Positions 1 to 64,000 of a DNA stretch of 64,000 bases are shown piece after piece. The position numbers and the translations under genes are program-made. The DNA is from Saururus chinensis (Eukaryota > Streptophyta > Magnoliopsida > Piperales > Saururaceae): positions 40,385,719 to 40,449,718 of the forward strand of contig CP141141.1 in NCBI GenBank assembly GCA_035235625.1. Reading direction: 5' to 3'. Each line of letters opens with the position of its first letter. The first letter of the stretch is position 1. The notes under the pieces are model-generated. The model was not told where the DNA came from. It ran no database searches and saw only the letters and a program-made list of their open reading frames with translations.

Positions 1-689
1 AACCAAAATCCAATGATTATTGTTGACATGGAGTGGGAAGTGATGAGCTCAAAATTCTGAAAATGGTGTTCCATTCACACTCAACAAGCTCTTCAATGAT
101 TCTAGAACTGTTGTCCACATGGCTGCCCATTGCTCTAACTATGGTAACTTGTCATGTTCACGTTTAAATGTAATTCATTTATCCAATGCATCCTTGCAGT
201 CATGCACAAGTAGTATATGTAAACACATTACTATGTACCTTAGCTTCACAAGATTCAATTGACACTTATCCACTTCATAGTTATCCTATTGATAGTTATT
301 TAGTTGACAGTTCAGAGTTTTTTGTATGAAAAAAAAAGTCTTATCAGGAAATAAACTTAGTGAAATATATGGTCCTTAACCCAGCGAGTAAATTTACTAG
401 TTAACTATAAAACTGAATAACTGGTCATTTGCAAGTTACAATTTTTAAAACCTAAAGTAAAATTTGTTACTTCATGTTGCGAGACTCCTAGTTTGGTCGT
501 ATAACCAAAATGTGGGGAAGTTTCAAAGATTTACCTAACTAAACTTATCTATGTGAGAATTGAATCTTATATTCGCTTGTTGTTAGTGGGGTACTCACAT
601 TGGGCTGGGTAGATATTTTTGTGAATTAGGGTCAGTGATTAGATTGGTTATTTTGTGTGATAGCATATGACTCTTGTTTCATCTCCTAC

Positions 690-1035
690 AGATGCAATAT
701 TTCTAAAAAACTAGAAAACTAAAAAACTGGAAAACGGAAAAACTATAAAACTGGATATCTATAAAACTGAATAATTATAAAACTAAAAAATTAGATAATT
801 AAAAACTAGATAATTTTGGAAACAACATATGAACAAAAAGCCAAAATTAGCTTCACAACATAGGAATAAAAATGGGAGGAACCCTATATATATGCCTGCA
901 TCGACTAGAATAATCCATGTAGTAAAGGAAAACTAGAAAACTGACATACTATCAAACTGAAAAACCGAAAAACTGGAAAACTAAAAAATTGGACAACTGA
1001 AAAACGTAAATCCTGAAAAACTGAAATGAAAAACT
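690..1035. repeat. A-rich degenerate short tandem repeat (AAAACTGG-like)
   Basis: Two blocks (about 705-815 and 930-1035) are built from irregular 8-13 base units of the type AAAACTGGAAAACTA. They are low complexity with no coding potential. Similar single units occur from about 400 onward. Confidence 0.7.
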
Positions 1036-1383
1036 TAAAAGGTGATTAAATTAGTTTTGTTTCTGCATTGTCAAAATTATATTTCCTACCAGTTGCATCC
1101 CAATGGACGTCCCAAACACATAATAAACCTTTTGTGTCCCTTTCCATACTCTTCTCATATCATATCAGTAATCCAGTTTTCTACTTTTTCAGTATTTTAA
1201 TGATCCAGTATTTCAATTTTTCAGTTTCCAGCTACCCAGAAAATCTTACTAGCAAAAACTACGTAATGTCCAAGATATAACCAATCCAAAATAACATTTT
1301 CATCGGATAACACCTTTTTCATCATTTGAAATAACCTAAACCAATCTACTTTGTGAAAGGGAAATAAATTACTAGGTCTTCGG

Positions 1384-1480
1384 AGCTCAAAGATGTGAAG
1401 ACCCGGAGAAAAGAAGCAGAGAAGATGAAGCAGCTCGAAGATGTGAAGACCTGGAGAAAAGAAGCATAGAAGATAAAGCA
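1384..1480. repeat. 48-bp tandem duplication, two copies
   Basis: The purine-rich block starting AGCTCAAAGATGTGAAGAC at 1384 is repeated from 1432 with a few substitutions, a period of 48 bases. No function is evident. Confidence 0.75.
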
Positions 1481-1557
1481 AACTGGAAAAACGAAAATAT
1501 GAGGAAGAAGAACCTACCCAGGAGGAGGAAAAATCATTGTGAGATGAAGTCTTACAG

Positions 1558-1627
1558 GAGAAGAAGAAGAAGAAGAAGAAGAAGAAGAAGAAGAAGAAGA
1601 AGAAGAAGAAGAAGAAGAAGAAGAAGA
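1558..1627. repeat. (GAA)n microsatellite
   Basis: About 23 uninterrupted GAA/AAG units. The long arginine run that can be translated from it is an artefact of the repeat. Confidence 0.95.
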
Positions 1628-1740
1628 CATCTTTTTCCTGGGCTGAGTAACCGATCTGGCATATTTTTCCCGTCGGCTTGTCATATAATGAAGAAGAAGG
1701 TAGTTAAGTAAAGTTCCTTCACATGCTTACAAGTTCTCAC

Positions 1741-1782
1741 GTGAGCAAGTCTACTTTAGTAAAAAGTAGAAACTTGCTCACA
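1741..1782. repeat. Short inverted repeat (hairpin)
   Basis: Arms GTGAGCAAGTCTACTTT and AAAGTAGAAACTTGCTCAC pair with a 2-base bulge around a six-base loop. It may be a MITE end or chance. No mature RNA can be argued from the sequence. Confidence 0.5.
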
Positions 1783-2115
1783 TTTCGGTTATTTGATCAA
1801 AGTAGGAGTCTACTTTGGCCAATTCCTCTATGCTTAAAGGCATATTCAACAATATTAATTTAAAGGCACAAACCCTCAACGAAAAAACATGACTTGACAT
1901 GAAAGGCCCTTGTTATATAGAAAAAAATCCCAACGATGGGGCCCTTCGTCAAACTTTTCCATTCATTTGTGATGTTTATCTAAATTGCGGAGATTTGAAA
2001 ACGTGATCACTCAATTTAATAGTAGATTTCACTCCTCACCCTTTGCACTCGTCCCAATTGAGCCCTTTGCACTTGTCCCAATTGAACCTCAAATTAATAT
2101 TGCATGCTATATAAA

Positions 2116-2285
2116 TAGTATTGTCTCTATTTTAAATTAATAGCTTTACTTAACAAAAAATTTATTCTTATTTAATTTGTTCAATATGAGTATCATTAGT
2201 TTTTTTTTCTCCTAGAATTGAGTTTTACCATTTAATAAAACTTATTTTTTTACAATATAATTATTAATATGAGAAGGAGGGAATA
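2116..2285. mobile_element. Possible Stowaway-like MITE remnant
   Basis: An AT-rich stretch with a 'ctctattttaaattaatag' start and an 'atatgagaaggagggaata' end, the pattern seen in Stowaway/mariner-type MITEs whose ends read roughly CTCCCTC...GAGGGAG. Terminal repeats are poorly preserved and no clear TA duplication can be fixed. Confidence 0.3.
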
Positions 2286-3314
2286 CTATATTAGCAATTA
2301 TACAAAATAAATAATTAAAAGGGTGTCAGTCGGATGGTTGGGACCACATATTAAGAATTATTGATGTGTGGGCCGAGGGGAATGGTGGCGCAATAAAGGT
2401 GCCCTAAGAAAGCTAGCTGCCTTCCCTTCTAGTCATATCACAAATTAATACTCGTATTTGGAGTTGTCTTGCCCCTTCTAATATTATCCTAGGGATTAAG
2501 GACTTAGACACCCCTCACTTAACAAAAAAAAATACAAAGTAAATGACATTTCCATGACCCAACTATAACACCATTAAATAAAAAATCAAGGAATATTCAC
2601 ATAGGAAGGGATTGTAAGTCCTCACAATTTTTTCACTTACTTACAAGATATTGGAAGAAAAGTGATCAGATGGGTTGAGATTTGTTGCACTTTGCTCGAG
2701 CCACGTTTTAACGCGATTGTGGGACTCAACCTGATGTAGACTGATATTTACATAAATAAAATTAAAGAAAACATATAAGAAAGATAATTGAATAATAAAA
2801 TAAATAAATAAATTTTAATTTTTGAACTCTGTAATTGATTAAAAGCATAGCCCTTACATATCTATAGCTAATTAAGCCTTGTAATCCTAAAGCTATTAAA
2901 ATTCTTAATTAAAATAATTTTTTAATTAATATGGGCCTCTAACATAAGCCTAAGTCTAATAACATTTTAATTACTCTAAAATATAATTATTAATAAATAA
3001 ATTTTAATTATACTATAAAAAGACTTGACCCCTTAATTTTTAAAGGGTCTTACATATATGACATATTTCTCAATCCTCAACTCGATATGAGGATAACAAT
3101 TGTAAAAGAATAAAATATATTATTCTAAAATGGTAGGCGGGGAGGCAAAATCGATAGGATTACCTTGTGAGGTGATTCAGTAATTCTAGCCAATATCAAG
3201 TGGCCTAAAACGAACTTTTGACAAAAAATTTAATTCTCTAATTATTCTAAACAAATTTAACTACAAAATCAATAGATTAATCTTACACAAATTTGATGAC
3301 CAAACAACCCCTTA

Positions 3315-3548
3315 ATAGGCTTCTCATCCCCTGCGCAGTCGAGTCACTATCAGCTAGACGACCTGCTGGAGTGTAATTGGTCAACAGGGCAGCTGGAGAA
3401 GCTTCTTGGTACGTGCCAAATCAATTAAGCGTAGAAATATTCCCAGTCGTTGCTGATTGTCAATGGCATGTTACCGTGTCAATTGGTGAGACATGAGATA
3501 TCTATATTCTACTAAGAGGAACCGGAGTCCGCATGTAAATTAGTAACC
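3315..3548 (+). promoter_or_regulatory. Upstream region of the + strand LRR-RLK, start of tandem unit 1
   Basis: This 230-base region starts AATAGGCTTCTCATCCCCTG. It recurs before the equivalent receptor at 22319-22540, and its first bases recur again at the window end (63965-64000). A TATA-like 'gatatctatattc' lies about 50 bases before the start codon, matching 'gtatatctatattg' in unit 2. It marks the left junction of the repeated unit. Promoter activity is inferred from position only. Confidence 0.5.
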
Positions 3549-4120
3549 ATGGCAATTCTTCAGCAAGCTCCCTTGCTGCTTCTCTTGCTTGTAACTCTTG
3601 CTTGCGTTTCAAAATCTGCACAGACTGCCGAAGAAGCAAAAGCCCTTGTGACGTGGAAAGCTAGCCTTGTAGCTGAACCTCCTCTTATGAGGTCATGGAT
3701 CTTGCTCCCCAATAATGCCACCAGCATCACTAGCCCATGTGACTGGCATGGAATTAGGTGCAATCGAGGAGGAAGAGTGTCGGCCATAAACCTGACCAGC
3801 TCAGTGATACAAGGTAGCCTCCAGAGCTTTAACTTCTCTGCTTTCGCAGAACTCGCCTCTATCGATCTGTCTATCAATAATCTTTCAAGAGTTTTACCAC
3901 CTTCCATGTCCAACCTCACTCAACTTAGGGAATTGGACATTTCAAATAACTTCATTACAAGAGAGCTAACCCCATATCTTTTCACAAGGTGGGGACAACT
4001 TGAAATGATCCAGCTACAAAGCAATAGTCTTGTTGGAAACATTCCACCTGAGATTGGGCAGCTCAAGAACCTGCAACTCTGTTGTCTCTTTGACAACATG
4101 CTAAATGGTTCAATACCTAA

Positions 4121-4136
4121 AGAGATAGGAAATCTT
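4121..4136. repeat. Left target-site duplication of the LINE (16 bp)
   Basis: AGAGATAGGAAATCTT here and again at 7495-7510, a perfect match. The uninterrupted paralogue at 23120 carries a single copy, which fixes the insertion exactly. Confidence 0.95.
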
Positions 4137-4456
4137 TCTTTTTTTTTTGATCGGTAAAAAGATATGGGGGGGATACCCCATTTCATTAAAGCATCATTAG
4201 AATTATATCAAAGATAAGAAAATTACAATCTCCATCTCAAGGATAAGAAATATAACTCTTATACAATTTTGACAGTAAAGGAATTAGAAGATACATAAAG
4301 ATGGATTTCTTGCTCAATTTTCCTAAAAAGATATCTCTTATGAGTGTACTCATCAAAAAAAATTCTTCCATTTCACTCTCTCCAAATGAAATAGATAGCA
4401 GCATTGAGGAAAAATTTGTAAATCAAACCGAGATGTTTATTTCTCTGATCAATGGC

Positions 4457-4849
4457 TCAACATTGGGTGACAAAGAGGAGAGGATCATTAGACAATGAAG
4501 GCACCCTTAATAAATTAATAGTAGACTTCAAGATCCATTTTGAATATGAACATTGAAAAAACAGATAAGCAACATATTCAAGATCATTCTTGCATAATAC
4601 ACATTGATTAACCAATAGAACTCCTCTTTCTTGAATTTTATCTAATGTGAGTAGACCACCATGCATCATAAGCCAACCAATAAAAGAGTATCTGGGTATA
4701 TGATGTATATACAAAACAAGACTACCCCAATTTATTTTGGACTTTTGAGCTCTTACCACATTAAAGGCTGAAATACAAGAGAGTTTTCCTGAAGGAGAAG
4801 CCTCCCAAGATATATAATCATCACCATTAGATAAATGAGGTTTTTCCAT
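4457..4849 (-). pseudogene. LINE ORF2 C-terminus, zf-RVT-like region
   Basis: The frame contains the pattern typical of the reverse-transcriptase zinc-binding region of plant LINEs: a tryptophan-led block (WLMMHGGLLTLDKIQERG), then CVLCKNDLEYVAYLFFQC, which gives the spaced C-x2-C and later Cys. It lies immediately downstream of the RT remnant in the element's orientation. It is a remnant with no independent function. Confidence 0.8.
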
Positions 4850-4867
4850 ATCAATTGATTGTTTAGA

Positions 4868-5665
4868 TCAGATTTCTATGGGAGAATCATCGAAAGAAAA
4901 TATCCACTGATCATGAACCAAACTAACTGACATCTTTCCTAGAATATCAATAGAGCATTGTCCTTGAATTCTTCTTCCAAACTTTTGTAGTAGAGTAAAA
5001 TTCCCAGCCCATGGGTCAAGCCAAAAATATGTTTTCCGACCATCCATAATATTATATCTCACATATTTAATAAACAAAGGTCGGATAAACATAATCTGTT
5101 TCCAAGTATATGAGTCAGAAATACAAACCTGATAAACCCAAATAATTGAGTTTTGAATGTAATAAATAGTAAGAACAAAGAGGAAGGGAGAGAGTGGGCA
5201 TCGCTGCCTTAAACCACATTTGCTTCTAAAGAACCCAAAATTGCTTCCATTAAGCAACGCACTGAAGCTAGCCGTAGTAATACATTCTTGGACCCAAGAA
5301 ATCCACATAGGAGGACATCCAATATCCATTAGAGCCTTGAGAATAAAGTCCCACCTCACTTTGTCATATGCTTTTTTCAAATCCACTTTAATACAAAACT
5401 CTCTATTAGCTCTTTTACTATGGTAATTGTGAACTAACTCATGACCAAGCAATATATTTTCAATAATGTGTCTACCTTTCAAGAAAGCAACTTGAATTGG
5501 ACCAACAATGGTAGATAATACCTTAGAAAATCTGTTTCCCATGATTTTAGTAATCACCTTATATAAAAAGTTACAAAGAGCAATAAGCCGAAACTTATCA
5601 AAGGAATTTGCATGATCCTCCTGAACAACAAGTTGAAGGAATGTAGAATTTAAGGCCCTCAGCAT
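4868..5665 (-). pseudogene. LINE reverse transcriptase remnant (palm deleted)
   Basis: RT landmarks of plant L1 elements are present in order: FRLIALCNFLYKVITKIM, the AFLKGRHIIENILLGHE block, and IKVDLKKAYDKVRW with the first palm Asp, followed by the CPLSPFLF block. Directly after that the frame jumps to the post-RT 'GRKTYFWLDPW' region, so the catalytic FADD box and thumb are missing. The element could not reverse transcribe. Confidence 0.88.
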
Positions 5666-6335
5666 TTTCCCATGATTGAAAAAGTACTTAACTGCATTTT
5701 AAAAGTCTACACTCAAAATGTCCCAGCAATGCACAAAAAATTTCATACAGAATCCATCTGGCCCAGGAGCTTTGTTTGAATGACAAGAATGAACAACTTG
5801 GGTGATCTCTTCGTCAAGAATGGGAGCAATGAGACTATCACGTTGAACATCTGTAAGACGTCCCCTTATATAGGAAGAATGACTAGTGTCTCTAGTTTAT
5901 GGAGAAAGGATTTTTTCAAAATATGTTGTAGCTTCATTTCCAATTAAATTTGGATCTGAAATAAGAACATATTGAATCAATAATAGAAGCAATATTATTA
6001 GAAGCTGTATTTATGGAAGTAACAGAATGGAAAAACTTTGTGCATCTATCCCCCTCAACAAGCCAGCAAATTCTAGATTTTTGACGATAAAAACTTTCTT
6101 CTCCAGGAAGTTCTTTATTGTAAATTGCTTGAGCTTTCGACTTCTCCAAAATCAATGTATTATTCAGCGGGTCTGTCTAAAGAGCAGATTGAATCATGCT
6201 TAATTTTCTTTTAGCATCCTCTACACGGGATTTGATATTCATGAATCTAATTTTATTCCATTCCCTGAGAGCAAATTTGACTTTTTTCAATTTTTGAGTG
6301 AAAATATAAAGCAGGTTGCCACTGACATTCTCTTT

Positions 6336-7148
6336 TCAAGTTTTTGCAATAATGTCATAAAAATCATATGCATTGATCCAACAAGAATAAAATCTAAAAG
6401 GACATTTACCTATAACACCTTTAATCCTTATATTAACAAGGAGCGGCATATGATATGAGACATTAGGTAAAAGACATCTTATTGAAACTTTAGGGAATTT
6501 CACAACCCATGCTGGATTATAAAAAGCCATATCCAATTTAGCAAGAATTCTCCTAGCATTCATACTTTTGTTACTCCAAGTATAATTTGTATCAGAATTT
6601 AATTGAAGAAAACCAGCTGAATGCACATAATTATTAACTTCAAGAAGATATGAATTTAATACTGCAGTGCCTCCAAGCTTCTCATTCTTATCAAAGATAG
6701 AATTAAAATCACCAATCAATAACCAAGGATTTGAAATGCCACTGGAGAAATTAATAATATCCATCCAAAGATCTTTCCTACTATAAACACAGTTGCTAGC
6801 ATAGACAAATGTCCCAAAAAATTGAAATCCATCCTGCATCCTAGTAATATGACAGTGAATGAATTGATCCCCTTCTTGCAATTTGATAAGTGAAAACATG
6901 GCTGGATTCCAACCCACCCATATTCTCCCTCCTCTAATGCAACCATAATTATCAATAAATTCCCAATCCTTATTAATAGAAAGATGAATTTTCTTAGCCT
7001 TATTAATATGCACTCTAGTCTCATTGAAACTGAAAATGCCACAAGAGAATTCTCTTATATGCATCCTGACAGAAGCCACCTTATTTACATTATTTAATTC
7101 TCCTGTATTCCAAGATAAAATAAACATCACCTTATTTGGGATTGCCAT
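6336..7148 (-). pseudogene. LINE AP-type endonuclease domain
   Basis: About 240 residues of an exonuclease-endonuclease-phosphatase fold: SWNTGELN (usually WNxRGLN), FNETRV (metal-binding Glu), LLIGDFNSI, the TYTWSN block and RRILAKLDMAF. The family's terminal SDHxP motif reads SYHMP, so the catalytic Asp is lost. In L1 elements this domain nicks target DNA. Frame otherwise open. Confidence 0.88.
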
Positions 7149-7221
7149 GTCTATGGGCTGACCTAAGGCTCCGCTGAGTCACAATAGAAATCCTTTGATC
7201 AATTTCTTCTTTTTTCTTTTC

Positions 7222-7437
7222 CTAACTTTTTACCTTCTTGGATATTACTAGTGTGAACCCATCAGGATTAACAAAGGAGGAACTCTTAGAAGCCAAACTG
7301 TCTTGAACGTTCTGAGGCATAACTAAGATTCTAGGAGAGACATGAGAAAGTGGAGAAATCCCTTCAATATTATGAAAATCAGAGTTTGGCACATTAAGTA
7401 GTAAGATCAATAATAATATCAAGACCTGCTGGGTCAT
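7222..7437 (-). pseudogene. LINE ORF1 C-terminal fragment
   Basis: A short frame ending NPDGFTLVISKKVKS, resembling the end of plant L1 ORF1 proteins where a DGFTLV-like block precedes ORF2. Assigned mainly from its position just upstream of the endonuclease. The 5' part was never inserted or is lost. Confidence 0.5.
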
Positions 7438-8672
7438 TGTAACCCACAGCTAATTTGTTCTCACTCTAAACAAAGTTTGATGACGGTAAGGAGGAGAGAT
7501 AGGAAATCTTACAAATCTTTCCATATTAAGGTTAAGTAAGAGCAGAGGTGCAATTCCCCCAAGTTTGGGTAGATGCAGCAAACTAAGAATTTTGAACATG
7601 ATGGGAAACCAATTATCAGGCTCCATCCCAGCCTCTATGAGAAGCTTCAGGAACGAAATCATGACACTAGCAGAAATCCGGCATCGCAACATTGTCAAGC
7701 TCTATGGGTACTGCTGCCATTCTTCGTACACATTTCTGGTGTACAAGTACATGGAGAGGGGGAGCTTAGCCAGCATCTCGTGCAAAGACGAGATAGCGTC
7801 GGAGTTTGATTGGGAGAAGAGGGTGACTGCTGTCAAAGGCGTGGCAAACGCTTTGTCGTACATGCACCATGACTGCGTGCCGGCAATAATTCATCGAGAC
7901 ATCTCAAGCAACAATGTTTTGATGGATTCAGATTATGAAGTTGCGGTCTCGGATTTGGGCACTGCACGGCTGCTCAAAACTGATTCCTCGAATTGGACCT
8001 CATTTGCAGGAACCTACGGATATGTTGCTCCAGGTAAATTTTTATCACGGCCGGTAGTTAGAGGTTCATAATTTAATCTATCACCATCATCATCATCATC
8101 AAATAGCATTATGATTATTAACATCGTCTATGCCTTTTCTGACCTATACAGAGTCAGGCATTTGCTCATCTATTTCACTATAAGAAAACACATAAATACA
8201 ACTACAGCCTTCTAAATGAGGAAATAATGAACACGCAGTATTTCACAGACTTAACTACACATTTAAGTTATTAATGATCATATTGGAGTTGGTGCTTGAC
8301 TTCTGGCTTGGTTGCAGAGCCACAATGAGAGTAAACGAGAAGTGCGATGTGTATAGCTTTGGAGTTGTGGCACTTGAAATTCTGTTGGGAAGGCATCCGG
8401 GACAGCTTCTGTCTCAGACGCCGGCGATCGCAGGTGACCAAGAAGGTTCCCTCTGGAAAGATTTTCTAGACCAGCGTCTAAGAGCTCCTGCAAATGTGGT
8501 TGCAAACTCCATATCTGTGGTGGTCATGGTAGCTCAATCGTGCTTGCAGGAGAACCCTGAGTTTCGGCCTACCATGTTGCAAGTGTGTACGGAGCTGTGA
8601 AGAGGACGACCATTGACAAAGCCATTCCAGACAGCCACTTCATCTCAACCAGTGGAGCATCTACATGCTTAA

Positions 8673-9775
8673 ATAAGGGGGTAATCAAAAGCTTAGTTAC
8701 CGTAGCGTATTGTTGAAGTTGCTTCTTACTGTGAGTCTTGTAAAACTCCAAAAATGGGATTCCCTTTGTCGAACAATAATAGCTTTATTTGTTTTTTCAA
8801 AATGAAGTAATTTAGTTGAGTTCATTTTTAAAGAATTAAATAGAGCTGGGACGAAGGGATTATTATATATTTGGGATTTGGTTTAAGTCAGGTTATGTAT
8901 AAATGGAGACATTGATGAGAATTTTTTAACAAAGGCGATGGTGACCTCTTTTCCCCTCCTCTTTTTCTCTTTTTTTTTTAAGATTTTATCGTGGCCAAAA
9001 AATTGGCCCTGGAGCTCTGCTTGCGGCTAGACTGGAGAGCTCTTGCCATCAATATGGCTGCAGAGCTATGCTCGTTGCAAGAAAACTGACGCGTAGCTCT
9101 GGCTAGATTGGAGCTATGCGGCTAGAAATCTGGCTGCGGCCATGCACAGGCTGGGCCTAGCCGCGGCCAGAAAGATTTGGGCTGAAGGAGGAGGGGTGAA
9201 GAGAGGAGGAGCCGAGGACATGGGGCAGAATCCAGATCGCCTGAGTTGGCCGGTGCCGAAGAAGAAAGAGAGGGGAAGGTGGGATAAAATAAAACTAACT
9301 TTTTTTTAAGGCAGGGGGATGAGTGACAGATTGGAGTCGGTAGGGCTCTAAGTAAATAGGAAATGGGGGACATGGACAAAAACTGATGTGTGAATAGTCA
9401 CGTTCTTCGGAAAATTTCACACAATCGTAGTGATTGTTTAAGGTTTTCTGCACCAAGATTTACATTTCTTTTCATGAATAAGTTAATCCTCAGGAGCTTA
9501 CGGCCAACTCCACTCTCACTTTCTGTCGACCCCAGTAGCCTCTAGACTTTTCTCTGCCGAAGTGACTCTAGCTAACTTCCCACCCACTCTTTGCATTTCT
9601 ATGGAACTAATTCAAATCCAAAGTGACAAAAAACATGTATGTTATAGTCCCATTCTTCATATTTTCATTACCATTTTTGGAGTGTGTTTGATATAATCTG
9701 TTTACAAAGTTCACAGAGAAAAGCAACTTAAACAATACGCTATTGTAACTAAGCTTTTGATCATCCTCTTGTTAC
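8673..9775. other. Spacer between convergent LRR-RLK genes
   Basis: About 1.1 kb between the 3' ends of the two convergent receptors, with a counterpart at 42322-43401. The part from about 8985 to 9290 is purine-rich and GC-richer with many GGCC/GAGCTC words. It yields frames on both strands, but these differ between the two copies and resemble nothing known. It probably holds both 3' UTRs. Confidence 0.6.
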
Positions 9776-12700
9776 TTAATCCTGTAGATGCTGCACTGGA
9801 TTAGATAAAGTGGCTGTCTGAAATGGCTGTGTCAATGGTGGTCCTCTTGACAGCTCCTTACACACTTGCAACATGGTAGGCCGGAACTCAGGGTTTTCCT
9901 GCAAGCAATTTTGAGCTACCTTGACCACCACAGATATGGAGTTTGCAACCACATTTGCAGGAGCTCCTAAACGCTGGTCTAGCAAATCTTCCCAGAAACC
10001 TTCTTGGCCACCTGGCACCGCCAGCGTCTCAGACAGAAGCTGGACGGGATGCCTTCCAAAAAGAATTTCAAGTGCCACAACTCCAAAGCTATACACATCG
10101 CACTTCTCGTTCACTCTCATTGTGTATGCAAGCTCTGCAATCAAGCATGAAATCAAACACCAACTCCGGTATTATCATTAATAACTAAAATGTGTAGTTA
10201 AGTCTGTGAAATACTGTATGTTTATTATTTCCTCATTTAGAGGGCTGATGCGGTATTTATGCATGTGCTTCTTATCATGCAATAGCTGACCATATGCCTG
10301 CCTCTGTATACGTCAGAAAATGCATAGATGATGATAATAATCATAATGCTATTCGATGATGACAATGATGATGATGGATTATATCATGAACCTATAATCA
10401 CCGGCTGTGATAAAAATTTACCTGGAGCAACATATCCGTAGGTTCCTGCAAATGAGGTCCAATTCGAGGAATCTGGCTTGAGCAGCTTAGCAGTGCCAAA
10501 ATCCGAGACCCCAACCTCATAATCTGAATTTAGTAGAACGTTGCTGCTTGAGACGTCTCGATGAATTATTGCCGGCGTGCAGTCATGGTGCATGTACGAC
10601 AAAGCGTGTGCCACGCCTTTGACCGCATTCACTCTCTTCTCCCAATCAAACTCTGATGCTAGCTTGTCATTGCACAAGATGCTGGCTAAGCTCCCCCTCT
10701 CCATGTACTTGTACACCAGAAATGTGGATGAAGAATGGCAGCAGTACCCAAAGAGCTTGACAATGTTGCGATGCCGGATTTCTAATAGGGTCATGATTTC
10801 ATTCTTGAAGCTTCTTTCATCAACTGTTCCATCCTCTTCCATGGGGTGAAGCTTCTTTACGGCCACAACTAGACCTGATGGAAGCTGTGCCCTGTAAACT
10901 CTTCCGTAACCCCCAACTCCCACGCAGTATTTCTCATTAAAATTCTGTGTTGCAACGATAATGTCTGCATATGATATTTTCTCTTCACAGTTCCATGTAC
11001 TGACCAGAGTCCCAGACTCCATTTCATCTGGTTTTCTTTTTCTCTTGGAAGATCTCACGTATACAACCACTGGTATGAACATAAGAAGCAACAATAATGC
11101 TAGCACAAGGGGAACGACAACCCATAACACTTTTCTACGAGAGCTGCCAGAACTTTCTCGTGAAGGAGAAGGACAATCTGGGAGACCAGCTTTACCACAC
11201 AAGCCTCTGTTACCAACATATGACTGCAAAGTGGCTTGACGAAAAGCTGGGGTGTTCGGCAGAGGACCTTCCAGTTCATTGTATGATATGTCTATCGTTG
11301 ACAAGCTAGACATCCCTTCCAAAGAACCAATTACACCACCAGTGAGCAAATTGTGGGAAAGATTTAGATTTTCCAAATATCTCAGCTGCCCCAGAGAGGG
11401 TATATCTCCGGTGAGCCTGTTTACACTGAGGTCTAGCAAAATCTGAAGAGACTGCAATCTTCCAAGTTGAGATGGAATAGTTCCATTTAACGCATTCTTG
11501 CTCAATTTCAAGTAAAGAAGCTTGGAGCAGCCCTCCAATTCATTTGGTATCGGCCCTTTCAAATCATTTGAGGATAAGTCAATTCTTGCAAGATTCGACA
11601 GTGCGCCGATTTCAGGTGGTATGGAGCCAGAGATTCTGTTGTCACTCAAATTTAGATCAATTAGTAAACTCAGACTCCCCAATTCCTTTGGTATATTTCC
11701 TTCCAATTTGTTGGAAGAAAGGCCAAGTGCTTGTAGCTGAGAAAAATTCCCAACTATGGGAGGCATTGAGCCACTGATTTGGTTGACGGACAATTCTAAT
11801 TTTATCAATTTGGAACAACTTTTCCAGTTCATGGGTATCTCTCCATACAATTTGTTGTGACTTAAATCAATGTACTCAAGATTTGGGCACACAGAAAATA
11901 ATTCTGATATATTTCCAGTTAACTGGTTTTGTTGGAGTCGAACCCACTTCAAGGTTGAGCAATTTTTCAAGCTTGAAGGTATTGGACCAGTGAACTTGTT
12001 GTTCAGTGCAGCAATTTCTTCAAGGTTTCCACCCTCACAAATTCTCTGGGGCAGTTGCCCGGACAAATTATTCTCACTCACTATAAATACAGTTAGATAT
12101 AGCAGATTGGACATTTCTTTTGGTATCGTACCAGTTAATCGATTTTGAAGCATACGAAGATCGGATAGGTTTGTCAAGTTACCGAAACTGGAGGGTATCG
12201 AACCAGTAAGATTGTTGACTGATAAGCTCAGTTCAACAAGTTGATTCATATTTCCAATTTGTGGAGGTATTGAACCTGACAACTGATTTTCCAACAAGTA
12301 TAAGAGACGGAGCATGGTCAAATTTCCTAAACTCGGAGGAATGAAACCTGAAAGACTGTTGTAAGACAAATCAAGGTCAGTCAAATATAGCAAATTCCCA
12401 ATTTCTGGAGGAATTGAGCCAGACAGATGGTTATTGTAAAGGTACAGAAGACTAAGATTTGTGAGGTTTCCAACAGAGGCTGGAATGGGGCCTGATAATT
12501 GGTTTCCCTCCATGTTCAAAATTTTTAGTTTGTTGCATCTACCCAAACTTGGGGGAATTGCACCAGTAAGTCTGTTCTCACTTAACCTTAATATTGAAAG
12601 ATTTGTAAGATTTCCTATCTCTTGAGGTATCGAACCATTTAGCACGTTGTTAAAGAGACGACAGACTTGCAGATTCTTGAGCTGCCCAATCTCAGGTGGA

Positions 12701-13218
12701 ATGTTTCCAAAAAGAAGATTACTTTGTAGCTGGATCATTTCAAGCTGTCCCCACCTTGTGAAAAGATAAGGGGCTAGCTCTCCTGTAATGGAATTATTGG
12801 AAATGTCCAATTCCCTAAGTTTAGTGAGTTTGGACATGGAGGGTGGTAAAACTCCGGCAAGCTTATTGATAGACAGATCGATAGAGGCGAGTTTTGCGAA
12901 AGCAGAGAAGTTAAAGCTCTGGAGACTACCTTGTATCCCTGACCTGGTCAGGTTTATGGCCGACACTCTTCCTCCTCTATTGCACCTAATTCCATGCCAG
13001 TTACATGGGCTTGTGCTGCTGGTAGAATTATCAGGGAGCAAGGTCCATGAGCTCATAAGAGGATGTTTAGCTACAAGGCTGGCTTTCCACTTCACGAGGG
13101 CTCCTGCTTCTTCGTCACTCTGTTGGGAGTTCGCAATGGAAGCAAGAGTTACAAGCAAGAGAAGCAGAAAGGAAGCTTGCTGAAAGAGGAAGTTCTCTGA
13201 CAGAAATGCCATGGCCAT
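9776..13218 (-). CDS. LRR receptor-like kinase, MIK2-like (unit 1, intact)
   Basis: Two exons: 13218-10422 and 10134-9776, with a 287-base GT-AG intron (10135-10421) just after the GTYGYVAP block. The predicted protein is 1051 aa. From the N-terminus: signal peptide ([16 protein letters not shown]), LRRNT cap with CNWHGIRC, about 23 LRRs, transmembrane segment near residues 693-719, then a kinase with glycine loop GVGGYGRVY (about 764), VAVKK (about 785), HRD (about 886), DFG (about 906) and APE-equivalent. All catalytic motifs are present, so it should be an active RD kinase at the plasma membrane. The family includes Arabidopsis MIK2, which perceives secreted peptides; the ligand here is unknown. 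An upstream in-frame Met at 13293 adds 25 residues, but the Met at 13218 puts the signal peptide at the terminus. It is convergent with the broken receptor 3549-8672. Confidence 0.93.
10135..10421 (-). other. Intron of the unit 1 receptor
   Basis: GT-AG intron in phase 1, placed between the activation loop and the P+1 loop. All four receptor copies in the window share this position. It contains a variable ATC/ATG trinucleotide run. Reading into it gives the tail [11 protein letters not shown], which is not coding. Confidence 0.85.
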
Positions 13219-13826
13219 TGTTGACAAGCGGCTTCCGGATCTTCCTAGTAGTTTGAAATACCGTCTGGTGCATGATATCCCATCACTTGCCATTGTACGT
13301 TGTAATATGCAATTGACTATGGTAACAACTGGGAATTTCTACCCCTTCATTGTTGATTGATTCTTTTGGTACGTAGGAAGCTTCTTTTCCGCCGTCCCTG
13401 CTTGACGAGGCTGTAGCCTGTAGGCCAGCCATGGATCGTGACTGGACTACTTGAGCGAAGAAAAGCCGTCCCCAGGGAGTTCTTTTACTGAAAATGATGG
13501 ATATCAAAGTGAACCCAGTCAGAGCATTTGCCTTTATGTCAGCCGTTGTGTTTTCCTCGCAAGATCACTGAAGTGATTTTCTCACATTCACATGGGAGAT
13601 AATCACAACCAATTTTTTAGCATTTGCCTTCCAATATCTTCTTGTAAGTGATCAGATAAAATAATCTGCTTCCATCCGCATTCTTCTGTTTCTAGATGCT
13701 TGACCCACCACCAAGCATTCATCTGGCAAAACAAGTGGATGGAAAACTCCATTTTCAGCGTCAGTGTTATGGAATTTTACAAACGTGGCTATTTTCACCT
13801 CATTGAATAATTCTCGTATCTCTCCG
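13219..13826 (-). promoter_or_regulatory. Upstream region of the unit 1 receptor
   Basis: Upstream sequence conserved with 46846-47454 in unit 2 at high identity, including the optional upstream start codon at 13293. No unambiguous TATA box or cis-element can be singled out. Confidence 0.45.
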
Positions 13827-13941
13827 CTGATATCCCTACTCCGAATCTTTTACACCATCCCTACATCGCTGAACTGTCACCAATCATAATTTACCACGTC
13901 ACACCTTACTACACAGGAAACACGTCACACCCATTCTTACA

Positions 13942-14757
13942 TTGCACCTATTCCTCCCCCACTCCTGCTCGCCGGCCCGACTCCCCCCCCCCCCCCCACC
14001 ATCCAACCTCTCCACCACCCTAGAGAAGGCCGGATGCTGGACATTCGCGGCGCTGCTCGGGAAGACCGGGGTGATGAAGACATACGAGAGCACTATTGGT
14101 ACAGGGCTCACCGTCTTTGCGCCGTCCGATGAGGCCTTCAAGGCTCCCAGCGTGCCGGATATCGGAAAGCTGAGCAGCGCCGAAGCGGTGGCGCTGCTAC
14201 TCTATCACATGCTCCCAGAGTACGCCCCCTCAGCGACGCTGAAGTCCTCCGGTGGCCGCCCGTTCGACACTCTTGCCACGAACATCGCTTCTAAATACGA
14301 GCTCTCCGCCACCGGCGACCACATCGCAATCCACGCCGGTGCAAGCACCACTAAAGTGACAACAACGGTGCTGGACGCGCCTCCAGTGGCAGTTCACGTA
14401 GTCGACAGCATGCTTCTCCCGCAGGAGCTCTTCGGGAAGGCTCCGTCCCCGGCCCAGCGGAACGCATCCTCGCCATCTCCAACGCCCACTCATACTCCGA
14501 CCCACTCGCCTCCAGCGGCGGCGCCTTCTCCCAGAGGCGACACCAAATCACCTCCCGCTCCGCCGCAGCCGCCGTCGTCGCCGTCGTATTCGCCAGAGCC
14601 CTCTATCTCACCTGCAGATGACAATACGCCTTCCTACGCAGGGGAGGGGAGATGGGGGGCATCGTTTGAAGCTCTTGTTGCAGTCTGTTGTAATGGGTTC
14701 GTGGGCAGTGGCCATGTCTCGCTTTTGACGACGGAAATGATCGATAGCAGCCATTGA
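13942..14757 (+). pseudogene. Captured fasciclin-like arabinogalactan protein fragment
   Basis: An open frame holding one complete FAS1 domain: the start (NLSTTLEKAGCWTFAALLG), the H1 box (LTVFAPSDEAF), the central YH motif (LLLYHMLPEY) and the H2 box (VHVVDSMLLPQELF). A Pro/Ser/Thr-rich arabinogalactan-type stretch follows (APSPAQ onward, SPSPTPTHTPTHSPP). It matches the second FAS1 domain plus AGP region of two-domain FLAs. The signal peptide and first domain are absent, and no start codon precedes the domain. The C-terminus lacks a hydrophobic GPI signal. Codon use is far more GC-rich than the neighbours. It lies inside the Pack-MULE-like element and is absent from unit 2. A truncated copy, still open for about 270 codons. 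Confidence 0.85.
13983..13997. repeat. Poly-C tract (15 C)
   Basis: A homopolymer within the captured FLA block. Its length is doubtful in any assembly. Confidence 0.85.
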
Positions 14758-15009
14758 TGGCTTATATATTCTTATAGGCTTTCAACTTGTGGGCATTTTG
14801 GCTCTTGTTTGCTGACTCTTGTATGCTTGCTTGCTTAGTTTACTGCCATTGGATTTGTAGCTGTTTTGGTTCATATATTTTTATAGCTTGTTGTGCTTAG
14901 TTTATAGCAGAAATTAAAACGAAAACTTGTTTGCTGTCTATCTTGTTTGTTTCATGGGCATGATGCTTGGAGAAGAGCAGAAACATCCATGATGGTGGTT
15001 GGTCTGCTG

Positions 15010-15329
<320 letters not shown>

Positions 15330-15335
<6 letters not shown>

Positions 15336-15593
15336 TGCTGCTGATGAAGGTGCTCCCTGTCTGCCCGCCCGGGCCGGTGAGGAACGGCGCATTGTTGCCG
15401 TTGTTGTTGAGGATGGTAGCTCTGTTAGCTCCAGTGGCGAACGGGATGTTGCCATTGGGGAGGGGGACCCCGCCGTTGACCGGGAAGATGCCGCCGTTAG
15501 GCTTGCCAAAGGCAGGCCGTTGGTCGAGGTGGTTGCCACTAGGCCTGTGACGGTCCTGGCTGAGGCATGCAACCCGCCCAGTATATCGTGCAT
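15330..15593 (-). pseudogene. Captured dirigent protein fragment
   Basis: The minus strand starts MHDILGG, then SARTVTGLV. It continues in a second frame as AFGKPNGGIFPVNGGVPLPN, then IPFATGANRATILNNNGNN and PFLTGPGG. This is the N-terminal part of long, Asn/Gly-rich dirigent proteins (ESB1/DIR10-like), which begin the domain with FxMHDILGG and carry PFAKPNG repeats. A single frame change separates the two parts. The beta-barrel region is missing. Located inside the Pack-MULE-like element. Confidence 0.75.
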
Positions 15594-15696
15594 GAAGAAG
15601 GTGAAGACTCGTGGTGATTAGCGCGCGTAAAAGATGAGTGCCACGTGAGCACGGTGTAAGGAGGGGTGTAGAGATGCAGAGTACAAATATCATTTT

Positions 15697-16987
15697 CCCT
15701 ATTTATGGTTTCCCGACCTTATCTAGTAAACTTTCTCACTCATCCCTTACATCTAAAAAAATATTCTACCTCTCATTATCTTACGTTGGCCAATGCCACC
15801 AAGCCGCCTACGGCCCCCCTCCTCAGGCAGCCTACCCCGCCCACCTGCCTACCTCCTTGGCCGTGGGCCTGCGGCAAGGCTATCTAGTCGGAGTTAGCCT
15901 AGTCCTAGCCGCTGCCAAGCGGTCTCGCTGCAGCCTGCTTAATGCTAGCTGCAACAAGATCTAGTTGCGGTTAATTAGTCGCGGCTAGGCTCAGATCTAG
16001 CCACTACTAGGCTTTTTTGATAGGCAGGTGGCCATGGTAAAATCTGAAAGAAATGAGAGAAAAAGAAGGGGGAGAAGAGGTCATCGTTGGAGTTAAAAAA
16101 TGTTATTTTGAGAAAAAAGAATAAGGTTCATATTTAGAGAAATAGGAAGAAAATAGTAGAGGAAACATAAAAATTGAGGTTAAAAAACATATTTTTACTT
16201 TAGTTACTTTGGGAGGAGTTTACTAGGGTTTAAATAGCTTCATCCTTTAATTTATTAGTAATCCCTGCTATTTTTTTAAAGGGTGGTTGCGTGAACATCA
16301 ATAAATTCCTAAATATTTTTTAATTTATTTTTTATTAATGAATTTTTTTTGTGCCAAAGAGTTTCGTGGGTTAAATGCCGCGTTTTTTTTTACCTTTTGC
16401 TCAATCAACTGTTAATCGAACATTGAAGGAGAGAAAAGGTCACTTTCTCGGACCGGTTTTGACCACAAAAAAGCACACGGTATCTGTATACGCGTTGCTT
16501 TTGATGAAATCTAAGTCGCCCCTAGTACGGTATCTGACACAGTTAGATGTGACATTGGAGCTCAGCGACATGGTTACGAGTACGTGAGGAAGAAAACCAG
16601 GTGGAAGAGGCCCACGGTATAGTCTTTAACACGTTAAATGATTCTCACCGTAACTTCATTGCAACGCCCACACTTTTCTTTCTCCAGAAATGAAACCCAT
16701 ACAAAAGAAAGAAGAAAAAAAAGTGTAAAAGGGTCTTCCCTCTCAACTCCAAAATGAACTTCCAGGAAACATACCATCCTTTTCCTATTGGATTCTCCAC
16801 TCAACAACCACGTGATGAATGACTTTGTTGAATCTATCCAATGGTTCCATGTATTGTGCCTTAAATCCATCAACGTCGCGTTCCTTTGGAGACACAAGTC
16901 AACATTAGCTGTCAGGATTTGTACTATATGGAAGCTGGCATGTATATATAACTCAAGTGGCTGGCTCAACTTTCATTTGTATTTGAG
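15697..16987. other. Intergenic region upstream of the peptide gene
   Basis: Counterpart of 47455-48423 (left part) and 59505-59793 (right part). Positions 15790-15990 are GC-richer and look codon-like (AYGPPPQAAYP), but indels between the units disrupt the frame, so it is not taken as a gene. The last 250 bases form the promoter region of the peptide gene. Confidence 0.5.
16943..16951 (+). promoter_or_regulatory. TATA box of the unit 1 peptide gene
   Basis: TATATATAA about 40 bases before the start codon at 16988. The same box sits at the same spacing in unit 2 (59749-59757). Confidence 0.55.
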
Positions 16988-17530
16988 ATGAGCGGAGACA
17001 CGGGACGATCCTTTACCCTTGCAATCCTTTTCATAACATTGCTTTTTGCACCTGCTATAACTCAAGGGAGATAAGTTTATGAGTATTTCGTTTTCCTGTA
17101 TTTTGACTTTTTTTACAAGCAGCCGTGTTATATCTTATGCAGGACTAGGGCTGAGTGGGAAGAAGTACAGGAGAGAACTGGCCTCTTTAGATACCTCAGA
17201 GGTAAATTTCAATCTTCAACCATTTTCCTTTAGAGGCATTTCGCATCTTGTGGCTCATGTCTACGCTAGCTCTGAATTCTAAATCATCATGGGTGGTCTT
17301 AGGTGGAGTACGAGGAAGGAAAGGTTACGAGGATACACGGTGACTACAATCCACCCACGCACAGCATGAATGGCAGAGGGCCGCAGCTCCCTCCAGGGAA
17401 CGGCAGAGAGCCGCAGTTCCCTCCAGGGAACGGCAGACATGGGCCGCTCATCCCTTCAGGGCCCCCCTCGGATTCCAATTATTCTCCTAATCCCACTACC
17501 CCACCGGAGGCGGAGGCACCCCCTCAATGA
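16988..17530 (+). pseudogene. Small secreted proline-rich peptide precursor, unit 1 (splice donor lost)
   Basis: Three exons by comparison with unit 2: 16988-17066, 17143-17201 and 17303-17530. Exon 1 gives a clean signal peptide (MSGDTGRSFTLAILFITLL, then FAPAITQ). Exon 2 is basic, then acidic (LSGKKYRRELASLDTSE). Exon 3 begins VEYEEGKVTRIHGDYNPPTH and continues Pro/Gly-rich with tandem PPGNGR repeats (30-base units), ending PSGPPSDSNYSPNPTTPP. The mature chain would be secreted. Tyr flanked by acidic residues suggests sulfation, as in DY-motif peptide hormones. The exon 1 donor reads AAG|GG instead of AAG|GT, and reading through hits TAA two codons later, so this copy is probably defective. 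I do not recognise the family. Confidence 0.6.
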
Positions 17531-19120
17531 ACTAGGATGCTCTCCCTTGTTGCTACAAATAGAGCTTGAAAGTCTCGCTAAAATTACATGATCTCCAGTT
17601 CAATGCATATTTACATGTGTAAGAACAGGAAGTAGTTTGGACTTTCTGATACTTAAATAGATTGCAACATATGTCTTTTTTGTACTTTCTATACTTAATT
17701 GATAAGAAGAAAAGACTTGGTATTTTATGTATGGACAACTCCATTTTCTGCATGCAGCCTTATTTGTTAGTTGTCTCTATAAGCCGTCCTCTTTTGATCA
17801 TTGGGCAAAATTAATATACGGACAACTCTAAAATAAGCATAAATATTGATGTTAATGTGTACTAATATATGCACTATTTATGTTGAATATTAAAGGCTAA
17901 TCTTATTGCCAGGAAATATGAAAAATACTTCCTTCTATTTTATGCATGCAGTGTTATAAACTTTATTAAGTGTAATTTATTAAACCCCCTTGCGAATTTT
18001 TTTTGCTAAATCAACTGTTTAAACCTAGAATGAGGGGAAAATTCATTTTCTCGGGTCATTTTCGCCACAATGAAATACTTTCTTTATTTTATATTAATAG
18101 ATTTATTTAAAAAAATAATAATTTTATTAAAAAGGTAAAACTTACATTTAAGAGATGGAAAAATAAGCCTATTATATTTTTTTAAGTACTTAATTACTTA
18201 TATTGAACAAAATAAATTATTCATATAATATAAAAAAAATTGTCAAATGAAGTAAGACAGTGAATATTTAAGCACAACGAATGTGTAGTGACCAAGAATA
18301 CTTGTATGTGTTTACTTACTAGGTAATGTTATTCTTACGTGAAGATTCTTACGTGAGAACGCTACTTCATTACTTTTACACCCTTGATGTGTATGGCTTA
18401 TTTTTTAGACCCCATACATAAGGGTATAAAAGTGATTTTAAAGTGTGAATCTTTACATTGTTAAAGCATTTTTCTTACTTTATAAGGTTTATGAGTTGAG
18501 TGATTTGATGACACCCCCGCAGGAAGTGACACTACTGTCGGCAGGTGACGAAGAATAGGAGGTGGAAAAGGCCCACGGTCATGTGTTCACACCCAAAATC
18601 ATTTCAGCGAAACTTCATTTCAACACCCATGTAGCCTATGCAAAAAGAAAATGAAACACAAAACTATAAATCTACACAAAGTGGAGTTTTTTCTTGTCAT
18701 TACGCATAGTGGAGTTTAAAGAAAAATGCTTGAGCGACATTAATCAAAACTCTCCTCCATCATTAGTGTTGAAACGATAAAGTACATCACAATAGCATTA
18801 CTCGAATTTAAATGGTCAAATGATGCACACAATCTACATTGGCATCAATATTTCATATTGTACAAAAAAATAAGCAGTATATCAAATAGGATAGAAGAAA
18901 GACATCGAATTAGATGTCTCTTTTTATATGGTCTTATCCATATGAGCTATTTTTCATTAGTACAATATATTGGATCCATGCGAATACGTTGGTGCCCCTC
19001 CTCAACCTATGAAAACCTTTGTATTAATATACAAGTATAGTTGTAATATTACCTCTTCTCTTGGGTGATATTTGAGAAAATTTTGTAGCAAAAATTTTAT
19101 AATAAGGAAAAAGTTTATAT

Positions 19121-19132
19121 GAGCCCGGGCTC
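19121..19132. repeat. GAGCCCGGGCTC palindromic element end
   Basis: Preceded by AAAAAGTTTATAT and followed by a CACGT-like word. The same context recurs at 61953, four times at 37437-37688, and in variant form at 58005-58058, suggesting terminal sequences of a small repeat family. Confidence 0.5.
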
Positions 19133-19160
19133 ATGCACGTCTACATAAGCCTAGACATCA

Positions 19161-19167
<7 letters not shown>

Positions 19168-19240
<73 letters not shown>
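19168..19240. repeat. (TA)n microsatellite
   Basis: About 36 TA units. The corresponding unit 2 site (62040-62076) is only about half as long. Confidence 0.95.
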
Positions 19241-19247
<7 letters not shown>

Positions 19248-19353
19248 TTCCAATTCCAATTCCAATATAATGATGTCAAGTCATTAATGAAAAAAGTTAG
19301 CAATGTACAAGGAAAGTGATAAAAAAATAACCATACTAGGATGGATACCATAA

Positions 19354-19874
19354 GGGGCTGTTTGGGTGTTGGATTTTTTAGAAACAGAAGTAAACTTTTT
19401 TTAAATTAATTCCAACAGTTCACCATCGAATGTGAATTAAGGTTGACAATAAAAAAATTTAGAATAAATTCACATGTCATGTCGGACTCAATTTTAAATT
19501 TTACACTAATATAACTTTCTCTCTCTCTCTCTCTCAAACTCGGATATGCACAATCTTGGTACTATTACACTCTTAAATTTGAGCTCTATCAAATAAGATC
19601 CTACAAGGGTAAGTAATTTTAAAATGGGCTTACCTATTTATAGCACATTTTTTTAGGCTCAAATCGATATGAGATGTAACTATTGAAAACTAACTAAATC
19701 TGTGATTTTTGAAACAATGGTGAGGAAACGAAATTCAAAGAATCAGCCCATGAGGTAATTCAGTAATTCTAGCCAATTTTGACTCGAAAACGGCTTGGAA
19801 TCATCTTCTAGTTTGAGCCAGAATTAGGGCAGAATCAAAAAAATCTTACAAAAATTTAGTACACAAATAGCCCC
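19354..19874. mobile_element. Tourist-like MITE (unit 1 copy)
   Basis: A 521-base element with inverted ends GGGGCTGTTTGGGTG (left) and GGGGCTATTTGTGTA (reverse complement of right), flanked by TAA on both sides (19351-19353, 19875-19877). A 3-base TAA/TTA duplication and a GGG-type terminus are the hallmarks of PIF/Harbinger Tourist MITEs. No coding sequence. The orthologous copy in unit 2 is at 62174-62699, so it was present before the unit duplicated. Confidence 0.85.
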
Positions 19875-20201
19875 TAAGTAGCTAGGCCCTTCTATATAAA
19901 TTTAGATTGATATCTTTACGAAGGTCAAGTAAGAAATTAAAAATAAATTCTCCCCTTAAAAAATAATATTATATAAAAAAACTATAAAGTAGTCCAAACT
20001 TAACAACCCTTATGTCCTACTCCATTCATAATTTGTTTTCCCAAACACTAAGTAAAGTTCCTACTCTCATCACAATTTGTTCTAACAAACATCGAAGGCC
20101 TAAAGCGAAGTTGCTCACTAGTCATCTTTAATCTTTTGTCTTCACTTAGTTCTAAAGTAAAAAAAACTAAACTTAAGGGGAAGGGTGTCCCTTGGGGGCA
20201 A

Positions 20202-21375
20202 TGATCGTTTATAATTAAACCATTTGTAAGTGTACAAGGTAGTTGTACTAGGATGAGTATTTAAGGGTTGTCGAACCTCAGGGACAGATGAATTATTACT
20301 AAATATAAAAAGAAATTTGTTGGTTTAAAACTAAAAACAACTTAAACTTAAATTAAGTAAAGGAAAGGAATCAACTAGTTTAAAAAGGTAGAGATTAATG
20401 TGATAGAATTTACTTAGGAAATCGAATCCACTATAGAACCATAACAATTCCTTAACTTTTAATCTAAATCTAGTGTAAATATGAACAAGTATTCTCAGCT
20501 ACAAGCTAGAATTACTTCAGAAAGAATCATTAATTAATTTCCATGGCATGAACTATCTTCGACAATAGCACGAATCATCTACACTAAATAGCTATAGGCA
20601 TGACCCGTCTAATCTTAGTATAACTCATTCAAGTCCTTAATTATCTGAACATTAAAATTATTGTATGACCATCTCATCTAAATCACAGAAATTAGAATTG
20701 AAGCAAATATCAAAACCACATCAATCTATCATCTACAAGACAATAAATCAACATAGAATTGAATAAACATTAAAAACTCTTTCATTAAAAAGCAAATCCT
20801 TATCATATAATTATCATAATTCACAACTGAGATCTAAATTAAAAAGAAAAGAAACTGAAACTTATCTATAGCTTCATCAACTCCTAAGTAAAATAAAAGC
20901 CTAGTCTTCCATGGTAGAAGAAAACACTTAAATCTCCATTGAAAGCTTTGGCTTCTTCTCCATCTTCTTGTTCCTTCTTCTCTATAGAAAATCTACTTGT
21001 TCTCCCTAAATTTCGAGTCAATTATGTCTTTATATAGGCATTAGATCCGTAGGAAAGAGTTGTATATGAAAAAGACTCAAAATTGGGTGAAATAAGGAAT
21101 TTGCGCGTTATGCCGATCGATCGCCCTGCATGACCGTTCGAACGCTTGAACTGAATTTTCTTCAAATTTACGTGTAACGGATCGATCGGTTAGTAAGGCC
21201 CGTTCGAACGCCAATGAAGAATCTGTAAAATAAGCCAATTTAATTCAAAACACCATGGAAGTTTTTTCTAACCTAGTTAAATTTAATATTTAATAATTTA
21301 ACCTATATTAACGCTTAAATGAGACTAGAAAATAGAATAATTAAGGGTAAAATAACATATAAATTATACTTATCA
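20202..21375. mobile_element. Solo LTR, 1.17 kb
   Basis: Starts TGATCG and ends ATCA (TG...CA), with 5-base duplications GGCAA at 20197-20201 and 21376-21380. The same site in unit 2 (about 63027) is uninterrupted. It has no internal coding region, so it is a solo LTR left by recombination. Family not certain, perhaps Ty3/gypsy. It is relatively young, as it inserted after the unit duplicated or was lost cleanly from unit 2. Confidence 0.85.
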
Positions 21376-21380
21376 GGCAA

Positions 21381-22540
21381 TCCTAAAAATAAGATTTATT
21401 CTTTGCAATCTTAATTTGTCTGTTCCTTTTGTCCCTCAATTCCTTCTTGTAGTATAATAACAGTTTTTTACCTTGCCGCATTATTTATATTATTTGATTA
21501 TTCTAATTATGGCTCAAGTATGTTATTAATATCATTTATTTGGTTAATAGCTTTTGTATTCAAAATCTCTAGGTTTCTTAATAACGAACTTCTCATGTCC
21601 TTGATGTATTGAAGGTCATTTATTTATGAATGCAAGACTTAATTTTTCTCTCATTATTGAAAACCTTATTCAATTTATTATTCATTATAAAAAATTATAG
21701 AGTTATCACTAATTTAACTTTTCTACTACTACTTAGAGCAATTGTGGTAATCAGCCCTTCAGCAGGCAATTCCGCGGATTTGAAAGATTTATGGCGGTTG
21801 ACCTAAAGTCAGCGATTGACTGCCGCATTCTTTTATACATTTTACCAATTAAAAGAACTTGATTCCATGGCTGGAGCTGGATGTTCATGTCCCAGATCGA
21901 TAGAAGGACATTGATTGTCAGCAAAGCCAAGCAGAGATGGCCTAATTTATGTTCAAGGCTCCAGGCATGGCATGCTATCCGCTAGCCTTGGTCAGCATGA
22001 TCCATCATTTTCAATTACAGACATAAATACGATTATCACAAATCATGTTGTTCCTAAAATAGTCATGGTATGTGATTCTTTGGGAGTGGGTTTCTAAAGA
22101 AATTATCCCCCTCGAGTCCACCTACATTCAATATATGCTTACAACAGCGCCTGTAAATCTACAAGGTAAGGATCAGTCAGTCAATGGTATCCCAGTATCC
22201 CAGCCTATATGGTAAGCTACAACAAATGGGATTGAAATCTGAGCAATAAAAGCCGCGAGTAACGTACGTGGGCCGAGATTAGCTCCAAGAGAAGGATTTA
22301 GATATCATGTCCTGACTCCCAATAGGCTTCTCATGCCCTGTTCAGTCGAGTCACTATCCTTGGCTGAGCTAGACGACCTCAAGGACTCTTATTGGTCAAG
22401 CACGGCAGTCGGAGAAATATTCCCCGTCGTTGCCGATTGTCAATGCCTTGAAACCGTGCCAATTGCTGGGACATGATGTTCGACACAGTATATCTATATT
22501 GTACTACGAGGAACCGGAGTCCGCATGTAGCTCAGTAACC
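21381..22540 (+). promoter_or_regulatory. Intergenic region and upstream region of the unit 2 + strand receptor
   Basis: Positions 21381-22318 match 63025-63964. From 22319 the sequence matches the region before the unit 1 receptor (3315), so the unit junction falls here. A TATA-like 'agtatatctatatt' lies at about 22488, roughly 50 bases before the start codon. A 60-codon frame at 21915 is probably not a gene (see rejected items). Confidence 0.5.
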
Positions 22541-24738
22541 ATGGCAATTCTTCAGCAAGCTCCCTTGCTGCTTCTCTTGCTTGTAACTCTTGCTTGCATT
22601 TCAAAATCTGCACGGAGTATCGCCGAAGAAGCAAAAGCCCTTGTGACGTGGAAACTGGAAAGCCAGCCTTGTAGCTGAACCTCCTCTTACGAGGTCATGG
22701 ATCTTGCTCCCCAATAATGCTACCAGCATCACTAGCCCATGTAACTGGCATGGAATTAGTTGCAATAGAGGAGGAAGAGTGTCGGCCATAAACCTGACCA
22801 GGTCAGGGATACAAGGTAGCCTCCAGAGCTTTAACTTCTCTGCTTTCTCTGAACTCGCCTCTATCGATCTGTCTATCAATAATCTTGCCGGAGTTTTACC
22901 ACTCTCCATGTCCAAACTCACTAAACTAAAGGAATTGGACATTTCCAATAATTCCATTACAGGAGAGCTAGCCCCTTATCTTTTCACAAGGTGGGGACAG
23001 CTTGAAATGATCCAGCTACAAAGCAATCTTCTTGTTGGAAACATTCCACCTGAGATTGGGCAGCTCAAGAATCTGCAAGTCTGTCGTCTCTTTAACAACA
23101 TGCTAAATGGTTCGATACCTCAAGAGATAGGAAATCTTACAAATCTTTCAATATTAAGGTTAAGTGAGAACAGACTTACTGGTGCAATTCCCTCAAGTTT
23201 GGGTAGATGCAACAAACCAAAAAATTTGAACATGTAGGGAAACCAATTTTCAGGCCCCATCCCAGCCTCTATGGGAAACGTTACAAATCTTCATCTTCTG
23301 TACCGGTACAGCAACACTCTGTCTGGCTCAATTCCTCCAGAAATTGGAAATTTGCTATATCTTACTGACCTTGACTTTTCTGACATCGGTCTTTCAGGCC
23401 TCATTCCTCCTAGTTTAGGAAATTTGACCAGGCTTGGTTCCTTATACTTGTCCAAAAATCAGTTAACTGGTTCAATTCCTCCAGAAATTGGAAATATGAA
23501 TAAACTTGTTAACATAAGCTTATCAATCAACAATCTTACTGGATCGATACCCTCTAGTTTCGGCAACTTATCAAACCTATCCGATCTTCGTATGCTTCAA
23601 AATGGATTGACTGGTATCATACCAAAGGAAATGTCCAATTTGCTATATTTAACTGTATTTTTAGTGAGTGAGAACAATTTGTCAGGGCAACTGCCCCAAG
23701 GAATTTGTGAGGGTGGAAAACTTGTACGTATTTCAGCATACATCAACAATTTCACTGGCCCAATACCTTCAAGCTTGAAGAATTGCTCAACCTTGAAGTG
23801 GGTTCGACTCCATCAAAACCAGTTAACTGGAAATATATCAGAATTCTTTTCTGTGTGCCCAAATCTTGAGTTCGTTGATTTAAGTCACAACAAATTGTAT
23901 GGAGAGCTGCCCATGAACTGGAAAAATTGTTCCAAATTGACAGAACTAGAACTATCCTCCAACCAAATCAGTGGCCCAATACCTCCCACACTTGGGGATT
24001 TGGCTCAGCTACAAAACTTGGCCTTTCTTCCAACAAATTGGAAAAGAAGATACCAAATGAATTAGGGAGCTTGAATTCACTAATTGATCTGACTTTGGAT
24101 GATAACAAATTGGAAGGGCCGATCCCATATGAATTAGAGGGCTGCTACAAGCTTCTGTACTTGAAACTGAGCCAAAATTCTTTGGATGGAAGTATTCCAT
24201 CTCAACTAGGAAAAATGGTGTCCCTCCAGATTTTGCTAGACCTCAGTGAAAACAGGCTCACTGGAGAAATACCCCCACTTGGGCAGCTGCGAAATATGGA
24301 AAATCTCAATTTTTCCCACAATTTGTTCACTGGTGGGGTAATTAGTTCTTTTGAAGGGATGTCTCGCTTGTCAACGATAGACCTATCATACAATGAACTG
24401 GAAGGTCCTCTGCCGGACACCTTAGCCTTTCGTCAGGCCACTTTGAAGTCATTTGTTGGTAACAAAGGCTTGTGTGGTAAAGCTGGCCTCCCAGATTGTA
24501 CGTCCCCTTCACGAGAGAGTGCTGGCAACTCTCGTACAAAATTGTTATGGGTTTTCGGTCCCCTTCTGCTAGCATTATTGTTGATCGTTATGTTCGTAGC
24601 AGTGGTTGTATATTTGATATCTTTCAAGAGAAAAAGAAAACCAGATGAAATGGTGTCCGGGACTCCGGTTAGTGCATGGAACTGTGAAGAGAAGATATCA
24701 TATGCAGACATTATCGTTGCAACACAAAATTTCAATGA

Positions 24739-24747
24739 GAATCACTG
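24739..24747. repeat. Left target-site duplication of the MULE
   Basis: GAATCACTG here and GAGTCACTG at 41182-41190: 9 bases with one mismatch, the length usual for Mutator-like insertions. The uninterrupted paralogues run straight through this site. Confidence 0.85.
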
Positions 24748-24880
24748 GAAATTTTTTTAGAAATAGACTCAACAAATGTCATAAATACAAAAATAGGCCT
24801 GGTACTTCGATTTTGCACAATTAGACTTACGCACGTTCCACTTGCCCACACACGTGCTTGAATTTCCGATAATACCCTTA
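24748..24880. repeat. MULE left terminal inverted repeat
   Basis: Pairs imperfectly with 41050-41181. Shared blocks include AGAAATAGAC, AATACAAA, TTTTGCA and TTGCCCACAC. Confidence 0.8.
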
Positions 24881-25859
24881 GGGCAATGGAAATGAAATGT
24901 GACGACCTGACTTCACCTCCGGTTGTATCCCAAAATCAGAAATCGGTTTTCCCTCCGGCAATCGCGACCGCTTTCAACCGTTACGTGAATCACATTCCCT
25001 TCCGGCAACCCCTCATCTAGCCTTTTATTTCCCCTCCATCACCCTCTTCTTCTCCACTATTGGTCATCATGTCCCATTTTTTGCTCCTCCAGTATTGCAG
25101 AGAAAGTTCCCATTTTGTTCCATCCTTCGCTATCCACTCCGGCGATCTCACTGCGGCAGTCATTTGACAACCGGAGACATATATTGCGGCTACCTTTCCC
25201 CCCTATGACGACATTTTGATAATCTCCATTGCCGTCGTCCCTCTATTCCAGCCGGCCGCATCCCACTACATCGGTGTTTTGCCTTTCTCCTGCTTCACTT
25301 GGCCATCTGACAAATCTCCCCAGCCATTGATCAATAGAAGACAATATAAATGGCAAGGTAAGATCCTACAATGTTGTATGGTTAATTGAAGAAACGAATA
25401 TCTTGTTTTGGTGTATAATATGGTTTGGTTACGAATAGCATGTTTCGGTGTCTAATATGGTTTGGTTACGAATATCTTCTTGAGGTGGATAATATGGTTT
25501 GGTATGAAATTTATTGAGATTGTGTGATGAAAATTTTGGTAGATCTTAATGGAAGTTAAAGGAGCAAATTCTTAATAGGTGTGTAAAATGGCCGATGTAC
25601 TACTATGATTAGTGTATTTGATATCGTAAGATAAAGTTGATTTAAATATTTGAAGGATGTGATCTCATGAAAATTTTTGAAAAGGAAATCTCAGATGAAA
25701 AAAAAAATGTTCGTAGAATAAGGAAGAAAAATATAGCTAATTAGTTAAGTTGGACTCGTGCTCTGTTATATGAGATATGATGAATAACAAGGGGGAGACC
25801 ATAGAAGCTATATTGTATGTTACAGATGAATTGAACTGATATGGCCTAACTGTTGACTG
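24881..25859. other. MULE left subterminal region, non-coding
   Basis: Positions 24900-25340 are pyrimidine-rich and GC-richer, with CCGG-containing words. It resembles a captured or promoter-like region but no protein is recognised. From 25380 it is AT-rich with short TATGGTTTGGTTACGAATA repeats. Confidence 0.5.
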
Positions 25860-27700
25860 GTACATTATAGGTTGGTCTTTAAAGTAAATTGTGTGGTCAG
25901 CAAACTTTATATAGTCTTATATATATAAGGGTAGATTGATCTCGTAAAAAGTAGATTTTGTGTTTAATGCTTAGTTTGCGGTCATGGCTTTGAAAAACCA
26001 TAGAAGAATTCACAAAAAGTCTTTGAGGATAGAAATTTAGTTGCTAGGCTAAGTCTGGATAATAATGATTGTTCGTGGCTATTCTTGACCATTCTATGTG
26101 AAATGTGATATGATAAAAAAACAAGGGTATACCATTTAAGCAAGTATATATGCGTAAAACAAAGTGAACTGATAGGACCTAACTGTTGACGGGTAGGTTT
26201 TAGGTATCTATTATTGTTGTGCAAAGTACATTGTGCCAGCATTAGACTTGATATAAGTAGGTATATATATGGGTAGAGTAATAGGAGCGTGCGGGTTTCA
26301 TGTTGTAAATTGTAGAATGTGACTTTGGGGCTTAGCTTACATTGATAAATTTTACCGAATGCAAAACCAATAGACAAAATTTTTTGAGGGTCGTCATGTA
26401 GGTGCAAGGCTACATCTGTAAATTATTGCTTATTAGTGGTTTTTTTACCATTACCTGTGATAACACAGTGAACAGATATGTCCTAACTATTGATTGGTAT
26501 ATATTAGATAGCTTTTATTTTTTTGCAAAGTACATTGTATAGGCTTTTGACTTGATATAGTTAGGTATATAGATGGGTAGAGTAATAGGAGTGTGGGGCT
26601 TTCATGTTGTCAACTGTAGAATGTGTGTTTGGGGCTTAGCTTATATAAATAAATTTTACCGAATGCAAAACCAATGGAAAAATTTTTATGAGGGTCGAAA
26701 TGTAGGTGCTAGGCTACATCTGTAAATTATTTATCATTTTTACCATTCTATGTAATATGTGTTATGATGAAAACAAGGGTAGACCATCTAAGGAAGCAGA
26801 TATGCCTAAAACAAATTTAACTAATAGGCCTTAACTGTTGACTGCTACATTTTAGTTATCTTTTATTTTTCTTTGAAAGTATATTGTACAGGCTTTTGAC
26901 TTGGTATAGGTAGGTCTATATATGTGTAGAGTAATAGGAATGTGGGGCTTTCATGTTGTCAAATGTATAATGTGTGTTTGGGGCATAGCTTACATTGATG
27001 ACTTATAAGGAATGCAAAAGAACAGGACAAAATTATTTGTGGGTCGAAATGTAGGTGCTAGACTACATGTGTAAATTATTTCTCATTTTTACCATTCTCT
27101 GTGATATGTGTTATGATAAAAACAAGGGTAGACCATCTAAGGAAGCAGATATGCCTAAAACAAATTTAACTAATAGGCCCTAACTGTTAACTGCTACATT
27201 TTAGTTATCTTCTATTTTTCTTTGAAAGTATATTGTACAGGCTTTTGACTTGCTATAGGTAGATCTATATATGTGTAGAGTAATAGGAGTGTGGGGCTTT
27301 CATGTTGTCAAATGTATAATGTGTGTTTGGGGCTTAGCTTACATTGATGACTTATAAGGAATGCAAAAGAACAGGACAAAGTTATTTAAGGGTCGAAATG
27401 TAGGTGCTAGGCTACATCTGTAAATTATTTCTCATTTTTACCATTCTCTGTGATATGTATTATAATGAAAACAAGGGTAAACCATCTAAGGAAGCAGATA
27501 TGCCTAAAACAAATTTAACTGATAGGCCCTAACTATTGACTGCTACATTGTAGTTATCTTTTATTTTTTTGGCGAAAGTATATTGTATAGGCTTTTGACT
27601 TGGTATAGGTAAGTCTATATATGTGTAGAGTACTAGGAGTATGGGGCTTTCATGTTGCCAAATGTATCATGTGTGTTTGGGGCTTAGCTTACATGTTATG
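25860..27700. repeat. About 350-bp tandem repeats, five to six degenerate copies
   Basis: A unit containing GGCTTTTGACTTGGTATAGG, then GTGGGGCTTTCATGTTGTC and GTTTGGGGCTTAGCTTACAT, recurs with landmarks near 26233, 26541, 26891, 27238 and 27590 (spacings 308, 350, 347, 352). A weaker copy lies near 25900. The right-hand units are most alike, so the array grew recently on that side. It lies just upstream of the ULP1-type gene. Confidence 0.85.
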
Positions 27701-27748
27701 TATATAACCATATATTTGCATGGATGGTTATTATAAAGTAAAACACAT

Positions 27749-30700
27749 TTGCAATATGGAAATTTTAAATATTGCAGGGTGAAGATACCAAGTAATGCCT
27801 CAATGATCTTCAAGGCAATGGAAAGTGATAAGGGTAGAGCCCATGAGGGTGACCCTCAACCCAAAAGCACCTATGCTTGCTTAAGGAGGCTAAAAGAGCA
27901 TTTCAATAAGCATAGACGACAGGCTAAACTCTTTCAAGGATCATGTTTTGGAAAATACTTGTAGTTAGACATAGAGAAGTTCATGTTCCCACTTCAAGCC
28001 TTGGACCACATAATAAAAATGTATCAAGGAGAGTATAGGTTTCAAGTGACGGAAGCCTATTCGATGAAGTTGTCACCCACAAAATTTGCCCAAGTGACCG
28101 GTCTGCGTATGGCTGATGTGCTGCCATCACTTCCAATAGTGCCAAAATTTTTGAGAAAGGACTCCCTACTTTGTAGGGTGTTTCGGCTAGGAGAAGCTTC
28201 ACATAATGAAGGAGCAGATATACCAAAAGATCATCATAAGCACAAGTGATGAAGACGCGGTGAAGTTGGCCCGCATATTGATGTTGGCTTCATTCATTGT
28301 GGGTAGAGGGTGGGAGCATAAGGTGGACCGGCAGTTTTTTTTTGTTGGTTGATGATGTGGATGAGTTCGATTCATATCCATGGGGTAACATTGCTTATTG
28401 GGACACCCTCCATGGCTTGGAGAAAGCAAGGAAGGCCCTAACCAAAACCATTTACATTGTGCATAGATTTGTATCGGCACTGTTGGTACATTTTTAGGGT
28501 AGTTTGAATGAGGTTTGAATGTAATATGATGCATATGAGATTATGACATTTATGTCCATGTTTTGAATATGCAGGTCTGGGCAATGGAAAGGATTCCTCT
28601 GTTGGGGGGCTTATGTGCTAGACATGTACAAGATGTTTATCCTAGATTACTGAATTGGGCTAACTATAAGAAGCCCAGTTATGAAGCAATTGACAAAACA
28701 ATTTTTGGAGGGGAGAATGTAATATATTGTCAGTTGTTGTCTTACTATGACTTCTAATTTACAAACGACATATATGATGACTGATAATAAAAATATTTTG
28801 TCTTATAGATGTTGGTGCATAGGCGCTTGGAGTTGACCCAAGTTGAGTCTGAAGAGGAGATTGTCCAATCAGCCATAGGGCTGAAGAATTTTTTGAAGGG
28901 GGACCGGATAATATTTGATAAATCTGATATCCCCGTTGTGGTGCCCTACAAGGGGCAGAGGAACATGTAGAAGTAGATACGGAGGAGGAGCCTCGGCGAG
29001 CTCATGAAACACTTGTTTCTTCTGTTGATGAGGTGTGGCAAGAGGGAAGTAGACAACCACATGTTGTAGGGGAACAAAATGTGCATATCCTATTGGACTG
29101 GATAAAGGACACCTTAGTCAAGCTTGTTGGCACAATAGATATCATTCAGCTAAAACAGGCTGCATTCGACCAATTGGAGGCCAAGGTAGACAAAATTGTC
29201 ACAAGATGTTTCAGCTTTGTTGTCTAGGAATAGGAGGTCGTTAGACCCATTAGAGGTTAGCTACATTATATTAATTATTATGACTTCTTACTAGTGGCAA
29301 GTTTTATTATTATTGTATTTTCACAATAATCATACTATGGTTTACAATATTTACTATTGACCAGGAAGGGAAAAATGTTGGAGATGATTTTGTTCAAGAA
29401 GATGAATCCCATCAAAACCCCATCAATGAATCTCAAAGTCCACAAGTTAGTGAATGCAAACTTATGTCATATGAAGGACATGATTTTCTTGACTCAAAGT
29501 TATACTTTTATTTCTGTATTGCCCCACATTGTCCTCAAATTTATTGATTTGGATTTGCACTCCTACTCATACGTGCATGTCTTAAAAGGAAATCGACGCA
29601 TATGAAGTTCTCCCATTTGATGGTGCATCTGGTGTGGCCGTTGGGGAGGCTGCGGTCGACATTGGGAGTGATGCCCCAAAAGTCAAAGAGGTTGTGGCCC
29701 CTGATGTCCATGGTAGGAAGAGGACGACCAGCAAATATGTAAGGACCCCTTATACGGCGCCAAGGAGAAGCAAGAGGAGGTTGGTGAGGGGCCCAAGTGA
29801 AGTTGAAGAGGAAGAGACTGTTGGGGAGCCCTTAAACGACGACGATGTTCACTGCAAGGGAGAAGAAGATGGGCAGGCTAACATTGAATTGGCGAACCAT
29901 TTACTTGATCAAATTGAAGATGTAGGAGATTTAGGTAAAGCCAACCCACCTAAGGGACAAACTCCAGCATGGCAAGAAGTCCACAGAAGCAAGATATGTG
30001 GACTAGTTGCACTCTCAAAGATAGCCTTGCTGGAGTATGTATGTCCTAAAACACATGTCCTAACACCGGAAGAAGATAAAACCCTGCGAAAGAGCCTCAG
30101 GAAGGGTTGGAAATCTGAGTGAGTTCATAGTATAGTATTAGATTTCATACACATTTCATGTCATATTGATCAATTTCATTTACTGTTCTATGTGTTGACA
30201 TTCATGGCATTCATACTTGATCAGCCGGCCAGCAATTGGTGGAATCTAGCTGACATCCGAGTTTATATGGTCTGTTATGCATCAGCATAGGTGACTTTGG
30301 GATAATGTATGTGCGAATTACTCGTTTTATTATTAATAGTTGGTTGTGTTGTACACAATAATAATTATTCTGATTGTTATAGAAACTATATACGAAACTC
30401 ATTCACTGTTCGATCCCTCTGATATAGCATATAGATGCGTATGTGTTGGCTTTGCGGAAGAAAGCACTTGGGAACCCAACAAATAAGCAAGCCTTCCATC
30501 TTGTCCATTTTATGGTAGGTCTTCATTTGTTTTTTTGTTCATACTTAACTAATAACTGCCAACTGCATGACTGACGTCTGATTCTAATTGAACATGAGCT
30601 TATGAGGATGGATTCATCTCCCCTCCTCAGTCTATACGCATCGATGAGGGAGAAGGATGTAACTATCTCCAGGGCCGCCGTTGCATCATCATGGCCAGAA

Positions 30701-31138
30701 GTTCCGACCAACATGTTGAAGTTATTGAAGGTGAATGAAAAAGACTTCTGGGAATATGAAGTTCACTACTTCCCTCTTCATGTAAACGGTAACCATTTGA
30801 CTCTCATTATTCTTGAATTGAGGAAGGATGTCATATACATAATGGACCCATATTACTCTGGCATTGAGGTAGAGCAGTACTACAAGAAATTGGTGATACT
30901 TAGACATGTTTTGCCAATAGTTTTGCTGAAATTGGGTTATGAAGCAGCCGCTACCTTGCGCCTCCTAGTAAGAGAGATATCCGGACACCCACAACAAATC
31001 AATAACAATGATTGCGGTGTCTGCATATGCATTTATATGTGGTACTTGTCTCATGGGTACCAATTGAGCTTTACCGGAGAGGACGTCCGCATCATGAGGC
31101 ATAGGGTTGCATACCAAATTCTGCAAAATTCCATATGA
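27749..31138 (+). pseudogene. DUF1985-ULP1 cysteine protease gene of the MULE
   Basis: A multi-exon gene. The N-terminal part matches DUF1985-type sequence: LFQGSCFGKYL, then KFMFPLQALDHIIKMYQG and SPTKFAQVTGLRMADVLP, then DDVDEFDSYPWGNIAYWDTL and WAMERIPLLGG. Middle exons (28810-30122) are charged linkers. The last exon (from about 30602) is a C48 protease domain with His in NGNHLTLIIL, Asp in YIMDPYYSG, Gln in GHPQQINN and Cys in NNDCGV, so the catalytic set is complete. ULP proteases remove SUMO. A TAG at 27962 and frame changes near 28210 and 28330 break the first part. Exon limits were judged by eye. Confidence 0.8.
30602..31138 (+). other. ULP1 (C48) protease catalytic domain exon
   Basis: About 178 codons still open, with H, D, Q and C residues in family order and spacing (about 60-70 residues from Asp to Cys). 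It is the best preserved part of the MULE-borne gene and could have been under constraint longest. Confidence 0.85.
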
Positions 31139-32454
31139 CGACCATTTTCATGTGTTGTAGATGTGGCTTAACTTGATGGTCTTGGTCGTTGACTATGTGA
31201 TTTGGTGTATGTTTGATTGTTGGTTTATAGGAATACTGTATGGAGCCATATCAGTTTGTTTAATGCTAGACATAATCTTGTAGTTATTTGTGTTGGTACT
31301 TGACTACATTAATTTAATGGATTGTGTTGGTTTTTGGATGATGTTGAATGATGAGATATGAACATTCTCTATGACTGAAATTGTTTTGATAAGGTCAGAA
31401 ATTGTAGATGATAATGGGCAGGTGTCATTGCGATATTTGGTGGTATGATAGGATTGAGATATTGTTGCTGATTGGTAAGATTTGGAAGAAATTAAGCATG
31501 TGAAGGAATGGAGTATGTTGAGCAGTTATTGATATGTCATTGATAATTTAGCAAATAAACATTTGCGTTAAGATAATAGACGACTAGCCTATGATATTCA
31601 TTTAGGAAGGAATTCAATTGAGGCATGTCTTGACTTGCTTCTTATTTACAGCTTGGAAACTTTAAATCAGAATGCTGAATTGGGAAAAATAATGAGCTTG
31701 TTATTAAAACCTTGTAACTGAAGTATTGCTTTATGAAAGAATTAAGTATTTCTGATCTCAGAAGTACGTATAGGAAAGAAATTATTGTTGAACCGTTTGT
31801 TTATACAACAATGATGAAACGTGCAGATAATTAAATCCTTTTGAACTATAGTTGCAAAACATTGAATAATTAAATCCATCAATGCCGGCTTCAAGACATA
31901 TCATTGAACAATACCACATCTATGAGCACCTTCGAACACACATACACTGCCACATCAAGTCCATTATAAGAGCTCAAATTCTATTTTATACCTGGCAGAA
32001 CATAGAAATCCACATCCTTGCATATGATAAATGATTTCGTCTAACTGTTGTTACATCATCCATTTGCATAGGGTTGTTAAGTACATTTATATCAGAAGTG
32101 TGTTTTGCTTGCTTGCATAATTACACAACATTGCAGTATTAGACTCTTCCTCTCTGTGCAATACTTTACGTGATGAATAACAATTTGTCAAAATATAACA
32201 ACTTAGACAACAAAAAAATGTTGAGAATTGAAGGTTCTGCACCTGGAATTTCTAGATGATTTGCCAAAATATTGTGCTCCACTCCAACATAAAGGTTTCC
32301 CAAAAAATGGTCAACCAAACGACAATGGTAAGACTTTGTCCACTGAGATTGTTCACTAGCACATGATGTCGGCAAGTGTACATGCATTGAGCTCATCCAT
32401 TTGTCTCATTTTCTTCTTTCTCTTCCCCTTTGGGGATAGAGGGTTGATCTTCGA
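31139..32454. other. Spacer between the convergent ULP1 and transposase genes
   Basis: AT-rich, with no reading frame of note. It presumably contains the 3' UTRs of both MULE genes. Confidence 0.55.
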
Positions 32455-35400
32455 CTAGATTGGACATGTGTGACGCTTCACCCTAATTTCTTTACCACCC
32501 ACAGTGTCGACTAAATGTGGGACTTGCGTAGATGTTGATAACTTTTGGGTAGCATGAGTTGGTGATGGGGGCTGGCCTTGAGAATGAGGGGATGTAGCTG
32601 TTGATGTATGATGAGTAGGGCCCCCGACCGGTTTCTCTCCAATTACCGCGGTACAAGTAGTGCGGTAGTGACCATATTGTTTGCACTTACGACATTGTAC
32701 TCTCCTTTTTTCTTCACCTCGAGAGAGAATTCGCTTCTTCTTTATCCGGCTTGGTCGTGCCTTTTCCTTGGGAGGCCTCAACTTAAGGCTCTTCACATCT
32801 TCAGGAGTCTCCCATCTTTTATGTTCAAGGACCGGATAAACTCCCATGCTATAGATTTGCCTATAAGTTTCCGTTGTGTAGAACGGGGAGCAATAGTCAA
32901 CATAATTTAGCCTTCGGTGGCCACATGCTGCCAACGCATGTTCACAAGGAAACTCCATTTGTTGAAACTTTCCACATGTACAAGTCTTTGCAATAAGGTC
33001 AACTTGATCATCCCCTCTTTCGGACCTAGTTAAGACCTCATGGCCACTTATGGGATAACACATCATCCCTCTAGCTGCTTCATTGCACTTCTGAATCTTG
33101 CCTTCGGCATATTTAGTCAAGTAGCCCTTCCAATGTTGTGCCTCCAATCCACGCCTGTACCACATGTCATGCGCCTTCAAACGGATTACCTCAATGATCA
33201 TGACAATGGGGAAGTGTCGCTGCTTACTAATCATTCCATTGAAGACTTCGCAAGGGTTGGATGTGACTATATTATACCTGGGCAAAGGAAAGTAAGCAGT
33301 AATCCACAGTGACTTATCAATTCCAGTTAACCACTTGTATGCCTCGGGGTTTTTCACCTCAATAATAGCTATTTCTTCCATATATGTCTCCGGCCTAAAA
33401 GCTTTTGTCGCCCTAAAGAAGTTATAGTTCAAACCTTTGTCTTTGAAATGTGCAAACATGTTTTGAGATATGTGAAATGCACAATATCCATGTGCGGCGT
33501 ATGGAAACATTTGAGCTACTTGTGATGTGATTGATCTATGCCGATTAGAAAGTATCACTAGGCCCTCCAAATAACCAATGCGGGTTTCCAAATGTGCAAG
33601 GACCTATCCCCATGCATCATTATTCTCTCCTTCTCTGATAGCACAAACAATTGGGTATATATAGTTCTCACTATCCAGTGTACATATCATGAACAAAGTC
33701 CCTTTGTACCTTCCTTTTAAGAATGTGTCATTTATACATATAACCCGTCGCATGTACTTCTTGAAGTTCTCCATGGCTGAGCCAAAGGAAACAAAGCATC
33801 TCTCGAATGTAAGATCTGATGAGTCGTACTGCAGGGCAGTTGAGGTGCCCGGATTTGCCTTCTCCAACTCATATAAGTAGGCAGCCAACTCGGCATACGA
33901 TGACTCATAGGATCCTCTTAACATGTTAAACGCCGCAAACTTCAACCTATATGCCTTCGAATAATTCATCTTCACTCCATATTCTAAATCGACATCAACT
34001 TGAATATCTTTGGGAGTATAAGCAACATGTTTCCTAAGTCGTTTCACCACTGAGTCAGCAATAATACCCGCTTTTGCTTGTTTATAATATCCTCCAAATA
34101 TTGGTTTCCCACATGTATGAACATTGTTCATTGCTTTCACTTTGAAGATACTACGCCCCTTAGTTATTGCAGCATGTAACCTCCATGGACATCCCGACAC
34201 ATTGCATACAACTGTGAATCGAGATTTATTTGAATATTTTACCTTGAACTCAAAGTTATTGTACATAGCATACTTGTGTACATGTAGCTTCAGAGAGTCC
34301 TTATCTATAAACTCTTGGCCAAGTAGCACAACCTTCGGATCTTTGTCATAGTCATACAAATCAACCTCCACAGACATGTTGTGCTCTTCATTCACACACA
34401 CGTCCACATCTAATCTGTTGAACGATTATATGTATGTCGGTATTAGAATGAGATAAACAGTTATGAGTTAGGTATAATCAATTAACTAACTACGTAAGAT
34501 ATGATATGACCTTTTAAGTGGTTATGCTGCTGAAGTTTTCCCAAAAATGCTAATTGATGGTGGTGCTCCCCCCCCCCCCCCCCCGGTACATATCATGAAC
34601 AAAGTCCCTTTGTACCTTCCTTTTAAGAATGTGTCATTTATACATATAACCCGTCGCATGTACTTCTTGAAGTTCTCCATGGCTGAGCCAAAGGAAACAA
34701 AGCATCTCTCGAATGTAAGATCTGATGAGTCGTACTGCAGGGCAGTTGAGGTGCCCGGATTTGCCTTCTCCAACTCATATAAGTAGGCAGCCAACTCGGC
34801 ATACGATGACTCATAGGATCCTCTTAACATGTTAAACGCCGCAAACTTCAACCTATATGCCTTCGAATAATTCATCTTCACTCCATATTCTAAATCGACA
34901 TCAACTTGAATATCTTTGGGAGTATAAGCAACATGTTTCCTAAGTCGTTTCACTACTGAGTCAGCAATAATACCCGCTTTTGCTTGTTTATGATATCCTC
35001 CAAATATTGGTTTCCCACATGTATGAACATTGTTCATTGCTTTCACTTTGAAGATACTACGCCCCTTAGTTATCGCAGCATGTAACCTCCATGGACATCC
35101 CGACACATTGCATACAACTGTGAATCGAGATTTATTTGAATATTTTACCTTGAACTCAAAGTTATTGTACATAGCATACTTGTGTACATGTAGCTACAGA
35201 GAGTCCTTATCTATAAACTCTTGGCCAAGTAGCACAACCTTCGGATCTTTGTCATAGTCATACAAATCAACCTCCACAGACATGTTGTGCTCTTCATTCA
35301 CACACACGTCCACATCTAATCTGTTGAACGATTATATGTATGTCGGTATTAGAATGAGATAAACAGTTATGAGTTAGGTATAATCAATTAACTAACTACG

Positions 35401-36565
35401 TAAGATATGATATGACCTTTTAAGTGGTTATGCTGCTGAAGTTTTCCCAAAAATGCTAATTGATGGTGGTGCCCCCCCCCCCCCCCCCCCCCCCCATCTC
35501 CATTATTTATGAATGACATTATTCCATGTGCTCTTGTTGGAACTTCATCGGCATTGCATTTAAAACCACTAAAAATTTACTACACATTGATAATTTAGCA
35601 AACAAACATATAATAATAATGATTAAAACATACTTACCCCTTTCTTTCAGCCATGTCAATGTTCATCACTTTATTTAAGTTCTGAGGCGGAACTATTCCA
35701 CCTTCCGTAGATGTGGCAGTCGCCTTTTGACGGCTTCATACCAAATGTCATCATCTCCTCCCACAATGTACACATCCTCATTATAATCATGCAATTCAAA
35801 TTTATCCCATTTCATGTCCTCCGCATGATGCTCTTGCCATCCATCGTAGATGACATCATCTTCATCAATGTTATACATTGTGTTGGCCCCACTTTCTTCA
35901 TCTTTCGCTCCTCCGACATCATTACCCTCAATTGAGTTGGCCAAATTCTCCTCAATATTTGAGATGTTCACCTTATCCACTTCAAGCCTTGCAATTGGGA
36001 CATCTACTAGTTCTTCATCAGAATTGGATTGCAAATTTAAGTAAACAGGAGGCTGTTTCTTTGCCTCCAACTCCCTGGCCTCATGCAGTAAGTCATCTAC
36101 TTCTACGTCGTCACTCAAATCCAATGTATTCTTGTACAATGCGTCGTCATTTACTTCTGCATCATTCAAAATAATCGACTGGTTAATCTTTGAATCGGAT
36201 ACCTCAAAATTCAGCTCACATTCCTCGAACACATGTACATGTCGCACTTTGGTTATTATCAATGATAGACCATCATGGCTGGTCTTGGCATAGCGCAGAA
36301 AACACTGAAGACTCCTAGTATCATGTATTTTCGTTGGAGGTATGTCGAGGGGGATTGCCAAAGGATATGTAAAACTCATATTCAACTAGTATTCCTTGCT
36401 ACAACATCCTATTACTTTGTAAACCATGGGCACAAAGGATTTGTACGTCATTGAGCTTCTAACAAATATGAGATCTGACTTGGCATTGGAGCAATCATAC
36501 TTGTGGCAACTAGCATCCCACTCTCCCCCCCACACACATAATAGAGGTTGCTCATCTATATCCAT
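32455..36565 (-). pseudogene. MULE transposase gene
   Basis: Read from 36565 down. The first exon (about 36565-35693) starts MDIDEQPLLCVWGGEWD, an N-terminal region common in plant MULE transposases, followed by a long acidic linker; a TAG lies at 36386. After an intron, the core exon (34407-32455) has the FAR1-like entry (CNVSGCPWRLHA), the first catalytic region (CINDTFLKGRYKG), the second as LVILSNRHRSI, a SWIM zinc finger (CTC-x8-PCEH) and a CCHC knuckle (CRKCKQYGHYRTTC). A TAG at 33604 interrupts it. The second catalytic Asp (SDRH in the family) reads Asn. The core is partly duplicated upstream (34586-35491). It would no longer transpose. Confidence 0.9.
33680..35491. repeat. 906-bp direct duplication inside the transposase gene
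   Basis: 33680-34585 is repeated at 34586-35491 with only a handful of differences. Each copy ends in a poly-C run (17 C at 34568-34584, 24 C at 35472-35495). The duplicated upstream copy has a stop early in its frame (35193 region) and cannot extend the gene. The high similarity points to a very recent event or an assembly error. Confidence 0.9.
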
Positions 36566-37309
36566 CTGAATACACCCGCTAATTATGTCAGTTAGGCGTT
36601 AGCAGTTCTCCGTTGATACTTATCAGTTAATGCTTTCAGTTGCATAATTGAAAGAACTTTGTGTTTAAGTTATTCAAATTGCTTCTTAACCTCAATCATT
36701 CCTTCCTGTATTACAACTGTACATGTGGCACACCTACCCTATAAGTATCTCCAAAAGGATAGATTAGAATTAGCCGGGAGTTACCTATGTCAGCCACTAC
36801 CAGTTATCAGTTGAGACGGATTAGTTTTTCACTTTCGCCGACCTTCTACACACCCATAAATTAGCTGCCTTTCATGTTTCATCTTCAGAGAATATCAGGT
36901 AAGAACTAGTTCATCCATAAGTAAAAACATTAACATATTCTCCACATCCAACATTACCATTATTCCACTAGGGCCACCTGTAAGTACAAACGCGACTATC
37001 CGCGGCTTCCACTATGAGTTAGGGTACATATGGGGAGGCTGGTCTTCGACATCCACCTTCCGCCAACCTAAGTCTCATTGATCTGCTAGTAGGGCGATGA
37101 GCATATGGGGCCGTAAGAGAATACCTCAAACGATAGCATGGGACGAAACATCCTGGCTATTCAGAAAATGATGGGTTGTTTCCGGTTTTCACCTTTATGA
37201 CGAGGTATGGCCCATTTCGGCTAAATGCTGGGTCGCGTGTGGACATCTCAATCGTGGCAATTTTTCTTCATTCTCGTGCACCACAATGGAAATATGTAGC
37301 TAAATTTAT
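36566..37309. other. MULE internal region, no gene recognised
   Basis: Upstream of the transposase start. Probably holds its promoter and 5' UTR. Nothing recognisable as coding. Confidence 0.45.
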
Positions 37310-37690
37310 AAATCTATATAATAAAGGGAAACATTTATATGAGCCTGGGGTCTATGTCCAGTCGGATTTACATCTGGTGGTCAATAATCCCCTGTGAGTA
37401 TTATGGGCAGTCGAATTTAAATCATTGGGCCCATAAAGCCCGGGCTCACGTAAGCGAGTGTGAGCCCGGGCTCATATATATTTTTTTGTTTTATAAGTCC
37501 CGTTTAAATGCCTCGTGATTATTATGGCCCACCAGATGTAAATCCGACAGCCCATAGAACCCGAGCGCATGTAGGCGCGCGTGAGCCCGGGCTCATATAT
37601 ACTCTTTGCTTTTTGAGTCCCATTTAAATGCCTCGTGATTATTAAGGGCTGCCAGATGTAAATCTGACGGCCCATAGAGCCCGGGCTCAC
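37310..37690. repeat. Nested 121-bp repeats with GAGCCCGGGCTC palindromes
   Basis: Two direct copies (period 121, GTGAGCCCGGGCTCATATATA at 37460 and 37581) each contain GCCTCGTGATTATTA and a CCAGATGTAAATC block. A third, inverted copy of the CCAGATGTAAATC part precedes them (37350-37390). Palindrome cores are at 37437, 37462, 37583 and 37677. They look like head-to-tail and inverted copies of a small MITE family inserted in the MULE. Confidence 0.75.
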
Positions 37691-38199
37691 GTAAATGCTT
37701 CATCTCCTCCCACGTGTTTTAGGTTACTTTCGAATATAGTATAATAACCGTAAATGAAGCTTTTAAATCAAAGCCTTCACTTCGTCAAGATATCTCTTTG
37801 CCATGGTGAATTCTAACCATTGATATTCTCATTTATTTAACTCTATTTTTTTGTTTTTAAAGACGTCTATGGGAAGCTGTAGCTTTTGAATTTAAGTTTT
37901 TTATTTTCTTATTAATATTTATCATTAGGATCATAACAACCACTAAATTGTATATGAATGCATTATAAACTATTTCTATTGCCACCAATCCAATCAACAT
38001 AATCAATAAATAAAGCCAGTTCTAACCATGAGAAACATTAGATTTAGCATCTTCAGAAATTTGAGTCTATGATAATTATAGTTTTGTACTTCTGCATGCC
38101 CCCACCACCGACTAACAAAGAAAACTTTGTTATGTGCATAATGTTCGCTCTCCAAGATCATCATTCTATATAGCATAATCACTCAAACAGTTTATAAGC

Positions 38200-40520
38200 T
38201 GGTCAGCACCTCAACATCAGACTCCAACGCCCTGTTCATCAGCTCTAGCTTCTCCTCCGCTGCCCCTTGAAATCAATAATAAAATTAATGAGCCAAAATT
38301 TAATTCGAAATATATTAGCCACCTACCATCTACCACACATCAATTAGCCAATATCAGTTCACTTTATGTTAAACATGTACTCTAGTTTATATGGTCTCGT
38401 CCTAACTAATATCATATTACATAACTGAAACCTACCATGTAAACATATATTGATCAAAACTAATGAACACACAATGTACTTCAACAAATAATAGCCTACT
38501 AACATCTACCAATCACCACGTAGCCCGTATTAGTTAACTTAGTTTTAACCACATACACTAGGTTATATGGTCTCCTCATCCGTAAGTATTGGAGCAAAGC
38601 ATACTCTTGAGAAAAACTAATTACATATATTTTTGCCTTCAAATATCAATAACTCTATAATGAGCGGCATTTCATTCGATGTTGGTGGTATACGGCAATA
38701 TGTTCATACCTTTTCTTTTGTTCATTATGCAGAGTGATTATTCTGGATCAGATAATGTAATTGATTTGGAGAGCAAGCAGTCATGCACATTACAAAGTTT
38801 AATCATAATGATTTGGTGGTGGCAAGAGGAAGTATAAAATAATCATTACTATCGATTTGGATAATGAAGATGTTAAATATGAGGTCGGAAGCATAGATAT
38901 GGTATATACCATATCTATGTTCCCCACCTACAATTAACAACTTCATTGTCTAAGTCAATAATAATGATTGTTTTATACTTCCACTAACCACCACCAATGC
39001 CTAATGAAGAAACTTTGTGATGTGCATAATGTTTGCTCTTCAAATCCAGCCCATCTTTTGATCTAGCATAATCAATTTATACACTTTGAAGCTGTCTGGC
39101 ACCTCGCCTTTGGCCTCCACTGACTTGTTCTCTGCTCTAGCTTCTGCTCCGCTGCCCCTCGCATGCCTCGAGGAGGTAGAGATATAAGTGTACTATGGTA
39201 AAGTGAAGAGTTAGATTTAGTAGAAATCAGTTAACTACAAGTCAACATTTAATAGAAATTAGTTAACTATCTTCTAACCATATAAACTAGGTTATATGGT
39301 ATCGTCGTCACTACATATTAGATCACATCATTGCGCAACGCAAATCTAATGACCACCTAATGTACTTCAAAAAATATTAACCTCATACCATCAACCAGTC
39401 AACCGTTAGGATGCATCAGTTTACTTTCTTTTAACCAAGTAAACTAGGTTATATGGTCTCCTCCTCGCTAGATATCAGATCACATCATACTCATGAGTAA
39501 AACTAAGTACATATATTCTTCTTACTTACCCTAACAACAAAACATATATATTTATTTACTTACTTTCCATCTATTAAAATATATTACAAGCATACTAACT
39601 AAGCACCTTACACACAAGATAAAGTTGACATTTTTACTTAATAACACTCTTATTTATCCACCCATATGTAAACGTAACTATGGCAAATCAAATGACCTCT
39701 CAAAAAATATAAGCCTCCTACCATCTACCAGTCAACAGTTAGGATGTATCAGTTAAATTTATTTTCTTCTTTCTACTAGGTCATATTAAGCACCAAATAC
39801 ACAAGATATGTTTGACAATATAACTCACATACACGCGTATTTATCTACACATATATAAGCCTAACTTGATCAAATCTAATGACCACACAATGTACTTTAC
39901 AAATAAACGAGCCTCCTTACATCTACCAGTCAACAATTAAGCACTATCAGTTAACTTTATCTAATCTATACAAACTAGGTTATATGGTCTCCCCCTTGCT
40001 AGAAATCATATCACATCAGTCAAAACATGGGTAAAACTAATGAGCTATAGTTTTCTCACTTAGCCTAGCAATAACAAATACATTCATAGTTAATTACTTT
40101 ACATTTATTTATATCTATCAAAGGCATGCATACTAAGCACCATACACACAATATATGTTTGACAATATAACTCATATACACGCTTATTTATCTACCCATA
40201 TATAAGCCTAACATGATCAAATCTAATAACCACACAATGTACTCTGAAAAAAAAAATCCTTACATCTATCAGTCAACAATTAGGCCCTATCAGTTAACTT
40301 ATAATTATCCATATAGACTAAGGTATATGATCTTCTTGCTAAAAATTAGATCGCATCATTCAAAACATGGGTAAAACAAATGATATATATTGTTCTTACT
40401 TAGCCTACCCACAAAAAATGCATTCACGGTTAATTACTTTGCATCTATTATTATCTATCCAAGACATACATACTAATCACCCAACACATTAAATATATTT
40501 GGCAATATAATTCGCATACA
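38200..40520. repeat. Right subterminal degenerate repeat array of the MULE
   Basis: A motif of the type ACCATCTACCAGTCAACAGT, then ATCAGTTAACTT and ACTAGGTTATATGGTCTCC, recurs near 38320, 38495, 39375, 39712, 39912 and 40260, with spacings of about 175-350 or multiples. Copies are more diverged than in the left array and unrelated to it in sequence. No coding potential. Confidence 0.75.
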
Positions 40521-41049
40521 TGTTTATTTATCTACCTATGTATGTCATGTAAGCATTGATGAGCCCGATGTGGTCGGTGGCTTGTTTTGTGAATGAGATC
40601 TAGCCGGGTCTTTAGTGCATTGCATTTCAGAGCTAAGAATGTGCGACTCATGTAGGTGCGAATAGGGCCCGAATGGGGAGTTTGCAAATTCGACAAAAAT
40701 CAGAAACAGAGGGCGATTAGAACTCGCGGCTATAAACCAAAAACCACGGAGAACATGGGGATGCAAAGGCTTTTACTTGATACTGGACGGCGGTGGGGTT
40801 CGCGGTGAGGAAGACAGAGAGAATGACGAGGAAGAGGAGGGTGGGACGAGGAGATGAGGGCGGAAGAGAAGAGAGAGGCAGCTTGTCCGGGAATAACACT
40901 CACTGAATCTCTCCACTTTACGGGAATAAAACGCCGGCGGAGGATATGAGATACAAGGAGATGAGGGCGTCAGAGAAGAGGGAGGCAGCTTGTCCAGGAA
41001 GACACCGTCGAGTTAGAAAGGATGAAGTTTTTCACCTCTATTATGATGG
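40521..41049. other. MULE right GC-richer subterminal region
   Basis: Purine-rich on the + strand, with a 107-base direct repeat (GAGATGAGGGCG at 40851 and 40958). It lies opposite the pyrimidine-rich left subterminal region, so it may be its inverted partner in composition, though sequence similarity is weak. No gene recognised. Confidence 0.5.
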
Positions 41050-41181
41050 AGGGGTTATTTCAGTATTTCCAGTGTGCGTGTGGGCAACTCAATCGTGCCG
41101 AAGTCTATTTTTGCAAAATCAAGTTTCCTAGCCTAAATTTGTATTTGGGCGGAATGTCAGGTCTATTTCTGAAAACTTTTC
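41050..41181. repeat. MULE right terminal inverted repeat
   Basis: Reverse complement pairs with 24748-24880. It ends ...GAAAACTTTTC immediately before GAGTCACTG. Confidence 0.8.
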
Positions 41182-42321
41182 GAGTCACTGCGTGGGAGTT
41201 GGGGGCTATGGAAGAGTTTACAGGGCACAGCTTCTATCCGGTCTGTGTGTGGCCGTAAAGAAGCTTCATCCCATGGAAGAGGATGGGGACCAGAGAAGCT
41301 TCAGGAACGAAATCATGACACTGGCAGAAATCCGGCATCGCAACATTGTCAAGCTCTATGGGTACTGCTGCCATTCTTCGTCCGCATTTCTGGTGTACAA
41401 GTACATGGAGAGGGGGAGCTTAAAAAGCATCTTGTGCAATGACACGATAGCATCGGAGTTTGATTGGGAGAAGAGGGTGAATGCTGTCAAAGGCGTGGCA
41501 CACGCTTTGTCGTACATGCACCATGACTGCATGCCGGCAATCATTCATCGAGACATTTCAAGCAACAATGTTTTGCTGGATTCAGATTATGAAGTTGCGG
41601 TCTCGGATTTTGGCACTGCTCGGCTGCTTAAAACTGATTCCTCGAATTGGACCTACGGATATGTTGCTCCAGGTAAATTTTTATCACGGCCGGTAATTAT
41701 AGGTTCATAATATAATCTATCACCATCTTCATCATCATCAAGTAGCATTATGATTATTAACATCATCTATGCCTTTTTCTGACCTATACAGAGTCAGGCA
41801 TTTGCTCATTTATTGCACTATATGAAAACACATAAATACAACTACAGCCTTCTAAATGAGGAAATAATGAACACGCAGTATATTTCACAGACGCAACTAC
41901 ACATTTAAGTTGTTAATGATCATATTGGAGTTGGTGCTTGACTTCTGGCTTGGTTGCAGAGCTTGCATACACAATGAGAGTAAACGAGAAGTGCGATGTG
42001 TATAGCTTTGGAGTTGTGGCACTTGAAATTCTGTTGGGAAGGCATCCGGGACAGCTTCTGTCTCAGACGCCGGCGATCGCAGGTGACCAAGAAGGTTCCC
42101 TCTGGAAAGATTTTCTAGACCAGCGTCTAAGAGCTCCTGCAAATGTGGTTGCAAACTCCATATCTGTGGTGGTCATGGTACCTCAATCGTGCTTGCAGGA
42201 GAACCCTGAGTTTCGGCCTACCATGTTGCAAGTGTGTACGGAGCTGTCGAGAGGACGACCATTGACAAAGCCATTCCAGACAGCCACTTCATCTCAACCA
42301 GTGGAGCATCTACATGCTTAA

Positions 42322-43401
42322 ATAAGGGGGTGATCAAAAGCTTAGTTACAGTAGCGTATTGTTGAAGTTGCTTCTTACTGTGAGTCTTGTAAAACTCCAC
42401 AAATGGGATTCCCTTTGTCGAACAATAATAGCTTTATTTGGTTTTTCAAAATGAATTAATTTAATTGAGTTCATTTTTAAAGTATTAAATAGAGCTGGGA
42501 CGAAGGGATTATTATATATTTGGGATTTGGTTTAGTCAGGTTATGTAAAAATGGAGACATTGATGAGAATTTTTTAACAAAGGCGATGGTGACCTCTTCT
42601 CCCCTCGTCTTTTTCTCTTTTGTTTTATAGATTTTATCGTGGCCAAAAAATTGGCCCTGGAGCTCTGCTTGCGGCTAGACTGGAGAGCTCTTGCCATCAA
42701 TATGGCCGCAGATCTATGATCCTTGCTAGAAAACTGGCCCAGAGCTCTGACCAGATTGGAGCTCTGCGGCTGGAAATCTGGCTGCGGCCGTGCACATGCA
42801 GGACCTAGCTGTGGCAGACGCGGCCAGCAAGATTTGGGCCAAAGGAGGAGGGAGGAAGAGAGGAGGAGCCGAGTACGTGGGGTAGAATCCAGGTCGCTTG
42901 AGTTGGAAGGTGGGATAAAATAAAATAAAAAAAAATTTAAGGCGGGGGAAGAGTGATAGATTGGAGTAAATAAGAAACGGGAGACATAGAAGAAAACTGT
43001 TGTGTGAATAGCCACACATTTCTTTAGAAAATTTCAAACAATCGTAGTGATTTGTTTAAGGTTTTCTGCACCGAGATTTACCTTTCTTTTCATGAATAAG
43101 TTGATCCTCAGGAGCTTGCGGCCAACTCGACTCTCATCCCCTCACTTTCTGTCGACCCGAGTAGCCTCTAGACTTTTCTCTGCCGAAGTGACTCTAGCAA
43201 ACTCCCCACCCACTCTTTGCATTTCAATGGAACTAATTCAAATCCAAATTGACAGAAAGCATGCATGATAAAGTCCCATTCTTCATATTTTCATTACCAT
43301 TTTCGGAGTGTGTTTGATATAATCTGTTTACAAAGTTCACAGAGAAAAGCAACTTAAACAATACGCTATTGTAACTAAGCTTTTGATCATCCCCTTGTTA
43401 C
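42322..43401. other. Spacer between convergent receptors, unit 2
   Basis: Counterpart of 8673-9775, with an extra deletion near 42910 relative to unit 1. It should hold the 3' UTRs of both receptors. A 159-codon minus strand frame at 42536-43015 is not kept open in unit 1 and is not taken as coding. Confidence 0.6.
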
Positions 43402-46400
43402 TTAATCCTGTAGATGCTGCACTGGATTAGATAAAGTAGCTGTCTGAAGTGGCTTTGTCAATGGTTGTCCTCTTGACAGCTCCTTACACACTTGCAACAT
43501 GGTAGGCCGGAACTCAGGGTTTTCCTGCAAGCAATTTTGAGCTACCTTGACCACCACAGATATGGAGTTTGCAACCACATTTGCAGGAGCTCCTAAACGC
43601 TGGTCTAGCAAATCTTCCCAGAAACCTAATTGACCACCTGTCACCGCCAGAGTCTCAGACAGAAGCTGGCCGGGATGCCTTCCAAAAAGAATTTCAAGTG
43701 CCACAACTCCAAAGCTATACACATCGCACTTCTCGTTCACTCTCATTGTGTATGCAAGCTCTGCAATCAAGCATGAAGCCAAACACCAACTCCGGTATTA
43801 TCATTAATAACTAAAATGTGTAGTTAAGTCTGTGAAATACTGTATGTTTATTATTTCCTCATTTAGAGGGCTGATGCTGTATTTATGCATGTGCTTCTTT
43901 TCATGCAATAGCTGACCATATGCCTGCCTCTGTATACGTCAGAAAATGCATAGATGATGATAATAATCATAATGCTAATTGATGATCGACGACGATGATG
44001 ATGGATTATATCATGAACCCTATAATCACCGCTGTGATAAAAATTTACCTGGAGCAACATATCCGTAGGTTCCTGCAAATGAGGTCCAATTCGAGGAATC
44101 TGGCTTGAGCAGCCTAGCAGTGCCAAAATCCGAGACCCCAACTTCATATTCTGAATTTAGTAAAACGTTGCTGCTTGAGACGTCTCGATGAATTATTGCC
44201 GGCATGCAGTCATGGTGCATGTACGACAAAGCGTGTGCCACGCCTTTGACCGCATTCACTCTCTTCTCCCAATCAAACTCTGATGCTAGCTTGTCATTGC
44301 ACAAGATGCTGGCTAAGCTCCCCCTCTCCATGTACTTGTACACCAGAAATGTGGATGAAGAATGGCAGCAGTACCCAAAGAGCTTGACAATGTTGCGATG
44401 CCGGATTTCTAATAGGGTCATGATTTCATTCTTGAAGCTTCTTTCATCAACTGTTCCATCCTCTTCCATGGGGTGAAGCTTCTTTACGGCCACAACTAGA
44501 CCTGATGGAAGCTGTGCCCTGTAAACTCTTCCGTAACCCCCAACTCCCACGCAGTATTTCTCATTAAAATTCTGTGTTGCAACGATAATGTCTGCATATG
44601 ATATCTTCTCTTCACAGTTCCATGTACTGACCAGAGTCCCAGACTCCATTTCATCTGGTTTTCTTTTTCTCTTGGAAGATCTCACGTATACAACCACTGG
44701 TATGAACATAAGAAGCAACAATAATGCTAGCACAAGGGGAACGACAACCCATAACACTTTTCTACGAGAGCTGCCAGAACTTTCTCGTGAAGGAGAAGGA
44801 CAATCTGGGAGACCAGCTTTACCACACAAGCCTCTGTTACCAACATATGACTGCAAAGTGGCTTGACGAAAAGCTGGGGTGTTCGGCAGAGGACCTTCCA
44901 GTTCATTGTATGATATGTCTATCGTTGACAAGCTAGACATCCCTTCCAAAGAACCAATTACACCACCAGTGAGCAAATTGTGGGAAAGATTGAGATTTTC
45001 CAAATATCTCAGCTGCCCCAGAGAGGGTATATCTCCGGTGAGCCTGTTTACACTGAGGTCTAGCAAAATCTGAAGAGACTGCAATCTTCCAAGTTGAGAT
45101 GGAATAGTTCCATTTAACGCATTCTTGCTCAATTTCAACTCAAGAAGCTTGGAGCAGCCCTCCAATTCATTTGGTATCGGCCCTTTCAAATCATTTGAGG
45201 ATAAGTCAATTCTTGCAAGATTCGACAGTGCGCCGATTTCAGGTGGTATGGAGCCAGAGATTCTGTTGTCACTCAAATTTAGATCAATAAGTAAACTCAA
45301 GCCCCCCAATTCCTTTGGTATATTTCCTTCCAATTTGTTGGAAGAAAGGCCAAGTGCTTGTAGCTGAGAAAAATTCCCAACTATGGGAGGCATTGAGCCA
45401 CTGATTTGGTTGACGGACAATTCTAATTTTATCAATTTGGAACAACTTTTCCAGTTCATGGGTATCTCTCCATACAATTTGTTGTGACTTAAATCAATGT
45501 ACTCAAGATTTGGGCACACAGAAAATAATTCTGATATATTTCCAGTTAACTGGTTTTGTTGGAGTCGAACCCACTTCAAGGTTGAGCAATTTTGCAAGCT
45601 TGAAGGTATTGGACCCGTGAACTTGTTGTTCAGTGCAGCAATTTCTTCAAGGTTTCCACCCTCACAAATTCTTTGCGGCAGCTGCCCGGATAAATTATTC
45701 TCACTCACTATAAATACAGTTAGATATAGCAGATTGGACATTTCTTTTGGTATCGTACCAGTTAATCGATTTTGAAGCATACGAAGATCGGATAGGTTTG
45801 TCAAGTTACCGAAACTGGAGGGTATCGAACCAGTAAGATTGTTGACTGATAAGCTCAGTTCAACAAGTTGATTCGTATTTCCAATTTGTGGAGGAATTGA
45901 ACCTGATAACTGATTTTCCAACAAGTATAAGAGACGAAGCATGGTCAAATTTCCTAAACTTGGAGGAATGAGGCCTGAAAGACTGTTGTAAGACAAATCA
46001 AGGTCAGTCAGATGTAGCAAATTCCCAATTTCCGGAGGAATTGAGCCAGACAGATGGTTATTGTGAAGGTACAGAAGATCAAGATTTGTGAGGTTTCCAA
46101 CAGAGGCTGGGATTGGGCCTGATAATTGGTTATCCACCATGTTCAAAATTCTTAGCATGTTGCATCTACCCAGACTTGGGGGAATTGCACCAGTGAGTCT
46201 GTTCTTACTTAACCTTAATATTGAAAGATTTGTAAGATTACCTATCTCTTGAGGTATCGAACCATTTAGCATGTTGTTAAAGAGACGACAGACTTGCAGA
46301 TTCATGAGCTGCCCAATCTCAGGTGGAATGTTTCCAACAAGAAGATTACTTTGTAGCTGGATCATTTCAAGCTGTCCCCACCTTGTGAAAAGATAAGGAG

Positions 46401-46845
46401 CTAGCTCTCCGGTAATGGAATTATTGGAAATGTCCAATTCCCTAAGTTTAGTGAGTTTGGACATGGAGGGTGGTAAAACTCCGGCAAGCTTATTGATAGA
46501 CGGATCGATAGAGGCGAGTTCTGCGAAAGCAGAGAAGTTAAAGCTCTGGAGACTACCTTGTATCCCTGACCTGGTCAGGTTTATGGCCGACACTCTTCCT
46601 CCTCTATTGCACCTAATTCCATGCCAGTTACATGGGCTTGTGCTGCTGGTAGAATTATCAGGGAGCAAGGTCCATGAGCTCATAAGAGGATGTTCAGCTT
46701 CAAGGCTGGCTTTCCACTTCACGAGGGCTCCTGCTTCTTCGTCACTGTGTTGGGAGTTCGCAATGGAAGCAAGAGTTACAAGCAAGAGAAACAGAAAGGA
46801 AGCTTGCTGAAAAAGGAAGTTCTCTGACAAAAATGCCATGGCCAT
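43402..46845 (-). CDS. LRR receptor-like kinase, MIK2-like (unit 2, intact)
   Basis: Same structure as the unit 1 copy: exon 1 46845-44049, intron 43761-44048 (288 bases, GT-AG), exon 2 43760-43402, predicted 1051 aa. It has a signal peptide, LRRNT cap (CNWHGIRC), about 23 LRRs, one transmembrane helix and an RD kinase with [25 protein letters not shown] and the GTYGYVAP loop. About 30 residue differences separate it from the unit 1 protein, most of them in the first half of the LRR domain; the kinases differ at only a few positions. One LRR Leu is Pro here (ASIDPSINK). The upstream Met at 46920 gives a 25-residue extension as in unit 1. Cell-surface signalling is expected; the ligand is unknown. 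Confidence 0.93.
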
Positions 46846-48423
46846 TCTTGACAAGCGGCCTCCGGATCTTCCTAGTAGTTTGAAATACCGTCTGGTGCAT
46901 GATATCCCATCACTTGCCATTGTAAGTTGTAATATGCAATTGACTATGGTAACAACTGGGAATTTCTACCCCTTCATTGTTGATTGATTCTTTTGGTACG
47001 TACGAAGCTTCTTTTCCGCCGGCCCTGCTTGACGAGGTTGTAGCCTGTAGGTCAGCCATGGATAGTGACTGGACTACTTAAGCGAAGAAAAGCCGTCCCC
47101 AGGGAGTTATTTTACTGAAAATGATGGATATCAAAGTGAACCCAGTCAGAGCATTTGCCTTTATGTCAGCCGTTGTGTTTTCCTCGCAAGATCACTGAAG
47201 TGATTTTCTCACATTCACATGAGAGATAATCACAACCAATTTTTTAGCATTTGCCTTCCAATATCTTCTTGTAAGTGATCAGATAAAATAATCTGCTTCC
47301 ATCCGCATTCTTCGGTTTCTAGATGCTTGACCCACCACCAGGCAATCATCTGGCAAAACTAGTGGATGGAAAACTTCATTTTCAGCGTCGGTGTTGTGGA
47401 ATTTTACAAACGGGGCTATTTGCACCTCATTGAATTATTCTCGTATCTCTCCTCTATTTATGGTTTCCCCGACCTTATCTAGTAAACTTTCTCACTCATC
47501 CCTTACATCTAAAAAAATATTCTACCTCTCATTATCTTACGTTGGCCAATGCCACCAAGCCGCCTACGGCCCCCCTCCTCAGGCAGCCTACCTGCCTACC
47601 TCCTTGGCCGTGTGCCTGCGGCCAGGCTATCTACTCGGAGTTAGCCTAGTCCTGGCCGCTGCCAAGCGGTCTCGCTGCAGCCTGCTTAATGCCAGCAGCA
47701 ACAAGATCTAGGAGAAAAAAGCAGGTGGCCATGGTAAAATCTAAAAGAAATTAATGAGAGAAAAGGAAGAGGGAGAAGAGGTCATCGTTGGAGTTAAAAA
47801 ATGTTATTTTAAGAAAAAAGAATAAGGTTCATATTTTAGAGAAATAGGAAGAAAATAGTAGAGGAAACATAAATGAGGTTAAAAAACATATTTTTACTTT
47901 AGTTAGTTTGGAAGGAGTTTACTAGGGTTTAAATAGCTTCATCCTTTAATTTATTAGTAATCCCTGCTATTTTTTTAAAGGGTGGTTGTATGAACATCAA
48001 TAAATTCCTAAATATTTTTTAATTTATTTTTTATTAATGAATTTTTTTTGTGCCAAAGAGTTTCGTGGGTTAAATGCCGCGTTTTTTTTTTTTTTACCTT
48101 TTGCTCAATCAACTGTTAATTAAACATTGAAGGAGAGAAAAGGTCGCTTTCTCGGACCGGTTTTGACCACAAAAAAGCACACGGTATCTGTATACGCATT
48201 GTTTTGATGAAATCTAAGTCGCCCCTGGTATCTGACCCAGTTAGATGTGACATTGGAGCTTAGCGACATGGTTATGAGTACGTGAGGAAGAAAACCAGGC
48301 CCACGGTATAGTCTTTAACACTTTAAATGATTCTCACCGTAACTTCATTGCAACGCCCACTCTAACTTTTCTTTCTCCATAAATGAAACCCATGCAAAAT
48401 AAAGAAAGAAAAAAAAAGAGTAA
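46846..48423. other. Upstream region of the unit 2 receptor and shared spacer
   Basis: Matches 13219-13826 and then, directly joined, 15697-16720 of unit 1. The junction near 47455 is the empty site of the Pack-MULE-like element. No gene is seen. Confidence 0.6.
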
Positions 48424-48899
48424 TAGTACTTGTACTGACGTCAGGTTCCATACGTGATGAATTTACTTTATTTTCAAAACCGTTAATTAGTTTGGTCACA
48501 AAAATCGGCCCTATTAATCAATACTATTGGATGGAACGTGGGTGAAGTGGGTTTATTACGTATAAATATTCAATATACTCCAATACCATTTTATGCCAAA
48601 AAATTATATAAGTAGAAGAAAAACATGTTAGATGTCTCTCTCTTATATTGTCTTCTTTGTATGAGCTAATTTTTCTATATAATATCTTGTATCCATATGA
48701 TCTATTTTTTAATTGTAGACCGGTAACTTCCTGTCAAAGTTGGAATATGGCCAGAATGTCGGCGTATCTTAGTTATACGAACTCTAATATGCAGACCAAC
48801 AAAAGTGCCTATATCTTTCACACTTTACGTGTTACGGGAGTGAGGCTGAGACATATAGAAATCATTGTCTTTGGGGGATTACATGCTTATGGGATGAAT

Positions 48900-50600
48900 T
48901 TGAGGCTTTTATTTTTCTTTTCTAAGAGCTCTTTAAAAGGGTTTTCTTAAAGAGAGTAAAAGAGACTGTTTTGTTATTTAATTTTTTCTCACTTTAGTTG
49001 ATTTGTTGTTACTGCTTATAGAGCTATGTAGGTATCGCTGAACTACGAGGTTTTGTTGTTTCTTCTATTTCTTCTACATTTATTTTTCTATTACTTCTGC
49101 AATATTGTGCGTATTGTTTGTATTAATGGAGCTTGTGCTATTTACCCATAATAGAATAACTATTAGTCAATGATCAGGTTTGATAAGACCCCCTAAAACC
49201 CGGACAAGTTATGCAGTCTGTGGAACCCAAGAGGATTTTGGCATGTTTGCTTGATCGAGGTATTCAATTAAGTGAGAGCAATAGTAGACAATATCAAAAT
49301 GCAGATAGAGAAGTTGAATGACAATAATTTTGTTTTGTGAAAGATCCAAATTGAAGAATATCTAAGACAAAAGAATATGTAGAGACTATTGACAGAGAAG
49401 AGGCTTGCGAACATAACAAAGGACAATCGGGAGGAATTGGACTTGAAGACACATGGTGTGATCTAATTACCATTGCATCCTTCCATCATATTTAATGTAT
49501 CTTGAGTGAACATGAGGCATAGTTAATAACAAACTTAACGAATATGCATGAAAAGCCTTCGGCCACCAACAATGTTTGTCTTTTATGTCTGTTATTCAAT
49601 AAGAATATATCTGGAAGAGAAAGTTTTATTAAGCACATTCGAGAATTCAATAAATTGTTTGAACAAGGAAGACTTGAAGGGTCCAAAAAATAAGAAATAT
49701 TGGAAGTGAAGACATAAAAGACACTTTAAGAAAGACTGCAAGGCCTCTAAGTGGTTAGATGATTCTAAAAATGAGAATGCATGTATTATTGTAGCATAAC
49801 ATTTGGATTTAGATAATGTTTATGTTTTGACTTGTGAGTGAAAAGAAGATACATAGATCATTGACTCATGTGCTTCCTTTCACTATACTCATTTTTCTAG
49901 AAATTTACACAATTACATTAGAGGTGATTATAGTAAGGTTTATTTGGGAGATGATGAGCCTTGTGAGATTGTTGAAAAAAAAATTTGAACTTGAGGTTCA
50001 CAAATGGATTTGTTTTGAACTTGTATAGGGCATGACACATATAGTTCAACTCGAAACCTTGGATCAGTGAGTCAATTAGTGGATGCAGGTTATGTGACCA
50101 CTTTTTACCATGATTCCTGAAAAATTACAAAAGGCGCATTAGTGGTGGCTTGGGGGAAAAGGAATCAGACACTTCATATGATAGAGAAGACATACACCGG
50201 GGATGTAATATTGTCAGTGGTTGATACCAAGTTGTGAAATTACCGGCTAGGTTATATAAGTGAGAATGGCATCAAATCATGTTATCCAAAGAAAGACTTG
50301 AAGGGTTGAAGTCCGTTGACATAGACTTTTGTGAGCATTGTCAATGGGAAACAAAAGAAAGTATGTTTCTCCAAAGGAGCACGTGCATACAAGCCCTAGA
50401 GTTGGTTCATGCAAATGTGTAGGGACTAGCAAATGTTTCTCCAAAGGAGCACACACATGCAAGCCCTGGAGTTGGTTCATACAAAGGTGTGGGGGCTAGC
50501 AAAGGTGACTTTCATGGGTGGTGCATCTTACTTTATGACCTTCATTGATGATACTACTCGTAAACTATAGGTTTATTTCTTGAAGGATAAATTTGAAGTA
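48900..50600 (+). mobile_element. Eroded Ty1/copia fossil
   Basis: Short translated stretches match, in order, the gag zinc-knuckle region, the protease region and the start of the integrase region of a plant Ty1/copia element (about 49200-50600). It is heavily broken, with many breaks, and no open reading frame of useful length. No terminal repeats can be paired. Ends are approximate; a Copia-LTR-like pyrimidine stretch around 48900-49100 may be the left edge. It is old. Confidence 0.6.
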
Positions 50601-50744
50601 TTTGATGTTTTTCTGGGTGATTTACCCCACTCCAAACCTTCTTTTCTATGTTTTAAACCTACTTTAGCCTATTCAAAAAGTAAATGTAGCTAAATCAAGA
50701 GTACTCTATATTGTGGGAGGGTCAGTTTTGAGAGATAACTATCC

Positions 50745-50945
50745 TAGAGAGGTAAAAGTCTCAGAGTGAGGGAAGTCTCGGAGTGAGGGGAGGTTTTGTT
50801 CATCGCCTCTAAGCCTCAAAGAGTGAAAGTTCTAAGGTTAGAGGAGACTCTACCTATCACCTCTGGGCCTCATAGAAAGAAAATCCAGGGGTGAGGGAAG
50901 ACTTTGTCCACTACATCAAGGCATCAAAGAGAGAAAGTCCTTTTT
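50745..50945. repeat. About 66-bp degenerate tandem repeat, three copies
   Basis: A unit of the type GTGAGGGAAGTCTC, CGCCTCTAAGCCTCA and AAAGAGTGAAAGT repeats three times with substitutions. Low-complexity flank of the fossil; no coding. Confidence 0.6.
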
Positions 50946-51273
50946 TTGAATTAGAGGCTCTATCTGTCACTACTTCCAAAAAATCTCAAGGGCATAAGGG
51001 TAAGTGGTATTAACTTCTAATTTCATACTATGACTATACCTTGCTTTCTATAACTTTCTTGTATCCTAAGAGTCTATTTTGAAAAGAAAAACATTGTCAA
51101 TGCAGTTAGCTTATGGGCTATCCCCTATCATTTTCAAACAAGTAATGATGTCGTAAGAATAACATCTTGTTATACTGCATAATGGAATTTTGTCGTAATA
51201 CAAACTTTTGCATATTATTATATCATATCAATGATATTTTGAATGTTTCAGATGATCAAATTTGCAGGGTAGT

Positions 51274-53408
51274 TGTAACACCTCGACCCGAGCCGGGGTC
51301 CAAAAAATCTCTAATTAAAATTTTCTTCCTTAATCAAGGAATCATCATCTGTGTGCAAAAGCTATAACATTCATCTACGCACTATGGAGCTTCAAAGCTT
51401 CTGAGTACGTAGACTTGAGTTATAATATTTATATACACACAACAAAGCTTCGAAGTTCGTCATGTGTAAATCAGAATAAAACTTATAATTATAATTAATT
51501 TGGATCGGGCCAACGTTGCCTTATCGTTGGTTGCCTATGTACATATTTGATAACATTTATAATATTACTTCAAAATGATCAGATTCGAATGTAGTTCTGC
51601 CTAACAACTATTATATATATCAGGCATCACAAAATCGTATATGTTAAAATGCATATAAACTTATATTCAAATACATCATTTGGAGTTAGATTGAAATCTC
51701 ATAAGTCATAAAAGTCAGACAGAGATCTCATAAATCATTGAAGTCAGAAATCTCATAAATCATAGAAATCGTTGGTGTCAGATAGAATTCTCATAAATTA
51801 TCGGAGTTAAACCAAAGCTAACAAATTAACAGAATTACATATTTTGCTTTATCACATAGCAGAGCATAACATAATAGAGTAGATTGGATCACATCAGACA
51901 TATTAGATCATAATAGAGCGTATTAGATTAGAACGGAGTATATCATATCAAAGCATATTAGGACACTTCACATCATTTCGAATAAAGCATAGAAAAGCAA
52001 TTCAAAACAGAACATATCATATCATGATAAATCATACATCTTAATTAGTTTATTATTATCACTAATTAAGATGTGCAAACATATAAGTCATTTAACATCC
52101 TAAGTTAACTACTTAGGATGCATACGTATTCTTAAAGCCATTTTAAAACAGAAGTTCAGAAATACTTACTCATAGGGGACACCGGAAGTGGCGGCATTTA
52201 GAGTTGTTTGTTTCTTTAGAGCGTCCTTTTAGGTCTAGAGATGGCGGGCAGAATCTCTTTTAGCACTGGAATGTCTTTCTCGCTGCATCAGAAGGTAGTG
52301 GATAGAATCTCTTTTTAACTCGGGACACCTTGCGCTTCCCACGGCCTTAGGTGGCGGACATAGCATCCCTTTACTTTGAGACACCTTTTACTTTTCGTGC
52401 GCAAAGGCAACGGACAGAACATCTCCATATTAGGAGATGTTTTTCTCTTTCTGTGATTATATGTTGCGGACAGGATCTCCCCTTAACTTGGGGATGCGCC
52501 TCTCATTGAGTGGCCCTTTGGTGGACGATAGAGCCATCCCTACTCTAGGTCACATCACTCGTTGTGGCCCGGCAACTACGGACAAAATCCCCTCTTATTC
52601 AGGGCCACTTTTCCTTTCTCCAACACTCGAGGATGATGGGTAGGACCTCTTCTTACTTCACAACTTTTCTCCCTTATATAGTTTCCAAATTGAAGAATGG
52701 GCCCCACCATTGCATAAAACACGCTCGATTTAGTTAAGAACGCCTCTTAAATGAGCTAAATCGGACTCAAAACTATCAGAAATGGAGAAAACAAAGTTCC
52801 CTAGTGCTTGAGGACAACATGCAGAGTCTCTTCTTATTTCGGGACATTTCCTCCTCATATGGTCTCCAACTCAAAGAAAGGACTCCTCCATTACGTAGAG
52901 CATGCTCAATTTAGTCAAGAACGCCACTTGAATGGACTTAATAGGACTCAAAACGATCAGAAACGGAGAAAACAAAGTTCTGCTTATGAAAAATCCTCAA
53001 AACAGCCTTAAATAGGCTTCAGCGACGCAAAAACCACAATGACGCCCGCCGATCCGCTTTTTTTAAAATATTATCTTCAAACGCGTATATCTTTCTACCC
53101 CGGACTCGAATTTATGCATTCTTAGTACTATTGGACTCGTATTGATGAGCCATTCGATACTAGCCCACTTAAAATAGTATATCCTGCTCTTTCCAAGTGG
53201 GTCCTGCCTATGTTGCACGCTTCTCGATGATATAACTTTCGATCCTGACCTCCGTTTCATGCGTTATCTAATTCATTACACTCGTTTCTTCGAACTCAAC
53301 ACATATACAGAGGTTTCAACCTCTAAAACCCACTAGAATTGATCAAAAAATTAATTAATTACCTCTAACCCCTTTAGTTAGATGTAATCGGAAAAGCGGG
53401 TTGTTACA
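51274..53408. mobile_element. Solo LTR, 2.1 kb
   Basis: Starts TGTAACACCTCGACC and ends GGTTGTTACA, so its ends are a short inverted repeat (TGTAAC/GTTACA). It has 5-base duplications GTAGT at 51269-51273 and 53409-53413. It has no internal coding region, which fits a solo LTR of a Ty3/gypsy-type element with long LTRs. It inserted into older repeat-derived sequence. Confidence 0.82.
52215..52660. repeat. About 60-bp periodic repeats inside the solo LTR
   Basis: GCGGACAGAATCTC-like words recur near 52247, 52308, 52352, 52409, 52453, 52512, 52577 and 52633, each followed by a CTT-rich and GGGACACC-like stretch. Roughly eight diverged units. Confidence 0.7.
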
Positions 53409-54149
53409 GTAGTTCTTCGATACACAAACTAAGAACTAACAAAGTTATGACTCATCGATACTACCTATTAAGGCATATTGTGCACTCATACATCGAGAAA
53501 TCATAAAAAACTTTCATTCTAATCTAGTTGCCCCACAAGCATATGTGTGTGTTGCTTTAGTATTGATAGCATTCTAGGAATAGATGATTTATCCAATTTT
53601 CACAAATAAATTACTTTCAGATTCTGTGTTAGTTGGCATAGATATTTTGATTTCTTTCAAGTCAAACTTTCGAATATCAATTATATGAAATTTTGGAAAA
53701 ATGTTTTGTGAACCTTTAGTTATTATTCATGGTATAACTTATTAGTATAATTTAATTATACCTACTTAGTATAAATTTACTTATTCACCCCAAGATGATG
53801 TAGGTGTGAACTCATGGATGGAATTTTGTGAAGATAGTATGTAGATATTCAAGGACCTTCACTTTGGATTTTGACAAGTTTCTTTTATGCTCAATATATG
53901 TACATTTGTGTTGGCTTTATAATGTGGAATGTTGAGCCATGTTTTGTAACTTTTGTAATTATGTAAATTAATCAAAGTTTGCTCGTTTGTTCATGGTTGA
54001 TCTTTGCCTTTTTTTAAATATAAATTGATGAGATTCCCACTTTTAATTTCATATAAAATGTCAGGTCATCACAGATTGTTCTTCTTATGTCCTCACCAAT
54101 CTAAATCAAAGGTCCAAACATGATACAAAATCTATCAAGCGCACATTCT

Positions 54150-56046
54150 ATCACGACCTAGATTTTTAAAACTCTTTTTAGCACGAACAATAAATCACAA
54201 AGAATTTTATTTTTATGTGCAAAAGAAATCATTCAATTAAATATTTAAGTTATGATAACTGAGGTTCACAAATACGAATATCAAAATATATAGTATTATT
54301 ACATATCTCAAAAATCCATAAAGAGTACAAGTTTAATATCAATCTAAAAATAAATAACCAAGTTAGCTCTCACGCAAAAGAACCTGCAATCAACTAAACC
54401 AAACAATGAACTACATCTCATGCTTATTTGTCCATGTCTTACTATTCCTCATCTGAAGAACCTGCAATCAACTAAACCAAACAACTAAACAACAGTAGAA
54501 CCTCTACACCCTCAAGAAAAGAGTTTCCTAAAAGAATAAAGGATTAATTAATATGTTTTAGATCTCGCCAACATCATCAGATGTTAGTTGCCTACCTACT
54601 CATTGAACAATACCTCCAATGTTATTCCAACAAGATTTGATCTAAACATAGTTCTACCTAGCAACTAACACCAACTCACAAAGCATATCATCATATATTC
54701 AATGCTTAAGTATTTTCAACTAGCCTATATTTTATGTAAGTCTTTTAATTATTCTACTTGTTCTAATTAGTAATTAATAGTAAACAATGTCAATTATTAT
54801 CTCACTACTCTTATTTAATAATTAATAACCCTATCTAATCCCTTAAACGGACAGATATATCATATGTCAACTAAAATGACACATAATACTAACCCCCCTT
54901 CATTGTTCTGAACAAACTCTAGGTTTAACAAAATATAACTCTTGATGAAGGTCAATACACTACAATTGTGGTGTAAGGAAAAAATATATAATATAAATAT
55001 GTACCAACTCATAGATGACTCGACTCCCAAAAATATCATTTAATACCCAACTCCAACATTGGAGTAAGACTACTTAAACAACATCTTAACCAAAATCCTC
55101 AGGGCTCTCATTAACCTACCATGAATTTAGAGGAGTAGATCCCAATTGTGCTCATGGACACAGATTAGCAAGAAATACAAGTCTTTCATGATGCTCATGA
55201 AACTCTATTTTTCATACATACTATATATAGTCTTGTGAAGACCTGCAGGAAACCCACGGTAAAGATTTTTTTAGGTAAATACCTAAACCGTCATGGATAT
55301 GAAGAAAGTCTATAAGTATTACAATTTTCACCCTCCCTCACTTGGGGAGAAATGTCCTTCAATGACAATAAATAAAATAATCCATAACAGCCTAAGGTCC
55401 ACATGACCACTAAATAAAATAATCCATAATCCCAAAAACATTTGAAACTTAGACTCAATTTATTTTACCCAGTCAAGTATTTGTCCAACCGATTGGGTCT
55501 TCTTTACATTATGAATTATCCCAATAAACAACTCGTCCAATGAGCTATGACTCAAAAATCACCCCAAACCCTGTTAGTCTCCCTCATACTAGAGTAAACT
55601 CTCATAACTGTCCCCAATTCATTAACTAAGGTAAGTTTCTATGTCAGAGCCCTTGTTCACTCTATGAGCCGGTCTCATACCCCAGTAAAGGTATTTTTAG
55701 TATTTATCTTAATTATGTGTTCTCCTCACAATCTAATGATAAGCAATATCTCTTGATTAATCATCATTAATCTTAGTTTTAAAATATATTTTTAATACAT
55801 AAATAATAAAATATACATTAGAGTAAGTAAATATAAATAACATGAACTAACACGAGTCTATTAGTAATAAACGGGGTTACATGGCTAGGGCTAACCTAAT
55901 TCATGCCTAAGATGATAAATGTCTCTTATGTATCACGCAAGGTACATATATACTACATTCACAGTCTCATGTATTGTGTTGTAGATAAATGTATCAAGCT
56001 ACTTAAAACCTAGGGAATTGGGATTCTTTCCTTTGTTTCGCGTGAC
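54150..56046. mobile_element. Possible further LTR remnant
   Basis: Starts TATCACGACC and ends CGCGTGACA, resembling the TGTCACG...CGTGACA termini of some plant LTRs. No matching target duplication could be found, so the boundaries and the identity are uncertain. No reading frame of note inside. Confidence 0.3.
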
Positions 56047-56089
56047 ATTATGATATGTAAAGGTCTTTGTGTTACTTACTGGTCACATC

Positions 56090-57102
56090 CCTTCCACTCT
56101 CTCTCCTCTCTCTCTCTCTCTTCCCTCCCCTCTCCTCTCCCCACTCTCTCTCTCTTCTCTATCCTCTCACTCTCTCTCTCTCTTCCCTATCTTCTCACTC
56201 TCTCTTCCCTCCCCCTCTCTCTCCTCTAATTTCAATTTTAAAGATTTTTTATTCTTTAAAATTAATTTTATACATATAAAAAAATAAAATACTAATAGCA
56301 ACATATAGTTATATACGTCGCTATTAGTACATGTATTAATGACATATACTCTTATACATCGCTACTACATGTACTAATAGCGACGTATACAACTATACAT
56401 CACTATTAGTATTTTATTATTTTTTTATTTTAAAAATAAAATTCTTCTCTCTTCCCTCTCCTCTCTTCTCTCTCTCTTCCCTCCCCTCCCCTCTCTCTCT
56501 CTCTCTTTATCCTATCCTCTCTCTCTTCCCTCCCTTTTCTCTCTCCTCTAATTTCAATTTTTAAAATTTTTTTATTCTTTAAAATTAATTTTATACATAT
56601 AAAAAAGAATTAAATAAAAATACTAATAGCGACGTATAGTTATATACGTCGCTATTAGTACATGTATTAGCGATGTATACTCTTATACGTCGCTACTACA
56701 TGTACTAATAGCGACGTATACAACTGAACGTCGCTATTAGTATTTTATTTTATTTTTTTTATTTTAAAAATAAAAAATAAAATAAAATAAAATTCCCCCC
56801 TCTCTCTCTCTTCCCTCCCCTCTCTCTCCTCTAATTTCAAATTTTAAAGATTTTTTTATTATATAAAATTAATTTTAAAAAATAAAAAAAGAATTAAATA
56901 AAAATACTAATAGCGACGTATAGTTATATACGTCGCTATTAGTACACATAATAGCGACGCATACTCTTATACGTCGCTACTACATGTACTAATAGCGACG
57001 TATAAGAGTATACGTCGCTATTAGTATTTTATATTTATTTTAATTTAAAAATAAAAAATTTAAAATAATTAAAATAAAATTCTTCTCTCTCTTCCCTCCC
57101 CT

Positions 57103-57141
<39 letters not shown>

Positions 57142-57920
57142 TCCCTCTGTTCTCTCTCTCTCTCTTCCCTCCCCTCTCTCTCTCTTCCCTCCCCTCTCCT
57201 CTTTCTTCCCTCCCCCTCTCTCTCCTCTAATTTCAAAATTTTAAAATTTTTTATTCTTTAAAATTAATTTTAAAAAGTAACAAAAGAATTAAATAAAAAT
57301 ACTAATAGCGACATATAACACTATACGTCACTATTAGTATTTTATTTTTATTTTATTTTTTTATTTTAAAAATAAAAAAAATCAAAATTTAAAAAAAAAT
57401 CAAAATGAAATTCTTCTCTCTTCCCTCCCCTCCCCTCTCTCTCTCTCTCTTCCCTCTCTCTCTCTCTCTCTTTCTTCCCTCCCCTCTCTCTCTCTCTCTT
57501 CCCTCCCCTCTCCTCTCTCTTCCCTCCCCACTCTCTCTCTTCTAATTTCAATTTTTTAATTTTAATTTTTTATTTTTAAAATAAAAAAATTTTAAAAAAT
57601 AAAAAAAATCAAAATAATATTCTTCTCTCTTTCCCTCCCCTCTCCTATCTCTCTCTCTTCCCTCCCCCTTCTCTCTTCTAATTTGAAATTTTTAATTTTA
57701 TTTTTTAATTTTAAAAATTAAAAAAATTAAAAAAATCAAAATAATATTCTTCTCTCTTTTCCCTCCCCTCCCCTCTCTCTCTGTCTTCTCTATCCTCTCT
57801 CTCTTCCCACTCCTCTCTCTCTCTCTCTTCCCTCCCCTCTCCTCTCTCTCTATATATCTCTCTCTCTTCCCTATCCCCCCTCTCTCTCTTTCCTCTCCTC
57901 TCTTTCTCTCCTCCCTTTCA
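56090..57920. repeat. Composite array of CT-rich tracts and GCGACGTATA hairpins
   Basis: Blocks of (CT)n/CTTCCCTCCCC begin near 56090, 56447, 56796, 57082, 57412, 57625 and 57748. Most are followed by an AT stretch (TCTAATTTCAATTTT...). The first four are then followed by paired ACTAATAGCGACGTATA and TATACGTCGCTATTAGT arms that can form hairpins. The period is about 290-350 bases, shortening rightward as the hairpin part is lost. Confidence 0.85.
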
Positions 57921-57936
57921 CTATATATATAATATA

Positions 57937-57940
<4 letters not shown>

Positions 57941-57994
<54 letters not shown>
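57941..57994. repeat. (TA)n microsatellite
   Basis: About 26 TA units immediately left of the perfect hairpin at 58005. Confidence 0.9.
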
Positions 57995-57997
<3 letters not shown>

Positions 57998-58004
57998 AAG
58001 TCAT

Positions 58005-58058
58005 GTTAATATCAGCCCGGGCGCACGCCGACACGCGAGAGCCCGGGCTGATATTAAC
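58005..58058. repeat. Perfect 18-bp inverted repeat with 18-base loop
   Basis: Arms GTTAATATCAGCCCGGGC (58005-58022) and its exact complement (58041-58058) around a GC-rich loop. It shares the AGCCCGGGCT core and the AAAAGTTAATAT flank with the palindromic ends at 19121, 37437-37688 and 61953. Confidence 0.9.
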
Positions 58059-58685
58059 TTTTCCCATATATATTATATTTATATATATAATATAAAATAT
58101 AAATAGTGAAAGTTTTATCTTTTATTAACACTAGTTTTTATTGAAAATTTAATATTTATTTATTTTATATATAAATAGTAAATATTCAATAAAATATATT
58201 ATATTTAGGAAGTTTATTATAATTTTTTTAATATTTATTTATTAAATAAAATTAATTAATAAAGCTATTAGCGACGCTTTTAAATAAGCGTCGCTATTAG
58301 AAATGGTATTTGCGATGATTATTTAAAAGCGTCGCTAATAATTGAAATTTTTTATTTTTTATATTTTTAATTCATAACTATTAGTGACGCGTGGCTAATA
58401 GCAGCACTATTAGTGACGCTTGTAAAAAAGCGTCGCTATTAATAAAGCTATTAGCGACGCTTAGAAACAATGTCGCTAATAGTTATGTTTTTTTTATATT
58501 GAAAATATATATCTTTTAACGACGCTTTTCGAAAGTGTCGCAAATAGAGAAACTATTAGCGACGGTTATAATAAACATCGCTAATAGTGTATTTTTTTGC
58601 GACGTTTGTTTATTTGTCACAAATAGTTGTTTGTAGCGACACTTAGCTTTACGTCGTTAATACTACATTTTGTTATAGTGCCTCC

Positions 58686-58886
58686 TGCGAAATAATTTCC
58701 CTCACAACTCCAAGATGAACTTCCTAGAAAAATACCATCCAATTCCTATTGAATTTGTGAATAAAATGGAGCTATATATCTATCCAACTGTTCTATGCTT
58801 TGGGACTTAAATTCATCAACATTGCATTCCATTGGAGACAAGTATGCACCAGCTATTAGAATTTGTACTACATAGAAGCTAACATA

Positions 58887-58975
<89 letters not shown>

Positions 58976-59090
58976 CCCAAGGTAGATGGGTTTGAGTACA
59001 TCATTTTCGTATATTGATTGTTTTTTCACAAGCAGCCATGTTATATCTCATGCAGGACTAGAGTGGAGTGGGAATTGGCTCATGGTGAGT
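58686..59090 (+). pseudogene. Relic third copy of the secreted peptide gene
   Basis: Positions 58695-58885 align with the upstream region of the peptide genes (16735-16930): AACTCCAAGATGAACTTCC, then the CATCAACATTGCATTCCATT block. After a (TG)n(TA)n expansion that replaces exon 1, the sequence CCAAGGTAGATGGGTTTGAG matches the exon 1 donor and intron 1. TATCTCATGCAGGACTAGAG matches the acceptor and start of exon 2. Exon 2 then decays and exon 3 is not found. It keeps the GT donor, showing GT is ancestral. Confidence 0.75.
58885..58974. repeat. (TG)n(TA)n microsatellite
   Basis: About 7 TG units followed by about 37 TA units, at the place where the relic peptide gene should have exon 1. Confidence 0.9.
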
Positions 59091-59504
59091 AGTAGGGAGC
59101 ATTTAAAATTCTTCATTTTAAAATAGGGAACAATGAGACCTTGGTTCAACATCAGTGTCTTTATTACGGAAAAGTTTTTTATGTTAATCACTGATAATAA
59201 GCCTAGCATAAGCCACATATAAGAATTTTTTATATTTAATATTAATAGTGTATACACTAAGCACATGTTAATATCAATATCATTGATGTTAATGTTTATA
59301 GTATGTACGCGATTGATCCCATAAATGAAGATATCTCTTTTTATTTTTCCCTTCCCTTCACCACGTCATAAAAAGTGGGTGTAGAATGAAGTCAAAAGGA
59401 AAACCACCTGTCGGTGACATCAATTTTACAGCCTTGCTTTGCGGGTGAAAAGGGTACTCTTCCCTCTCAACTCCAAAATGAACTTCCATTCAGATATATC
59501 TCCA
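59091..59504. other. Intergenic, nothing recognised
   Basis: AT-rich filler between the relic and the working peptide gene. From 59418 it enters a local duplication of the upstream region. Confidence 0.5.
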
Positions 59505-59573
59505 TCAGTCGCATCAACTTTACAGCCTTGCTGGTGAAAAGGGTCTTTCCTGTCAACACCAAAATGAACTTCC
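59418..59573. repeat. 92-bp direct duplication upstream of the unit 2 peptide gene
   Basis: TTTACAGCCTTGCT..GGTGAAAAGGGT through CCAAAATGAACTTCC occurs at 59418-59488 and 59510-59573. Unit 1 has a single partial copy (16725-16765). It may add or alter promoter elements. Confidence 0.75.
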
Positions 59574-59748
59574 AGGAAACATACCATCCTTTTCCTATTG
59601 AACAAATTTCCACTACACGTGATGAATGACTTTGTTGAATCTATCCAATGGTTCCATGTATTGTGCCTTAAATCCATCAACGTCGCGTTCTTTGGAGACA
59701 CAATTCAACATTAGCTGTCAGGATTTGTACTATATGGAAGCTGGCATG

Positions 59749-59757
59749 TATATATAA
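59749..59757 (+). promoter_or_regulatory. TATA box of the unit 2 peptide gene
   Basis: TATATATAA about 38-45 bases before the start codon at 59794, conserved with unit 1. Confidence 0.55.
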
Positions 59758-59793
59758 CTCAAGTGGCTGGCTCAACTTTAATTTGTATTTGAG

Positions 59794-60366
59794 ATGAGCG
59801 GAGACACGGGACGATCCTTTACCCTTGCAATCCTTTTCGTTACAGTGCTTTTTGCACCTGCTATAACTCAAGGTAGATAAGTTTATGAGTATTTCGTTTT
59901 CCTGTATTTTGACTTTTTTTACAAGCAGCCGTGTTATATCTTATGCAGGACTAGGGCTGAGTGGGAAGAAGTACAGGAGAGAACTGGCCTCTTTAGATAC
60001 CTCAGAGGTAAATTTCAATCTTCAACCATTTTCCTTTAGAGGCATTTCGCATCTTGTGGCTCATGTCTACGCTAGCTCTGAATTCTAAATCATCATGGGT
60101 GGTCTTAGGTGGAGTACGAGGAAGGAAAGGTTACGAGGATACTCGGTGACTACAATCCACCCAAGCCCAGCATGCCCCGCAGATCGCAGCCCCGCAGAGT
60201 GCCGCCCCGCAGATTGCAGCCCCCCAGAGTGCCGCCCAGAAGAGGGCCGCAGTTCCCTCCAGGGAACGGCAGACATGGGCCGCTCATCCCTTCAGGGCCC
60301 CCCTCGGATTCAAATTATTCTCCTAATCCCACTACCCCACCGGAGGCGGAGGCACCCCCTGAATGA
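59794..60366 (+). CDS. Small secreted proline-rich peptide precursor, unit 2 (intact)
   Basis: Three exons with GT-AG borders and consistent phases: 59794-59872, 59949-60007, 60109-60366; predicted 131 aa. Residues 1-26 form a signal peptide (TLAILFVTVLFAPAITQ). Residues 27-46 are basic, then acidic (KKYRRELASLDTSE). The rest begins VEYEEGKVTRILGDYNPPKP and goes on as Arg/Pro repeats (PRRSQPRRVPPRRLQPPRV), then FPPGNGRHGPLIPSGPPSDS and a Pro-rich tail. No transmembrane segment or Cys framework. Acidic-Tyr and Asp-Tyr contexts suggest tyrosine sulfation, and dibasic sites suggest processing. The conserved block around GDYNPP or IPSGPPSDSN could be the active peptide. The family is not recognised. 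It lies in the same repeat unit as an intact MIK2-like receptor. Confidence 0.7.
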
Positions 60367-62038
60367 ACTAGGATGCTCTCCCTTGTTGCTACATATAGAG
60401 GTTGAAAGTCTCGCTAAAATTACATGATCTCCAGTTTAATGCATATTTACATGTGTAAGAACAGGAAGTAGTTTGGACTTTCTGATACTTAATTAGATTG
60501 CGTCTTTTTTGTACTTTCTATACTTAATTGATAAGAAGAAAAGACTTGGTATTTTATGTATGGACAACTCCATTTTCTGCATGCAGCCTTATTTGTTAGT
60601 TGTCTCTATAAGCCGTCTTATTTTGATCATTGGGCAAAATTAATATACGGACAACTCTAAAATAAGCATAAATACTAATGCTAATGTGTACTAATATATA
60701 CACTGTTTATGTTAAATATTAAAGGCTAATCTTATTGCCAGGGAACATAAAAAATACTTCCTTCTATTTTATGCATGCAGTGTTATAAACTTTATTAAGT
60801 GTAATTTATTAAACCCCCTTGCGATTTTTTTTTGCTAAATCAACTGTTTAAACCTAGAATGAGGGGAAAATTCATTTTCTCGGGTCATTTTCACCACAAT
60901 GAGATACTCTCTTTATTTTATATTAATAGATTTTTTTTTAAAAAAATGATAATTTTATTAAAAAGGTAAAACTTACATTTAAGAGATGGAAAAATAAGCC
61001 TATTATATTTTTTTCAGTACTTAATTACTTATATTGAACAAAATAAAATTATTCATATAAAATAAAAAAAATTGTCAAATGAAGTAAGACAGAGTCAATA
61101 TTTAAGCACAACGAATGTGTAGTGACCAAGAATACTTGTATGTGTTTACTTAACTAGGTAATGTTATTCTTACGAGAAGATTCTCACGTGAGAACGCTAC
61201 ATAATTACTTTTACACCCTTGATGTGTATGGCTTATTTTTTAGACCCCCATACATAAGGGTATAAAAGTGATGAAGTAGTATTTTAAAGTGTGAATCTTT
61301 ACATTGTTAGAGCATTTTTCTTACTTTATAAGGTTTATGAGTTGAGTGATTTGATGACACCCCCGCAGGAAGTGACACTACTGTCGGCAGGTGACGAAGA
61401 ATAGGAGGTGGAAAAGGCCCACGGTCATGTGTTCACACCTAAAATCGTTTCAGTGAAACTTAATTTCAACACCCGTGTAGCCTATGCAAAAACAAAATGA
61501 AACACAAAACCATAAATCTACACAAAGTGGAGTTTAAAGAAAAATGCTTGAGCGACATTAATCAAAACTCTCCTCCATCATTAGTGTTGAAACAATAAAG
61601 TACGTCACAATAGCATTACTCGAATTTAAATGGTCAAATGATGCACACAATCTACATTGGCATCAATATTTCATATTGTACAAAAAAATAAGCAGTATAT
61701 CAAATAGGATAGAAGAAAGACATTGAATTAGATGACTCTTTTTATATGGTCTTATCCATATGAGCTATTTTTCATTTGTACAATATATTGGATCCATGCG
61801 AATACGTTGGCAAGGAGGGGCAATTGCCCCTCCTCAACCTATGAAAACATTTGTATTAATATACAGGTATAGTTATAATATTACCTCTTCTCTTGGGTGA
61901 TCTTTGAGAAAATTTTGTAGCAAAAATTTTATAATAAGGAAAAAGTTTATATGAGCCCGGGCTCACGCACGTCTGCATAAGCCTAAACATCATATGAGCT
62001 GTCAAATCTAGATCTGATGGAGCAAGGGGAGATCTATG

Positions 62039-62077
<39 letters not shown>

Positions 62078-62173
62078 AATTCCACTATAATGATGTCATG
62101 TCATTAATGAAAAAAGTTAGCAATGTACGAGGAAAGTGATAAAAAAACAACCATACTAGGATGGATACCATAA
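60367..62173. other. AT-rich intergenic region shared with unit 1
   Basis: Matches 17531-19353. It holds the GAGCCCGGGCTC element end at 61953-61964 followed by GCTGTCAAATCTAGATCTGA, a fuller copy of the family seen at 37650, and a short (TA)n at 62040-62076. No gene. Confidence 0.6.
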
Positions 62174-62699
62174 GGGGTTGTTTGGGTGTTGGATTTTTTA
62201 GAAACAGAAGTAAATTTTTTTGAATTAATTCCAAAAGTTCACCATCGAATGTGAATTAAGGTTGACAATAAAAAAATTTAGATTAAATTCACATGTCGTG
62301 TCAAACCCAATTTTAAATTTTAAACTAATATAACTTTCCCTCTCTCTCTCTCAAACTCGAATATGCACATTTTTGGTACTATTACGCTCTTAAATTTGAG
62401 CTCTATCAAATAAGATCCCACAAGGGTAAGTAATTTTGAACTTTTAAAGTGGGCCTACCTATTTATAACACATTTTTCGAGGCTCAAATCTATATGAGAG
62501 GTAACTATTGAAAATTAACTAAATCTGTGATTTTTGAAACAGTGGTTAGGGGACGAAATTCAAAGAATCAGCCCATGAGGTAATTCGGTAATTCTAGCCA
62601 ATTCTAACTCAAAAACGGCTTGGAATCATCTTCTAGTTCGAGCCGGAATTAGGGCAGAATCAAAAGAATCTTATAAAAATTTAGTACACAAATAGCCCC
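62174..62699. mobile_element. Tourist-like MITE (unit 2 copy)
   Basis: Orthologous to 19354-19874, 526 bases. Ends GGGGTTGTTTGGGTG and GGGGCTATTTGTGTA (reverse complement of right), flanked by TAA at 62171-62173 and 62700-62702. Confidence 0.85.
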
Positions 62700-62702
62700 T
62701 AA

Positions 62703-63964
62703 GTAGCTAGGTCCGTCTGTATAAATTTAGATTGATATCTTTACGAAGGTCAAGTAAGAAATTAAAAATAAATTCTCCCCTTAAAAGATGATATTATATA
62801 AAAAATTACAAAGTAGTCCAAACCTAACAACCCTTATGTCCTACTCCGTTCATAATTTGTTTTCCCAAACACTAACTAAAGTTCCTACTCTCATCACAAT
62901 TTGTTCTAACAAACATCGAAGGCCTAAAGCGAAGTTACTCACTAGTCATCTTTAATCTTCTATCTTCACTTAGTTCTAAAGTAAAAAAAACTAAACTTAA
63001 GGGGAAGGGTGTCCCCTGGGGGCAATCCTAAAGATAAGATTTATTCTTTGCAATCTTAATTTGTCTGTTCCTTTTGTCCCTCAGTTCATTCTTGTAGTAT
63101 AATGACAGTTTTTTACCTTGCCACATTATTTATATTATTTGATTATTCTAATTATGGCTCAAGTATGTTATTAATATCATTTATTTGGTTAATAGCTTTG
63201 GTATTCAAAATCTCTAGGTTTCTTAATAACGAACTTCTCATGTCCTTGATGTATTGAAGGTCATTTATTTATGAATGCAAGACTTAATTTTTCTCTCATT
63301 ATTGAAAACCTTATTCAATTTATTATTCATTATAAAAAATTATAGAGTTATCACTAATTTAACTTTTCTACTACTACTTAGAGCAATTGTGGTAATCAGC
63401 CCTTCAGCAGGCAATTCCACGGATTTGAAAGATTTCTGGCGGTTGACCTAAAGTCAGCGATTGACTGCCGCGTTCTTTTATACATTTTACCAATTAAAAG
63501 AACTTGATTCCATGGCTGGAGCTAGATGTTCATGTCCCAGATCGATAGAAGGACGTTGATTGTCAGCGAAGCCAAGCAGCGATGGCCTAATTTATGTTCA
63601 AGGCTTCAGGCATGGCATGCTACCCGCTAGCCTTGGTCAGCATGATCCATCATTTTCAATTACAGACATAAATACAATTATCACAAATCATGTTGTTCCT
63701 AAAATAGTCATGGTATGTGATCCTTTGGGAGTGGGTTTGTAAAGAAATTATCGCCCTCGAGTCCACCTACATTCAATATATGCTTACAACAGCACCTGTA
63801 AATCTACAAGGTAAGGATCAGTCAGTCAATGGTATCCCAGTATCCCTGCCTATATGGTAAGCTACAACAAATGGGATTGAAATCTGAGCAATAAAAGCCG
63901 GGAGTAACGTACGTGGGCCAAGATTAGCTCCAAGAGAAGGATTTAGATATCATGTCCTGACTCC
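62703..63964. other. Intergenic region, unit 2
   Basis: Matches 19878-20201 joined to 21376-22318. At about 63027 it shows the uninterrupted site (single GGCAA) of the unit 1 solo LTR. No gene supported. Confidence 0.65.
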
Positions 63965-64000
63965 CAATAGGCTTCTCATGCCCTGTTCAGTCGAGTCACT
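63965..64000 (+). promoter_or_regulatory. Start of a third tandem unit
   Basis: AATAGGCTTCTCATGCCCTG and the bases after it equal 22321-22356 and closely match 3315. A further + strand LRR-RLK is therefore expected about 220 bases beyond the window. Confidence 0.7.

Follow-up and report, generated by a model that had tools for sequence, protein, structure and literature searches.

Genes of the repeated block

The window, i.e., the whole stretch of DNA analyzed here (64,000 nucleotides of Saururus chinensis contig CP141141.1, positions 40,385,719 to 40,449,718), contains receptor kinase genes, receptor remnants and peptide genes:

3430..4136, plus strand: receptor remnant, 5' part
7495..8744, plus strand: receptor remnant, kinase part
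9776..10134, minus strand: R1 exon 2, rest of the kinase domain and stop (in-frame join, 1076 aa)
10422..13293, minus strand: R1 exon 1, LRRs and start of the kinase domain (intact frame, Pfam LRR/Pkinase)
13825..15696: 1.87 kb separating R1 from P1, containing a fasciclin-domain ORF (Pfam Fasciclin)
16988..17066, plus strand: P1 exon 1, hydrophobic, signal-peptide-like N-terminus (aligned to P2 and six further copies)
17143..17201, plus strand: P1 exon 2, conserved across the seven copies read
17303..17530, plus strand: P1 exon 3 with EYEEG, GDYNPP, a Pro-rich stretch, SDSNYSPNP, PPEAEAPP and stop
22410..24747, plus strand: second-type MIK2-like receptor, 5' part, with a stop and a frame break inside
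41187..42393, plus strand: kinase (3') part of the second-type receptor begun at 22410
43402..43760, minus strand: R2 exon 2 and stop (unit 2)
44049..46920, minus strand: R2 exon 1 (unit 2), 96.8 % identity to R1 across 969 aa
48423..59534: about 11 kb separating R2 from P2, missing in unit 1
59794..59872, plus strand: P2 exon 1 (unit 2), canonical GT donor
59949..60007, plus strand: P2 exon 2 (unit 2)
60109..60366, plus strand: P2 exon 3 and stop (unit 2)

The R1 gene consists of two exons (13293..9776, minus strand; exon 2 coding 10134..9779, followed by the stop) joined across an intron at 10421..10135, with the splice between GYVAP and ELAY. Its 1076-aa frame displays the kinase marks VAVKK, HRD, DFG and APE. 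Pairwise dN/dS values of 0.34–0.43 were determined among the three full-length receptors (R1–R3), which would represent working immune-type receptor kinases. The second-type MIK2-like receptor is split by a 16.4 kb insert.

The peptide gene belongs to a family of eight copies (P1–P8) in the searched genome (11 contigs, 516 Mb), a count from which strongly exon-3-divergent members might be missing and which excludes two matches with E ~4 and one with E 0.64 and a stop. For the alignment and for the tables of dN/dS and divergence, seven of the eight copies were used, P6 being omitted due to its truncated exon 3. A three-exon gene with acidic-Tyr and Asp-Tyr motifs, as proposed by the sequence-only reading, was recovered: P1 carries EYEEG and GDYNPP, and Asp-Tyr occupies the identical place in all seven copies read. 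The distance between the Asp-Tyr codons and the EAEA block (165, 195, 120, 120, 114, 111 and 114 nt) is in frame in each of them, while the introns (76–89 and 83–101 nt long) differ by amounts unlike these exon-3 changes. Since length changes respect the frame in exon 3 and not in the introns, the peptide genes represent a coding family. Precursors counted from the first Met comprise 99–106 aa in five copies, 121 aa in P1 and 131 aa in P2; cysteine is absent and SDS (an SxS motif) present in all seven. Secretion, also claimed by the earlier reading, is predicted, with the hydrophobic N-terminus as its sole basis. P1 and P2 are highly divergent in the middle of exon 3, although a single site of 177 distinguishes their introns.

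Decay is evident in some copies. The first splice donor of P1 reads GG (CAAG/GGAGAT) in place of the GT found in the other seven; P1 exon 1 contains no GT, and every GT of its intron lies 3' of an in-frame TAA at 17072. Judged from these sites, P1 is probably broken. In P6, the exon-2 donor and the greater part of exon 3 are missing, and the first ATG is lost in P4, P7 and P8 (three of eight), where the start would shift to codon 5. Together with the highest pairwise dN/dS (0.88, P3–P7), these lesions in two broken and three ATG-less copies would fit a decaying, mostly functionless family. However, GT-AG introns and an open frame are retained in six of the eight copies, exon-3 length changes stay in frame on either side, and pairwise dN/dS (median 0.51) falls within 0.35–0.65 in 18 of 21 pairs, rendering such general decay very improbable.

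The peptide gene may be best described as encoding a cysteine-free, proline-rich secreted precursor with a job of its own. No match was obtained for the peptide in Pfam or among PDB sequences (each at E 1), nor in a literature search for the string RIHGDYNP. The missing domain and structure matches, the Pro-rich tail and the divergent exon-3 middle of P1 and P2 would suit a non-signalling secreted product (wall or antimicrobial peptide) located beside the receptors by chance. This is unlikely, since the conserved blocks EYEEG, GDYNPP and SDS as well as the basic KKYRRE look like those of processed precursors, a resemblance only.

Receptor affiliation and ligand pocket

The assignment of R1 as a MIK2-like LRR-RLK was confirmed: its best solved-structure match is MIK2 (8web, E 5.4e-155), and in the ectodomain tree it groups with Arabidopsis MIK2 apart from the other LRR-RLKs of this genome (fork 98/98), the sampling being this genome plus MIK2 as sole Arabidopsis row. 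The tree contains 23 rows from 22 genes, as L023 and L051 are one gene (R3); rows >500 aa were taken, and L033 (C1) was left out. To our knowledge, no ligand is established for MIK2-group receptors outside Brassicales. SCOOP perception and PROSCOOPs are reported from Brassicales only (PMC11331138). Ectodomain identity of R1 to Arabidopsis MIK2 is 42 % over 645 aa, below the value of at least 60 % that denotes a MIK2 orthologue according to Hou et al. (PMC8448819).

The pocket of MIK2 for the SxS motif (S5/S7) of SCOOP is formed by D246, N268, S292, H294 and H316 (PMC11331138). In the alignment, these positions are occupied by E, Y, D, S, Y in R1 and R3 and by V, Y, D, S, Y in R2, i.e., none of the five residues is retained in R1–R3. 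Y-D-S-Y at the last four positions is common to R0–R3 and also found in L027 (C1), which has no peptide neighbour. Since L032 and L034 (C1) deviate at the pocket positions, Y-D-S-Y is not a group-wide mark.

The precursors are reminiscent of PROSCOOPs, described as having 2–3 exons, 72–117 aa, a signal peptide, no cysteine and a tandem array (PMC6382344): the P copies are short, cysteine-free, tandemly arrayed and SxS-bearing, with three exons, 99–106 aa in five copies but lengths above that range in P1 and P2, and a signal peptide predicted by hydropathy only. The processed peptide, perhaps sulfated at the GDY tyrosine, might be sensed by the adjoining MIK2-group receptors in a phytocytokine loop. 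Joint duplication in four units, both members intact in two of them, the affiliation of the SCOOP receptor with the group of R1, these outer PROSCOOP features and SDS in all seven copies speak for such a cassette. On the other hand, 45–74 % of shuffles of the same residues contain SxS, which together with the pocket residues weakens this motif as a sign of SCOOP kinship, some peptide copies have no receptor beside them, and P1 is probably broken; a cassette is therefore considered unlikely. A similarly improbable variant places R1–R3 outside the SCOOP-sensing clade, with their own ligand precursor, a cysteine-free family bearing Asp-Tyr and SxS, in the same block. They would sense it by a changed pocket (Y268/D292/S294/Y316, numbered as in MIK2), and the copies on C9 would be unlinked ligands for the C2 receptors.

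Duplication and linkage

This chromosome harbours four colinear receptor-then-peptide units, of which two lie in the window and the other two downstream of it. In agreement with the earlier claim of co-duplication, colinearity covers units 1 (R1/P1), 2 (R2/P2) and 4 (R3/P4), unit 3 having a receptor fragment. The further claim that each unit couples intact genes holds for units 2 and 4, where both members look intact, and fails for the other two: in unit 1, R1 is intact and the P1 donor lost, and in unit 3, P3 is intact beside the fragmented receptor. Since P1 lost its donor beside an intact R1 and unit 3 displays the reverse, receptor and peptide decay independently.

Receptor-peptide spacing amounts to 3.7 kb in unit 1, 12.9 kb in unit 2 and 14.7 kb in unit 4. 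The fasciclin-ORF stretch of unit 1 is absent from units 2 and 4 (self-alignment, R3 flank alignment). The intergenic stretch of unit 4 is colinear (85–90 % identity), and the part of the R2–P2 interval at 48.7–56.1 kb is common to units 2 and 4; hence a loss of about 11 kb from unit 1 is most likely, and the tight spacing of this unit is derived. An interpretation of unit 1 as an ancestral head-to-head promoter was ruled out on the basis of this flank alignment.

Divergence of the receptor introns (0.110 for R1–R3, and 0.148) fits that of peptide noncoding sequence (0.120 for P1–P4, and 0.115), whereas the receptor 5' flanks diverge less (0.059 and 0.070) and dS is mismatched (0.066 for R1–R3 vs. 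0.330 for P1–P4). Between units 1 and 2, peptide noncoding divergence (0.014) is lower than that of the receptor intron (0.059). Gene conversion, uneven constraint or separate duplication of the parts could account for these mismatches. Separate duplication of R3 and P4 was considered, but joint duplication was retained due to colinearity, despite the receptor flanks and the dS mismatch.

Elsewhere in the genome, a ligand-receptor cassette that stays together, as postulated by the sequence-only reading, found no support. P5 is located on C2 and P6–P8 on another contig, C9, and these four of the eight copies have no adjoining receptor among the matches listed. No receptor match was found in 51 kb around P6–P8 (198 bases of it unread), and no receptor in the 9 kb read around P5, whose nearest receptor among the matches listed is R3, ~43 kb off and beyond P4. 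Conversely, MIK2-group receptors on C1 (four in the tree) and C8 (one) have no peptide match nearby (10 kb upstream read for two of them). Receptors with no peptide match nearby, named by that reading as an argument against its proposal, and the reverse case thus both occur within this very genome.

Probable chance neighbourhood and known systems

The locus is likely a tandem array from segmental duplication, with a MIK2-group receptor gene and an unrelated peptide gene as chance neighbours. In one ancestral block, the peptide gene (plus strand) would have been located upstream of the LRR receptor kinase gene (minus strand); their linkage may have arisen once and been copied passively, and both need not act on each other. 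As the units were duplicated colinearly, their recurrent linkage represents a single event. The unpaired peptide copies and receptors, the independent decay and the Y-D-S-Y of L027 also speak for chance neighbourhood. Against it, a selected pair would also yield joint duplication and intact members in units 2 and 4, unlinked copies are compatible with a ligand able to diffuse and act over a distance, L032 and L034 do not share Y-D-S-Y, and the ages of receptor and peptide parts mismatch in places. The co-duplicated family provides two concrete, directly testable pairs, R2 with P2 and R3 with P4; should pairing fail, the locus would be a clean example of segmental duplication making unrelated neighbours resemble a cassette.

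Arabidopsis MIK2 is encoded on chromosome 4. PROSCOOP arrays are located on chromosomes 1 and 5 (PMC6382344). With their conserved Asp-Tyr and the proline-rich stretch behind it, the P copies recall PSY, CIF and other sulfated Asp-Tyr peptides. PSK is the pentapeptide YIYTQ, found in none of the seven peptide copies, and RGF/GLV is a C-terminal DY...HN peptide, with an HN end on no P tail (by eye). The PSY motif DYXXXX[AP]NXXHXP (PMC7913133) is likewise absent from all seven. The CIF peptides tabulated in PMC11534595 end in IPN, PH or EH; the P copies share the DY of CIF/TWS, but their predicted precursor tails have no such end (by eye).

Ligand and receptor genes of plants, stated earlier to be normally unlinked, are linked in case of SRK and SCR at the crucifer S-locus (PMC2650789), where receptor kinase and secreted-peptide genes adjoin as they do here. 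In contrast to the S-locus, the peptide genes are only loosely linked and in part unlinked, the P copies are cysteine-free rather than cysteine-rich as SCR, and the allelic co-evolution of SRK/SCR has no demonstrated counterpart. A MIK2-peptide cassette was not found in titles and abstract beginnings of literature on MIK2 arrays or linked ligand-receptor genes. Local duplication, fragments and transposon inserts are shared with tandem LRR-RLK arrays, from which the present locus differs in that its repeated block carries a second, unrelated gene for a secreted peptide.

Receptor and peptide genes

The window covers C2:40385719–40449718, and its genes are plant genes; relatives were searched for in the 516 Mb assembly (11 contigs). 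The following copies are intact:

13293..9776, minus strand: receptor kinase gene R1, two exons joined at GYVAP/ELAY to 1076 aa, kinase landmarks complete
46920..43402: receptor kinase gene R2, intact to the same degree as R1
C2:40514071..40510561 plus stop: R3, a relative elsewhere on the same contig (C2), intact to the same degree as R1
59794..60366, plus strand: P2, the intact peptide gene copy of the window

R1 contains LRR, LRRNT_2 and Pkinase domains (Pfam), and its top match among solved structures is Arabidopsis MIK2 (8web, E 5.4e-155). In an ectodomain tree of 23 rows (22 genes, R3 twice; a single Arabidopsis sequence), MIK2 groups with ten rows at 98/98 support, i.e., R0 (a further C2 relative) and R1–R3, the C1 receptors L027, L030, L032 and L034, and the C8 receptor L028, with the C6 receptor L031 placed outside. 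The label "MIK2-like" is thus upheld by both the best solved relative and the tree grouping. Pairwise dN/dS among R1, R2 and R3 is 0.34, 0.43 and 0.39.

The peptide gene (plus strand) has three exons, encoding (i) an N-terminus that is hydrophobic by its hydropathy values (highest mean over 11 residues 2.78–3.23 in 7 copies), (ii) a short, basic stretch, and (iii) a proline-rich part with the blocks EYEEG, GDYNPP and SDSxYSPxP. Two exon-3 queries against the genome retrieved the identical seven places, five on C2 (P1–P5) and two on C9 (P7, P8), besides three weak matches (E 0.64 for one, about 4 for the other two). Exon 1 and 2 similarity revealed P6, an eighth copy, which is broken and adjoins the other C9 copies. 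The Asp-Tyr codons and the EAEA block bound a stretch of 165, 195, 120, 120, 114, 111 and 114 nt in 7 copies, in frame at both ends, whereas intron lengths vary freely; therefore, the copies constitute a coding family. Pairwise dN/dS has a median of 0.51 (range 0.36–0.88, 21 pairs). Cysteine is absent from every copy checked, the first ATG is lost in P4, P7 and P8 (predicted start at codon 5), and neither Pfam nor PDB yielded a match. The middle of exon 3 differs strongly between P1 (17344–17405) and P2 (60150–60241, 30 nt longer); despite this divergence, the introns of both copies differ at 1 of 177 sites.

P1, the copy singled out by the sequence-only reading, is probably dead. Its first donor reads CAAG/GGAGAT, the other seven of the eight copies having GT at this site (including P6, broken in other ways). 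GT is missing throughout P1 exon 1, and an in-frame TAA at 17072 precedes every GT of the intron.

Joint duplication on C2

Joint duplication of receptor and peptide is confirmed by four colinear receptor-then-peptide units on C2, since (i) units 1 and 2 align across receptor, flank and peptide, (ii) R3 and its flanks are alignable to R1 and R2, (iii) the R3–P4 stretch is colinear with the R2–P2 stretch (50610–56096, 85–90 %), and (iv) part of a receptor gene, bordered by this flanking sequence, lies close to P3. Coupling of two intact genes holds for units 2 and 4, but fails for the peptide of unit 1 and the receptor of unit 3:

Unit 1: R1 intact, P1 broken
Unit 2: R2 and P2 both intact
Unit 3: receptor fragment, P3 intact
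Unit 4: R3 and P4 both intact

Receptor and peptide starts lie 3.7 kb apart in unit 1, 12.9 kb in unit 2 and 14.7 kb in unit 4; the short spacing of unit 1 most likely reflects loss of ~11 kb, much of which units 2 and 4 share. A 1.87 kb stretch with a fasciclin-domain ORF (13825–15696) occurs in unit 1 only, units 2 and 4 being continuous across this point.

The linkage would have arisen once and then been copied. Copying alone accounts for its repetition, so the four units represent one event, not four. Receptor and peptide divergences match in part only. R1–R3 intron (0.110, 0.074–0.145) and P1–P4 noncoding (0.120, 0.092–0.146) divergences agree, in contrast to the R1–R3 5' flanks (0.059 and 0.070), to dS (0.330 for P1–P4 versus 0.066 for R1–R3), and to units 1 versus 2 (receptor intron 0.059, 0.035–0.087; peptide noncoding 0.014, 0.005–0.025). 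Gene conversion or constraint may underlie this mismatch, which weakens the claim of equal age and leaves the colinearity unaffected.

Receptors and peptides apart

Receptor loci were drawn from lists scoring 150 candidates each. Constant pairing of the two families, checked within this genome, does not hold among the matches listed: P5–P8 occur without a neighbouring receptor, and receptors on C1 and C8 without a neighbouring peptide. Genome searches gave no peptide match near the C1 and C8 MIK2-group receptors among the matches listed; the 10 kb upstream of two of this set contain Pro/Ser-rich matches only (best E 8e-4), judged by eye to be low complexity. R0 (C2:40352 kb) has P1 as nearest peptide match, ~49 kb off.

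In case of P6–P8 (C9, 8.68–8.72 Mb), the surrounding 51 kb (198 bases unread) gave no receptor match by tblastn at E 1e-3, and blastn with the receptor flanks nothing past one or two ~147-base pieces. The three copies resemble P3, P4 and P5. They derive from a block that lost, or never carried, the receptor, since the P3–P4–P5 order is preserved and P4 diverges less from P7 (0.068) than from P1 (0.120) or P2 (0.115). Copia-like element ORFs (named by eye) lie between the copies of this receptor-free array (C9:8679000–8730000). On C2, the 9 kb around P5 are without receptor match, the nearest receptor among the matches listed being R3, ~43 kb off.

Independent decay and unlinked copies demonstrate that neither gene requires the other alongside. 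They do not show absence of interaction: a secreted peptide can act remotely on nearly identical receptors.

Known peptide systems and further receptor copies

The peptides share with PROSCOOPs, as these are described in PMC6382344, exon number (2–3 in PROSCOOP), lack of cysteine and a tandem array, and their hydropathy suggests the signal peptide of PROSCOOPs as well; SDS (SxS) is present in 7 of 7 copies. These likenesses are suggestive but weak, since 45–74 % of shuffled peptides hold SxS and the SxS pocket of the receptors is gone. According to PMC11331138, five MIK2 residues hold the SxS motif (D246, N268, S292, H294, H316). R1 has E, Y, D, S and Y at these positions (gap-free alignment), and none of the five is kept in R1, R2 or R3. 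Y-D-S-Y at the last four positions is common to R0–R3 and L027 (C1); L028 (C8) has Y-A-S-Y and L032 (C1) S-S-W-A. Ectodomain identity to MIK2 (~42 %) is below the 60 % cut-off of Hou et al. given in PMC8448819. Judged from these residues, R1–R3 are predicted to differ from the known type of SCOOP receptor. The PSY motif as given in PMC7913133 is found in 0 of 7 peptide copies.

Other receptor copies in the window are interrupted. A plus-strand receptor remnant at 3430–8744 lacks its middle and carries a 3.3 kb interruption with reverse-transcriptase and endonuclease ORFs. Two parts of a plus-strand MIK2-like receptor flank a 16.4 kb insert (24747–41187) with MuDR-type transposase pieces (32.4–34.4 kb) and an Ulp1-type protease ORF (30.6–31.1 kb). 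Inside the transposase region, two head-to-tail copies of ~905 bp (33680–35490, 99.4 % identity) represent either a recent duplication or an assembly slip.
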